Part shown: positions 1 through 64,000 of the stretch, one piece after another | Layout: the number at the start of each line of letters is the position of its first letter | Numbering within the stretch: the first letter of the stretch is position 1 | From: Atherinomorus stipes | Taxonomy: Eukaryota > Chordata > Actinopteri > Atheriniformes > Atherinidae | NCBI GenBank assembly: GCA_023101725.1 | Contig: JALJCO010000066.1 | Location: 124,001 to 188,000 of the forward strand | Direction of reading: 5' to 3' | Length of the DNA stretch: 64,000 nt | The notes under the pieces: generated by a model | What the model saw: the letters and a program-made list of their open reading frames with translations, nothing else | The model's database searches: none | Told to the model about the DNA's origin: nothing | Position numbers and translations under genes: made by a program

Positions 1-213
1 ATTATTTCAGTCTCTAAATTTTCAATGAAAATTCCAACCAATCCTTGCAGTGTGACCCCCGCCTAGGATTGGTTAAGGGACCTGTCAGACCTTTGCTTCC
101 ACATTGGGAGACACAGGGAATGGGGGCTGGGTCTTTAAAGAGAGGCGGGACTGTTGATATTCAAATAATTTTGTTGTGCTTTCTGAATGCAACATCGGCA
201 AGGGTAGCTTTAA

Positions 214-981
214 AGGATAACTTTCTTTTTTTTCAACCTGGACCTTCTTTCTAGGAATACATGCATTTACTCACCGGTAAAATTTCTGCATCACTTTGAG
301 TCCTTCGGAAGATATTGCGTTGAGTCGCCCTTCGGTGTACGTCCAGTATATTGGACCTTGATTTTCACCAATACTTTCAGTAGAATGAACAAACAAGTAC
401 TATTGTCCTGTGAGTCCAGATTTAGCTTTCCGTTAGTTACCAGGGTGTTGTACACACTTTTTGGGGCCGCGCGTTCACCATGCGCACTTCCATAGTACAG
501 CTGAGAAGAGCAGCTCGCTACCCAGACAAACCAAAAACAAAATTTGCGGAAATCCGAATTTTGGGGGAGTGGGTAGCCTAGTGGTAATGTCGCAGGCTCT
601 GGTGTGGAGGGACCCGGGTTAGAGTATCCAACACAACATTCAGGTGAACCACTGTGGACCCCTGAGCAAGGTCCTTAACCCCCACCAACTGGTCCCCAGG
701 CGCTTTAAGAAGCAGCCCACTGCTCTGTGGTACTACTGTACAGAGATGGGTAAAATGCAGAGCCCTAATTCCCCCTTGGGGATCAAAACAGTACATAAAA
801 AAAAGGAGTTTTACTGCATATAATGCCTTCTATAGTGACTGCCCGGTCTCCTCCATTATATTGGATGTACGGGGCGACTCAACGTAATATCTTGTGATGC
901 AGACATGTTACAGTACCACTGAGTAAATGTACATATAAACTCCTAGAAATAAGGTTCTGGTTGAAAAAAGAAAGTTATCCT
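214..981. mobile_element. TTAA-flanked MITE with long inverted repeats, carrying a SINE
   Basis: The ends AGGATAACTTTC and GAAAGTTATCCT are reverse complements, and both are bordered by TTAA (210-213, 982-985), the target used by piggyBac-type elements. The arms match over about 150 nt (both contain GTTGAGTCGCC or its complement). A tRNA-derived SINE splits the middle. Confidence 0.75.
566..800 (+). mobile_element. tRNA-derived SINE (V-SINE-like)
   Basis: The head GGGTAGCCTAGTGGTAATG resembles a tRNA A box, GGGTTAGAGTATCC a B box. The body has GACCCCTGAGCAAGGTCCTT AACCCC, the motif shared by fish V-SINE-type elements. It lies inside the MITE at 214-981 and so is younger. Confidence 0.65.
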
Positions 982-986
982 TTAAG

Positions 987-2746
987 ACTGGAAGTCTTTA
1001 GTAAATCTCAGGAGTTTTACTGGAGTCGCGGCGTGCCACCGCAGTCTCGATTGTCAAGTTTGAGATGGTAATCTGGGCTGATTTATAGGAATCTTTTCCT
1101 CGTCTTGGGCTTGCGACAATATCAAACATGTTTCATATTATCCCAAGTCGCAGTGACGCAACACAGTCAACAACCAATACCTGGATGAGCTCTGACAGCA
1201 GTGGAAACAGGTGCTGACCTCCAGAACTGTCAATACTCAAAGTTGCATAATACACTGACCAGAGCCATAGAAATATAGAGTTGTGACATGAGTTGACTTC
1301 AATGTAAAAGCGGTCACGTGACTCACGGAGAATGTCATGTGAACCCTGCGCTGTCAATCATACTGCAGAACACACAACAGCAACATCAGATTACTGACAG
1401 TAAACACTAAATAAACAAAGGTGCTACACAGACGTGCTGGTCACTGAATGTTCTTAGAGAGCAGATTATGTTTTGCATTTTTAGTGTTTTCGCTTACTGT
1501 TTGTCATGTTTTATCTGTTTTGTTTTTTTTTTACAGTGTCTTTGATAAGGTGCTTTCAAATAAAATGTATTATGATGATGATGGGAACAAATTGCATGAT
1601 GGGGAAAAATACTGAAAGAATCTAATTGTAGTCTTGTCAATCGTAACCCTGCAAGTTTCCCAGTCTTTGTAAAAATCTCCATCTGAGAGTAAAAACTGTC
1701 TTTAGATGTGAGCTAGTGTGAGATGGTAGTCTTCCAGGACTCTTTTAAAAAGTTCTCTCATGTGAGGGAGGCATTAAACTAATCAAAGGCGACAAAACTG
1801 TTTAACCCAAAAAAAGGTATCCAAAGCCCGATGGAAAATTATCTCTACAGACTGATGATGATGACAAAGAGACAAAAAGACTAGATCCGAAAACCTTTTT
1901 ACCAAAGCATTCTTCTGAATATCTTTGAAAAGGTTTCATTTTTATCCACTCTGTAGCACTTGGAGATAATCAAAATGTAAAGCGCAAACAAATAAAATTT
2001 ATCATGATTATTATTGACTCAAATGTAAGGAAAAATGTGAGATTTTGGTAATAAAATAGGCCCTCAATAATTAAAAGAACACAATCATGCTGCTCTAGCC
2101 TAATAGTGTCACATTAACAATCAAATATGGAAAAGTTTCCTCTTCTGCTGCTATGTTGTTCAGAGTCATTGTGGACTGGAGCTAATCCAGGCTAGAGCTG
2201 AGCAACAGGTAAGTACAGCCAGATGTCCTGATATATATGAACAGTGTAGTCACCAGTTAACCAAACATTTAAAACCAGAGCAACCGCAGAAACACTCAGG
2301 AAAGTACATGCAAACTCCAGAATGAAAGGCCAGGCTAAAGTACAAACTTTGATAACTGAAGGTGCAGTGTGAAGAATTACTGCCATCTAGTGGTGAAGAT
2401 AGTATCATGGTAAGAACACAACAGGGAATCTACTGTACTGTGACCGTCAGCGGCCAAACTTCTTCCAGACATAGAGATGTTTTCATGTGTAAGTCATGGT
2501 GGCCCACATGTGCGAATGCGCTTCATATGCAAAACAACTGCAATAAGAAAACGCATAAAAAACTGCAACAACAAAAACAACTGCAACTTGTGGTGTGGGC
2601 CACCGTGGATCCAATAGCCTCAGGTGCAGCGATGACTGCCCTACATGTAGCTACAGGTGCACTGTCGTCTTCTAGGGTGCTTTTACGGTGTTACTTATGC
2701 CAAAATGTGCTCTAGCTCCTATCGAACAAAGCTGCTACCGCAGTTT
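987..2746. other. unassigned intergenic sequence
   Basis: No gene or clear repeat ends recognised; short ATG repeats near 1571-1582. Confidence 0.55.
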
Positions 2747-3906
2747 TACAGTGCTGATGACACGACCTTAACTTCAAGTAGCTTTGCCATACAGCACACC
2801 AAGACAAAATAAGTAGCTCTGTGCAGTTAGAAGTCAATCAGACATGTATTTATGTAAATATCTGATGTTTAATAGGCGCTTGCAAACCTCATCTCCATGA
2901 CATGACATCAGCGAGATAAGGAGTTGCAATCAGCTCATTGATTTGCATGTTTTCTCAAAGCCATGGAAAACATGAAAGATGGCTCCAGAACAGCTAGACT
3001 GGAACTGGTTTGTGTAGTGGGATCATCAGCCAGTTCAGCACGAGTAGACCCACAACTGTTAAGGAGCTGCACCGGTTTGACAGAGCCAGGCGTGACAGAG
3101 AGGCACTCGTTCCCTGCATTAGCTTGGGGCTGAACGGCTAACCGGCTAATTATTTGCCATGAGTTAGCTCACAGCCAGTCCCTGCACGGCAAATTAGCCT
3201 TTAAAACTGAGAAGATTACAACTTACATGCTTCCAGTCGAGTTTTAAATAGTTCCTGTTTATAAAGATGAGGATGGAGGGAAGGATGCATCTTTGGAAGC
3301 AGCTGGAGGAGATCTGAAGACTGGAAGAGTTATAACGAAGCGGCAGCTGTCTGTCCATACAGTAGTTTTATGACTGATCTGATTAATCAACGATGGTTGA
3401 AAAAGAATATTCCAGCAGACATGACTGCAGTTTCATGTGTTAGAAGTCTCAACACTTTGGTGAAGCTCCAATAAAAAGAAGCTGTAGACAGGACAGATGT
3501 GCAGAGGGCTCCCACTGGTACCCGATAAGTCCAACCTGCTTCGTTATCCTCTTCAAAATAAAATTCTGGATCTCTAGGAAACTGAAATAAACTAACGCTG
3601 TACTTGTGATGTTTTAAACATTAACTGGTGATACAATTTGAAGGCTGAGTTGTAACTATTCGTCTGTAAAACTGGAAAAGGAACTTAAAAACTGCTATGA
3701 AGCCATTGACTTCAATGTTAAATGAACTGAGAACGTTCTCTGACAGACGTCACGTCTGGTTTTGGCTAATTGTGCCACAGTCTGGTAAGATCCGCTGAAA
3801 TACAGCAATGTTTCCTAATAACTAATTTATGCAGGCACGCCTGTTTCTGATCATCATGAAGAACATTTTGGTCTGTAAAACATAGCAAAAACGAGTCATC
3901 AGCACT
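2747..3906. mobile_element. TTAA-type MITE (AGTGCTGATGAC termini)
   Basis: The left end AGTGCTGATGACACGA and the right end (complement AGTGCTGATGACTCGTTTT) are inverted. The right side abuts TTAA at 3907-3910; the left flank is TTAC, a decayed TTAA. A partial relative lies at 23302-23430. No coding capacity. Confidence 0.6.
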
Positions 3907-3910
3907 TTAA

Positions 3911-4650
3911 AGCAGAACTCAGTAGCTTCAGCTCGGGGCTCCCCCTAGTGGCGTACTTTCACTGTCGTAAAGTTCAACCCCCCCTACACCCCCACAGCAC
4001 ACAGACGGCTTCTCTACCTGTCTTTCCTCTATTTTGATCCCTGGATATATTTCTAAGCTTTTACTAGCTTGTTGATGCTACGTTGCTGCATTGGTAGCAG
4101 CACCTCGTCTCCCTCTGCTCAAAGCAGTGCTGTATCTTCTGAAACGGGACGTTTTACCCGCGATTTGCGGGTAAATTTGCCATGGATTATATTTTTCTCT
4201 GGTGTTGGCGGACAGCAGGTAAGAATACAAACTTTTATTTACTTTTTGCGGACATGACAAGTGTTTATTGAGCCTGAAGCAGTGATGCTTCACCCGGCGC
4301 CCAGGTAGCGCAAGCTACGTGAATCACTCTGGTCCAGCAAAAAGTTGGTTATGAGAGCCAGGAGCCGGTGTTTAGGTGGTGTGAAGCTAAAGAAATGTTT
4401 TCTTTGAATTAGCGCTGGTAGTCTGGTTCAAATCAGAGCTGGAAGCAGCTCGGTAGATAGGGGACCTGAGTACCGTACAGCGGTTTCTGTTGTCGCAAGT
4501 TCTGCTCGGGTCGGCGCAGGCAAAGTTGCATAGAGCTGCTCGCAGGCAGCGGGAGGGGGGAAACATTGAATCGCTCCGTAAACACTTTGTTTAGCCCCAC
4601 AGGGATTCCGAAAAGCATTTATTGAGGTAAAAAAGTTACTGAGTTCTCCT
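3911..4650. mobile_element. TTAA-flanked MITE (AGSAGAACTCAGTARCTT termini)
   Basis: A 740-bp element with inverted ends and TTAA on both sides (3907-3910, 4651-4654). It shares the left TTAA with the neighbouring MITE ending at 3906. The interior ORFs are not conserved proteins. Confidence 0.72.
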
Positions 4651-4654
4651 TTAA

Positions 4655-6548
4655 AGCTTCACAGAGTTCACAGAGCCTGCAGATATGATGATGAGATAGA
4701 AATGTCCTGAACAGTCTGGGATCTGAAATGTCTGAGGAAAGGACAGTAAAGGGCCAACTGAGGGGCAGGGACAGCCTATGGACTTGACAGTCTGGGGCCG
4801 ATGGGGGGGCTGGGACATTCTGGGGCTGTCCCAGTCTAGACTTGTAAACAGAACGGCTACGTGTTGACTTGCACGCTCACCACAGGAAAAACTGAAGGAC
4901 TGCTGATGATCTGGCCACTCCGACACAAACTTCCACACGCTGGCTCCAGGGTTACAGACATATGGCCAAATCAATGTTTCTTCTGTCTGGCCATCTTGTT
5001 GTCGTTGGCAACTAGGTTGCCATGGTAAACTGCTCAGACAGTGAGCCACTGAGCTGCAGCTGCCAGGCCGGACCCACTCAGGAAGTATTTCAAAATGGGT
5101 GGGACTTTAGCTCAGCTGTGTCAGTCCTGAAGATAATGTGTTCAGACAGTCACAAAAACATGCAGTAAAAGCCGTCACTGAAAAGCAATCCTAAATGTTA
5201 TTAACTGGGCTCCAAGCAGAATGGCAGCACTTCACTTCATAGTTTGTTCATATTACTGGACCTCCTCGGGTGAATGAAACAGGCTCTAAAACACCCAGGG
5301 CTTGGCAGGGGCACTGACTGGTAAAATGGTGGCACGAGACCTCAAATGTCTCGTTTTTAGGAAATGATTTGCTGATTATTACAACTAAAGTTTTCATTTA
5401 ATGTAGAAAGTATAGCAAAATCATAAAACAACTGTTTACTCGAGTTGTTTGTGCATTGTTTGTCTGGACTTACTGATGCACTTGTAAGAAAAAATAAGAT
5501 TCAGCAAAATCACCTGAATTATCTGCTTTTTTTTTTTTTTTTTTTAGCAGACCTCACAATAGTCACATCTGATGGATTTAAGCATGTCCACTTGGACAGA
5601 TGGAAAGATGATGCTGCGTAAATAATGCATTATGATCAAGAACATGCTTGTGTTGGGATTTCATCTCGCTTTAAACTTGCACTTCAGGTTTAATGGTCAG
5701 TTTTCTCTAAGTATTTTCTAAAATGTGATCATCTACATTAGAGGAGGCAACTGAGAGTATTTTAGGTGGGTTGAATGAAGACCAGTGGATATGTTAAAAC
5801 ATACAGTGATGAACCTTGAACTTGACTTTAGGTTCAAGTCAAGGAAAGCATGTGTGACCAGTCAGTTGAGATGCTGAGGAGAAAAAAGGACACATTTTCA
5901 ATCTGTCGCAGGCCGGCACAAATCCTGTTTGTGAAAGATGTGGGTCTAGGGAGGTGACATTTTCATACATTTGGGTCTGTCCAGGCTTGGATGGATATTA
6001 GTCCTAATTACAACTTCAATTCAACTTCACCCTTTGGAATCACCCCCAATGGCCTCAAGGTGCTGGCAGGGGTCCTGCAGCTGTTGCCTTCAAGCCCATC
6101 AATGGATGGGAGCTAGAAAAGACTGCTCCAGCTACACTAGTGCAAAAAAAAGATGTGCTGTTTTACCTTAAGTTAGATAAAAATAGGGAAACTACACAGT
6201 TCTGACACGAAATTTCACTTGATGTGAGGATCCTTCCTGAAATTCCCCAAATGACCTTAAGACAGGAATTAGTTGCAATGTTTGGGCTCCAGCCTTCTGA
6301 ATCTTCAGATTAGATAGTCGAACGATTAGAGACTAGTGTCTTTATTGCTGGAGCCGGACAACGGGGATGGGGATGGGGACGGAGACGGGATGGGATAGGG
6401 ACGGAACAGGGCATGGATGAGGACAGAAAAAAAAACAATGCAGAGATGAAAATATTGAAGGAATATTAGTATTTTCGTGATAATCACCTGGATGCAGTAC
6501 ATGAGGTTTGAGGATTTTAGCTAGATTGCTGAGTCATATTATAAATTC

Positions 6549-6601
<53 letters not shown>

Positions 6602-6616
6602 TTTAAATATTACATA
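4655..6616. other. unassigned intergenic sequence
   Basis: No gene recognised. It contains a T23 tract (about 5524-5546), a G-run region (6359-6425) and an AT microsatellite (6551-6600). The ORF at 4651-5049 (minus) has no recognisable domain. Confidence 0.6.
6358..6426 (+). repeat. G-run repeat, potential G-quadruplex
   Basis: CGGGGATGGGGATGGGGACGG followed by further GGG runs up to 6410: at least six runs of three or more G with loops of 2-8 nt. Confidence 0.6.
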
Positions 6617-7671
6617 CAGTGGGTATGGAAAGTATTCACACTTTGTTTCATTGCAGCCATTTGCCAAAAATCAAAAACAGTCATTTTACTTCTCATCATT
6701 GTACACTCAGATCTTGACAGAAAAAAACAGAAATGTAGAAATCTTTGCAAATTTATTTAAAAAAAGAAAAACTGAAATATCATATGGTCATAAGTATTCA
6801 GACCCTTTGCTCAGTACTGAGTAGAAGCACCTTTTGAGCTCGTACAGCCATGAGTCCTCTTGGGAATGATGCAACAAGTTTTTCACATCTGGATTTGGGA
6901 TCTTCTGCATTCCAGATCCTCTCCAGTTCTTTCAGGTTGGATGGTGAACGGTGGTGGACAGCCATTTTCAGGTTTCTCCAGAGATGCTCAATTGGATTTA
7001 AGTCAGGGCTCTGGCTGGGCCAGTCAAGAATGGTCCCAGAGTTGTTCTGAAGCCACTCCTTTGTTATTTTAGCTGTGTGCTGAGGGTCATTGTCTTGTTG
7101 GAAGGTGAACCTTCAGCCCAGTCTGAGGTCCTGAGCACTCTGAAAGAGCTTTTCTTCCAGGATCTCTCTGTTCTTGGTTGAATTCATTTTTCCTCAAATG
7201 CAACCAGTCGTCCTGTCCTTGCTGCGGAAAAACACCCCATAGCATGATGCTGCCACCACCATGTTTCACTGTTGGGATGGTATTGGGCAGGTGATGAGCA
7301 GTGCCTGGTTTTCTCCACACATACTGCATAAAATTAAAGCCAAAAAGTTAAATCTTGGTCTCATCAGACCAGAGAATCTTATTTCTCACAGTCTGGGAGT
7401 CCTTCATGTGTTTTTTTGGCAAACTCTATGCGGGGTTTCATATGTCTGCACTGAGGAGAGGCTTCCATCGGGTCACTCTACCATAAAGCCCCGACTGGTG
7501 GAGGCTGCAGTGATAGTTGACTTTGTGGAACTTTCTCCCATCTCCCTACTGCATCTCCTGGAGCTCAGCCACATTGATCTTTTGGCTTCTTCTGTACCTC
7601 TCTCACCAAGGCTCTTCTCCCACAATAGTTCAGTTTCACTGGATTGAGTCTAGGAAGAGTTCTGTCATCCC
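6617..7671 (-). mobile_element. Tc1-like transposon, truncated
   Basis: The terminal repeat CAGTGGGTATGGAAAGTATT starts after a TA (6615-6616). Minus-strand transposase remnants include [13 protein letters not shown] and [15 protein letters not shown] (ORF 7087-7329), typical of Tc1 transposases. The other end is lost: similarity to the copy at 35392-36948 stops at about 7671, where a TA microsatellite begins. Confidence 0.8.
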
Positions 7672-8137
7672 AAATATATATATATATATATATATACTAT
7701 ATTTACTGTACATATATGGTATAATAATATTATGATCAATGGTCCTTGATCTATCGTACAATGTCAATAAAAAAAATATATATATAAAAAGGGGAAAGAA
7801 GAGGAGTTGAAACCTCCTCTAGCTGTAGGGACCCCCAACAACCTGAACCAGAACTCGCCTCCTAATCAGTTGTGATTAAATGCATCAGTGTCTGATTTAA
7901 AATTTTGAATAAACTGTATTGCCACAAAGTTCAAGCAACAATGAGAAGTGGGATTTAATTTAAACCATAAAGTGCAGATCTACACTGCTACATAAATGAA
8001 CGAAAATTATCTGAAGAAAGAAACTCCTGCAGACAAGTTTTACTTGATTTAAAAGAAATGTAACAGCTTCATTGAGAGTCAGAAAGTGAACATCGAGCTC
8101 ACTCGCATTTCACTGGTGTGAAGTTTGGAACAATTTG
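7672..8137. other. TA microsatellite and region 3' of sox8
   Basis: TA runs at 7675-7697; the remainder probably includes sox8 3' UTR on the minus strand. A TATATATAAAAA stretch lies near 7778. Confidence 0.5.
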
Positions 8138-8949
8138 TTAATTAATTTGAAATGTTACTCTACTTATGTTTCTACTCCAGGGAAAGTAAAAACCAGTCAT
8201 GTTGCAGTTCTGTGTCCATGTTTTTGTCCTGTTTAAGGCCTGGAGAGTGCTGTGTAGAGAGGCTGCTCCCAACCAGAGGGAGGACTGTGGAGGAGGAGGC
8301 AGCAAGGCCAGGCTGCTGATAAGGGGTGCAGCATAAGACCTGCTGGAGGAGTGGAAGTATGGGTACTGATACAGACCAGGGTAACCGGGAAATGCGCTGT
8401 AGAAGCTGGAGCTCTGAAGGTCAGCAGAGTCTGGTTGATTAGCAGGAGATAAGGATGAGAAGGAAGGGCAGGTGCTTGAGCTCAGGGAAGTGTACTGAGG
8501 TGGATGTGACGATGGAGGAGGAGTGGAGGAGGAGGAGGAGGGGGAGGAGCTATAGTGAGTTGGGCTCATTTGCTCTGTTTTAATCTGAGGCGGTTGCCTG
8601 GCGTCCTCATGCAGCTCTTGGGTGTGAATGGGGGAGGAAGATGTTTTTGGTGTGCAGAGAAGGATGCTGTCTGGATGTGGGAGGGATGATCCAGAGGGGT
8701 TGCAGGGTTCCATCGGGGTCAGAAGCGTGGTGCCGTGGCCGTTTTGAGGCAGGTACTGGTCAAACTCGTGGACATCGAAGCCCTCCATGGTGCCGATGAC
8801 GTCTGTGCTGAGCTCAGAGATGTCCACGTTACTGAAGTCGATATTCTGACGACCAGGAGGAGCAGAGCTGCTGCCGTCCAAAGGCTTTGCCCCCGTGTGA
8901 AGATCAGTTTTAGGGGTGGTAGGAGGTGTTGGAGGACCGTGAACTTGAC
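8138..8949 (-). CDS. sox8: sox8 exon 3 (transactivation domains, with C-terminal frameshift)
   Basis: The acceptor is TTTCTAG, and joining gives [17 protein letters not shown]. It carries the central transactivation segment and a Ser/Pro-rich region with KTEQMSP, a possible SUMO site (IKTE). At a CCT microrepeat (about 8288-8300 on the plus strand) the frame departs from the family; reading 1 nt out of register gives [18 protein letters not shown] and a stop at 8233-8235. From ATG to that stop the exons total 1363 nt, one more than a multiple of three, as a single-base insertion would give. In the open frame translation runs on to 8138. Confidence 0.9.
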
Positions 8950-11900
8950 CTAGAAATCAAAACAAGATTCAGTTGTAGATTTCAGTTGTAGATGATGCTC
9001 TAACTAAAAATACTCCATAATGTCAGCACCTGGCTTGTCTGCATTGTAATGGTGGTGCACATCTCCTGTGGCTAAGCCCATTTCCGTCTTATAAAAGCCA
9101 TGCTGTTGCTGCTGGGGCGCTCCGGATCTGCCATCCCCCTGACCTGTTTTGGCACTCTTGCGTCTCCGAGGCTGGTACTTGTAATCTGGATAGTCTTTCT
9201 TGTGCTGCAGCCTCAGCCTCTCTGCCTCCTCAACAAAGGGACGCCTCTCCATTTCAGAAAGGAGCCTGGAAGGACAGGAAAGAGCTAGTGAGCACATGGA
9301 GGTGCTTTAAATAATCACAAAACCATGTGCATGTTGTCCAGTGATGACAAAAATGTGGTTTTCATTTAGAATTCTCACTTCTTCACTTACATTTTTAGAC
9401 AGCCATTTTATTAATGTCAACAGTGCAATTACACCAGACAGCAAAGATGTTTTGCCAACTTCAGTTTTTTATGATCCCCATTTGGGTTCAAATGATGGCG
9501 TTGACTGAGGTTGAGCCTCTTTTCAGCCACGCATCCACCAGAGAGGATAGATTTCTTTCTGAACTTTGGACCCATTAAATACTAAGTACCCCAAGTGGCT
9601 TAAATAAGCCCCAAATGTGTCTGCTGTCTGGGTAATAGTTGTTCTGCATGCTGCTCTGGAATGTAGAGCAACACAAATCCCAGCTTCAGAAAAGTGATGC
9701 CATTTGTTATGTTGTATTGCAGCGTTTTATCATACAGTTGTGTGAAAAAGTGTTCTGATTTCTTACTTTTTTGCATGTTTGTCACACTTAAATGTTACAG
9801 ATCATCAAAAAAATCGAAATGTAAGACAAAGATAACACAAGTTAACAGAAAATGCAGTTTTTAAATTAAGATTTTCATTAGTAGGGGGGATCAAAACCTC
9901 CATGGCCCTGTGTGAAAAAGTGATTGCACAGCGACGACTCATCCAAGAGGTCACAGAAGACCCCAGAACAACATCTACTGTAAAGAACTGCAGGCCTCAC
10001 TTGCCTCAATTAAGGTCAGTGTTTATGACTCCACCACAAGAAAGAGACTGGGCAAAAATGGCCTGCATGGCAGAGTTCCAAGACCAAAACCACTGCTGAG
10101 CAAAAAGAACATAAAGGCTTGTCTCAGTTTTGCCAGGAAGCGTCTTGATGGTCCTCAAGACTTTTGGGAAAAGACTCTGTGGACTGACGAGGCAAAAGTT
10201 GAACTTTTTGGAAGATGTAGATCCCATTACATCTGCCGTAAAAGTAACACGGCATTTCAGAAATGGAACATCATACCAACAGTAAAATATGGTGGTTTTA
10301 GTGTGATGGTCTGGGGCTGTTTTGCTGCTTCAGGACCTGGAAGACTTGCTGTGGTAAATGGAACCATGAATTCTGCTGTCTACCAAAAAATCCTGAAGGA
10401 GAATGTCCAGCCATCTGTTGGTGACCTCAAGCTGAAGCGGACCTGGGTTCTGCAGCAGGACAATGATCCAAAACACACCAGCAAGTCCACCTCTGAATGG
10501 CTTAAGGACAACAAAATGAAGACTTTGGAGTGGTCTAGTCAAAGTCCCAACCTGAATCTCATTGAGATGCTGTGGCATGACCTTAAAAAGGTGGTTCATG
10601 CTGGAAAACCCTCCAATGTGGCTGAATTACAACAATTCTGCAAAGATAAGTGAAACAACAGAACTTCAGGCTGTTTTGGAGCAGGGTTGATGGAAAATTT
10701 AAATGACTGCGGCCCTTGAGGACTGCTTTAGCAAATATGAGATTAAAATGCAATTAATTAGATTAATTAACTACAAATCCTGTAATTAATTAGATTATTC
10801 TTTTTTAATCGCCTGACAGCCCTTGAAAAAAGCAAAAGAACTTTGGTCTTTTATCATCTATAAGGCGTAAAACCCAAGAAAAAGATTCAGAAAGTCTGAG
10901 CAAAGCTGAATGAATAAAGTCCAAAGACGGAAACTACTTTTGGATGAGCTCAATCTTTCTGCCCTCATGGTACAACTATCGAGGAACTGTAATTATTACA
11001 GTCATGTGGGTTCAGGAGTTGTATCCTGATTGAAACCATCTTCAATCCAAACGGTCCACTGCTGCATCAAGAAATGTAACCAGAAACTGTATCACACAAC
11101 GATAAGCCATGTATCAACTCTGGGCAGAAACACAGCTGAGTTCCATAGACTCATAGATGGTCAGAAAGAAATGGAAACATGATTTGTGGTCAGATGAATC
11201 AAAGTTTCAGCCTCTTTTGGGCAAAAACTGCCCTCAATACACCAAAGATATGAAACACAATCCAGACTGTTACAGCGAGAGGAGCAGAAGCCAGCATCTG
11301 CGATTTAGTGGGAGGGCATGTGTCCATGGCATGGATGACTTGTTTGTAGGTTTAATGATGATGTGTTTCCCTGGCTTACAAGAGCAAGGCTTCAGAGACA
11401 CAGAGTGTGTTTGTCTGGCCTGGATTTGGTCCAGATTGGTCTCCTATTGAGAATAAGTGGCGCATTGAGGAGAGAAAAATAAGATAACACCCACAGACAG
11501 CTGAAACCTTGAATTCAGCAAGATTCAGATTCCCTTTTGCAAAATTTGGAACAATTATCCCAACTTTTTTGGCTGTGTTGCTTCCTGGCATTGAATTATG
11601 AAATAGTATTTTCAAAATGTAATAAAACTGGTCAGAAAGTGACTTGTTTGGCCTGCTTTTTTTTATATTACGATTTATTTAGCAAATGACAGATTGCATT
11701 TTTTCTAACTTTTCTATCTTTCTTTTTTTTCTTTCTTTGGGTGTTTATGAGTAACTACGTCAGATACACATGAAAGAAAATTATTGTTTGAAGTCAGTTT
11801 TAGCACCTATAATTGGTTGTGTAAGACCATTTACCAAAATTACACAATAAAACTCCTGGGTCAAACTGCTGGGTTAAAAAGGGACTATCTGTGTTATTTC

Positions 11901-12689
11901 AGCCCAGACAGGTTGTTGGGTTGTTGCCCCAATTTCTGGGTTAAAATAACCCAACATTGTTGTCAGCATAACCCATCTTCTGGGTCAAATATTTAACCCA
12001 AAAGTTGGGTAGAAAAAAAGAAAGAAAGAAAAATTAAAGGAAAGGGAAAGAAAGAAAGAAAGAATCCAATTTTCTGGGTTTGTCCCTTTTAAACTCAGCA
12101 GAGGTCAAAAATAACCCATAATGGGTTGTTTTTAACCTATTTATAATCCCATTTTAACCCGTTTTTATATTATTAACCCATAATGGGTTATTTTGACCCA
12201 GGAGTTTTTAGTGTGTACATTTTGCCAAGTTGGATGTCCAGAAAAGTTGGTGTGGAGCTGTTTTGTGCGCTCTCCTCACCGCCACAGTTTCCCCAGCGTC
12301 TTGCTGAGCTCAGCGTTGTGCAGATGTGGATACTGGTCCGCCAGCTTCCTCCGCGCCGCTTGCGCCCAGACCATGAACGCGTTCATGGGCCGTTTCACAT
12401 ACGGTTTGCTCTTCGGTCCTCTCTCCCCCTGACCCGGCCCAGGCACCAGCGACCAGTCGTAGCCTTTCAGCACCTGCGATACAGCGTCGCGGATGCAGGC
12501 AGGAAACCGCTCGTCATCCGCTAAACCCTCCGCATTGCGCGAGATCCCCGACTGGCGCACTGCTTCGTGCGCGTCGGAACCAGCAGGGGAGATCGGGGAC
12601 TCTGAATCCGATCCGTGCTGGGGCATGGAGTCATCGCTGGCCTCTGGACTGCACGGATTTTCCGTTAATGACTTGTTTTCCTCAGACAT
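8138..12689 (-). CDS. sox8: SoxE transcription factor, best match Sox8 (three exons, frameshifted C-terminus)
   Basis: Nuclear HMG-box transcription factor of the SoxE group (Sox8/9/10), acting in neural crest, gonad and skeletal development. Coding exons on the minus strand are 12689-12280, 9265-9030 and 8949-8138; all junctions are GT-AG and the phases agree (410 nt, 236 nt, then the last exon). Domains in order: acidic/serine-rich N-terminus; SoxE dimerisation region from about residue 61 ([20 protein letters not shown]); HMG box from about residue 96 ([20 protein letters not shown]), split by intron 1 after the arginine of GKLWR; PRRRK basic tail; [11 protein letters not shown]; the middle transactivation segment ([23 protein letters not shown]); a Ser/Pro-rich C-terminal region. 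[17 protein letters not shown] fits Sox8 better than Sox9 or Sox10. The open frame gives 485 residues ending in unrelated sequence, while the conserved SoxE tail ([12 protein letters not shown]) lies in another frame and stops at 8233-8235. A 1-bp insertion near 8288-8300, or an assembly error, explains this. Confidence 0.93.
9030..9265 (-). CDS. sox8: sox8 exon 2
   Basis: The acceptor is CTTCCAG before GCTCC, and joining restores GKLWRLLSE. The exon encodes the second half of the HMG box ([18 protein letters not shown], then [12 protein letters not shown]) and a linker with a QQQQ run and a histidine-rich stretch. It ends CCAG before a GTGCTG donor; without splicing the frame would stop shortly after at 9004. 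The box has Tyr where SoxE proteins usually have His (KKDYPDYKY). Confidence 0.93.
9735..10720 (+). mobile_element. Tc1-like transposon remnant in sox8 intron 1
   Basis: It starts with a CAGTTGTGTGAAAAAGTG terminal repeat after TA. Plus-strand fragments spell a Tc1 transposase in pieces: [19 protein letters not shown], then [25 protein letters not shown] and [17 protein letters not shown] (ORF 10303-10653), which include the second D and final acidic residue of the DDE triad. Several stops and frameshifts; inactive. The right terminal repeat was not found. Confidence 0.82.
10742..10826 (-). mobile_element. short AT-rich MITE (GGGCTGTCAGGCGATTAAA)
   Basis: One end reads GGGCTGTCAGGCGATTAAAA on the minus strand, followed by TTAATCTAATTAATTA-type sequence. 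The same element occurs on the plus strand at 29456-29546. Confidence 0.55.
10840..11650 (+). mobile_element. second Tc1/mariner-like remnant
   Basis: [11 protein letters not shown] (ORF 11157-11450) and, in another frame, [10 protein letters not shown] (about 11428-11460) recall the first D and last part of a Tc1/mariner catalytic domain. Strongly decayed; ends not defined. Confidence 0.5.
11842..12215. mobile_element. inverted-repeat MITE (AACTCCTGGGTCAAA termini)
   Basis: ACACAATAAAACTCCTGGGT at the left is inverted at the right (ACCCAGGAGTTTTTAGTGTG). The interior is rich in AACCC/GGGTT palindromes such as TAACCCATAATGGGTTA and a GAAA run. It ends only about 65 bp from the exon 1 donor of sox8. 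Confidence 0.65.
12280..12689 (-). CDS. sox8: sox8 exon 1
   Basis: The ATG at 12689 begins [10 protein letters not shown], as in SoxE N-termini. The exon encodes the dimerisation domain and the first half of the HMG box, ending after TGG CG with a donor reading GTGAGG on the minus strand. It contributes 136 codons plus 2 nt. One residue differs from the usual SoxE box: [11 protein letters not shown] instead of [11 protein letters not shown]. Confidence 0.93.
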
Positions 12690-12837
12690 GTTTTATGCTG
12701 GAGGAGCTCTTCAATGCGTGAAAACGCGCAGATCTATCACCAGGCGGACACGAGAAATCCACGAGATGAAGAGTTCATTTTCCAACATCCTCCTCCAGAT
12801 TTTGTGAAACTCTGACAGACCTCTTGGATGGTCCAGT

Positions 12838-12880
12838 TGTATTTAGGCGTACACCTCTCCGCCCCCTGCCCTATTGGCTT
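12838..12880 (-). promoter_or_regulatory. putative sox8 core promoter (CCAAT, GC box, TATA-like)
   Basis: Upstream of the sox8 ATG on the minus strand are a CCAAT box (12877-12873), a GC-rich box (about 12868-12858) and a TATA-like CTAAATA (12846-12840), spaced as in a pol II core promoter. A start site near 12810 would give a 5' UTR of roughly 120 nt. This rests on motif order and spacing only. Confidence 0.4.
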
Positions 12881-13321
12881 TTTGCAAAGTTTAAGTTCTA
12901 ACTCGCTTCACAAAAACAAGCAAGAGGAAGAAAAAAACGGCCAAAAGTTAGTTTTAAATCAAGAAAATTTAAGTAAATTCTCTGCAGATTTGGACAATAA
13001 AATTGCCCCTCCCAAAGGCCAATTTTTACTATACTTTTATATAGGCTACTATACTATATTATATACTTTTTCCCCAAAATGCCAAATAAATGAAAGATGC
13101 GTGAACTGGAATGATATTTTTGTGGATAGAAATGGATGAAGATGGTGCAAAGACACACTCAAACAGCTGTGTGTTTCGGTAGCTGGAGTGAAACACTGGA
13201 ATTGGAAATTTATTTAAAATGTTGTACTATTTATCAGTTTCAATACAAACAAGAAGCCTTTCTATCATATGAAAAGGAATGTCAAAATAATTTAAATATA
13301 TTCATTTTGGATCTCTAGTAT

Positions 13322-13362
13322 TGCCCCCCCCCCCCCCCCCCCCCTTTTTTTTTTTTTTTTTT
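13322..13362. repeat. poly-C/poly-T tract
   Basis: A run of about 20 C followed by about 18 T on the plus strand, 0.6 kb upstream of the sox8 ATG. Such tracts are prone to assembly error. Confidence 0.9.
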
Positions 13363-14384
13363 AGTTAAAAAGCATTGATGTGAGGTCTGATTTGTTTATT
13401 TTATAAGATTGAAGTAGGTGCTTATAAGAATTTAGTCTTCCTCCTATTCTTTTTTTTTTTTTTGCATGAAATGTTTTTTGCTGTTGTTGTTGTTTTTTTT
13501 TTTTGTTTGTTTTGTTGAATGTTGCTGGATTGTAGTTGCTAAATGTTGGATGTAATGCATTACCATGAAAAAAAATAAGGATAAGCATTGTCGAATCGGA
13601 TCAAATCTCTTAAGTAAATATACTGTATGCTTAACAAGATTTTAAATGTTTTTGTGTTGTGATTGTTTTGTAGATGGAAAGCCACTTTAAAACACAGAAA
13701 AATGAACATATGACATTTAAAAGGACAGAACAAAAAATTTAAAACTAAACTGGTCATCTTGTAAATGGATATCCACTGGTCATAAGAGAGGTTGTTTTTG
13801 TGCAAATATGGCCAGCTTTATGTCTACAACTGTATGTATTAATGGGGGAAAAAGGCAAAACAAAGGGAGTCCACTTGTCAATGTGTGTACTCATAAATCC
13901 CGTCTTCATCCTTTGCTTCATTGATCTTCATTGATTTTCTCATTTTTTCTGGTTGTCCCGCTGCTACATGATCTACAGTCCATGAGAATAAACCAGCCCG
14001 CTATAGAGAGTGTTTAATGCTGTGTCAACGCGGTCCTCCATCAATCCTCCATCTCTGCTTGAACCAGTCTATGACATCTACTGACACCTCAGCAACTGTT
14101 GCAAAGACACACATTGGGAAAAGCAGCCATGACGTCTCACCCTTCAGATTCTGTTGGGATCAGTAATTATAAACAGAGGTGAAGCACAACTTATTTATTT
14201 CTTCAGTACAGACAGCATCACTTGATGCATCAGTTGCTGCTGTCCGTGATGCAAAATTATGCTTAACACAGAATGTTTCTGTTAACCAGAGATGTGCATC
14301 ATCATTTAGAATCAGTTATTCAGTTTTTGTCAAACCCACTGAAGTTATTACAGTAAACACCACATCCTTCACATCAAGTCTCTG
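13363..14384. other. unassigned intergenic sequence
   Basis: AT-rich with T-runs; no gene or clear repeat end recognised. Confidence 0.6.
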
Positions 14385-15360
14385 CACAGGTCAAGACTCT
14401 GCACAGGTCAAGTCTCTTGACAGGTCATGTCTCTGGACAGGTCATGACTGCAAAGGTCAAGTCTCTGGACAGGTCAAGACTCTGCACAGGTCAAGTCTCT
14501 GCACAGGTCAAGTCTCTAGACAGGTCAGGTCTCTGTACAGGCCAAGTCTCTTGACAGGTCAGGTCTCTGGACAGGTCAGGTCTCTGCACGGGCCAAGTCT
14601 CTGGACAAGTCAAGTCTCTTGACAGGTCAGGTCTCTGCACTGGCCAAGTCTCTGCACAGGTCAGGTCTCTGGACAGGTCAGGTCTCTGTACAGGCCAAGT
14701 CTCTTGACAGGTCAGGTCTCTGCACTGGCCAAGTCTCTGGACAGGTCAAGTCCCTGCACAGGTCAGGTCTCTGCACTGGCCAAGTCTTTGGACAGGTCAA
14801 GTCTCTGGACAGGTCAAGTCTCTGCACAGGTCAAGTCTCTGCACAGGTCAGGTCTCTGGACAGGTCAAGTCTCTGGACAGGTCAAGTCTGTCGATGGGCT
14901 AAGTCTGGACACGTCAATTCATTGCACAGGTCAAGTCTCTGCACAGGTCAAGTCTCTGGACAGGTCAAGTCTCTGCACAGGTCAAGTCTCTGCACAGGTC
15001 AGGTCTCTGGACAGGTCAAGTCTCTGGACAGGTCAAGTCTGTCGATGGGCTAAGTCTGGACACGTCAATTCATTGCACAGGTCAAGTCTCTGGACAGGTC
15101 AAGTCTCTGCACAGGTCAAGTCTCTGGACAGGTCAAGTCTCTGCATAGGTCAGGTCTGTGGATGGGCTGAGTCTGGACAGGTCAAAGCTTTGTACCAGTC
15201 AAGTCTTTTGATGGGTCAAGCCTCTGCACAGGTCAAGTCACTGGACGGGTCAGATTTCTGGACAGGGAAAGTCTGTGGATGGGCTGAGTCTGGACAGGTC
15301 AAATCTTTGCACAGGTCAAGTCTCTGGACGGGTCAGATTTCTGGACAGGGAATGTCTCAA
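14385..15360. repeat. 17-bp minisatellite (AGGTCAAGTCTCTGSAC)
   Basis: More than 50 tandem 17-mers, mostly alternating CTGCACAGG and CTGGACAGG variants, with larger blocks repeated (for example GTCGATGGGCTAAGTCTGGA at 14889 and 15041). The period is not a multiple of three and the motif lacks stops in any plus frame, so three overlapping long ORFs (14179-14622, 14619-15053, 14704-15462) with 17-residue periodic peptides result. They are not regarded as genes. Confidence 0.92.
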
Positions 15361-15553
15361 GACAGGCTCACCGACGACCTGACCTTGTCTGCAACAGTCT
15401 GTTTTGGTTTTGGTCCAGGCGAGAATGACGTTACAGGCTCACCTGTGTCTTCCATTGTGTAACAGATCATAGTCATGACACCAATTACCAAACATTGTCA
15501 TTTTCCGGTGTTTTTATTTATTTTTTTTTGAGGGGATTTTTTTTGTGCATATG

Positions 15554-15626
15554 ACCCGGCTAGCTCAGTCGGTAGAGCATGAGACTCTTAATCTCAGGGT
15601 CGTGGGTTCGAGCCCCACATTGGCTG
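15554..15626 (+). tRNA. tRNA-Lys(CTT), acceptor stem degraded
   Basis: A cloverleaf can be read: D arm GCTCAGTCGGTAGAGC, anticodon arm GAGACTCTTAATCTC with anticodon CTT, and T arm GTGGGTTCGAGCCCCAC. The acceptor arms ACCCGGC and ATTGGCT leave mismatches at pairs 2-71 and 7-66, unlike the canonical GCCCGGC/GTTGGGC. Internal A and B boxes look intact, so transcription is possible, but function as a tRNA is doubtful. Confidence 0.8.
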
Positions 15627-16128
15627 TTGGAGCTTTGATTGAAAAGGGATCCTTGATCCTTAGCCACATTGCATCCCTGCCATAAAAACAGCTACAACTC
15701 TGTACATTTGTCTCCTTCCCAAAGGTGCAATAATTCACAATGTAAAGTGGACACAACTACCCCAAATCTCAACGAGCCACCTACCTCCGTGCCTTCCAGT
15801 TGTCACACACTGAAGAATGTCCAAAAATCCCTCTCAGCGCAAGTGCTTTTGCATCATCTTGTTGCAAAGCTTCTATTTTCCAGCAGCTTCAAACAACAAT
15901 ATACACACTTACATCCGCAACTAAATCTCATGAACAGACTAAAATGGTTTTCCATTAGCAATTGATTGCAACTCATGACCATCTCCATGAACTCTTATTG
16001 TTTCAGTCATGTTTTTCACTATATGCCTGTAAGATTTCAGAAGTTTGTAAAAGTCAACATATGTGACACTCGATTGTCAAATAATACTCTGATACTTCAC
16101 TACACTGTGTACCACTGTTAGGATTCTT

Positions 16129-16239
16129 GTCAGGATGGCCGAGCGGTCTAAGGTGCCAGACTCAAGGCTTGTTTCCTTCCTTAAATCTGGGATTTCTGGT
16201 CTCCACATGGAGACGTGGGTTCAAATCCCACTCCTGACA
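16129..16239 (+). tRNA. tRNA-Leu(CAA) with intron
   Basis: The acceptor GTCAGGA pairs fully with TCCTGAC. A long variable arm (GGTCTCCACATGGAGAC) marks a class II tRNA; the T arm is GTGGGTTCAAATCCCAC. The anticodon stem CCAGA/TCTGG encloses CTCAAG and then an intron of about 25 nt (about 16166-16190), as in vertebrate tRNA-Leu(CAA) genes. It looks intact and is the only undamaged tRNA of the cluster. Confidence 0.88.
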
Positions 16240-16505
16240 ATCTAACCTGTCCCTTTCCATGTGTTTTAAAGCAGAACTAAAAAAGGTCTAGTGAAAGACA
16301 ATATGTCTAAAAGTTTCTTCCAACTTTCCACGGACTTCAAAGGCTTTTCATAGCAACACAAAGGTAGACTTTTGTCAGATTTAAAAAAAAACAGGTCATT
16401 ATTTTTAACAGATCATAGTCATAACACCAATCACCAAACATTGTCATTTTCCGTTTTTTTTAAATTTATTTATTTATTTTTTTAGGGGATTTTTTTGTGC
16501 ATATG

Positions 16506-17341
16506 GCCCGGCTAGCTCAGTTGGTAGAGCATGAGACTCTTAGGCCCAATCCCAATCTCTCTTTTTACCCCTACCCCTTACCCCTTACCCTTGGCCCTTG
16601 CACTTAAAACGAAGCCACAAGGGGTAGGGGTGAAAGTCAACCCCTTCAAATTGGGACACCCCTTCAAGAATCACATACGTCATCAGTGATTCCGCCGGCT
16701 TGTGTGTAAGCAGATGTGCGCTGAGCTGTTGGCGCAAATCTGGAGAAATCAAGCCATCTACAGCTGTGGATTAACGTTAACAAGCAAATTCGATTTTTGC
16801 ATGATATCCCTGCCTGTGTTTTATCCCATGAAGACCAGCAGCGATGCTGCCGAATTTCTTATTGATCATCTAGATTATCAGGGCTGCAGAGCACCGCTGG
16901 TTTTCAGCCTGGTAGCGTTTATATAACTGAAGCGTCAATGTAGTACTCGCGATTTTTTTTTCATGTGCATTTTGCAAAAAAAATGACCGTTAAACATTTA
17001 AACAGCATTAAACTAGACTATATAATGGTTTTCACACTTTTTAAACTTTATTTATGGAGAAATATTTACATTTGTGGATGTTTTTGGACTCGGTAGCAGC
17101 CATCGTCCCAGTGATTTTCTTACCCCTTCTTTTAAAGTGTGCTCTCGAAAAATCTTCGTTTGAAGGGGGTATATAGCCCCTACCCCTTAGCCCTTCCCCT
17201 CCATCCTACAGGTATTGGGACACCCCTACCCCTACACATGAACACGCAAAACGGAGGGGAAAGGCTAAGGGGTAGGGCCAAGGGGTGAAATGGGATTCAC
17301 CCTTAATCTCAGGGTCATGGGTTCAAGCCCCACGTTGGGCG
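16506..17341 (+). pseudogene. tRNA-Lys(CTT) split in the anticodon loop by a 760-bp MITE
   Basis: The 5' part (16506-16542: GCCCGGCTAGCTCAG ... GAGACTCTTA) and the 3' part (17303-17341: TTAATCTCAGGGTCA ... GTTGGGCG) join into one tRNA-Lys when one TTA is removed. The acceptor stem is canonical, better than in the copy at 15554. The T stem has an A-C mismatch (ATGGG/CCCAC). Confidence 0.88.
16543..17302. mobile_element. MITE with TTA target duplication (PIF/Harbinger-like)
   Basis: The ends GGCCCAATCCCAATC and, on the other strand, GGGTGAATCCCATTTC form imperfect inverted repeats. It is flanked by TTA on both sides (16540-16542 and 17303-17305), the target duplication typical of PIF/Harbinger elements. 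Subterminal runs of CCCCTACCCCTTA are mirrored on the opposite strand near the right end. No transposase. Family assignment rests on the TSD and ends. Confidence 0.7.
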
Positions 17342-17574
17342 TTGGCCTTTTGATTGAAAAGGGATCCTTGATCCTTAGCCACATTGCGTCCCTGCCATAA
17401 ATCTGTACATCTGCATCTGATGACCATCTCCATGAACTCTTATTGTTACAGTCATGTTTTTCACTACATGCCTGGCAGATTTCAGAAGTTTGTAAAAGTC
17501 AACAAATGTGACGGTCGATTGACACATAAATACTCTGATACTTCCCTACAATGTGAACCAATGTTAGGATTCTT

Positions 17575-17596
17575 GTCAGGATGGCCGAGCGGTCTA
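17575..17596 (+). pseudogene. truncated tRNA-Leu(CAA), second cassette copy
   Basis: GTCAGGATGGCCGAGCGGTC and two more bases match the first 22 nt of the tRNA-Leu at 16129, then unrelated sequence follows. The missing 3' part was not found downstream; TCTAAG recurs at 18607 but continues differently. Confidence 0.75.
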
Positions 17597-18606
17597 TTGC
17601 CCCATTTCCACCATCCTTTTTCTGCTTAACTCACCTCATCTCGCCTCGGTCATTGGGCTTTTCCACTGGGGGTTTTCCGAGCTGTCAGTTTCTGTACTTC
17701 CTCTGGTGAGGTTCTGAGCGTTCCGAAGCGAGCTTTGTCTGACGTCATCTCACTGCATGCCACCTATTGGCCAAGGGGTCAGCCAATCAGATATCAGGAT
17801 CAGAGAGTGACATCATTAAATGAGCGACAGTTTACAGGCCCTACCAGGAGATCGCGGTAGCGCAACTCTTTAATTGCTAGTAGCCGCCGGTAAAAACAGC
17901 AAAAGAGGAAGAAGTAGAAGGAGAAGAAGTAATCCGGGAGGGAGGGATGATATCATTAGTTGCGCAGCTTCTGAAAGCTCTTATGTGGCGTAGGTGGTGG
18001 CAAGTTTGCCTGTTTAAACCAAAGGTTGTGGGTTTAATTTCCTTTCCTGCTGTACAATATCATTTTTTTCACCACGAGAGATAGATAGATAAATAGATAG
18101 ATTCAAATTCTGCCGAGTAAAAGAGGTTTTTAATCTCAGTGTGACTTTTCCTGGTTAAATAAAGGTTAAATGAATACATGAAAAAAATTCAGATTCAGAA
18201 GACTTTGTTGTTTATGTATGTACAGACAGACAGACAGACAGACTTTCAGATAGATAGATATGAGCTCGTGAGGGAGTGATTTCAGATTCGCAACAAGATA
18301 GTGGAGAAAAAAAAAGAATTTTATTTGGCTGAAAAGGGATTTCAACCTGAGATCATTAGGTTGTAAGCCAAGATTGCTACCACCTATGCCACTTAAATTC
18401 TTTGTAAAGTTGTGTCAGTGTGGTGTCATCCATTCCTCTCATGTTATTTTCTCCACATACTTCTTGTTTTTTTCCCTCTGTTGGGGCATTACCCCGCCCA
18501 CTTGTGGTCGGGGTAATGGATTGTAATTGAAAAGCTACCAAGCCAAGTTGAGCTGAGTTGAGTTTAGGTGAGTTGAGCTGAACTGTGCTCGTGGAAAAGG
18601 CCCATG
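17597..18606. mobile_element. insertion with internal inverted tRNA-like arms
   Basis: Sequence inserted after the broken tRNA-Leu. TCTA occurs at both edges (17593-17596 and 18607-18610) as a possible target duplication. Two inverted arms (about 17980-18060 and 18335-18400) share GTGGCRTAGGTGGTRGCAA and a tRNA B-box-like GGTTGWRRTTT region. GATA and CAGA microsatellites lie between them. Edges are uncertain. Confidence 0.45.
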
Positions 18607-18889
18607 TCTAAGTAACTGGAATAATAGTTTGTAGTAACTGTGAAAAGTTAAAAGATCAGTGCCAATCCTCATTCATGGCTGGTCAGAGAGAGCTGTAGAC
18701 AGATTTATTCTCCCCATAGAACACCCAGTTCTCCATCTTTTGTGTGATTTATGAAGCTGTGCCAGACAATTACACTGAAGTACTTCCTCTCCCTCTATTG
18801 TGTATTTGTTTCAATATTTTTTGACCTCATTGAGCCATGTATCACTCCTCTATACTTCCTAGCAGGTAACCAGGCCATCATGTTCAGAT

Positions 18890-19060
18890 CATTTCTCTCA
18901 GGGAAATGCTACCTCACACAGAGATATATTCAATGTTGCATTTCCAGTTTAGTCTGTTGTCCAGCTGAACTCCAAGGTTCTTGTCGTCCTCCACCTCTTC
19001 TCAATAGTACAGGCTGCAGGATGGTAGGGGAGAGCAACCTGACACTGACATGGAAAATGG
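18890..19060 (-). pseudogene. non-LTR retrotransposon reverse transcriptase fragment
   Basis: The minus strand reads EVEDDKNLGVQLDNRLNWKC before a stop, matching the EVEEYKYLGVHLDDRLDWKC-type motif after the polymerase domain of fish LINEs. Flanks are too decayed to place in a family. Confidence 0.65.
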
Positions 19061-19798
19061 GGAGCCCTGGTAAGTCTTTGTGAAGGTGATTTCAGAGCAA
19101 CCCTGCTGCAGAGTTGTTCTGTTCATCATCGCACTGGGGAGGGGATGTGTCAGTATTGTTTTGAGGTGTGTTTGATAAGAGGCTCAAAGAGGAATGGAGT
19201 CGGAGAGCTACGGATTGATGTTCATATGGATTGATGCCGCTGGCGGCTTGGACTGTGTTGGCCAGTCAGTAGAGGCCAGGTTAGGCAGTAAAATTAACAA
19301 CACTAAAAAGTTTTGTTTGTCCCAAATTAAAAACCACTTGGTCTGTGGGTTTGGTGGACCTAGCTTACTGATGATTTTCCAATTTTTCTCTGTGAGATGC
19401 TCAATACATGCCCATCAGAGGGTTCTCCCTCTCCAGCTTTCAGTGGAAATTTGGGGAAATGGACTGTTTTTTTCTTGGCCTGAACTCTGGAAATCTTATT
19501 TTTAGACCAGGAGCAAAACAGTAGTAGTAGTTTTGTTTTCTCTTCTCCTTTGGTTCACCAGTCTCCATCATTCTCTTCGTTGTCTTTCTCACTCTTGTGC
19601 GAAAAAGGGACTATCATTCAGGGCTGCAACGTCAACCAACCATGTGATGTCACAGCGTACTGCAAGATGACGGCGCTCTTGCCATAAAAACATAAAACAG
19701 CATTACATTTTTTCTTTTACATGTTTATTTTATAACAATAAGATTTACTACTACTACTACCACTACTACTAACATCAACAACAATAATAATAACACAT
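19061..19798. other. unassigned intergenic sequence
   Basis: No gene recognised; ends in a TAC/ACA microsatellite (about 19749-19795). Confidence 0.6.
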
Positions 19799-20412
19799 AG
19801 GGATGCATGATATATTCGGCCCCCTATCGGTATCGGCCTAAATTGGCCTTAAAACTTGGACATCGGCTACCCCACCGATATTTAACTGATCAGCCTGCTG
19901 TTTCTAGTCTAAGTCTAAAAAAAAAAAACCTTCTTCTTTTTCCTCTTCAAAAACTTTTTTTTTTTTACAGACTTTAAAACTTCTATAAACTAGGGATGGG
20001 AAAATAATCAATACACTGAAATATCATGATATTTTCATGTGCTGATATCATAATGACATTTAAAAACGTGGTATCAATCTATTTTACTAACAAAATCTCG
20101 CAATATTTCATCATTCCATTACAAAATCTCGCAAGAATTCACGAAATTTCGTGAGATTTTGTTAGTAAAATAGATAGATACCGCGTTTTTAAATATCGTC
20201 TTGATACTGGCAAGTAAAAATATTGCAATATTTCAGTGTATCAATATTTTTTCCCACCCCGATTTTTCAAAGTGTTGGAAACGGAAAACTGCTATTTGCA
20301 ATGACTGCTTATTTTTTTCAGCTTTCGGTATCAATATCGGTTATTGGCCACATGAGTTTTAAAATATCGGCATATCGGATATCGGCCAAAATTCCAACAT
20401 CGTGCATCCCTA
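19799..20412. mobile_element. hAT-like MITE with a nested second MITE
   Basis: The outer ends TAGGGATGCATGATAT and ATCGTGCATCCCTA are inverted, with TATCGGCC-rich subtermini. Inside, 19993-20261 begins TAGGGATGGGAAAATAATCA and ends with an inverted counterpart, ATTTCAGTGTATCAATATTT. A central palindrome carries TTTTACTAACAAAATCTCGC and its complement. Confidence 0.65.
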
Positions 20413-21440
20413 ATTTGTCACTTGACATATGACAAATGCTGGCTAAACATCTGTGCAGAAGATATTGTTAGTGAATAAATAAGTAAATAAATGAAAGAAT
20501 ATAGTCAAGATAAATTTATATGTATTTTTGTTCTTTTTGAACATAATGCATGAACTAAAGCCAGCTGGTCTTTACAGTATGACAGTTCCTCTGAGGCTGA
20601 AATTGACTATCTTATTTATAAAAGGTTTAAAAAAACACAAATTTGACCCTTATTACACACATTTATGTACAAAACAAATAAACCTTTATTAATGATGACA
20701 AGACAAGAGAAAGTTTGCATCATTCAGGGGGAACGACAAGAAGAGAAAGAGAGGCTCAGAGTGGCTCTGACACCATTTTTTAAAATTATTATTATTATTA
20801 ACAAAATTAACAAAAACAGAACTCCAACAGGAACTTCACTTTATAGCACTTTAAAAACAACACAGTACAAATGAGACGATTTGGGTACAAATATTAAAAG
20901 AGACGATGGCACAAAGGTTGTGAAATATAAGCCAAAGAAATATATATATATATATATATATATAAACAAAAAAAAACACATTAGTCACAAAAAACTTTTC
21001 CAATTTAATGTTTTCAAAGTAAACAAGAATGTCTTTATCTTGCAAGATGTTCAAAATATTTTAGCAGAAGGAACCGCTACATTTACCAAAGATTTCTGAA
21101 GTATTTATTTGAACATTTGTTTTTTGTAAAGTCTAAATTTCCCAAAAAATATTGTTCACAAGAGCTGTCATTAAAATCTCAGATGTAGATCCAACAAGAA
21201 GCTGTAAAATATTCTTTGACAGCTCTGACCCTTCTCAAGTGCTTCTCGCTCTTTTTTTCTTTCTTTTATTGAAAATGTTTATTCAAAAACAGTACATAGT
21301 ACAACAAACTTCAAACTTGCCAGGGGAAGGAAAGATAATAACAACAACAACAACAACTGTAATAATAATAATAATAGTAATAATAATAAAGTAGATAATC
21401 TTTACACTTTCAATGCATACCGTGACCAGAATTCAATGAT
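20413..21440. repeat. AT-rich, low-complexity segment
   Basis: Holds (TA) at 20940-20964, (TTA)/(AAC)/(AAT) runs at 20785-20805 and 21339-21392. No gene recognised. Confidence 0.7.
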
Positions 21441-21577
21441 TTCATTCCTTTTGATTAGTGAATGTTTCAGTGTGTAGTATATACGTCTTTGTGAAAAACA
21501 TAAAATACAGGTTTTTTTGTTTGCAAATTTGCACATGCAGATTTGCCAAGATAAGTATTAGATTAACAATAAGCATC

Positions 21578-21868
21578 TTATCTGAACTCATCAAGTCTTT
21601 TGTAATAATATGTTTGTGATATTTTGTAATCATTGCACAAACTTGTAGTTACCAGTCGGGTAAAACCTTTCCAAAATTTCTGAGTCACTGAACAAGTCCA
21701 AAATAGGTGAGGTAAAGTTTCTGGATGAGAATCACAAAATGAGCAATTAATGTCCAGGTCTTTCTTGAATTTGGTTAAAAACTGCTTTTCAGAGTAAAAT
21801 TTGTGAACAATTTTATAAGAAATTTCTTTTACTTTGTTGGTGACAAAACAAAAACGAAAAACCTGCAA
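21578..21868 (-). pseudogene. LINE ORF2 C-terminal fragment (zf-RVT)
   Basis: NCSFCDSHPETLPHLFWTCS followed by FW is the zinc-binding segment found at the end of the reverse-transcriptase ORF of L1/Tx1-type LINEs. The preceding YKIVHKFYSEKQFLTKF also fits. No upstream RT core was recognised; 5'-truncated. Confidence 0.75.
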
Positions 21869-22179
21869 GGCAAAGTCCAGACTTTAGCCCAATTTATGTC
21901 ATGAATGAACTTGCTCCAGTAAACACAAACATGAGGTTTCATAGAGATGATGTTGAAACAGAGATGTAATCGCCTTGCGATTTTTCTGTGAAGAAGCATC
22001 ATCTTCTGGAGTCAAAAGTTGTTTTGATTTCTCTCGAATCAAGACTATAGGAGCATACTTTTGTTCTTATGTAAAATATCTGAGTTTTTCCAAGTAGTTG
22101 CTGAGAGAAATTGTGCTTATACAGTCGTGCTTCAAGATTGATATAAAGAAAGAAAAAAAGAATCAGTTGGTGCCAATTT

Positions 22180-22450
22180 AGACTGTCAGCAAGTTGAAAT
22201 TGGCAAAAGTAATAATAAATAAAAATTCTATGAAAGTTATAACATTGAGTTTGAATTGTGGTTCAAAAGAGATATGAAAAACAAACACACAAAAAATAAA
22301 ACAAGCCAACAAGCATGGTGGGGCTCTGAAACAAAACTTTTATAGAGCAACATCCTGAGACAATTACTGCAATCAGGTGTTTGCAATGCTCAATGACTTT
22401 TACACCTGTTGACAGGTGTTTTGGTCCACATTTCACAGGAAAGGTGCTCT
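22180..22450. repeat. dispersed repeat copy 1
   Basis: Shares about 270 bp with 24090-24370 in direct orientation (AGTAATAATAAATAAAAATT ... CACCTGTTGACAGGT ... GTGTCTGGGACAGTTTTGTT). Resembles internal parts of fish Tc1-like elements. Confidence 0.65.
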
Positions 22451-22805
22451 AATGTGTCTGGGACAGTTTTGTTTGTTTGTTTGTTTATTATTATTATTTT
22501 CTACCACAATTCAAACCCAATATTTTATTTCACTAAATTATAATTTTGTACATTTTTACATGTTATTAGTTTCTTGTTATCTGAATTACTGTGGTGAATT
22601 TAGCTTATTTTATAGTTACATAACAGAAGAAATGAAAGCCCTCCAACTTTATCAAACATTTATTATGGAACAAAATTCCATTTTGAAAATTCATCTTTCA
22701 GAAAGTTTTGCAGCCACACTCGTGTCAAACAAGAATGTCAAACAGTGCTTCTCGCTCTGACAGGAAGGAAACGCTTCCGCATGCGCTGCGTCACGCTATC
22801 CACGC

Positions 22806-22815
22806 GTCACGTGAC
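22806..22815. promoter_or_regulatory. GTCACGTGAC palindrome just upstream of lmf1
   Basis: A perfect 10-bp palindrome containing the CACGTG E-box, identical to the CLEAR/USF-type consensus bound by TFEB/TFE3 and USF factors, 17 bp before the lmf1 ATG in a CpG-rich segment. The motif is seen; use by these factors is inferred. Confidence 0.45.
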
Positions 22816-22831
22816 TGCGCTATTCACGAAC

Positions 22832-23045
22832 ATGGCAGCTGGCGGCGTGAGTGCAGAAAGCTCCGTCAGAAAAAGACGCGTGGACGGCGGGAGGACAGAG
22901 ACAGACTCCGTCTCCTCGCGCAGGACAGATAATGGAGCAGACACCAGCAGAGACACAGAGAAGGACAAGGGGCTTCTGTCCGTCCAGCCCGGGACTTACT
23001 GGCTCACGCGCATCGTGCTGCTGCGCTCTGTTGCCTTTATTTACT
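22832..23045 (+). CDS. lmf1: lmf1 exon 1
   Basis: The ATG in AACATGG context begins [16 protein letters not shown]; an in-frame upstream ATG at 22745 is less likely because MAA resembles other vertebrate LMF1 starts. A basic and acidic cytosolic tail of about 55 residues precedes the hydrophobic stretch [14 protein letters not shown]. It ends TACT before a GTAAGT donor (71 codons plus 1 nt). The surrounding DNA is CpG-rich. Confidence 0.9.
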
Positions 23046-26000
23046 GTAAGTCTGATAACAGCTTTACCAACTTTTCCTTTCAGCTCAGTTCCAGCGGTTT
23101 AATGTCTTTTATGTGGTGGTTGTGACTGCTCTGGAAACAAGAGTTCACGCGTAACAAGCGTGCGCATTCACGTGTCAACAATAGTGATGACAAGGGTGCT
23201 TTTCTTAGTTTAACATTATCTGTAACACAGTCACCTTACCGTGTTTTTAAACACGGGATTTGCAGCTTTTCTATTCACTTGTATCTATCTCTCTGATGCT
23301 TTAAAGTGCTGATGACATGATTTCGACATTTTTCATCATGTTTTATCGACCAAAGCGTTCTTCATGATGACATATGTAACAGAAACAGGCGTACCTGCAT
23401 AAATGAGTTATTCGGAAACAAAGCTGCATTTCAGCATATTGTGTTGTGGAGCTAAAGATTTTGTCAGGAGATTCTCTGACTTAAAATCCCTGAGACTTGC
23501 TGTTATTTAATAAATCACACATCTAACACAGTTTTTGAATATGAAAACCACTGAGAAATCACTTGGAATTAGAGTTGTTCCGATACAAGTATTGGAAATG
23601 TCTCCGTATCTGTGAGTACTGGAGTTCAGGCACTGATTTGATACCACATAATTTATTAAAGGTGGTAACAACAAGGTTTTATTATCTAAACAATTAATTT
23701 TTAGAAAAATAAGACATCTGTAGAACATTGAGAGGGATGCAGAGTAAGATTAGTAATTTTACAAAAAAAAAATTTATAGCTAGCATATAAGTAATTGTTT
23801 TATCAATTTTGACTGGTCCAGTGTATATATAAATATTTACATCTTATTACCATGCCAACGTCTGGTCTACCACTAGCTTAGGACTTGCTAACTTGATTGC
23901 TATGTGTGGGAATACCATCTTCCTTGCCTGACATGTCTCAAATTCATACGGAGAAAACCTGAGCCAGTCTTGCCACATTCATAATCATATCACAGTCATG
24001 CAGGTGTAATATTCTATTTGTGTGTATATTCTCAAAATTATTCAAACCCTCCAATTAAAGAAGGAAAAAAATCAGCTGTCAAATAATTTGAAATTAACGA
24101 AAGTAATAATAAATAAAAATTCTATGAAAATCATGACATTGATTTTGAATTGGGGTTCAAAAGAAATAATAAAAACACACAAAAATAAAACAAGTAAGCA
24201 AGCACGATGGGGCTCCGAAGCTAAAATTGAGCAACACTTTGAAGCAATCACTGCAATCAAGTGTTTTCTGTAATATTCAAAAAGACATCTACACCTGTTG
24301 ACAGGTATTTTGGTCCACTGTTCATGAGAAAGATGCTTTAATGTGTCTGGGACAGTTTTGTTTATTTTAAAGGAGCCCTATCATGAAAAATGGACTTTTA
24401 AGAGCTTTTCAGCATGTTGCTGTGTTATTTCCTCATAAAAAACTTCATTTAAGTAGTTTTTTCTTCATTTGTGCATATTTGAGTAATATATATAAATATT
24501 CAGGCCAAGCTGTAGCTTCCTTAACATAACTGACTGACACTGGTATACGCAACGAGGTGGCACCAATCATGAAGCGACAAACACGCATGCGCAGCATCGT
24601 AGCAAGACGCCCTCTTTGTTGAACAGAAACTCTTAGAGAATCCTATACACACTCTCTGAGGAAGAAACTAACAGCCTGCAGGAAGATTTCCTCAGAGAAA
24701 AACAGCCATCAGCTAACAGACGTTTGCTTCAGAGTTCAAGAGAATTTTATTTTTATTTTTTTTAAGCTCTAGAGGACGGCAAGTCGGGGAAAATGTTGTA
24801 CTGGACGAATCGACTTGCCAGAAGTGGTTGGATTATAACTTCAGGAGCAGAAAAAAAATCTCAACTTTGTGTGTGAACTTCACTCCAGACTACTTCATGA
24901 ATCTCGGGCAGTAAAGTGTTTTTTTCTCTGGGATTACTTCTGAAACCTGACGCAGTTCCTACTGTAAAAACGTGCATGGACAGACAACAACACCGGCGAG
25001 AGAAACACATCTCTCAGCTCAATGCTAGCTATTAGCCTATGATTTGTTCGCTAATTGACTCACTTGTCAGGGGTCTCTGTGGTAATGTGTGTACTTTAAA
25101 CTCCATGTCAGACTCTGGGTTGAGCGCGTACAGCTCCATAACAGGCTGCTCCATTTTATCCCGTCGATCGGAGTGGATGGATAATCGGAGTCCGATTATC
25201 CATCAATGTTTACAAATAACATCCATGTGAGCTGCCAGTGCCGGTGCTACAAACAATTCTGTGACCCTCCAGAATCAGTGTCTCTTCCAGGGCGACGTCA
25301 TGAAATGGGCGTAAAACATGTTGCAAGTGGTCGAGAGCTCCGCGGTTCAGTACAGTCAGCCATCTTACTTCTGTGTTGGAAGTTAGATGCATAGAAAAAC
25401 TAATATTTAACACCAAATTAGTTTCTATTGTAGCGGTGGGAACATATTTAGCTTATAAATGCCTGTATTTGACTTTTGGAACGTTTGAAAAGCATGATAC
25501 AGCTCCTTTAAAGGTGCCATGACATCAAATTTAACTTTTCTGGGGTTTTGGGTGTATAATATGATCCATTGTGCACTGATGAGGCCATGTGAATGTCCAG
25601 AGTGAGAATCAAAGTTCCTGTTTATGGTCTGTCAGCTTTGTCTCTCTGTTCAGAAACTGTTGAATCAGACAGCAGCTTATCATTCTACGTAGATCTATCA
25701 TTCTATGTAATTTATTTGCTCCAATTAGAGCACACTATCAAGTAAACTCTCTCCTAACGGTCACTTTCAGCGACAGCGGCTCGCTCGACTTTTCTCCACA
25801 TTTGTTCTCCAGAAATGTGTAAAAGGGCTTTGTATGAGCCGTGAGACACTGTTGCTGTTAGCAGAGACATCTGTGGACAGAGTCAAAGGGAAAATGTCCT
25901 GCTGCGGGGTTTGTTGAGGCGTAACGGAGCCGGTTGTCAGTGGAAGTAAACACACGGACGCAGTCGCTGTTCAGCGGACATTCGTGCCCCAGGTGATCCG

Positions 26001-29000
26001 CTGGAGCGGACTCTGTGTCCTCTAAATGGAGATTTATCAGCAACTGTCACTTAAACACACTGAAAACCTCAACAAATACATAATGATGGATACTAAAACA
26101 TAGTGAAATTAATCAGATAAACAGGAACAGATTTTTTAAACGGTGTAAAGACCGTAGAAGGTCTAAATGTTGTACACATGATCTCAAAATGAAAACTTAT
26201 TGAGAGGTGACTTAGAAAATAATTTTTTTTCAATTTTATTTTCCACATTTTCATATCTCTACATATATATGTGGCCTTCAGCATTAAAGCTGTGATGAAT
26301 GTCGTATTCAGAGTCGCCTCCTCCTGCTGTGATCCATGTTTTTATCAGTAGAGTCAGGAGCGTTCACCTACCCCTACGTCACTTCCGGTTTGTTGCTGGG
26401 GGAGCTGTTTCACACGGAGTGACAGGAATTCCCTGTCATTTCCTGTCAGGAAAGCCCCGTCGGACTAGTATTTGTACATTTTTGCATTGGCGATGTTTAG
26501 AGATGTTCCGATACCATTTTTCCCCTCCCGATACTGATTCCGATACTTGTGCTATGGGTATCGGCCGATACCGAGTACCGATACCACTATGTTATTAAAA
26601 AGATATATTACACCTGCATGACTGTGATATGATTATCGTTGTGGTAAGGCCTGCCTCAGGTTTAACCCTTTGTAAAACATGAATTTATACAGCAAATTGA
26701 AGCCATTTATTTTAAATATATTTTCAAATAGAACAGTATAAAAACAGTATTGAACAGATACTTAACTAACAAATCTAGGAATAATTATCAAAATTAAAAT
26801 GCAGCTACAAAATCTTTAACTGAAAAAGGCATTTATAAGGAATAGTAGCCTATAACAAAACAGCATTCCAATAGCAACTTAAATATATCCAAGTCCAAAA
26901 AATTAAAGTGCAGCCACAATATTTTAAAATAAAAAAAAACATATAAACAACATAAAAAACAGCAGAGCAACAGCAACTTAAATAAATCTAAAAAAAAAAG
27001 TTCTGCCACCATTTTACATTAAGGCATTTAAACAGAATAAATAGTCCAACAGCAACTTAAATTCACTGACTCGTATAATTTGGGTAGCGCAGTTTCGGAG
27101 ATATATTTACGTCCTGGCAAAGAGTACCTTGGCTCCAAATGCTCCATTAAGCGGCGAAATCCCACATTCTCGACAACAGACAGGGGTTGGTTATCCAGGA
27201 CAATAAACTCCACAATTTTGTCTGTTATCTGAACTGCTTTTGGGCTGTCTTTGGACAATTTCTCTCGTCGCTGGAAGGCAGCTTCCAAAGTTTGCTGCTG
27301 CAGCTCATCCTTCTGTTGCCCCTTTACTTTAACCAACTCGTCGTGCTCTTCGGCGTGACGCGTCTTCAGATGTTTTATCATGTTACTCGTGTTGAAATTA
27401 CTTACAGTCGTGCCACCCCTCGATATTTTGTTGTTGCATATTTTGCAGGTCGCAGTCTTACTGGTAGGAAAATCCAGGGTAAAATACTGCCACACCGGTG
27501 CCGACATGTTTGCTAGCTCCTTGTCAAAAAGGTGATTGGTTCTTCTTCGCCCCCTCTAAAAACAGCAGGCTGCAACGGGCAGTACAACGCAACTGTTTAA
27601 AGAGCAGCGAAGAAGAACTGTCATGGCACGTTGGGGCTAGCGGAGCTAATCAATAAATACATTTATGTTTTAATGAATAACGTGGTATCGGATCGGTGCT
27701 TGGACTTCAGTACTCGCCGATACCGATACCAGCATTTTTGGCAGTATCGGAGACATTTCCGATACTGGTATCGGAATCGGAACAACTCTAGCAATGTTCA
27801 GTGTGCATCTGATTAGGGTTGTCATGATACGAAAATTTCAAACTCGATATCGATATCTAAAAAAATATTCAATACTCGATACCATTTTCGATACTACAGA
27901 GGACAAAAAAAGAGACAAATACTTGAAAACATAAGAAATAATTGTATGAACTTGAAAATCTCATCTTATGCTAGTTGAATAAATGTGCAAATAAATGCAA
28001 AAAATATACCCAAATATAATGCAATTTGACAATATTTTAAGGTTGTCTGAGGTATTATCTTTTTTAATATGTAAAACATCCAAAGTCTAAAAGTGACAAT
28101 AGTAAAAAAAAAAATATACAAACAACAGTTTTTCGAGGTAGTGTAAAAAAAAAAAAAAAGAAACTGGTTTTGACTTTGTGCAATCCATATTAATAATAAT
28201 AACAATAATGATAATAATAGCAACAATGACGCCATTTTTGGTTTGAGGTAAAAACACACACACACACACGCGCACACAAAAAAAATAGAATAATATTTTG
28301 ATGTTTGGTGTATTAAACTATACAAGTAGACAGCAGCCAGTTATGAACAGGACAGCGGTACTGTTCGTTCATTCATCTTAAAAGTATTGGTGAAATGAAG
28401 GAGTTCTGCTGCAGATAATGTTTTTCGAGACCCGCTGCCTCCTTCACCCGCATTATATAGTGATCATACACAGACGTCGAGAAATGTGAATATCATCCGA
28501 AAAAGTTAGAGTGACACAGAAATGTTACCGGTGAGTTAATACACGTATTCCTAGAAATAAGGTCCAGGTTGGGAAATGCGGACTAGCATAACTGTGTTTC
28601 AGTATCGATACTTTTCGGAGTATCGATATTTTTGACAACCCTAGACCTGATACACTACAAAGGCTTCTGCATATGTTTAAAATGAAAGTTTGCCTTTAAA
28701 AACAAAGAGAGAGGATGATCCCCATCCAAACCATCAGTGTGAAGTTCTGAGCTGAAGTCAGAATTGAATTTTCACCCTCATTGTTCTCTTTCTTCCTTCC
28801 AGTTGTGGCCTTCTGTGTTGCTTATAACCAGAATAAGCAGCTGATTGGAGAGAACGGCCTGATGCCCTGCAAAAACTACCTGAACAGTGTGAAACGTTAT
28901 GTGGGGGGAAAGATTGGCATGGCTGCTTTGGCATACTGCCCCTCCGTTCTCTGGTTCATGGACTGGAGCCACATGGACGCCAACCTGGACAGCATCGCCT

Positions 29001-32000
29001 TGGCTGGGTTGGCCTTGTCTGGGTTTGTCCTGGTGACGGGAATGGCCAATATGGTTATAATGGTCACACTGTGGGTGCTTTACCACTCCCTGGTCAACGT
29101 TGGGCAGCTCTGGTAAGTTCAGAATGATCTCAAGCTGTGTGAAACAGACAGTTTAATTGTTTCTGGTTTTAAATTGTTGTAAATCACTGTTTTAAAGTTA
29201 AAGGGATAGTTTGGAATTTTTGACATAAGACTTCTTTTTTGAGTTAGCCAGGGTACTTCTTATCACTGGAGACAGTTTCAACATATTTCATCTCGTTATT
29301 CTAGTAGCAGGAGGTTGCCGATGCTAATGCTAGCATAAGTCAATGGAATTGTGTGCTAGCCTGTCATGAAAAACAATCATTCGCTCCACAGAACACCTGA
29401 AGCAAATCAGTTATAATGCAAGACTATTTGTGTAAATGCTTGAATGAGAAATTATTAGGGCTGTCAGGCGATTAAAAAAATTAATCTAATTAATTACATG
29501 ATTTGTAATTAATTAATCAAATTCATGCATTAAACTGACAGCCCTACAAAATTAAACATTACATTTTGAGGGACTAGTTTCTCACCAGCTGCAGAATTAT
29601 ACTTTAGCCTCATTTCTACTAGTGGATTTGGGGCGGGTCAGTCCATGTTTTTTTGTCTCCACAGATAAAAACTGGGATGGGTACCCTTATATCTGACCCG
29701 ACCCATCCTACTTTCCTATCCTTTCGTAGGGGTACCGATCTTACCGGTCTGGACCAAAGAGATGGAGCTTAATACACTGCAGTCCGTTGATCAGTTGAAA
29801 AAAATGTGCCACTTTCCGCATGACTCGGCATAAAAACAAAGCAGGGTGACCCCTTTGTTTCAGTCTCATGTGGTGTGGTGCTTTGGTTAAAAGCCGTTGC
29901 ACTGTGATGATGTCACGTGATTACATAGCAGCGCTATCCGGTTAATACTCCGCCTCCAGGGTAAGGGTACAGTTTGCCCACCCAACCTGACCCGACCCTA
30001 CCCAGACCCGCAGGTGGAAATGGGGCTTTTGCTTCTGGCGGGTAGTGTTACTTACTACTAGGGATGTAACGATAACCGGTAAAATGGTTAACCGTGATAA
30101 ACTTCCCAACGGTTTGTAATATCGTTTCAAATTTTAATTATCGTTAAAACCGTGGCTGATTACTGCACTTTGAAAAACTCCCAGTGATGCTGCTCATTGG
30201 CTGGAAAGGCAGTAGCAGTCGCAGTTTGCATTGTTTAATTTATGAAAACATGGTGGAAAGCAACAATGGCACCCACATGGACAGCTCTCTTTGAAATTTT
30301 TCCCCCCTTTAAAAAGCACAAAGTAGACATTTGGATCCATTTCGGATGTTTTTAAAGATGCTGGGGGGTATTTCTATAATACCGCGATAAAAATGATAAC
30401 TGTGATCATTTTGGTCACAATAACCGTGATATGAAATTTCCATATTGTTACATCCCTACTTCCTACCTTTCTTTAGTGTATTCCAGGTTACTAGAGATAT
30501 AGTAATGGTTTGAAATCATCTTCAAAATCCGACGTATCCTCATACCTTTCATACTGTATATTTGTGTAACGCAATTCTTTCATGCATGTAACGGGTGATA
30601 ATAACATTTGACTGCCAAATATAGCAAGTAAATCTATGTTGCTGTTGAGACACTTTACTATCAAAATGCAATGCAATGCAAGGTTAGTTTTATTTGTAAC
30701 ATTATTCTATTACAGTTTTTCTCCATTGCTAAAACACAAAAAGCAGAAATTAGGCACTATTTTCACAACCTTTACTTTTGTTCCCAATTGCTTGACTCAA
30801 TTTGTTACTACTTTAGATTTCCTTATCATATTAGAACTCTGACTTTCCTTCTTTACACTCTGATTACAATTTCACATCACCCTGTTGTCAAAACACAACA
30901 CACAATTTTTCAGGTTTGCACACACTACTCACATAAAAGCTCAAAGCATCAATCCGCAACGCACAAATATTCAAATCTCTAAACTTTCAGGTTTGGCGAC
31001 TGGTGAGCAATTTGCAACCAAGGACTGCAGCTTAAAAGGAGGCTTGATCCTCTGTTTTGTTTTATGAGCAATGGAGAACAGAGACAACGGTCATAGCAGT
31101 AGAGGGGTAGGGAATTCTGTCTCGATGATTACCCCTGTCTAGGGATGTAACGATATGAAAATGTAATATCACGATTATTGTAACCAAAATGATCACGGTT
31201 ATCATTTTTATCGCGGTATTATGAAAATACCCTCCAGCATCTTTAGAAATATCCAAAATGGGTCTAAATGTCTACTTTGTCCTTTATAAAGGAGGAAAAA
31301 TCTCAAGAGAACTGTCCACGTGGGTGCCTTTGTTGCCTTTTGCCATGTTTTCACAAGTTAAACATTGCAAACTGCGACTGCTACTGCTTTTCCAGCCAAT
31401 GAGCAGCATCACTGGGAGTTTTTCGATGTGCGGTTATCGGTCACGGTTTTAACGATGATTAAAATTTGAAACGGTATTACTAATTTATCGCGATTAACCA
31501 TTTTACCAGTAATCGTTACATCCCTACCCCTGTCAGGACTGACGACCCAACAGTTGAATAGTTAATCAAACGCAATGCACTGGCTGGTGCCCGTTATCAG
31601 TAATCCTTCAACCATATCAGCCACTACTTTAGAAAACTGCCATCATCCATGATGCTTATGCTTGATGGGGGGGCGACTTTTAAAATAAATGCTTTGTCTG
31701 AAAATTTGTGTGATGTTTTATGTTTGTCTATGACAGAAGTGGGCATTGTCATTGATTCAGTGTGTTCCATTTCTAGAATTGTTTTCAGTTTTGCTCTTCA
31801 GTGTTCTGTGCATGCTTGGTAGTGTTCAGCCAAAGCTTAGTTGTGTTTATGTTAGACGTCACTCCGGTGCTGGCTTCTCTGCACTGGCTGCCTGTTAGAT
31901 TTAGGATCCAGTTTAAGATTCTATTGCTTGTATTTAAAAGTCTAAACGGCACAGCACCATCATATCTCTCTGATATTTTGAAGCCCCACACTCCTGTTAG

Positions 32001-35000
32001 ATCTCTCAGGTCAACTAACCAGTTGCTCCTGACGGTTCCTAGAACCAGACTAAAGGGCAGAGGTGACAGAGCTTTTCCTGTTGCTGCACCAGTTCTTTGG
32101 AACAGTCTTCCTTTTAATATTAGATGTGCACAGAGTATTGATCATTTTAAATCCTTACTGAAAGCACATCTATTCCCACTGGCCTTCCCTCCAGCCTGAG
32201 CATCTCTTTTTGACTTTTATGTGTTTTATGTTATTTTATGTGTTTATCTTCTTCTGTGGTTTTATGTGTATTCTATTTATGTGCAGTTTGAATTATTCTG
32301 TGCTCTTAATTTATTGTTGATTTTTGATTTTATCATTTCTATGTTCAGCACTTTGGTCAACTGAGGTTGTTTTTAAATGTGCTTTATAAATAAATTTGAC
32401 TTGACTATGTGAATGGTATGTGAGTGTCATGTGAAAATATGGCTGTGTTTACCAAATGAAAACACGAGTTCCATTGTGTGAACATGTTAAAAGATTTGCT
32501 GGCATAGAGCTGGCAATTTGTGTGTGATGTTTGGAGTTTTGTGCGTGCAGTTTTGGAAAAATGTACAGTTTTTGGCAATAAAAAAACAAACAAACTGTAA
32601 CACGACATTTACACAGATAGTCTTGCACTATAATTGATTTGTCTCAGGTGTTCTGTGTAGTAGATTGTTTTTAAAGGGACACCATGTAAATTTTGGCCAC
32701 TAGGGGCAGAAAACTTGTAACTTCCCACAGCACCACAAATGTTGCAAAATTAAATGGTCTGAATCCATGTCTTGGAATCGTGTTTGCAGACCACTTTGAT
32801 CAGTTGATAGCGAAGTTATCGATCCATAATGGGGCTGCCATGGTTTGTCAATTAATCAACTAATTGTTGACTGTCAAAATAGTTGACAATTTCATAATCA
32901 ACTTATCGTTTCTTGTTTTTAAGCTTTGTTTTTCCTCTCAAAATTTCTGCTGTACCTTCCGCTGCCCTTCTTTCAGGTCAGATTTTCTTGAACTATATAT
33001 TGACATAAATAAACAAACTACCAGTCAAAAGTCTGGACATGTTTTTTCATCAGATTAAGTGAGAAAGTGTTCAAACTTTTGACTTGCTACAATTTCCCTA
33101 TGATCTGATCCGTCGACTAATCACCAGAAAATTTGGTGACTAGTCGATTGTTGAAATAGTCATTTGTGGTAGCCCAATCCATAAAACAAAGCGCTCCGGG
33201 TCACATGATCCTATGAGAGATGGATCCACTCTTGCAAAGTTACAGTGTCTAGTTTTTTTGAGGACAGCAGCCCCCTCGGAGCACCAACATGTGTCAAGTG
33301 CAGTATATTGACCCAAGAAATCATCTATTACTTACATTAGGCTAATGTTTGGGTCAAAAGTTACACAGTATCCCTTTAATGACAAGGTCCCATTGACTTA
33401 TGCTAGCATTAGCATCGGCAATCTAGACTAGAATAACTAGAATAAACTAGAGTAACGGGATGAAACATGTTGAGACGGACGCATGTATCATCTCCGGTGA
33501 TAGCATCCTGGCTAACTCAAAATGAAGCCCCATGTCAAAAAATGCCAAACTATCTGCTTTAAAGCTGCTTTTTGAGAATTAGTACTGAATAAGTATACGT
33601 TGTCTTGCTTTTTATAATAAACCCAAGGAAACTGTCACCAGATTCTTCGGTGCCCCTCAGCTGGCAGTCTACCACCTAGTTGTCCATACAGTGAATCATA
33701 ATTTGTCAGTGTTTCCATGTTGGTTACACTGCAGTGTTTGACACACAGCAGGCACCCACTGTGTGATACTCGGCCATCATTAAACAAACTACAAATGCTT
33801 AACAAATACTTTACAAATACATCAAACAAATTACAAATATTTCTACTGGTAAATTCACCTGAATAAGTGATTTTATTAGTACCTCCTGATCTAAATAATC
33901 GGATTAATAAAGATTGTGATATTGTCCATCAAATGAAATAAAGTCTAATGGAAAGAACAAAATTAATTTCAGAAAAACCACCAATCCATATTGGTTAATT
34001 AAACAAAAGCTATATTAAAATGTGTTAAAGCAACTTAATTTTACTGTGTTGGTAGAGCATGTTCTGGTTGAGTTGAGTTTATTCAAGCTAATTATTTTAA
34101 ATCAACATGTTTGTTGGATCAACATTATGATGTTGAGCTAATAAAACATAACTCGTTTGTGTTGTATTTAATTATCCTACTTTAATCAGATTTACTCAAA
34201 ACCTATTTTCAGAATTAAAGGAATCCCGCATTTTACTTTTAACTACAGTAACTCAGTTGTGTGGGACCGGTTGACATAACTGAGTTAAGTAAATACAACA
34301 TTTCATTTTCTAGAGTGTTCAGTTTACTAAAGTGGGCTATGTTGAAAATGTTAAAGTAAGTACATTAATTAATTTGGGCATAACTGTGTTTATTAAGTTC
34401 AACTATTTAGAGAATTTACTTTTTTTGAGTGTATGAAACTATGGCACTTTTAAAACTGTGTTTAAGCTAAAGGCCAAAGATTCCTTTTTCTAACTTTCTC
34501 ATTACTTTTCTCATCATGCCATGGAATACTGAACAGTTTTGCATTTGGTTATTTGTTTTCAGTGTCATTTCGGGCCCGACAAAGTTTTCATTACCTTTTT
34601 AGAAGCTCTTTGTGAGATTGTATCACACGATTGGTAAAGCTAAACATTTAAAAAAAGGCAACGTAGATAGGACGGGGGTGTCCAAGTCCAGTCGTTGAAA
34701 GCCACAATCCTGCATCTTTTAGTATTGTCTCCTCTCCAACACACCTGAATCATAAGCCTCTGCAGAGCTGAAACTGCAACTTGCAGCCTCCCTCTGCCTT
34801 TCCAAGAATAAGAAACTACAACGGCCTTAAAAATGCCATCAAGTGTTGCTCATCTGGGTTGATGTACAGAGTTGTCTGCACAACCTGATGGACTGTGACG
34901 AAGAAAACTCATCTTTTGATATAAATGTCTCATTCTGGGGTAACAGAAAGGCAGTCGCTCCTATCTCACAGTTAATTAATGTAATGATGATTACATTTTG

Positions 35001-38000
35001 GCCACTTTCCCCCAAAATATCACATATTAGGACATGACAATGTAACAAAATCAGCTTTTGGAGAAAGTTTTATTGTCAAGTTACCAAACATTTTTTAGTA
35101 GCCAAGTGAATTGTCATCTAATAATTTCAGTTTTACAAAGGAAGCAGATTTACTTATCATGCTTATAATCAAAGGATGGTATAAGAATTCTTACATTTTA
35201 GAGTCCTAATCACTTTCTTTTTCTCTTTCCAGGTACTCCTTTGGTAAGTGAATTTTAAGATAATATTTCTTTGTTTCCTTACTAAAAACAAGTTGTCTAT
35301 GAAAATAATGTGGGACAGTTTTTATGCCAGTGGTGTTTATTTAACTAAAAAAACTTGCCTGATGACATCATTTAACTAGCTTTGTCATATAAGTGGGTAC
35401 GGAAAGTTTTCAGACCCCTTTAAACTTTTCACCTTTGTTTATTGCAGCCATTTGCTAAAATCAAAAAAGTTAATTTTTTTCTCATTAATGTACAATAGCA
35501 CCCCATCTTGACAGAAAAAAACTGAAATGTAGAAATTTTTGAAATTTATTAAAAATTAAAAACTGAAATATCACATGGTCATAAGTATTCAGACCCTTCA
35601 CTCAATACTGAGTAGAAGCACCTTTTGAGCGACTACAGCCATGATCTTTGGGAATGATGCAAAAGTGTTTCCATCTGGATTTTGGATCTTCTGTCAATCT
35701 TACTTGCAGATCCTCTCCAGTTCTGTCAGGTTGGATGGTGAACGGTGGTGTTCAGCCATTTTCAGGTCTCTCCAGAGATGCTCAGTTGGGTTTAAGTCAG
35801 AGCTCTGGCTGGGCCAGTCAAGAATGGTCCCAGGTTGTTCTGAAGCCGCTCCTTTGTTATTTTAGCTGTGTGCTGAGGGTCATTGTCTTACTGGAAGGTG
35901 AACCTTGGCCCAGTTTGAGTCCTGAACACTCTGGAAGAGGTTTTCTTCCAGAATATCTCTGCTTGGCCACATTCATCTTTCCTTCAACTGCAACAGTCGT
36001 CCTGTCCTGCAGCTGAAAAACACCCCCATAGCATGTGCTGCCACCACCATGTTTCCTGTTGGGTATATTGGGAGGTGATGAGCAGTGCCTGGTTTTCTCC
36101 ATACAACCGCTTAGAATTAACGCCAAAAAGTAAACTTGGTCTCATAGACCAGATCTTTTTCTTATAGTCTGGGAGTTCTTCATGTGTTTTTTGGCAACTC
36201 TATGAGGCTTTAATGTGTCTTGCACTGACTCTACATAAAGCTGGACTGGTGGAGGCTGCAGTGATAGTTGACTTTGTGGAACTTTCTCCATCTCCCTACT
36301 GCTTCTGGAGCTCAGCCACAGTGATCTTTGGGTTCTTCTTTACCCTCTCACCAAGGCTTTTTCCCATGATTGCTAGTTTGGCTGGATGGCCGGGCTAGGA
36401 AGAGTTCTGGTTGTCCCAAACTTCTTCCATTTAAGGACTATGGAGGCCACCGTGCTCTTAGGAACCTTTAATGCTGCAGAAACTTTTGTAACCTTGTCCA
36501 GATCTGTGCCTGCCACGATTCTGCTTGAGCTTTTTGGACAGTTCCTTCCACCCCATGTTCTCTCTGCTCTGAAATGCACTGTGAGCTGTAAGGTCTGATA
36601 TAGACAGGTGTATGCATTTCCAAATCAAGTCCAATCAGTTTATTTAAACACAGCTGGACTCCAATGAAGGAGTAGAACCATCTCAAGGAGGATCAGAAGA
36701 AATGGACAATCTGTGAGTTAAATATGAGTGTCACTGCAAAGGGTCTGAAAACTTATGACCATGTGATATTTCAGTTTTTTCTTTTTAATAAATTTGCTAA
36801 AATTTCTCATTTCTGTTTTTTTCTGTCACGATGGGGTGCTGAGTGTACATTAATGAGAAATAAAATTAACTTTTTGATTTTAGCAAATGGCTGAATGAAA
36901 CAAAGAGTGAAAAGTTTAAAGGGGTCTGAATACTTTCCGTACCCACTGTATGGACACCAGACAGCTTGGTCTAGACTTTCAGCTGTTCACATGTGTGCTT
37001 TCTAGCGGGAGACTTGTGCTAGAAAAGTGCCTCCATGACTGGAAAGGCCCTTTCAGACTTGCGCTGGGTAGCGGTAATATTGCGGACTCTGTCCTTTATA
37101 ACGCTTGCATTCAGAAGTGCCTATTGGTCTTTTACCTCGGAGATGTAGTGGACATGTACTGCCTGGTCTCCATGTCATAAGAACGGAATTGTTGCGGCAC
37201 GTCGTTTTGGCTGAATGCACAAGAAAATGTTCCGGACAGAGTTGAAGGGAGAGTGGGGCTGCGCTGACTTTTTTCCGCAACATTTTCTGATGTCTGAAAG
37301 CATCCAGGACGCAATAAGTGTGCAAGGAAGCGGCATGTTTGAAAAGACGAGTCTGTTTAAAGAGCGGATGGACTTTACCGCTCATGTTCCGCAATGCAAG
37401 TCTGAAAGGGGCTGAAGTGTGAGGAGGTGCATGGGAGCATGCAGGAGCCAGGATGTATGCATTAGGCCATGGAAATGGCTGTTTTCTTTGCAACCCACAT
37501 ATGTTAATGTCAATACTGCATGTATCCAAGTGTGTCCCACAAGTGAAGGGTGGGTTAAAGAAGTCAATCGATTTGAATTTTATTCAAATTTAATAAATTC
37601 AATATTGATTCATAAAACTGAGATTTTTTTTTTAAACGTTTCTTTTTCCGGGGACAAAAGCAATCCTCTCACATGACTTCATGATGCTCAGCGAGATCTC
37701 AGCATATAAACACAAATTACATGTTGTCGCTGTCTGATGAAAAGCACATAGCCCCACTTTTGACATTTTTGACGTTCTACTGTAGCCGGCATGTCCGCAT
37801 TTTTTCCCTAGCAACTGTTGCATTGGATATCTATATCACCAATGGGAAGAGGCCTTATGAAGCCATCTATTTAAAATGTATCTCCAGTGGATGTCACAAG
37901 CATCAGTCGAAAAACATGCGTCTCCCGTGTCTGGTCACATCATCCCGTCCCCAGAAAAGTCTCTGCAAACCGAGTCAGCATCGCACCTCTGTGAAGGTAA

Positions 38001-41000
38001 AGTATGACCATAAACTTAATAACAACTGCATTCAAGTTCTGAAAAGTTAATAGGCATTCATGGTTGTTACTTGTGTGGATTAGTTTAAGTAATTGAACTT
38101 ATTGTTTTTATTTGCAACCTGATCTCATCCTGATGACTACCCACTAGCTAACATTAGCTGGCTAATAAATGGCATATGTTTGCATGGCAGTTAAATGGCT
38201 AAAAGCTAGCATTTTATTAACATTGACATTTTGTTTTTTTTTTTTGTACCGCACCAACATGGTTTTTGCTGCCATCAGTCTCCACTAATGTTTGTGTTTT
38301 TGATGATTTCCCATGTCTGTTAACAGTTTCTAGAGTTGTTTATCTGTACATTAGATTTCTACCTGAGGTGTTTTCATCAAAATCTGATCTATGCACTGTT
38401 TCCCTGTTTTTTCAGGATAAACACGTCTCAGTCTTTAAAGGAGCTTTTGTGGAATGGGCTCTTTGCACAACCTCTACTTCTCGAACCTAAGGGTAGCTCT
38501 TTTGTTTCCTTTCTTTCATTACTCACCAAACTGATTCATTCAGGTGTGTCTGACCAGTTACTGAGGTTAGGCTCACCTGGATTAATCAGTTCATCCCGCA
38601 ACGAAAGACAGGATACAATGGAGTTACAATAAGTTCAGGAAGTAGTGGAGCTGTGTGCATAGAGCCCATTGCAACTGCCAGGGGAAGGAGCCCAGCCAAC
38701 TAGGCCAAGTAGGAAAAACAGCTGATGATTAGGTGTTTTTTTTTAATAAATATCAAAATAAATGGAAATTAAATTTAAAGTTGTTTTTTTTTTGTGTTTT
38801 GTTTGTTTTTTTTTTATTGTTTTTTTTATTTTGGTTGTTTTATTTTTTTTTTTTTTTTTTTTTTTTTTTTAGTTTTTAGGGTTTTTTTTGTTTTGTTGTT
38901 TTTTTTTTTTTATTTATTAGTTTTTTTTGTTTTATTGTTTTTGTTTTTTTGTTTTAATAGTTTTTGTATTAATTTGTTTTTTTTTTTGTTTTTTTGTTTT
39001 TGTTTTATTTTTTATATATTGTTTTTTTGTGAACTTTTTTTTGTGCTACCGTTTTTGGGGGTTTATTTTGCACCAAGACTTTGTGCTGCTCTTTGCGTTT
39101 TATTTCGCATCCTAATATTAATTTAGGGCGGGGTTGTGGAGGATGCAGTGACGACTTGAAGGCTGGCTGCGGCTCCACGCGTCTGTACGTCACACTGGTG
39201 GATGGACGGCGGCAGTGATGGGCGGAACTGCGGTGTTAAGGAAGTAGAGTTTAGTGTGAAAAGGCTGGAACAGATCGCGGTGAATCGTGTTTAGGTTTGC
39301 ATCTGGATAAGCTAAAGGATAAAGAAACGAGATGTCTGGGTTAGGGGCATATGTGTCAGGGAAAGGTTCCTCTTCCTTGGTTGAGTTACCTACCTTTGTG
39401 TTACGAAAAACTCAGAGTTTCCCAAATTTCGGGGTAAAACAACTCAGGGTTTTCATTAACCTGCTTATGCAACAGACCCAGGTTGTGAACATCAGTTTAT
39501 TGCAGAATGAAACACCGGCTGTTCAAAATAATCTTGTAACCTGTTAAAAACACAAAATGGATTTATTGCTGGGAGCATACATGGAAGTCCCGTCAGAAAA
39601 CCGGGCCTCGTCAGTGAGAGGTGAAACAATAGGACCAGGTTCTGTCTGCGGTGGATGAGGACTCAGGACCAGAATCTGTTTTCAGCTGGTTGCTGAGAGA
39701 GCAAAGTGAAACGAGCCAGAACCTCACAGAGTAAAGAGGTTGTGGATGAAGACTGTCCTGTGTTCCTGAGAGCCGTCGTTGTGATGCTGGGCTGCTACGT
39801 ACGAAGGAAAAATGGGGACTATGGATGTCAACATGGACACAGATGCCCCTGCTCAGGACATCGCTTTATCCTTTGCTTTTAGGGCACGATTCACGCGATC
39901 TGTTCCAGCCTTTCAGATAACTGCTACTTCCTGAGCACGGTTCCGCCCATCTGCCGGTCATCAGTGTGGTAGCGTGGAGCGCAGCAGCCTGTATAGGTGT
40001 AGTGATCTCCACAACCCCGCCCCTAAATGAATATTAGGATGGAAATAAAGAAGAAGAAGGCAAGTTTGAAATAAAGTAAAATACGGGGAAAAATAAGACT
40101 ATATAAATAATTAATATATAAATAAATGAATAACTAAATGAATAAAAAATAGATAACTTAATAAACGATAAATAACTAAATTAACAACTAAATAAATAAC
40201 TTTATTAATATAAATAAATAACTAAATAAATAACTAAATAAAAAACTTAATGAATAACTAAATAAATAACTTGATATATGAATAAATAAATAAATAAATG
40301 ACTTAACAAAACTAAATAGATAAATATAAGCCTGAATAAATAACTTTATAAATAAATAAATAAATAAGTAATAAATAAATAAATAAATAAATGAATAAAT
40401 GAATAACTAACCTAATAGATAAATAAATAACTTAATAAATAAATATATAACTAAACATATAACTGACTAAATAAATAAATATGGAAACAATTATTTTGTG
40501 CATTTTATATATATTTATATTGTAGAACACTTATTTATTTTGGTATTTATTTATTTATTTAATTATGAATAAAATGGCATTCCATACCTACAGAGCATGA
40601 TCTCTGAGCGATCAGGTATTTTATCATACACATACTGTATTCTCACATAAATGTTGCTTTCTATATCCAAGTTTCACCCACAAAGTAATATTCATCACTA
40701 AAACGTTAATAGATTCGACAGTACTCGAAGTTAGGTATGACCGATATTATCGGCATTAAAAGATGATATTGGAAGATATCAGTATCTTTTTTTTGGACCG
40801 ATATTCACCAGATCCTGCGAGATCTTGTTGTGCTGTTATGATATCTCATGACATCTTGTTCCATTAGCACTGGTCCAGCATGTAGAAAAGTCTGTTATTT
40901 TGGAAGAACTTCATATCACAGCATTCCTTTTAGAAAATTTTTCACTCCGAAAAAGAAAGCAAATACGGAACAAAAACTCTGTGTGAAAAAGGTGATGTGG

Positions 41001-44000
41001 TCATTTTTCTGATTAAAAATGTTAATTCAAATTACAACCCCCCCCCCCCCCCTCTGTTTTTATTTATTTATTTATGTATGTATTTCCACAAATCGCACCC
41101 TGATGAGGCCTATTCTGTGCCTGTCCCTGTCACACCACTGCTAATTGATAAATTGATTAAAATAAAATGTCTGGGGAGGCATGATGCATGCGTTTTTAAC
41201 TGAATCTGTCCATAATAGAGCGCAATATGAATTGAAATTGTAATTTACAACAGGGACAAGCATTATTTATATGTGTTTGCAAATTTACACAAGCGCTAAA
41301 CACAGTCAAGAGCATGTGTAGAGTTTGGAAGTAACTACGAACAGATCGGAGCTACTAAAATGTTGATGGATGCGAGATTCACGTAAATTTACGTCTAATA
41401 ACAGTTTACACACAAATTTACTCTGCTCACGTTTCATGAATGAGACCCATTATAATTAGCCACATGTTGGTTAATACCTGCTAGTATCTGATATATGGGA
41501 GCCAGATGTCCAAAATGAACTCCTCTGGCTGAGAAATGGCTATTTTGGGATCTTTGTCTCTCAAATATATACAGTGTTGTATCTCTCAAAATATGAGAGA
41601 TACAACCTCACAGTTGTCTGCATACATAGGTATCAATTGATATCAGATATTGGAAATTAAGAGTTGGACAATATCAGATATTGATTAAAAACAAAAAAAA
41701 GGTCAATATCGAACATCCCTTTTTGAAATTATGTGAAAAAATGGTCTAAAAAATGTCCAGTGTCTTTTTCTTGTAAAATTCTTTCTGTCTGTCAATTAGG
41801 TATAACGTGGATGACACTTTGGACTACAAGCTGGGAACCCTATCTGCCCCCATCTCTGAGGGGGAAGAAGAGTATCACATGCAGCTAGAAAATAAAAGTT
41901 TAAGTTTGAACACCTTCAAGAGCAGAACAGGGCTATGCCAAAAGATTTCCACATATTTACACCATGAGTGATGGCCCACATAGTCACACACACAAATAAA
42001 TAATACAATGTTAAGAAGAAGGGATTTGTTTATTCAGAGTTTAGTTTTTTTTTTAAAGAAGCTGCAATTACCTTGGCATGTTTCTACTAAACTTTCAGAT
42101 CTCAGAAGTGTCATCTGATGTGCGTTGTGTCATGTTTTTATCAGCTGATGGCATCCTGGAGGCATGACCAGCTCAGCAATCTGACAGATGTCTGCTAGGC
42201 TGGTCACATCTCCTGCCAGCCAGTGGTCTCTGTAGGGAAGAGTCCCATGTGTGGGACAGTGTGAAAGCCCCTTTATCACAGTTGATAGTGTCCTGGGCTT
42301 GGTTACTGATCTCCATGGCTTCCTTAATCCAGCATTTGAATACATTGTTCTCCAATTCTGATGCGTCAGATTTGGCTGATTTTAGGTTAACCTGTTCGGT
42401 ATTCTCTTCTTGTGATCTTGAGTCATCCTGCTGTTTCCACATTTTTTCCTGTGTTTATTTCAACTTGTGTTAAAGCTTCTCCTTTTCTCTCATGAACAGC
42501 TTTCCACATGTTTGGCATGAGATTTTATGATGTTGCATTTTTGGTCTGTGTTGATTTTTGTCTTTCAGACATACTCAGAGCTAAGTGGAGTGTGCAACAC
42601 CACACATAAAACTCTGTTGCACACACAACTGCGCCAACTCTGAGGTTGACAGAGTTGTAAGAGATGTAACCCTGAGGTTCTCTGGCAATAAATGAGATTT
42701 AACCTCATGCTGTTGAGCGCCATCGAGTGGTCCCTCTAGTGGGACCAAACTGCTCTAATCAGACTCAACCATACAAAAAAAGTGCTAAATATTTTACAGT
42801 ATAATTTTTCAAATTTACCTAAGAGTAAGACTGCTACCAACTCAGAAGATATTAGGTTTGATGGTTTTGTGGTTCACCGGAAGTAGGTAAACGGGTGCCA
42901 AAATAGGCAAAAATACCCCTATCCAGTAAGAGGTTAATTGATGCAGAGATTAGCATGGCCCCCTGCAAAAGGATGTTTTTGCAGTGTTATACCAGCTGTT
43001 TAGTCCCCCTTGGGTTTCCAGCCCCAGGAGTCCCCTACTTAAAGGGACTAGAGGCAAGATAAAGAAATGAAACTCGCAAGTGCTGCAACAGAGCTCGAAA
43101 GGGCACGTGACATTTCACAATGCATCGTGGGCTTCATGGGCAAGAGTTTTGGTTTATACAGCGCAGTGCTGCGAGACACCAACTCAAACTCATGGAAAAA
43201 TGAATGGAATTGGAGAGAATGTTGCAGTTGCACTGACTGCTGTATCTCCCTCCCGACTCCTTCTTCTCCGTGTCAATCTGGCGTTATCTGCAACTTTCTC
43301 CTCCGTGTGTCCCAGATGCATTAACAGTCCGCAGTCTGGACGGTTTCATTCATTTCATACGCAGCTCTCCCACACGCCCGTGATTATGTTTAAAATAAAG
43401 TCTGTTATAATGAACTCTAAAAGTCAATCTGCAACGAGTGAGGACATTCATGTAAACCCAAAATGATCTATAAAAGGAGGAAAGAGAGTAAGAGTAGGCC
43501 TATGTCTGCACCTTTACGGGAGGTAATCTCCATTCCAACATTCCTCCATCCGACATGGGTCCCCATGTTGTTATAGACGGACTGCACAACCTTGCAAACC
43601 AACTTAATAATCTGTTATCAAAATCTCCTGAAACGGCAAATATCATCTCCTCCACGCATTAATGCAACTGGTCTGGTCTGAAACATGTTAGATTCATGTC
43701 TGAATCTCAGGGATCACTGACTGAAGCAGAAATACAGTCAGTCACCGGAGCAGAGTCTCTACAGAGCCGTGCGTCTTCATGCCCGCTGGCATCATATGCA
43801 ACATTCATAACTGCAGTTGCAGATATCAATGATGGTGCTGCAGGTGACACCTGAATTCACTGTCTAATTCCAGAGAAAACATGTAAATGATGTCCATTCT
43901 CCTTCATGTTGGACAGGGAAGCGCATTTACGCATCACGCACGTCACACCAAACTCTTTATCTCCAGACGCCACGGGTCGTCCAGGTTCAGTGAAATATTC

Positions 44001-47000
44001 AGAATGAAGCTGCATCATCCAGATTAACGAGCTCCATCAGAACTGTTTAAAATCGGATTTCAGAAGCTACAACTTTAGTTTGGAAATTAATCAGAACACA
44101 CAGTTAAAGAAATCACCAGCGCGCTCACTCTCGACATAATTTAAAAACCTATACAAGATGATTGAAGTAGCCTACTGTTATTATATCTAAATCTTGTAGC
44201 TTCTTCTTTTTTTTAACATGTTAGAGCAGTAATCCATTTGCCATCATCGTATCCGTCTGGTATCCTCTTGTCTGTGTGCAAGCGCGCCGCAGTTTCATAT
44301 GTGGGGGGTTTGGAGGGAAAACTATATTTAATTTTTTCATTTTTTGGCATTTTACCAAATTGTGTTGTGGCAGTAAATATTTATTCATCTCCAGAAGCTA
44401 AACGTCTCATCAGGGACTCGTCATCACTGTTGCAGTTAAGCACCGGACAGCGCCGAGTCAGTGACTCTTTCATTAACACGTTTCATTATGTGGAAAGCCT
44501 TGTTAGAACGGTGGGACGTTTGTGTGTCGGAATGGTGGTATGTTGAAATGACAGTATGTCGGAATGCCAGCATGTAACCGTCTCATGGCTGCTGTCCAGG
44601 GTAGGCCATTCAGCGTTTCTTCGTTAACTCACATATCTGAGCTGCCTGGCTTTGCATTGGAAAAGAGCACCCCATCTATTTTTTTTTTTTTTTTTACCAG
44701 ATCAATCGTGTGAAGGATCGTGGCATTTGATGATCCAACACGACTGCACCATGTTTTAAACTTGTAACAAACTTGTAAATAAAAACAAATAGAATGAGAG
44801 CAGTATTGTGCATGCAGTTGGTGTAAACAAGCTTGACAGTTGACCGTGAGATCCACAATGCATTGCGGTTTTCCCCGTCCTCGACGTCACCCTTTCGAGC
44901 CCTACTGGTACTGCGGGTAACTGCAGCCACCAGCCAAGCCAACCTGGGAACATACACAAACATATTCTATAACACTGTTTACTGTACGTAAGTTCAAAAT
45001 TGAGCTGGTTTCCAGCCTATGTCTGTCCATTGTTGTGTTTGTTGAATAGTGAAAGTAAGAAAAGGCGGGGGAAATGGAAGATAAAGAAGAGGAAGAGTTA
45101 GCTAGGTAAAATAATAAGATGAATTTATTGGGGAAAAATAAGAAAAAAAAGGGTTCTATTAAGATGAAGTTGGGTGAATGATTGTCTGTAAAAAAAAGGA
45201 AAATGGAAATAGAGAAAAAAAATAAGATGAAGAGTAATATAAAAAGGTGTCTGGCTTCCCCACATAAAAGGTGAACTGATTTGGAACCTGTAAAGTCTGT
45301 CAGTAAGATCCTTGATGAGAAACAGTAAACAAGTAGCAGGAGCAAATAGCTTTTAGCCACCAGACCAAAAATCACAGCACCGGCTACTTTCCACACGCAC
45401 ACAAACAACCTGAAGATCACGTCAAGGTCGGATACGTATCTGATAAAGGTCACATGACTGTTAAGACTGCAGGCGCATTTGAAAAAAATCAGATAAAGAT
45501 CGGATTTGGACTACCTCCTGATGTGGCCCAAATCTGATGTAAAAGGATCAGATTTGAAATTGTTTGGAGTGTTTACACTGTCAAAAAAATATCTGGTCTG
45601 TGTCACTTGAGAGCAAAAGATCAGATATGGGCCACTTTTAATGGCAGTGTAAACGGGGCCTCAGACTCGTGAAAAGGGGCATTCGGAAAGAGAGGTTCTA
45701 GGAACATAGTTCCTAGATTTACCCATCTTGAGTTAAGTAATAAGAACTACCCTTCCCCATCAGTTTGCGTTCGTACATGAGGGAAGACCTTTAGTGACCA
45801 TGTTTGACGTAATCAACAGAGAACTTTATGTCCAAGCAGATCTAATACAAAACTGCCCCAAGGCCCCAGAAGTGGTTTTCCCCTCAGACATTGAATTTGT
45901 GACAGTGAGGAGCAGCGTTCTGTGGTGGTGAACAGTGGGTTGCTGTCAATATAAACACTAGGGAAAGTGTTTAATGAACTTGAATGATCTTTAGTCAATA
46001 GAAACCAAACAGCTGCTTATGTGTCCGAGAATACCAAGTGACAATTTTTTTGCCATAACAGGAAAACAGGAACTTTAGACCCCCCTGAGTAAAGACTTGT
46101 TCTGTTACTTGTGACTTTTCCCAAGCTGACTCTAGACTTGACACCAGACTTTTGTTTTAAAGTAACTGTCTCACAGGTGTCCTTCAGTTGTCTCTTACTG
46201 CAATCCAACCGCTGTCAAAGTAACAGTCATCACTGTGTTTTTATCCAAACAGAGTAAAAGATTTTCACAACAAATGATAGCACAAGTGTGAAATTTTTCT
46301 CATAAATGATCTGAGGAGATGAACGCAGCGGCCCTGAAAGTTCAAAACAGTGAGGGTCATGCATGGGGAAAAAGAAGGAGAAAACAAAGTCCTCCTTCCC
46401 TGTCATGCTAGTTTTCAGCGTAGCCTGAGACTCATCAAAGTGTTTGCTTTTGGTCTGGAATGTGAGAGGACTCAGGCTCCGCCCACTATACTGTTGAGGA
46501 TTGGAGGGGTTTTGTCTTTGGCCTTGGGGTTTTCTCCTCAGACATTGAATTTGTGACAAAGTTAGGAGCAGCGTTCTGTGGTGGTGAAACGTGGGTTGCT
46601 GTCAATATAAACACATCCTGGAGTCACTTTGAGCTTGGCTGTGCTAGCTAAGGGGAACAGCTGCTGCAGAGCTTTCGCCGGCCCACAGTGGCAATTGAGC
46701 CAGCAGGGGGTCATGTAGCAGGCCCTGCTCAGGTGCAGATGTGCTTGCACATGCAGCACACATGACAAATTGGATACGATACAGAGAAGATTAGCATGGC
46801 CCCTGCGAAAGGATGACACGCAAATCCGTGAAGCGTAACCACATTTTGTTACTGCCAGGGTTACCAATCCTAGGATTTCCCTAGTGTTATAGCAGCTGCA
46901 CAGTCCCTCTTGGGTTTCCAGCCCCAGGAGTCCTCCATTTCAGTGATGTTTGATGAAGGACAATCTCACAATGACCCACCAGACCAATGTTGGGCTTTAA

Positions 47001-50000
47001 TATTTGACTGAGACACTATTTCTGTATAGTGTTGTGCTGAATAGCACTGACAATCTCACTTGGACTGTTGGAATTCATGACTCCTAGTTTGACTGTGTCC
47101 AGTTAACTTGAATGATCTTTAGTCAATAGAAACCAAACAGCTGCTTATGTGTCCGAGAATACCAAGTGACATTTTTTTTGCCATAACAGGAAAACAGGAA
47201 CTTTAGACCCCCCTGAGTAAAGACTTGTTCTGTTATTTGTGACTTTTCCCATGCTGACTCTAGACTTGACACCAGACTTTTGTTTTAAAGTAACTGTCTC
47301 ACAGGTGTCCTTCAGTTGTCTCTTACTGCAATCCAACCGCTGTCAAAGTAACAGTCATCACTGTGTTTTTATCCAAACAGAGTAAAAGATTTTCACAACA
47401 AATGATAGCACAAGTGTGAAATTTTTCTCATAAATGATCTGAGGAGATGAACGCAGCGGCCCTGAAAGTTCAAAACAGTGAGGGTCATGCATGGGGAAAA
47501 AGAAGGAGAAAACAAAGTCCTCCTTCCCTGTCATGCTAGTTTTCAGCGTAGCCTGAGACTCATCAAAGTGTTTGCTTTTGGTCTGGAATGTGAGAGGACT
47601 CAGGCTCCGCCCACTATACTGTTGAGGATTGGAGGGGTTTTGTCTTTGGCCTTGGGGTTTTCTCCTCAGACATTGAATTTGTGACAAAGTTAGGAGCAGC
47701 GTTCTGTGGTGGTGAAACGTGGGTTGCTGTCAATATAAACACATCCTGGAGTCACTTTGAGCTTGGCTGTGCTAGCTAAGGGGAACAGCTGCTGCAGAGC
47801 TTTCGCCGGCCCACAGTGGCAATTGAGCCAGCAGGGGGTCATGTAGCAGGCCCTGCTCAGGTGCAGATGTGCTTGCACATGCAGCACACATGACAAATTG
47901 GATACGATACAGAGAAGATTAGCATGGCCCCTGCGAAAGGATGACACGCAAATCCGTGAAGCGTAACCACATTTTGTTACTGCCAGGGTTACCAATCCTA
48001 GGATTTCCCTAGTGTTATAGCAGCTGCACAGTCCCTCTTGGGTTTCCAGCCCCAGGAGTCCTCCATTTCAGTGATGTTTGATGAAGGACAATCTCACAAT
48101 GACCCACCAGACCAATGTTGGGCTTTAATATTTGACTGAGACACTATTTCTGTATAGTGTTGTGCTGAATAGCACTGACAATCTCACTTGGACTGTTGGA
48201 ATTCATGACTCCTAGTTTGACTGTGTCCAGTTAACTTGAATGATCTTTAGTCAATAGAAACCAAACAGCTGCTTATGTGTCCGAGAATACCAAGTGACAT
48301 TTTTTTTGCCATAACAGGAAAACAGGAACTTTAGACCCCCCTGAGTAAAGACTTGTTCTGTTATTTGTGACTTTTCCCATGCTGACTCTAGACTTGACAC
48401 CAGACTTTTGTTTTAAAGTAACTGTCTCACAGGTGTCCTTCAGTTGTCTCTTACTGCAATCCAACCGCTGTCAAAGTAACAGTCATCACTGTGTTTTTAT
48501 CCAAACAGAGTAAAAGATTTTCACAACAAATGATAGCACAAGTGTGAAATTTTTCTCATAAATGATCTGAGGAGATGAACGCAGCGGCCCTGAAAGTTCA
48601 AAACAGTGAGGGTCATGCATGGGGAAAAAGAAGGAGAAAACAAAGTCCTCCTTCCCTGTCATGCTAGTTTTCAGCGTAGCCTGAGACTCATCAAAGTGTT
48701 TGCTTTTGGTCTGGAATGTGAGAGGACTCAGGCTCCGCCCACTATACTGTTGAGGATTGGAGGGGTTTTGTCTTTGGCCTTGGGGTTTTCTCCTCAGACA
48801 TTGAATTTGTGACAAAGTTAGGAGCAGCGTTCTGTGGTGGTGAAACGTGGGTTGCTGTCAATATAAACACATCCTGGAGTCACTTTGAGCTTGGCTGTGC
48901 TAGCTAAGGGGAACAGCTGCTGCAGAGCTTTCGCCGGCCCACAGTGGCAATTGAGCCAGCAGGGGGTCATGTAGCAGGCCCTGCTCAGGTGCAGATGTGC
49001 TTGCACATGCAGCACACATGACAAATTGGATACGATACAGAGAAGATTAGCATGGCCCCTGCGAAAGGATGACACGCAAATCCGTGAAGCGTAACCACAT
49101 TTTGTTACTGCCAGGGTTACCAATCCTAGGATTTCCCTAGTGTTATTGCAGCTGCACAGTCCCTCTTGGGTTTCCAGCCCCAGGAGTCCTCCATTTCAGT
49201 GATGTTTGATGAAGGACAATCTCACAATGACCCACCAGACCAATGTTGGGCTTTGATATTTGACTGAGACACTATTTCTGTATAGTGTTGTGCTGAATAG
49301 CACTGACAATCTCACTTGGACTGTTGGAATTCATGACTCCTAGTTTGACTGTGTCCAGTTAACTTGAATGATCTTTAGTCAATAGAAACCAAACAGCTGC
49401 TTATGTGTCCGAGAATACCAAGTGACATTTTTTTTGCCATAACAGGAAAACAGGAACTTTAGACCCCCCTGAGTAAAGACTTGTTCTGTTATTTGTGACT
49501 TTTCCCATGCTGACTCTAGACTTGACACCAGACTTTTGTTTTAAAGTAACTGTCTCACAGGTGTCCTTCAGTTGTCTCTTACTGCAATCCAACCGCTGTC
49601 AAAGTAACAGTCATCACTGTGTTTTTATCCAAACAGAGTAAAAGATTTTCACAACAAATGATGGCACAAGTGTGAAATTTTTCTCATAAATGATCTGAGG
49701 AGATGAACGCAGCGGCCCTGAAAGTTCAAAACAGTGAGGGTCATGCATGGGGAAAAAGAAGGAGAAAACAAAGTCCTCCTTCCCTGTCATGCTAGTTTTC
49801 AGCGTAGCCTGAGACTCATCAAAGTGTTTGCTTTTGGTCTGGAATGTGAGAGGACTCAGGCTCCGCCCACTATACTGTTGAGGATTGGAGGGGTTTTGTC
49901 TTTGGCCTTGGGGTTTTCTCCTCAGACATTGAATTTGTGACAAAGTTAGGAGCAGCGTTCTGTGGTGGTGAAACGTGGGTTGCTGTCAATATAAACACAT

Positions 50001-53000
50001 CCTGGAGTCACTTTGAGCTTGGCTGTGCTAGCTAAGGGGAACAGCTGCTGCAGAGCTTTCGCCGGCCCACAGTGGCAATTGAGCCAGCAGGGGGTCATGT
50101 AGCAGGCCCTGCTCAGGTGCAGATGTGCTTGCACATGCAGCACACATGACAAATTGGATACGATACAGAGAAGATTAGCATGGCCCCTGCGAAAGGATGA
50201 CACGCAAATCCGTGAAGCGTAACCACATTTTGTTACTGCCAGGGTTACCAATCCTAGGATTTCCCTAGTGTTATTGCAGCTGCACAGTCCCTCTTGGGTT
50301 TCCAGCCCCAGGAGTCCTCCATTTCAGTGATGTTTGATGAAGGACAATCTCACAATGACCCACCAGACCAATGTTGGGCTTTGATATTTGACTGAGACAC
50401 TATTTCTGTATAGTGTTGTGCTGAATAGCACTGACAATCTCACTTGGACTGTTGGAATTCATGACTCCTAGTTTGACTGTGTCCAGTTAACTTGAATGAT
50501 CTTTAGTCAATAGAAACCAAACAGCTGCTTATGTGTCCGAGAATACCAAGTGACATTTTTTTTGCCATAACAGGAAAACAGGAACTTTAGACCCCCCTGA
50601 GTAAAGACTTGTTCTGTTATTTGTGACTTTTCCCATGCTGACTCTAGACTTGACACCAGACTTTTGTTTTAAAGTAACTGTCTCACAGGTGTCCTTCAGT
50701 TGTCTCTTACTGCAATCCAACCGCTGTCAAAGTAACAGTCATCACTGTGTTTTTATCCAAACAGAGTAAAAGATTTTCACAACAAATGATAGCACAAGTG
50801 TGAAATTTTTCTCATAAATGATCTGAGGAGATGAACGCAGCGGCCCTGAAAGTTCAAAACAGTGAGGGTCATGCATGGGGAAAAAGAAGGAGAAAACAAA
50901 GTCCTCCTTCCCTGTCATGCTAGTTTTCAGCGTAGCCTGAGACTCATCAAAGTGTTTGCTTTTGGTCTGGAATGTGAGAGGACTCAGGCTCCGCCCACTA
51001 TACTGTTGAGGATTGGAGGGGTTTTGTCTTTGGCCTTGGGGTTTTCTCCTCAGACATTGAATTTGTGACAAAGTTAGGAGCAGCGTTCTGTGGTGGTGAA
51101 ACGTGGGTTGCTGTCAATATAAACACATCCTGGAGTCACTTTGAGCTTGGCTGTGCTAGCTAAGGGGAACAGCTGCTGCAGAGCTTTCGCCGGCCCACAG
51201 TGGCAATTGAGCCAGCAGGGGGTCATGTAGCAGGCCCTGCTCAGGTGCAGATGTGCTTGCACATGCAGCACACATGACAAATTGGATACGATACAGAGAA
51301 GATTAGCATGGCCCCTGCGAAAGGATGACACGCAAATCCGTGAAGCGTAACCACATTTTGTTACTGCCAGGGTTACCAATCCTAGGATTTCCCTAGTGTT
51401 ATTGCAGCTGCACAGTCCCTCTTGGGTTTCCAGCCCCAGGAGTCCTCCATTTCAGTGATGTTTGATGAAGGACAATCTCACAATGACCCACCAGACCAAT
51501 GTTGGGCTTTGATATTTGACTGAGACACTATTTCTGTATAGTGTTGTGCTGAATAGCACTGACAATCTCACTTGGACTGTTGGAATTCATGACTCCTAGT
51601 TTGACTGTGTCCAGTTAACTTGAATGATCTTTAGTCAATAGAAACCAAACAGCTGCTTATGTGTCCGAGAATACCAAGTGACATTTTTTTTGCCATAACA
51701 GGAAAACAGGAACTTTAGACCCCCTGAGTAAAGACTTGTTCTGTTATTTGTGACTTTTCCCATGCTGACTCTAGACTTGACACCAGACTTTTGTTTTAAA
51801 GTAACTGTCTCACAGGTGTCCTTCAGTTGTCTCTTACTGCAATCCAACCGCTGTCAAAGTAACAGTCATCACTGTGTTTTTATCCAAACAGAGTAAAAGA
51901 TTTTCACAACAAATGATAGCACAAGTGTGAAATTTTTCTCATAAATGATCTGAGGAGATGAACGCAGCGGCCCTGAAAGTTCAAAACAGTGAGGGTCATG
52001 CATGGGGAAAAAGAAGGAGAAAACAAAGTCCTCCTTCCCTGTCATGCTAGTTTTCAGCGTAGCCTGAGACTCATCAAAGTGTTTGCTTTTGGTCTGGAAT
52101 GTGAGAGGACTCAGGCTCCGCCCACTATACTGTTGAGGATTGGAGGGGTTTTGTCTTTGGCCTTGGGGTTTTCTCCTCAGACATTGAATTTGTGACAAAG
52201 TTAGGAGCAGCGTTCTGTGGTGGTGAAACGTGGGTTGCTGTCAATATAAACACATCCTGGAGTCACTTTGAGCTTGGCTGTGCTAGCTAAGGGGAACAGC
52301 TGCTGCAGAGCTTTCGCCGGCCCACAGTGGCAATTGAGCCAGCAGGGGGTCATGTAGCAGGCCCTGCTCAGGTGCAGATGTGCTTGCACATGCAGCACAC
52401 ATGACAAATTGGATACGATACAGAGAAGATTAGCATGGCCCCTGCGAAAGGATGACACGCAAATCCGTGAAGCGTAACCACATTTTGTTACTGCCAGGGT
52501 TACCAATCCTAGGATTTCCCTAGTGTTATTGCAGCTGCACAGTCCCTCTTGGGTTTCCAGCCCCAGGAGTCCTCCATTTCAGTGATGTTTGATGAAGGAC
52601 AATCTCACAATGACCCACCAGACCAATGTTGGGCTTTGATATTTGACTGAGACACTATTTCTGTATAGTGTTGTGCTGAATAGCACTGACAATCTCACTT
52701 GGACTGTTGGAATTCATGACTCCTAGTTTGCCTGTGTCCAGTTAACTTGAATGATCTTTAGTCAATAGAAACCAAACAGCTGCTTATGTGTCCGAGAATA
52801 CCAAGTGACATTTTTTTTTGCCATAACAGGAAAACAGGAACTTTAGACCCCCCTGAGTAAAGACTTGTTCTGTTATTTGTGACTTTTCCCATGCTGACTC
52901 TAGACTTGACACCAGACTTTTGTTTTAAAGTAACTGTCTCACAGGTGTCCTTCAGTTGTCTCTTACTGCAATCCAACCGCTGTCAAAGTAACAGTCATCA

Positions 53001-56000
53001 CTGTGTTTTTATCCAAACAGAGTAAAAGATTTTCACAACAAATGATAGCACAAGTGTGAAATTTTTCTCATAAATGATCTGAGGAGATGAACGCAGCGGC
53101 CCTGAAAGTTCAAAACAGTGAGGGTCATGCATGGGGAAAAAGAAGGAGAAAACAAAGTCCTCCTTCCCTGTCATGCTAGTTTTCAGCGTAGCCTGAGACT
53201 CATCAAAGTGTTTGCTTTTGGTCTGGAATGTGAGAGGACTCAGGCTCCGCCCACTATACTGTTGAGGATTGGAGGGGTTTTGTCTTTGGCCTTGGGGTTT
53301 TCTCCTCAGACATTGAATTTGTGACAAAGTTAGGAGCAGCGTTCTGTGGTGGTGAAACGTGGGTTGCTGTCAATATAAACACATCCTGGAGTCACTTTGA
53401 GCTTGGCTGTGCTAGCTAAGGGGAACAGCTGCTGCAGAGCTTTCGCCGGCCCACAGTGGCAATTGAGCCAGCAGGGGGTCATGTAGCAGGCCCTGCTCAG
53501 GTGCAGATGTGCTTGCACATGCAGCACACATGACAAATTGGATACGATACAGAGAAGATTAGCATGGCCCCTGCGAAAGGATGACACGCAAATCCGTGAA
53601 GCGTAACCACATTTTGTTACTGCCAGGGTTACCAATCCTAGGATTTCCCTAGTGTTATTGCAGCTGCACAGTCCCTCTTGGGTTTCCAGCCCCAGGAGTC
53701 CTCCATTTCAGTGATGTTTGATGAAGGACAATCTCACAATGACCCACCAGACCAATGTTGGGCTTTGATATTTGACTGAGACACTATTTCTGTATAGTGT
53801 TGTGCTGAATAGCACTGACAATCTCACTTGGACTGTTGGAATTCATGACTCCTAGTTTGACTGTGTCCAGTTAACTTGAATGATCTTTAGTCAATAGAAA
53901 CCAAACAGCTGCTTATGTGTCCGAGAATACCAAGTGACATTTTTTTTGCCATAACAGGAAAACAGGAACTTTAGACCCCCCTGAGTAAAGACTTGTTCTG
54001 TTACTTGTGACTTTTCCCAAGCTGACTCTAGACTTGACACCAGACTTTTGTTTTAAAGTAACTGTCTCACAGGTGTCCTTCAGTTGTCTATTACTGCAAT
54101 CCAACCGCTGTCAAAGTAGCAGTCATCACTGTGTTTTTATCCAAACAGAGTAAAAGATTTTCACAACAAATGATAGCACAAGTGTGAAATTTTTCTCATA
54201 CGTAAATGATCTGAGGAGATGAACGCAGCGGCCCTGAAAGTTCAAAACAGTGAGGGTCATGCATGGGGAAAAAGAAGGAGAAAACAAAGTCCTCCTTCCC
54301 TGTCATACTAGTTTTCAGCGTAGCCTGAGACTCATCAAAGTGTTTGCTTTTGGTCTGGAATGTGAGAGGACTCAGGCTCCGCCCACTATACTGTTGAGGA
54401 TTGGAGGGGGTTTGTCTTTGGCCTTGGGGTTTTCCCCTCAGACATTGAATTTGTGACAAAGTTCGGAGCAGCGTTCTGTGGTGGCGAAACGTGGGTTGCT
54501 GTCATTATAAACACATCCTGGAGTCACTTTGAGCTTGGCTGTGCTAGCTAAGGGGAACAGCTGCTGCAGAGCTTTCGCCGGCCCACAGTGGCAATTGAGC
54601 CAGCAGGGGGTCATGTAGCAGGCCCTGCTCAGGTGCAGATGTGCTTGCACATGCAGCACACATGACAAATTGGATACGATACAGAGAAGATTAGCATGGC
54701 CCCTGCGAAAGGATGACACGCAAATCCGTGAAGCGTAACCACATTTTGTTACTGCCGGGGTTACCAATCCTAGGATTTCCCTAGTGTTATAGCAGCTGCA
54801 CAGTCCCTCTTGGTTTTCCAGCCCCAGGAGTCCCCCATTTCAGTGATGTTTGATTAAGGACAATCTCACAATGACCCACCAGACCAATGTTGGGCTTTAA
54901 TATTTGACTGAGACACTATTTCTGTATAGTGTTGTGCTGAATAGCACTGACAATCTCACTTGGACTGTTGGAATTCATGACTCGTAGTTTGACTGTGTCC
55001 AGTTAACTTGAATGATCTTTAGTCAATAGAAACCAAACAGCTGCTTATGTGTCCGAGAATACCAAGTGACAATTTTTTGCCATAACAGGAAAACAGGAAC
55101 TTTAGACCCCCCTGAGTAAAGACTTGTTCTGTTACTTGTGACTTTTCCCAAGCTGACTCTAGACTTGACACCAGACTTTTGTTTTAAAGTAACTGTCTCA
55201 CAGGTGTCCTTCAGTTGTCTATTACTGCAATCCAACCGCTGTCAAAGTAGCAGTCATCACTGTGTTTTTATCCAAACAGAGTAAAAGATTTTCACAACAA
55301 ATGATAGCACAAGTGTGAAATTTTTCTCATACGTAAATGATCTGAGGAGATGAACGCAGCGGCCCTGAAAGTTCAAAACAGTGAGGGTCATGCATGGGGA
55401 AAAAGAAGGAGAAAACAAAGTCCTCCTTCCCTGTCATACTAGTTTTCAGCGTAGCCTGAGACTCATCAAAGTGTTTGCTTTTGGTCTGGAATGTGAGAGG
55501 ACTCAGGCTCCGCCCACTATACTGTTGAGGATTGGAGGGGGTTTGTCTTTGGCCTTGGGGTTTTCCCCTCAGACATTGAATTTGTGACAAAGTTCGGAGC
55601 AGCGTTCTGTGGTGGCGAAACGTGGGTTGCTGTCATTATAAACACATCCTGGAGTCACTTTGAGCTTGGCTGTGCTAGCTAAGGGGAACAGCTGCTGCAG
55701 AGCTTTCGCCGGCCCACAGTGGCAATTGAGCCAGCAGGGGGTCATGTAGCAGGCCCTGCTCAGGTGCAGATGTGCTTGCACATGCAGCACACATGACAAA
55801 TTGGATACGATACAGAGAAGATTAGCATGGCCCCTGCGAAAGGATGACACGCAAATCCGTGAAGCGTAACCACATTTTGTTACTGCCGGGGTTACCAATC
55901 CTAGGATTTCCCTAGTGTTATAGCAGCTGCACAGTCCCTCTTGGTTTTCCAGCCCCAGGAGTCCCCCATTTCAGTGATGTTTGATTAAGGACAATCTCAC

Positions 56001-59000
56001 AATGACCCACCAGACCAATGTTGGGCTTTAATATTTGACTGAGACACTATTTCTGTATAGTGTTGTGCTGAATAGCACTGACAATCTCACTTGGACTGTT
56101 GGAATTCATGACTCGTAGTTTGACTGTGTCCAGTTAACTTGAATGATCTTTAGTCAATAGAAACCAAACAGCTGCTTATGTGTCCGAGAATACCAAGTGA
56201 CATTTTTTTTGCCATAACAGGAAAACAGGAACTTTAGACCCCCCTGAGTAAAGACTTGTTCTGTTACTTGTGACTTTTCCCAAGCTGACTCTAGACTTGA
56301 CACCAGACTTTTGTTTTAAAGTAACTGTCTCACAGGTGTCCTTCAGTTGTCTATTACTGCAATCCAACCGCTGTCAAAGTAGCAGTCATCACTGTGTTTT
56401 TATCCAAACAGAGTAAAAGATTTTCACAACAAATGATAGCACAAGTGTGAAATTTTTCTCATACGTAAATGATCTGAGGAGATGAACGCAGCGGCCCTGA
56501 AAGTTCAAAACAGTGAGGGTCATGCATGGGGAAAAAGAAGGAGAAAACAAAGTCCTCCTTCCCTGTCATACTAGTTTTCAGCGTAGCCTGAGACTCATCA
56601 AAGTGTTTGCTTTTGGTCTGGAATGTGAGAGGACTCAGGCTCCGCCCACTATACTGTTGAGGATTGGAGGGGGTTTGTCTTTGGCCTTGGGGTTTTCCCC
56701 TCAGACATTGAATTTGTGACAAAGTTCGGAGCAGCGTTCTGTGGTGGCGAAACGTGGGTTGCTGTCATTATAAACACATCCTGGAGTCACTTTGAGCTTG
56801 GCTGTGCTAGCTAAGGGGAACAGCTGCTGCAGAGCTTTCGCCGGCCCACAGTGGCAATTGAGCCAGCAGGGGGTCATGTAGCAGGCCCTGCTCAGGTGCA
56901 GATGTGCTTGCACATGCAGCACACATGACAAATTGGATACGATACAGAGAAGATTAGCATGGCCCCTGCGAAAGGATGACACGCAAATCCGTGAAGCGTA
57001 ACCACATTTTGTTACTGCCGGGGTTACCAATCCTAGGATTTCCCTAGTGTTATAGCAGCTGCACAGTCCCTCTTGGTTTTCCAGCCCCAGGAGTCCCCCA
57101 TTTCAGTGATGTTTGATTAAGGACAATCTCACAATGACCCACCAGACCAATGTTGGGCTTTAATATTTGACTGAGACACTATTTCTGTATAGTGTTGTGC
57201 TGAATAGCACTGACAATCTCACTTGGACTGTTGGAATTCATGACTCGTAGTTTGACTGTGTCCAGTTAACTTGAATGATCTTTAGTCAATAGAAACCAAA
57301 CAGCTGCTTATGTGTCCGAGAATACCAAGTGACAATTTTTTGCCATAACAGGAAAACAGGAACTTTAGACCCCCCTGAGTAAAGACTTGTTCTGTTACTT
57401 GTGACTTTTCCCAAGCTGACTCTAGACTTGACACCAGACTTTTGTTTTAAAGTAACTGTCTCACAGGTGTCCTTCAGTTGTCTATTACTGCAATCCAACC
57501 GCTGTCAAAGTAGCAGTCATCACTGTGTTTTTATCCAAACAGAGTAAAAGATTTTCACAACAAATGATAGCACAAGTGTGAAATTTTTCTCATACGTAAA
57601 TGATCTGAGGAGATGAACGCAGCGGCCCTGAAAGTTCAAAACAGTGAGGGTCATGCATGGGGAAAAAGAAGGAGAAAACAAAGTCCTCCTTCCCTGTCAT
57701 ACTAGTTTTCAGCGTAGCCTGAGACTCATCAAAGTGTTTGCTTTTGGTCTGGAATGTGAGAGGACTCAGGCTCCGCCCACTATACTGTTGAGGATTGGAG
57801 GGGGTTTGTCTTTGGCCTTGGGGTTTTCCCCTCAGACATTGAATTTGTGACAAAGTTCGGAGCAGCGTTCTGTGGTGGCGAAACGTGGGTTGCTGTCATT
57901 ATAAACACATCCTGGAGTCACTTTGAGCTTGGCTGTGCTAGCTAAGGGGAACAGCTGCTGCAGAGCTTTCGCCGGCCCACAGTGGCAATTGAGCCAGCAG
58001 GGGGTCATGTAGCAGGCCCTGCTCAGGTGCAGATGTGCTTGCACATGCAGCACACATGACAAATTGGATACGATACAGAGAAGATTAGCATGGCCCCTGC
58101 GAAAGGATGACACGCAAATCCGTGAAGCGTAACCACATTTTGTTACTGCCGGGGTTACCAATCCTAGGATTTCCCTAGTGTTATAGCAGCTGCACAGTCC
58201 CTCTTGGTTTTCCAGCCCCAGGAGTCCCCCATTTCAGTGATGTTTGATTAAGGACAATCTCACAATGACCCACCAGACCAATGTTGGGCTTTAATATTTG
58301 ACTGAGACACTATTTCTGTATAGTGTTGTGCTGAATAGCACTGACAATCTCACTTGGACTGTTGGAATTCATGACTCGTAGTTTGACTGTGTCCAGTTAA
58401 CTTGAATGATCTTTAGTCAATAGAAACCAAACAGCTGCTTATGTGTCCGAGAATACCAAGTGACAATTTTTTGCCATAACAGGAAAACAGGAACTTTAGA
58501 CCCCCCTGAGTAAAGACTTGTTCTGTTACTTGTGACTTTTCCCAAGCTGACTCTAGACTTGACACCAGACTTTTGTTTTAAAGTAACTGTCTCACAGGTG
58601 TCCTTCAGTTGTCTATTACTGCAATCCAACCGCTGTCAAAGTAGCAGTCATCACTGTGTTTTTATCCAAACAGAGTAAAAGATTTTCACAACAAATGATA
58701 GCACAAGTGTGAAATTTTTCTCATACGTAAATGATCTGAGGAGATGAACGCAGCGGCCCTGAAAGTTCAAAACAGTGAGGGTCATGCATGGGGAAAAAGA
58801 AGGAGAAAACAAAGTCCTCCTTCCCTGTCATACTAGTTTTCAGCGTAGCCTGAGACTCATCAAAGTGTTTGCTTTTGGTCTGGAATGTGAGAGGACTCAG
58901 GCTCCGCCCACTATACTGTTGAGGATTGGAGGGGGTTTGTCTTTGGCCTTGGGGTTTTCCCCTCAGACATTGAATTTGTGACAAAGTTCGGAGCAGCGTT

Positions 59001-62000
59001 CTGTGGTGGCGAAACGTGGGTTGCTGTCATTATAAACACATCCTGGAGTCACTTTGAGCTTGGCTGTGCTAGCTAAGGGGAACAGCTGCTGCAGAGCTTT
59101 CGCCGGCCCACAGTGGCAATTGAGCCAGCAGGGGGTCATGTAGCAGGCCCTGCTCAGGTGCAGATGTGCTTGCACATGCAGCACACATGACAAATTGGAT
59201 ACGATACAGAGAAGATTAGCATGGCCCCTGCGAAAGGATGACACGCAAATCCGTGAAGCGTAACCACATTTTGTTACTGCCGGGGTTACCAATCCTAGGA
59301 TTTCCCTAGTGTTATAGCAGCTGCACAGTCCCTCTTGGTTTTCCAGCCCCAGGAGTCCCCCATTTCAGTGATGTTTGATTAAGGACAATCTCACAATGAC
59401 CCACCAGACCAATGTTGGGCTTTAATATTTGACTGAGACACTATTTCTGTATAGTGTTGTGCTGAATAGCACTGACAATCTCACTTGGACTGTTGGAATT
59501 CATGACTCGTAGTTTGACTGTGTCCAGTTAACTTGAATGATCTTTAGTCAATAGAAACCAAACAGCTGCTTATGTGTCCGAGAATACCAAGTGACAATTT
59601 TTTGCCATAACAGGAAAACAGGAACTTTAGACCCCCCTGAGTAAAGACTTGTTCTGTTACTTGTGACTTTTCCCAAGCTGACTCTAGACTTGACACCAGA
59701 CTTTTGTTTTAAAGTAACTGTCTCACAGGTGTCCTTCAGTTGTCTATTACTGCAATCCAACCGCTGTCAAAGTAGCAGTCATCACTGTGTTTTTATCCAA
59801 ACAGAGTAAAAGATTTTCACAACAAATGATAGCACAAGTGTGAAATTTTTCTCATACGTAAATGATCTGAGGAGATGAACGCAGCGGCCCTGAAAGTTCA
59901 AAACAGTGAGGGTCATGCATGGGGAAAAAGAAGGAGAAAACAAAGTCCTCCTTCCCTGTCATACTAGTTTTCAGCGTAGCCTGAGACTCATCAAAGTGTT
60001 TGCTTTTGGTCTGGAATGTGAGAGGACTCAGGCTCCGCCCACTATACTGTTGAGGATTGGAGGGGGTTTGTCTTTGGCCTTGGGGTTTTCCCCTCAGACA
60101 TTGAATTTGTGACAAAGTTCGGAGCAGCGTTCTGTGGTGGCGAAACGTGGGTTGCTGTCATTATAAACACATCCTGGAGTCACTTTGAGCTTGGCTGTGC
60201 TAGCTAAGGGGAACAGCTGCTGCAGAGCTTTCGCCGGCCCACAGTGGCAATTGAGCCAGCAGGGGGTCATGTAGCAGGCCCTGCTCAGGTGCAGATGTGC
60301 TTGCACATGCAGCACACATGACAAATTGGATACGATACAGAGAAGATTAGCATGGCCCCTGCGAAAGGATGACACGCAAATCCGTGAAGCGTAACCACAT
60401 TTTGTTACTGCCGGGGTTACCAATCCTAGGATTTCCCTAGTGTTATAGCAGCTGCACAGTCCCTCTTGGTTTTCCAGCCCCAGGAGTCCCCCATTTCAGT
60501 GATGTTTGATTAAGGACAATCTCACAATGACCCACCAGACCAATGTTGGGCTTTAATATTTGACTGAGACACTATTTCTGTATAGTGTTGTGCTGAATAG
60601 CACTGACAATCTCACTTGGACTGTTGGAATTCATGACTCGTAGTTTGACTGTGTCCAGTTAACTTGAATGATCTTTAGTCAATAGAAACCAAACAGCTGC
60701 TTATGTGTCCGAGAATACCAAGTGACAATTTTTTGCCATAACAGGAAAACAGGAACTTTAGACCCCCCTGAGTAAAGACTTGTTCTGTTACTTGTGACTT
60801 TTCCCAAGCTGACTCTAGACTTGACACCAGACTTTTGTTTTAAAGTAACTGTCTCACAGGTGTCCTTCAGTTGTCTATTACTGCAATCCAACCGCTGTCA
60901 AAGTAGCAGTCATCACTGTGTTTTTATCCAAACAGAGTAAAAGATTTTCACAACAAATGATAGCACAAGTGTGAAATTTTTCTCATACGTAAATGATCTG
61001 AGGAGATGAACGCAGCGGCCCTGAAAGTTCAAAACAGTGAGGGTCATGCATGGGGAAAAAGAAGGAGAAAACAAAGTCCTCCTTCCCTGTCATACTAGTT
61101 TTCAGCGTAGCCTGAGACTCATCAAAGTGTTTGCTTTTGGTCTGGAATGTGAGAGGACTCAGGCTCCGCCCACTATACTGTTGAGGATTGGAGGGGGTTT
61201 GTCTTTGGCCTTGGGGTTTTCCCCTCAGACATTGAATTTGTGACAAAGTTCGGAGCAGCGTTCTGTGGTGGCGAAACGTGGGTTGCTGTCATTATAAACA
61301 CATCCTGGAGTCACTTTGAGCTTGGCTGTGCTAGCTAAGGGGAACAGCTGCTGCAGAGCTTTCGCCGGCCCACAGTGGCAATTGAGCCAGCAGGGGGTCA
61401 TGTAGCAGGCCCTGCTCAGGTGCAGATGTGCTTGCACATGCAGCACACATGACAAATTGGATACGATACAGAGAAGATTAGCATGGCCCCTGCGAAAGGA
61501 TGACACGCAAATCCGTGAAGCGTAACCACATTTTGTTACTGCCGGGGTTACCAATCCTAGGATTTCCCTAGTGTTATAGCAGCTGCACAGTCCCTCTTGG
61601 TTTTCCAGCCCCAGGAGTCCCCCATTTCAGTGATGTTTGATTAAGGACAATCTCACAATGACCCACCAGACCAATGTTGGGCTTTAATATTTGACTGAGA
61701 CACTATTTCTGTATAGTGTTGTGCTGAATAGCACTGACAATCTCACTTGGACTGTTGGAATTCATGACTCGTAGTTTGACTGTGTCCAGTTAACTTGAAT
61801 GATCTTTAGTCAATAGAAACCAAACAGCTGCTTATGTGTCCGAGAATACCAAGTGACAATTTTTTGCCATAACAGGAAAACAGGAACTTTAGACCCCCCT
61901 GAGTAAAGACTTGTTCTGTTACTTGTGACTTTTCCCAAGCTGACTCTAGACTTGACACCAGACTTTTGTTTTAAAGTAACTGTCTCACAGGTGTCCTTCA

Positions 62001-64000
62001 GTTGTCTATTACTGCAATCCAACCGCTGTCAAAGTAGCAGTCATCACTGTGTTTTTATCCAAACAGAGTAAAAGATTTTCACAACAAATGATAGCACAAG
62101 TGTGAAATTTTTCTCATACGTAAATGATCTGAGGAGATGAACGCAGCGGCCCTGAAAGTTCAAAACAGTGAGGGTCATGCATGGGGAAAAAGAAGGAGAA
62201 AACAAAGTCCTCCTTCCCTGTCATACTAGTTTTCAGCGTAGCCTGAGACTCATCAAAGTGTTTGCTTTTGGTCTGGAATGTGAGAGGACTCAGGCTCCGC
62301 CCACTATACTGTTGAGGATTGGAGGGGGTTTGTCTTTGGCCTTGGGGTTTTCCCCTCAGACATTGAATTTGTGACAAAGTTCGGAGCAGCGTTCTGTGGT
62401 GGCGAAACGTGGGTTGCTGTCATTATAAACACATCCTGGAGTCACTTTGAGCTTGGCTGTGCTAGCTAAGGGGAACAGCTGCTGCAGAGCTTTCGCCGGC
62501 CCACAGTGGCAATTGAGCCAGCAGGGGGTCATGTAGCAGGCCCTGCTCAGGTGCAGATGTGCTTGCACATGCAGCACACATGACAAATTGGATACGATAC
62601 AGAGAAGATTAGCATGGCCCCTGCGAAAGGATGACACGCAAATCCGTGAAGCGTAACCACATTTTGTTACTGCCGGGGTTACCAATCCTAGGATTTCCCT
62701 AGTGTTATAGCAGCTGCACAGTCCCTCTTGGTTTTCCAGCCCCAGGAGTCCCCCATTTCAGTGATGTTTGATTAAGGACAATCTCACAATGACCCACCAG
62801 ACCAATGTTGGGCTTTAATATTTGACTGAGACACTATTTCTGTATAGTGTTGTGCTGAATAGCACTGACAATCTCACTTGGACTGTTGGAATTCATGACT
62901 CGTAGTTTGACTGTGTCCAGTTAACTTGAATGATCTTTAGTCAATAGAAACCAAACAGCTGCTTATGTGTCCGAGAATACCAAGTGACAATTTTTTGCCA
63001 TAACAGGAAAACAGGAACTTTAGACCCCCCTGAGTAAAGACTTGTTCTGTTACTTGTGACTTTTCCCAAGCTGACTCTAGACTTGACACCAGACTTTTGT
63101 TTTAAAGTAACTGTCTCACAGGTGTCCTTCAGTTGTCTATTACTGCAATCCAACCGCTGTCAAAGTAGCAGTCATCACTGTGTTTTTATCCAAACAGAGT
63201 AAAAGATTTTCACAACAAATGATAGCACAAGTGTGAAATTTTTCTCATACGTAAATGATCTGAGGAGATGAACGCAGCGGCCCTGAAAGTTCAAAACAGT
63301 GAGGGTCATGCATGGGGAAAAAGAAGGAGAAAACAAAGTCCTCCTTCCCTGTCATACTAGTTTTCAGCGTAGCCTGAGACTCATCAAAGTGTTTGCTTTT
63401 GGTCTGGAATGTGAGAGGACTCAGGCTCCGCCCACTATACTGTTGAGGATTGGAGGGGGTTTGTCTTTGGCCTTGGGGTTTTCCCCTCAGACATTGAATT
63501 TGTGACAAAGTTCGGAGCAGCGTTCTGTGGTGGCGAAACGTGGGTTGCTGTCATTATAAACACATCCTGGAGTCACTTTGAGCTTGGCTGTGCTAGCTAA
63601 GGGGAACAGCTGCTGCAGAGCTTTCGCCGGCCCACAGTGGCAATTGAGCCAGCAGGGGGTCATGTAGCAGGCCCTGCTCAGGTGCAGATGTGCTTGCACA
63701 TGCAGCACACATGACAAATTGGATACGATACAGAGAAGATTAGCATGGCCCCTGCGAAAGGATGACACGCAAATCCGTGAAGCGTAACCACATTTTGTTA
63801 CTGCCGGGGTTACCAATCCTAGGATTTCCCTAGTGTTATAGCAGCTGCACAGTCCCTCTTGGTTTTCCAGCCCCAGGAGTCCCCCATTTCAGTGATGTTT
63901 GATTAAGGACAATCTCACAATGACCCACCAGACCAATGTTGGGCTTTAATATTTGACTGAGACACTATTTCTGTATAGTGTTGTGCTGAATAGCACTGAC
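22832..64000 (+). CDS. lmf1: lipase maturation factor 1, 5' part (exons 1-3 in window; 3' end outside)
   Basis: LMF1 is a multipass ER membrane protein needed for folding and dimer assembly of lipoprotein, hepatic and endothelial lipases. Exons seen: 22832-23045 (N-terminal cytosolic tail and start of the first membrane segment), 28803-29112 (rest of that segment and the first lumenal region), and 35233-35243 (11 nt). The joined product contains [20 protein letters not shown], then [33 protein letters not shown], a second hydrophobic segment, and [13 protein letters not shown], all LMF1-specific. Splice phases agree (214, 310 and 11 nt; next phase 1). The next expected piece (WESQLLETGF-like) was not found up to 45.8 kb, so intron 3 apparently runs through or into the U6-bearing tandem array, unless the assembly is wrong there. 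Orientation head to head with sox8 matches human SOX8/LMF1. Confidence 0.9.
23302..23430. mobile_element. partial TTAA-type MITE
   Basis: TTAAAGTGCTGATGACATGA and the following CATCATG, AACAGAAACAGGCGTACCTG match the complement of the right end of the element at 2747-3906. Confidence 0.6.
23572..23650. mobile_element. solo hAT end
   Basis: TTAGAGTTGTTCCGATAC, then GGAAATGTCTCCGTATC, matches the complement of the right end of the hAT element at 26498-27790. Confidence 0.6.
24090..24366. repeat. dispersed repeat copy 2
   Basis: Direct partner of 22180-22450. The two flank lmf1 exon 1, so recombination between them would remove that exon. Confidence 0.65.
24371..25507. mobile_element. TTAA-flanked MITE (AGGAGCYCTATCATG-like termini)
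   Basis: AGGAGCCCTATCATG at the left, CATGATACAGCTCCT at the right; TTAA at 24367-24370 and 25508-25511. The right TTAA also begins AGGTGCCATGACATC, the terminus of another fish element. Confidence 0.7.
26498..27790 (-). mobile_element. hAT transposon remnant with BED zinc finger
   Basis: The inverted ends TAGAGATGTTCCGATACC and TAGAGTTGTTCCGATTCC are flanked by 8-bp duplications GCGATGTT (26490-26497) and GCAATGTT (27791-27798), as in hAT elements. It is an internally deleted copy: only the N-terminal transposase part remains. Confidence 0.85.
27028..27507 (-). pseudogene. hAT transposase N-terminal fragment (BED finger, ZBED-like)
   Basis: 159 residues from [13 protein letters not shown]. 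It has a BED-type finger: W-YF, CKIC, then H-K-RH ([13 protein letters not shown]), and the downstream motif [20 protein letters not shown] with [11 protein letters not shown], typical of ZBED1/4-like hAT transposases. The frame is open but lacks the catalytic RNase H fold and dimerisation region, so it could at most make a DNA-binding fragment. Confidence 0.85.
27814..28643. mobile_element. hAT-like MITE (TAGGGTTGTCATGATAC termini)
   Basis: TAGGGTTGTCATGATACG at the left and TATTTTTGACAACCCTA at the right. Flanks CATCTGAT and GACCTGAT match at 6 of 8, a decayed target duplication. Interior holds (TAA) and (CA) microsatellites. Confidence 0.65.
28803..29112 (+). CDS. lmf1: lmf1 exon 2
   Basis: The acceptor is CTTCCTTCCAG. 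The exon continues the first membrane segment ([10 protein letters not shown]) into the first lumenal region and a second hydrophobic helix ([20 protein letters not shown]). It ends CTCTG before a GTAAGT donor, leaving 2 nt of the tryptophan codon. 310 nt. Confidence 0.95.
29456..29546 (+). mobile_element. short AT-rich MITE
   Basis: TAGGGCTGTCAGGCGATT at the left and AAACTGACAGCCCTA at the right; about 90 bp, mostly TAATTAA. Same family as 10742-10826. Confidence 0.6.
29602..30035. mobile_element. MITE (GCCYCATTTCYACYWG termini)
   Basis: TAGCCTCATTTCTACTAGTGG at the left is inverted at the right (GCAGGTGGAAATGGGGCTTT). The interior has GACCCGACCC motifs on both sides. Confidence 0.5.
30059..30458 (+). 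mobile_element. hAT-type MITE copy 1 (TAGGGATGTAACGATA)
   Basis: 400 bp, ends TAGGGATGTAACGATAAC and TATTGTTACATCCCTA, flanked by CTTACTAC / CTTCCTAC (7 of 8). Confidence 0.8.
31140..31526 (-). mobile_element. hAT-type MITE copy 2, opposite orientation
   Basis: 387 bp, same family as 30059-30458 but inverted (GTTTTAACGATGATTAAAA versus its complement). Perfect 8-bp duplication CCCCTGTC at 31132-31139 and 31527-31534, so a recent insertion. Confidence 0.85.
31850..32404 (+). mobile_element. L2-like LINE, 5'-truncated
   Basis: The ORF at 31801-32199 contains [32 protein letters not shown] and [19 protein letters not shown], the conserved end of L2-clade ORF2. The 3' tail TGCTTTATAAATAAATTTGA fits L2. 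Only the last 115 or so codons remain. Confidence 0.82.
32675..33375. mobile_element. TTAA-flanked MITE nested in the right arm of the 4.4-kb element
   Basis: AGGGACACCATGTAAATTTT at the left, TTACACAGTATCCCT at the right; TTAA at 32671-32674 and 33376-33379. Removing it joins GATTGTT-TTAA-TGAC, which matches GATTGTTTTTCATGAC of the intact left arm at 29361-29376 (complement). Confidence 0.75.
32830..33176. mobile_element. hAT-type MITE nested in the 32675-33375 element
   Basis: Ends TGGGGCTGCCATGG and GTGGTAGCCCA, perfect 8-bp duplication ATCCATAA (32822-32829, 33177-33184). Interior of TAGTCGAC / GTTGACTA type motifs. Confidence 0.8.
35233..35243 (+). CDS. lmf1: lmf1 exon 3 (11-nt microexon)
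   Basis: The sequence GTACTCCTTTG lies between a pyrimidine-rich acceptor (TTTTTCTCTTTCCAG) and a GTAAGTG donor. Joined to exon 2 (TG|G) it gives WYSFG, exactly the continuation expected in LMF1 (NVGHVWYSFGWES in human). The phase passes correctly into the next exon. Too short for ORF detection; found from the protein match plus splice sites. Confidence 0.8.
35392..36948 (-). mobile_element. Tc1-like transposon, near full length, dead
   Basis: 1557 bp between TA dinucleotides, with inverted ends AGTGGGTACGGAAAG and CTTTCCGTACCCACT. The minus-strand transposase is broken: an N-terminal helix-turn-helix part (36373-36579, [20 protein letters not shown]) and a later part (35857-36126, [14 protein letters not shown]) lie in separate frames. 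Same family as 6617-7671. Confidence 0.88.
37046..37412. mobile_element. MITE (GGCCCTTTCAGACTTGC termini)
   Basis: Left GGCCCTTTCAGACTTGCG; right GCAAGTCTGAAAGGGGC. Interior symmetrical in parts (TGCGGCACGT, TTCCGCAACA). The long minus ORF across it is chance. Confidence 0.6.
37413..38720. other. unassigned sequence in lmf1 intron 3
   Basis: No gene or clear repeat termini recognised. Confidence 0.55.
38780..39060. repeat. T-rich low-complexity tract
   Basis: Almost only T with scattered G (TTTTTGTTTT type), including a run of about 30 T near 38842-38870. Confidence 0.9.
39108..40041. mobile_element. foldback-type element with about 190-bp arms
   Basis: CATCCTAATATTAATTTAGG and GCGGGGTTGTGGAG at the left return inverted at the right (CTCCACAACCCCGCCCCTAA ATGAATATTAGGATG). 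Inner arms also pair (GATCGCGGTGAATCGTG with CACGATTCACGCGATC; AAGGCTGGAACAG with CTGTTCCAGCCTT). No transposase recognised inside. Confidence 0.7.
40060..40570. repeat. AAATAAATAACTAAAT-type satellite-like repeat
   Basis: Imperfect AATAAATAACT/TAAATAAA repeats over 500 bp. Confidence 0.85.
40735..41720. other. possible decayed hAT-like MITE
   Basis: TAGGTATGACCGATATTATC at the left and GTCAATATCGAACATCCCT at the right could be eroded inverted ends; a C13 tract lies at 41038-41052. Confidence 0.3.
42173..42442 (-). pseudogene. possible Penelope-like retroelement C-terminal fragment
   Basis: The minus ORF reads [15 protein letters not shown], then [20 protein letters not shown]. This resembles the end of fish Penelope-like proteins (VFKRW-KEA-EI...NRDEG-Y-LSH-WD). 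The match is from memory of a weak motif; no GIY-YIG or RT core seen nearby. Confidence 0.35.
42935..43036 (+). pseudogene. decayed single copy of the U6 3' part plus satellite flank
   Basis: About 3 kb before the array, GCAGAGATTAGCATGGCC (42943-42960) followed by CCTGCAAAAGGATG matches the U6 core. After a deletion comes GTGTTATACCAGCTG and TTGGGTTTCCAGCCCCAGGA, which match the satellite segment directly 3' of U6. It is diverged and lacks the U6 5' half and the rest of the unit. It shows that U6 plus this 3' flank existed as a single copy here, or that a fragment was transposed. Confidence 0.75.
43040..45867. other. unassigned sequence before the array
   Basis: No gene recognised. A palindromic TATCTGATCTTTATC-like segment (45470-45665) with AAATCTGATGTAAAAGGATC looks like a MITE part; a T15 tract lies at 44681-44695. 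Confidence 0.5.
46741..46847 (+). ncRNA. U6: U6 snRNA-like sequence, copy 1
   Basis: 107 nt, the length of vertebrate U6. The 5' stem-loop reads GTGCTTGCACATGCAGCAC: the outer GTGCT/AGCAC arms are as in U6, and the inner part differs but can pair. The ACAGAGA box, the AGC of TTAGCATGG and the CACG/CGTG internal stem-loop are intact; from CGATACAGAG to GTGAAGCG (59 nt) I count two differences from human U6. The 3' end is altered (TAACCACATTTTG in place of TTCCATATTTTT), with only four T. At -30 there is no TATA box (TCATGTA is found), and no recognisable PSE near -65. A known relative is certain; whether it is transcribed is open, and a U6 pseudogene carried by the satellite is the simplest reading. 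Confidence 0.85.
47869..47975 (+). ncRNA. U6: U6 snRNA-like, copy 2 (subfamily A)
   Basis: Identical over 107 nt to copy 1 and 1128 bp downstream. Its unit still shares TTATAGCAGC and CTTTAATATT with unit 1. Confidence 0.85.
48997..49103 (+). ncRNA. U6: U6 snRNA-like, copy 3 (subfamily A)
   Basis: U6 part unchanged. Downstream flank switches to TTATTGCAGC and CTTTGATATT, variants kept through copy 7. Confidence 0.85.
50125..50231 (+). ncRNA. U6: U6 snRNA-like, copy 4 (subfamily A)
   Basis: U6 part unchanged. The preceding spacer has a private ATGGCAC for ATAGCAC change near 49661. Confidence 0.85.
51253..51359 (+). ncRNA. U6: U6 snRNA-like, copy 5 (subfamily A)
   Basis: U6 part unchanged; the following spacer has one C fewer in the run near 51720. 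Confidence 0.85.
52380..52486 (+). ncRNA. U6: U6 snRNA-like, copy 6 (subfamily A)
   Basis: U6 part unchanged; spacing 1127 bp from copy 5. Private TTTGCCTG for TTTGACTG near 52728. Confidence 0.85.
53509..53615 (+). ncRNA. U6: U6 snRNA-like, copy 7 (last of subfamily A)
   Basis: U6 part unchanged; spacing 1129 bp through one extra T in the poly-T near 52811. The A-to-B switch follows at about 53.9-54.2 kb. Confidence 0.85.
54641..54747 (+). ncRNA. U6: U6 snRNA-like, copy 8 (first of subfamily B)
   Basis: U6 part unchanged although the spacer now carries the B variants, including TCATACGTAAATG upstream and ACTGCCGGGG just downstream. Confidence 0.85.
55772..55878 (+). ncRNA. U6: U6 snRNA-like, copy 9 (subfamily B)
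   Basis: U6 part unchanged; upstream T-run is of the GACAATTTTTTGCC form. Confidence 0.85.
56904..57010 (+). ncRNA. U6: U6 snRNA-like, copy 10 (subfamily B)
   Basis: U6 part unchanged; 1132-bp spacing because the T-run is of the GACATTTTTTTTGCC form, shared with unit 8. Confidence 0.85.
58035..58141 (+). ncRNA. U6: U6 snRNA-like, copy 11 (subfamily B)
   Basis: U6 part unchanged; first of a run of six units with constant 1131-bp spacing. Confidence 0.85.
59166..59272 (+). ncRNA. U6: U6 snRNA-like, copy 12 (subfamily B)
   Basis: U6 part and spacer match copy 11 wherever compared. Confidence 0.85.
60297..60403 (+). ncRNA. U6: U6 snRNA-like, copy 13 (subfamily B)
   Basis: U6 part and spacer match copy 11 wherever compared. 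Confidence 0.85.
61428..61534 (+). ncRNA. U6: U6 snRNA-like, copy 14 (subfamily B)
   Basis: U6 part and spacer match copy 11 wherever compared. Confidence 0.85.
62559..62665 (+). ncRNA. U6: U6 snRNA-like, copy 15 (subfamily B)
   Basis: U6 part and spacer match copy 11 wherever compared. Confidence 0.85.
63690..63796 (+). ncRNA. U6: U6 snRNA-like, copy 16 (subfamily B)
   Basis: Last complete copy in the window; its 3' spacer continues to base 64000, so the array is cut by the window end. Confidence 0.85.

Follow-up and report, generated by a model that had tools for sequence, protein, structure and literature searches.

A tandem array of U6 snRNA genes lies toward the right end of the window analyzed here (64,000 bp; contig C36, positions 124001-188000). 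These genes appear to encode a second type of U6 (class 2), probably germline or maternal, that has coevolved with its own U4, a reading to which we give a probability of about 0.6. The sequence shows a tandem array, gene-like conservation of the U6, an upstream region that differs from that of ordinary U6 genes and, in U4 genes elsewhere in the genome, a matching change.

Layout and surroundings of the array

Sixteen matches to the U6 model RF00026 were found on the forward strand between 46741 and 63796, each spanning model positions 1-105 in full and scoring 93.0 bits against a cut-off of 44. The units are arranged head to tail with a U6-to-U6 spacing of 1127-1132 bp, and unit 16 is truncated at the window end. 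The first-pass annotation, which had read at least 16 such units of about 1.13 kb with a 107-nt U6, is thus upheld in both the U6 assignment and the count. A 17th copy follows just past the window, and the 107 nt, ending in TTTT, are identical in all 17 copies, so the proposal that the array is a reservoir of U6 variants does not hold for the array itself. Unequal exchange or gene conversion may be what keeps the tandem copies identical. No Dada insertion splits any of the 17 U6 copies, all of which are intact.

The units fall into two types. A 4-bp indel and 13-19 aligned sites distinguish units 1-7 (type A) from units 8-16 (type B), whereas differences within a type amount to 0-1 sites in type B and 0-8 sites in type A. 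The left edge of the array is a partial, diverged unit from which about 490 bp are missing, the U6 included. Outside the array, a degenerate U6 relic resembles the array unit (BLAST identity of 93.1% over 29 nt and 90.2% over 51 nt), with an alignment score of 111.9 compared to a maximum of 45.6 in 50 shuffles. Because the relic holds pieces of both the U6 and the 3' flank of the unit, the array has probably been at this site for some time. The near identity of the type B units and the contig end within the array could be taken as signs of a false expansion of one unit during assembly. Such an artefact is very improbable given the two ordered subfamilies, the diverged edge unit and the old relic nearby, and a false expansion is less likely than the collapse of a longer array. 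The contig ends at 189434, after the 17th U6 and some 62 bp inside the matched stretch of the 18th spacer; therefore, window and contig give no true array length, and a large copy-number-variable locus with the contig broken inside the array is possible.

The spacer is specific to this locus, as all 18 matches of a 349-nt spacer piece in the genome (1,181,554,812 bp in 7656 contigs) are inside the array and none is dispersed. The array is absent from the Tandem Repeats Finder list because the longest period there was 500. Within the array unit, matches to other Rfam families were below cut-off only. One frame of the unit was considered as a coding exon and rejected, as it has no Pfam or solved-structure match and is broken in the edge unit. 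Searches of viral contigs with variant U6 words returned 0 and 0 matches.

Exons 1 and 2 of lmf1 are located upstream of the array on the same strand. No LMF1 stretch was recovered between 29100 and 46900 by Pfam in three frames, a method that also misses exon 2 itself; tblastn with the 79 proteins matching that exon likewise recovered none on its right side. The array likely sits in lmf1 intron 2, as seen from the side of exons 1 and 2 only. Farther left, the window contains a Sox gene frame, which we take to be sox8 from its neighbourhood, a Tc1-type transposase frame (9916-10653, + strand), a BED zinc-finger frame (27028-27555, - strand) and a degenerate tandem repeat (14370-15366) whose frames repeat words like SLDRSSLCTGQV. 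A tRNA-Lys(CTT) was called by ARAGORN, together with two Rfam tRNA matches, at 15554-15626 and 16129-16239 in partly repeated surroundings, and a near-palindrome at 17178-17277 gives sub-threshold matches to the mir-2300 and mir-4716 models on each strand.

Table 1. Positions of the features discussed, in window coordinates
Feature	Position	Strand	Evidence or remark
Sox gene frame (Sox_N and HMG box)	12276-12692	-	Pfam
lmf1 exon 1 (end approximate)	22832..23044	+	tblastn, fish LMF1-like proteins
Open frame with lmf1 exon 2	28751..29116	+	79 matching proteins, several annotated as lipase maturation factor 1
Degenerate U6 relic and 3' flank pieces, outside array	42903..43033	+	RF00026 23.4 bits, below cut-off
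Partial diverged edge unit, array left edge	45874..46040	+	BLAST to unit positions 488-574 (93.1%) and 1065-1128 (100%); alignment
Array units 1-7, type A, 1127-1132 bp	46041..53940	+	U6 starts 46741, 47869, 48997, 50125, 51253, 52380, 53509
Distal 13-mer TAGTGGGCGGAGC of unit 1 (-265), common to class-2 U4 genes	46476..46488	-	motif picked by eye
Unit 1 5' flank (-217..-1), common to four other class-2 U6 loci	46524..46740	+	70-73% identity to L014-17
Best-kept proximal block of unit 1 (-66..-19)	46675..46722	+	39-40/48 identical, array vs L014-17
U6 snRNA gene, unit 1	46741..46847	+	RF00026 93.0 bits; identical in the 16 units of the window
Array units 8-16, type B, 1131-1132 bp, unit 16 cut	53941..64000	+	runs past window to contig end
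Type B U6 starts	54641, 55772, 56904, 58035, 59166, 60297, 61428, 62559, 63690	+	RF00026

Two classes of U6 genes and the conservation of their core

The genome-wide search with RF00026, in which 48 of 107703 first-look candidates were scored, returned 26 matches, 24 of them above cut-off. A 28-base U6 core pattern with up to two mismatches allowed was likewise found at 24 places, all of them exact (reversed control, 0). These intact cores consist of the 17 in the array, which make up most of those in the genome, four sister loci that form class 2 together with the array (L014-17, on contigs C972, C1878, C4055 and C4439) and three ordinary genes (class 1, on contigs C307, C5154 and C6605). That no copy has one or two core mismatches argues against a swarm of young pseudogenes. 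The ordinary vertebrate U6 genes (L011-L013) share with class 2 the RNA recognized by RF00026, the core, the paired 5' stem and the T-run terminator. What sets the array and L014-16 apart from class 1 is a C-to-A change, giving GCGAAA where class 1 has GCGCAA; L017, assigned to class 2 by its flank, retains GCGCAA plus an inserted G. The array is both multicopy and distinct in sequence from the ordinary type, with 17 copies versus three class-1 genes. The 5' stem-loops of the ordinary genes L001-L003 are very different from one another, still with 6-7 of 7 pairs and one with a GAAA loop. By eye, L018 is a relic of the U6 3' half, and in L019 (C1854) the U6 5' half seems to be repeated head to tail near locus position 3044, as a minisatellite.

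If the U6 were under no constraint, it would be expected to diverge as its flank has. Between the array and L014, 149 of 211 positions are identical in the 5' flank, compared with 48 of 48 at U6 nt 37-84 and 93 of 106 over the whole U6; the perfect core would arise at the flank rate with P = 5.6e-8. For L017, the flank matches at 142 of 195 positions and the core at 46 of 48 with one gap (P = 4.3e-5 for at most two mismatches in 48). For the rest of the U6, conservation does not significantly exceed that of the flank (P = 0.33). The 5' stem has all seven pairs in six of seven rows of differing U6 types and six of seven in L002, as counted after manual removal of the bulge present in the array and L017. 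The ACAGAGA and internal stem-loop core has thus stayed intact under selection beside a flank of 70-73% identity. This is hard to explain by conversion from class-1 genes, because the array and L014-16 share GCGAAA and class 1 has GCGCAA. The tandem array is real, and the second U6 gene class that it represents is, judging from conservation, probably functional.

These observations do not support the earlier suggestion of a satellite that captured a U6 pseudogene, as a similar 5' flank and the U6 occur together at four other loci, conservation of the core by far exceeds that of the flank and a U4 carries the matching change (see below). A satellite would be tandem and lack gene-like conservation; the array is tandem, but its U6 core is conserved across loci. 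A U6 retropseudogene would have no homologous 5' gene flank, and here at least 217 bp are common to the array and L014-17, with the homology stopping just past the U6 TTTT. The repeat-rich surroundings of L014-16, which include a repeat of about 300 bp that also occurs beside a U1 array, the degenerate relic at 42.9 kb and the lack of a canonical U6 promoter at -30 would all be compatible with a dead or selfish element, i.e., a repeat with a U6-like end that spread to several places and by chance expanded in tandem here. This is unlikely, given a perfect core against a flank diverged by 29%, the retained 5' stem and the compensating U4; moreover, 24 copies in 1.18 Gb (counting those with up to two core mismatches) are few for a mobile element.

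Partner U4 genes and upstream regions

Predicted pairs follow the U4/U6 stem II pairing scheme, by which the change from GCGCAA to GCGAAA should break one stem II pair. The compensation predicted, U4 G to U, was set down before any U4 search result and was then found. The U4 search (41 of 72288 candidates scored) returned 23 matches, all above cut-off, of which one (L038) is of the ordinary type. The compensating change is present in 15 of the 23, within CCUUUCGCAG, the exact complement of CUGCGAAAGG, and seven of the 23 have other changes in the helix. Among the 23, the variants are CCTTTCGCAG (15), CCTTTCACAG (2), CCTTTTGCAG (1) and CCTTCCGCAG (1); L058-60 are three copies that diverge more. 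The many copies go back to a single compensating change, which is counted as one. All U4 matches but L038 and L060 are held in clusters on C6550 and C227. In these class-2 clusters (L039-L059), copies occur on both strands at intervals of about 1-2 kb, and class-2 U4 copies are far more variable than the U6 array.

The class-2 U4 starts with AUCCUUUCGCAG and pairs over 12 bp with CUGCGAAAGGAU, the matching U6/U4 words being GCGAAA/CCUUUCGC. The array U6 is predicted to pair well with a U4 of the same genome, its 12-bp stem II with the class-2 U4 having a predicted energy of -25.6, compared with -22.4 for the class-1 cognates. The mixed combinations are -15.9 for class-1 U4 with array U6 and -21.1 for class-2 U4 with class-1 U6. 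Consistently, the longer cofold gains are -9.6 (class 1), -12.2 (array) and -10.0 (L014) for cognates versus -4.9, -6.8 and -5.7 for mixed pairs. Based on both measures, the array RNA has a clear preference for the class-2 U4. Judged by stem II alone, the barrier in the other direction is weak: the pair of class-2 U4 and class-1 U6 falls only slightly short of the class-1 cognates, which suggests weak insulation on that side. The U6 of L017 fits neither U4 well (-18.6 with class 1, -17.3 with class 2).

The upstream regions of the two classes also differ. Class-1 genes L011-13 have a TATA-like box at -29/-30 and CCCATCATGCA near -260, and class 2 has neither; no TATA was found near -30 in the array or L014-17, and TATAAA occurs elsewhere, at -135 in the array and -349 in L017. 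The class-2 flank is best kept at about -207..-127 and -67..-17. Its proximal block (-66..-19), in which GAGCCAGCAG lies at 46697-46706 of unit 1, occupies the place of the class-1 proximal promoter and differs from it in a by-eye comparison. Near -41, this block contains CCAGCAGRGGG (one mismatch in L015), presumably a resemblance to the CTCF core. The distal ZNF143-like site CCCANNATGCA is exact in all four class-1 U4/U6 genes, whereas class-2 genes have 1-3 mismatches to it (1-2 in class-2 U6). No octamer match was found in either class within 400 bp upstream (306 bp for L014). At the canonical places, none of the known U6 promoter parts was found in class 2. These genes thus look like U6 genes without textbook promoter parts; the class-2 promoter would lack both a TATA at -30 and an exact ZNF143-like site and would have a conserved 5' region of its own.

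A distal 13-mer, TAGTGGGCGGRGC, is exact in 19 of 20 class-2-like U4 genes (L039-L058; L059 and L060 left out), both array types and L017, as scanned over 400 bp upstream (306 bp for L014). L014-16 have 3-4 mismatches and the four class-1 genes 4-6, and in 55.8 kb of background there are 0 matches with 0-1 mismatch and two with up to two. Among 1000 Markov resamples, words of at least 12 were shared between the array and L040 in 22, and words of at least 11 between L017 and L040 in 88; class-1 pairs share words of 8-10 too. As a post hoc motif, the shared 13-mer is weak evidence alone. Extension of the promoter split to U1 was considered and rejected, as the tandem U1 on C7476 lacks the ZNF143-like site but also lacks the 13-mer; CCCANNATGCA is exact in three of the four U1 genes examined. 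The tandem U1 group (L061, C7476:454503-462994) has a spacing of about 648 bp, the copy read being without the ZNF143-like site, and a repeat of about 300 bp in its flank recurs at 75-80% in L014-16.

Precedents and a possible second U4/U6 pair

A tandem U6 array is known in Xenopus tropicalis. In fish, 5S and U2 arrays have been treated (PMC3544641), and "U6 arrays" holding Dada-U6 transposons are reported for salmon, medaka and stickleback (PMC3706591). The latter are teleost U6 genes in arrays as here, a likeness drawn from a description in the consulted part of that source without unit length, promoter or partner U4. With the maternal-specific U1 and U6 genes in Region-2 of zebrafish chromosome 4R (PMC11075544, citing Pagano et al. 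bioRxiv 858944) also in print, the initial impression that such an array was not described is too strong. Target duplications in zebrafish U6 are GCGAAA or GCGCAA at nt 65-70 (PMC3706591), and the former imply U6 with the same C-to-A change there. The zebrafish maternal U6 is thus comparable to class 2 in having many copies of a non-ordinary type, with a GCGAAA U6 deduced there too; the array here is unlike it in being a regular 1.13-kb tandem beside lmf1. Stage-specific snRNA isoforms such as the embryonic U1 and U4 of Xenopus (PMC4291461) likewise place a second isoform beside the ordinary one, although the isoform switching treated there concerns U1, U2, U4 and U5 and the array here is U6. 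In the literature surveyed, in the parts consulted, no statement of a compensated U4/U6 pair was found; Pagano et al. (bioRxiv 858944) may contain one.

By analogy with zebrafish, class-2 U6 is probably used maternally. The evidence for function from sequence is silent on tissue, and a functional second U6 class might instead be an isoform of the soma or of all tissues. We consider this the less likely possibility, though a more serious one than a selfish element, in view of the zebrafish precedent of maternal multicopy U6 (PMC11075544), the stage-specific snRNA isoforms of several animals (PMC4291461) and the ZNF143-like sites that are present in ordinary genes and not in class 2. Under maternal use, the array genes would be transcribed by Pol III, ending at TTTT, and their tandem copies would supply the high demand in the egg. 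The class-2 U6 would be used in the oocyte and co-assemble with the separate, clustered second U4 through the compensated, longer stem II.

Tentatively, and at somewhat less than even odds, the array and the U4 clusters may represent a second U4/U6 pair, i.e., an at least partly insulated alternative major spliceosome with its U6 genes in tandem and a promoter free of TATA and ZNF143 sites. Such a pair would be set apart by the C-to-A change in U6 and the G-to-U change in U4, plus two extra stem II pairs. It is an open question in the field whether the spliceosome of eggs is truly a different one. As one base decides cognate pairing, U4 and U6 types that match their own partner better would offer a direct genetic test.
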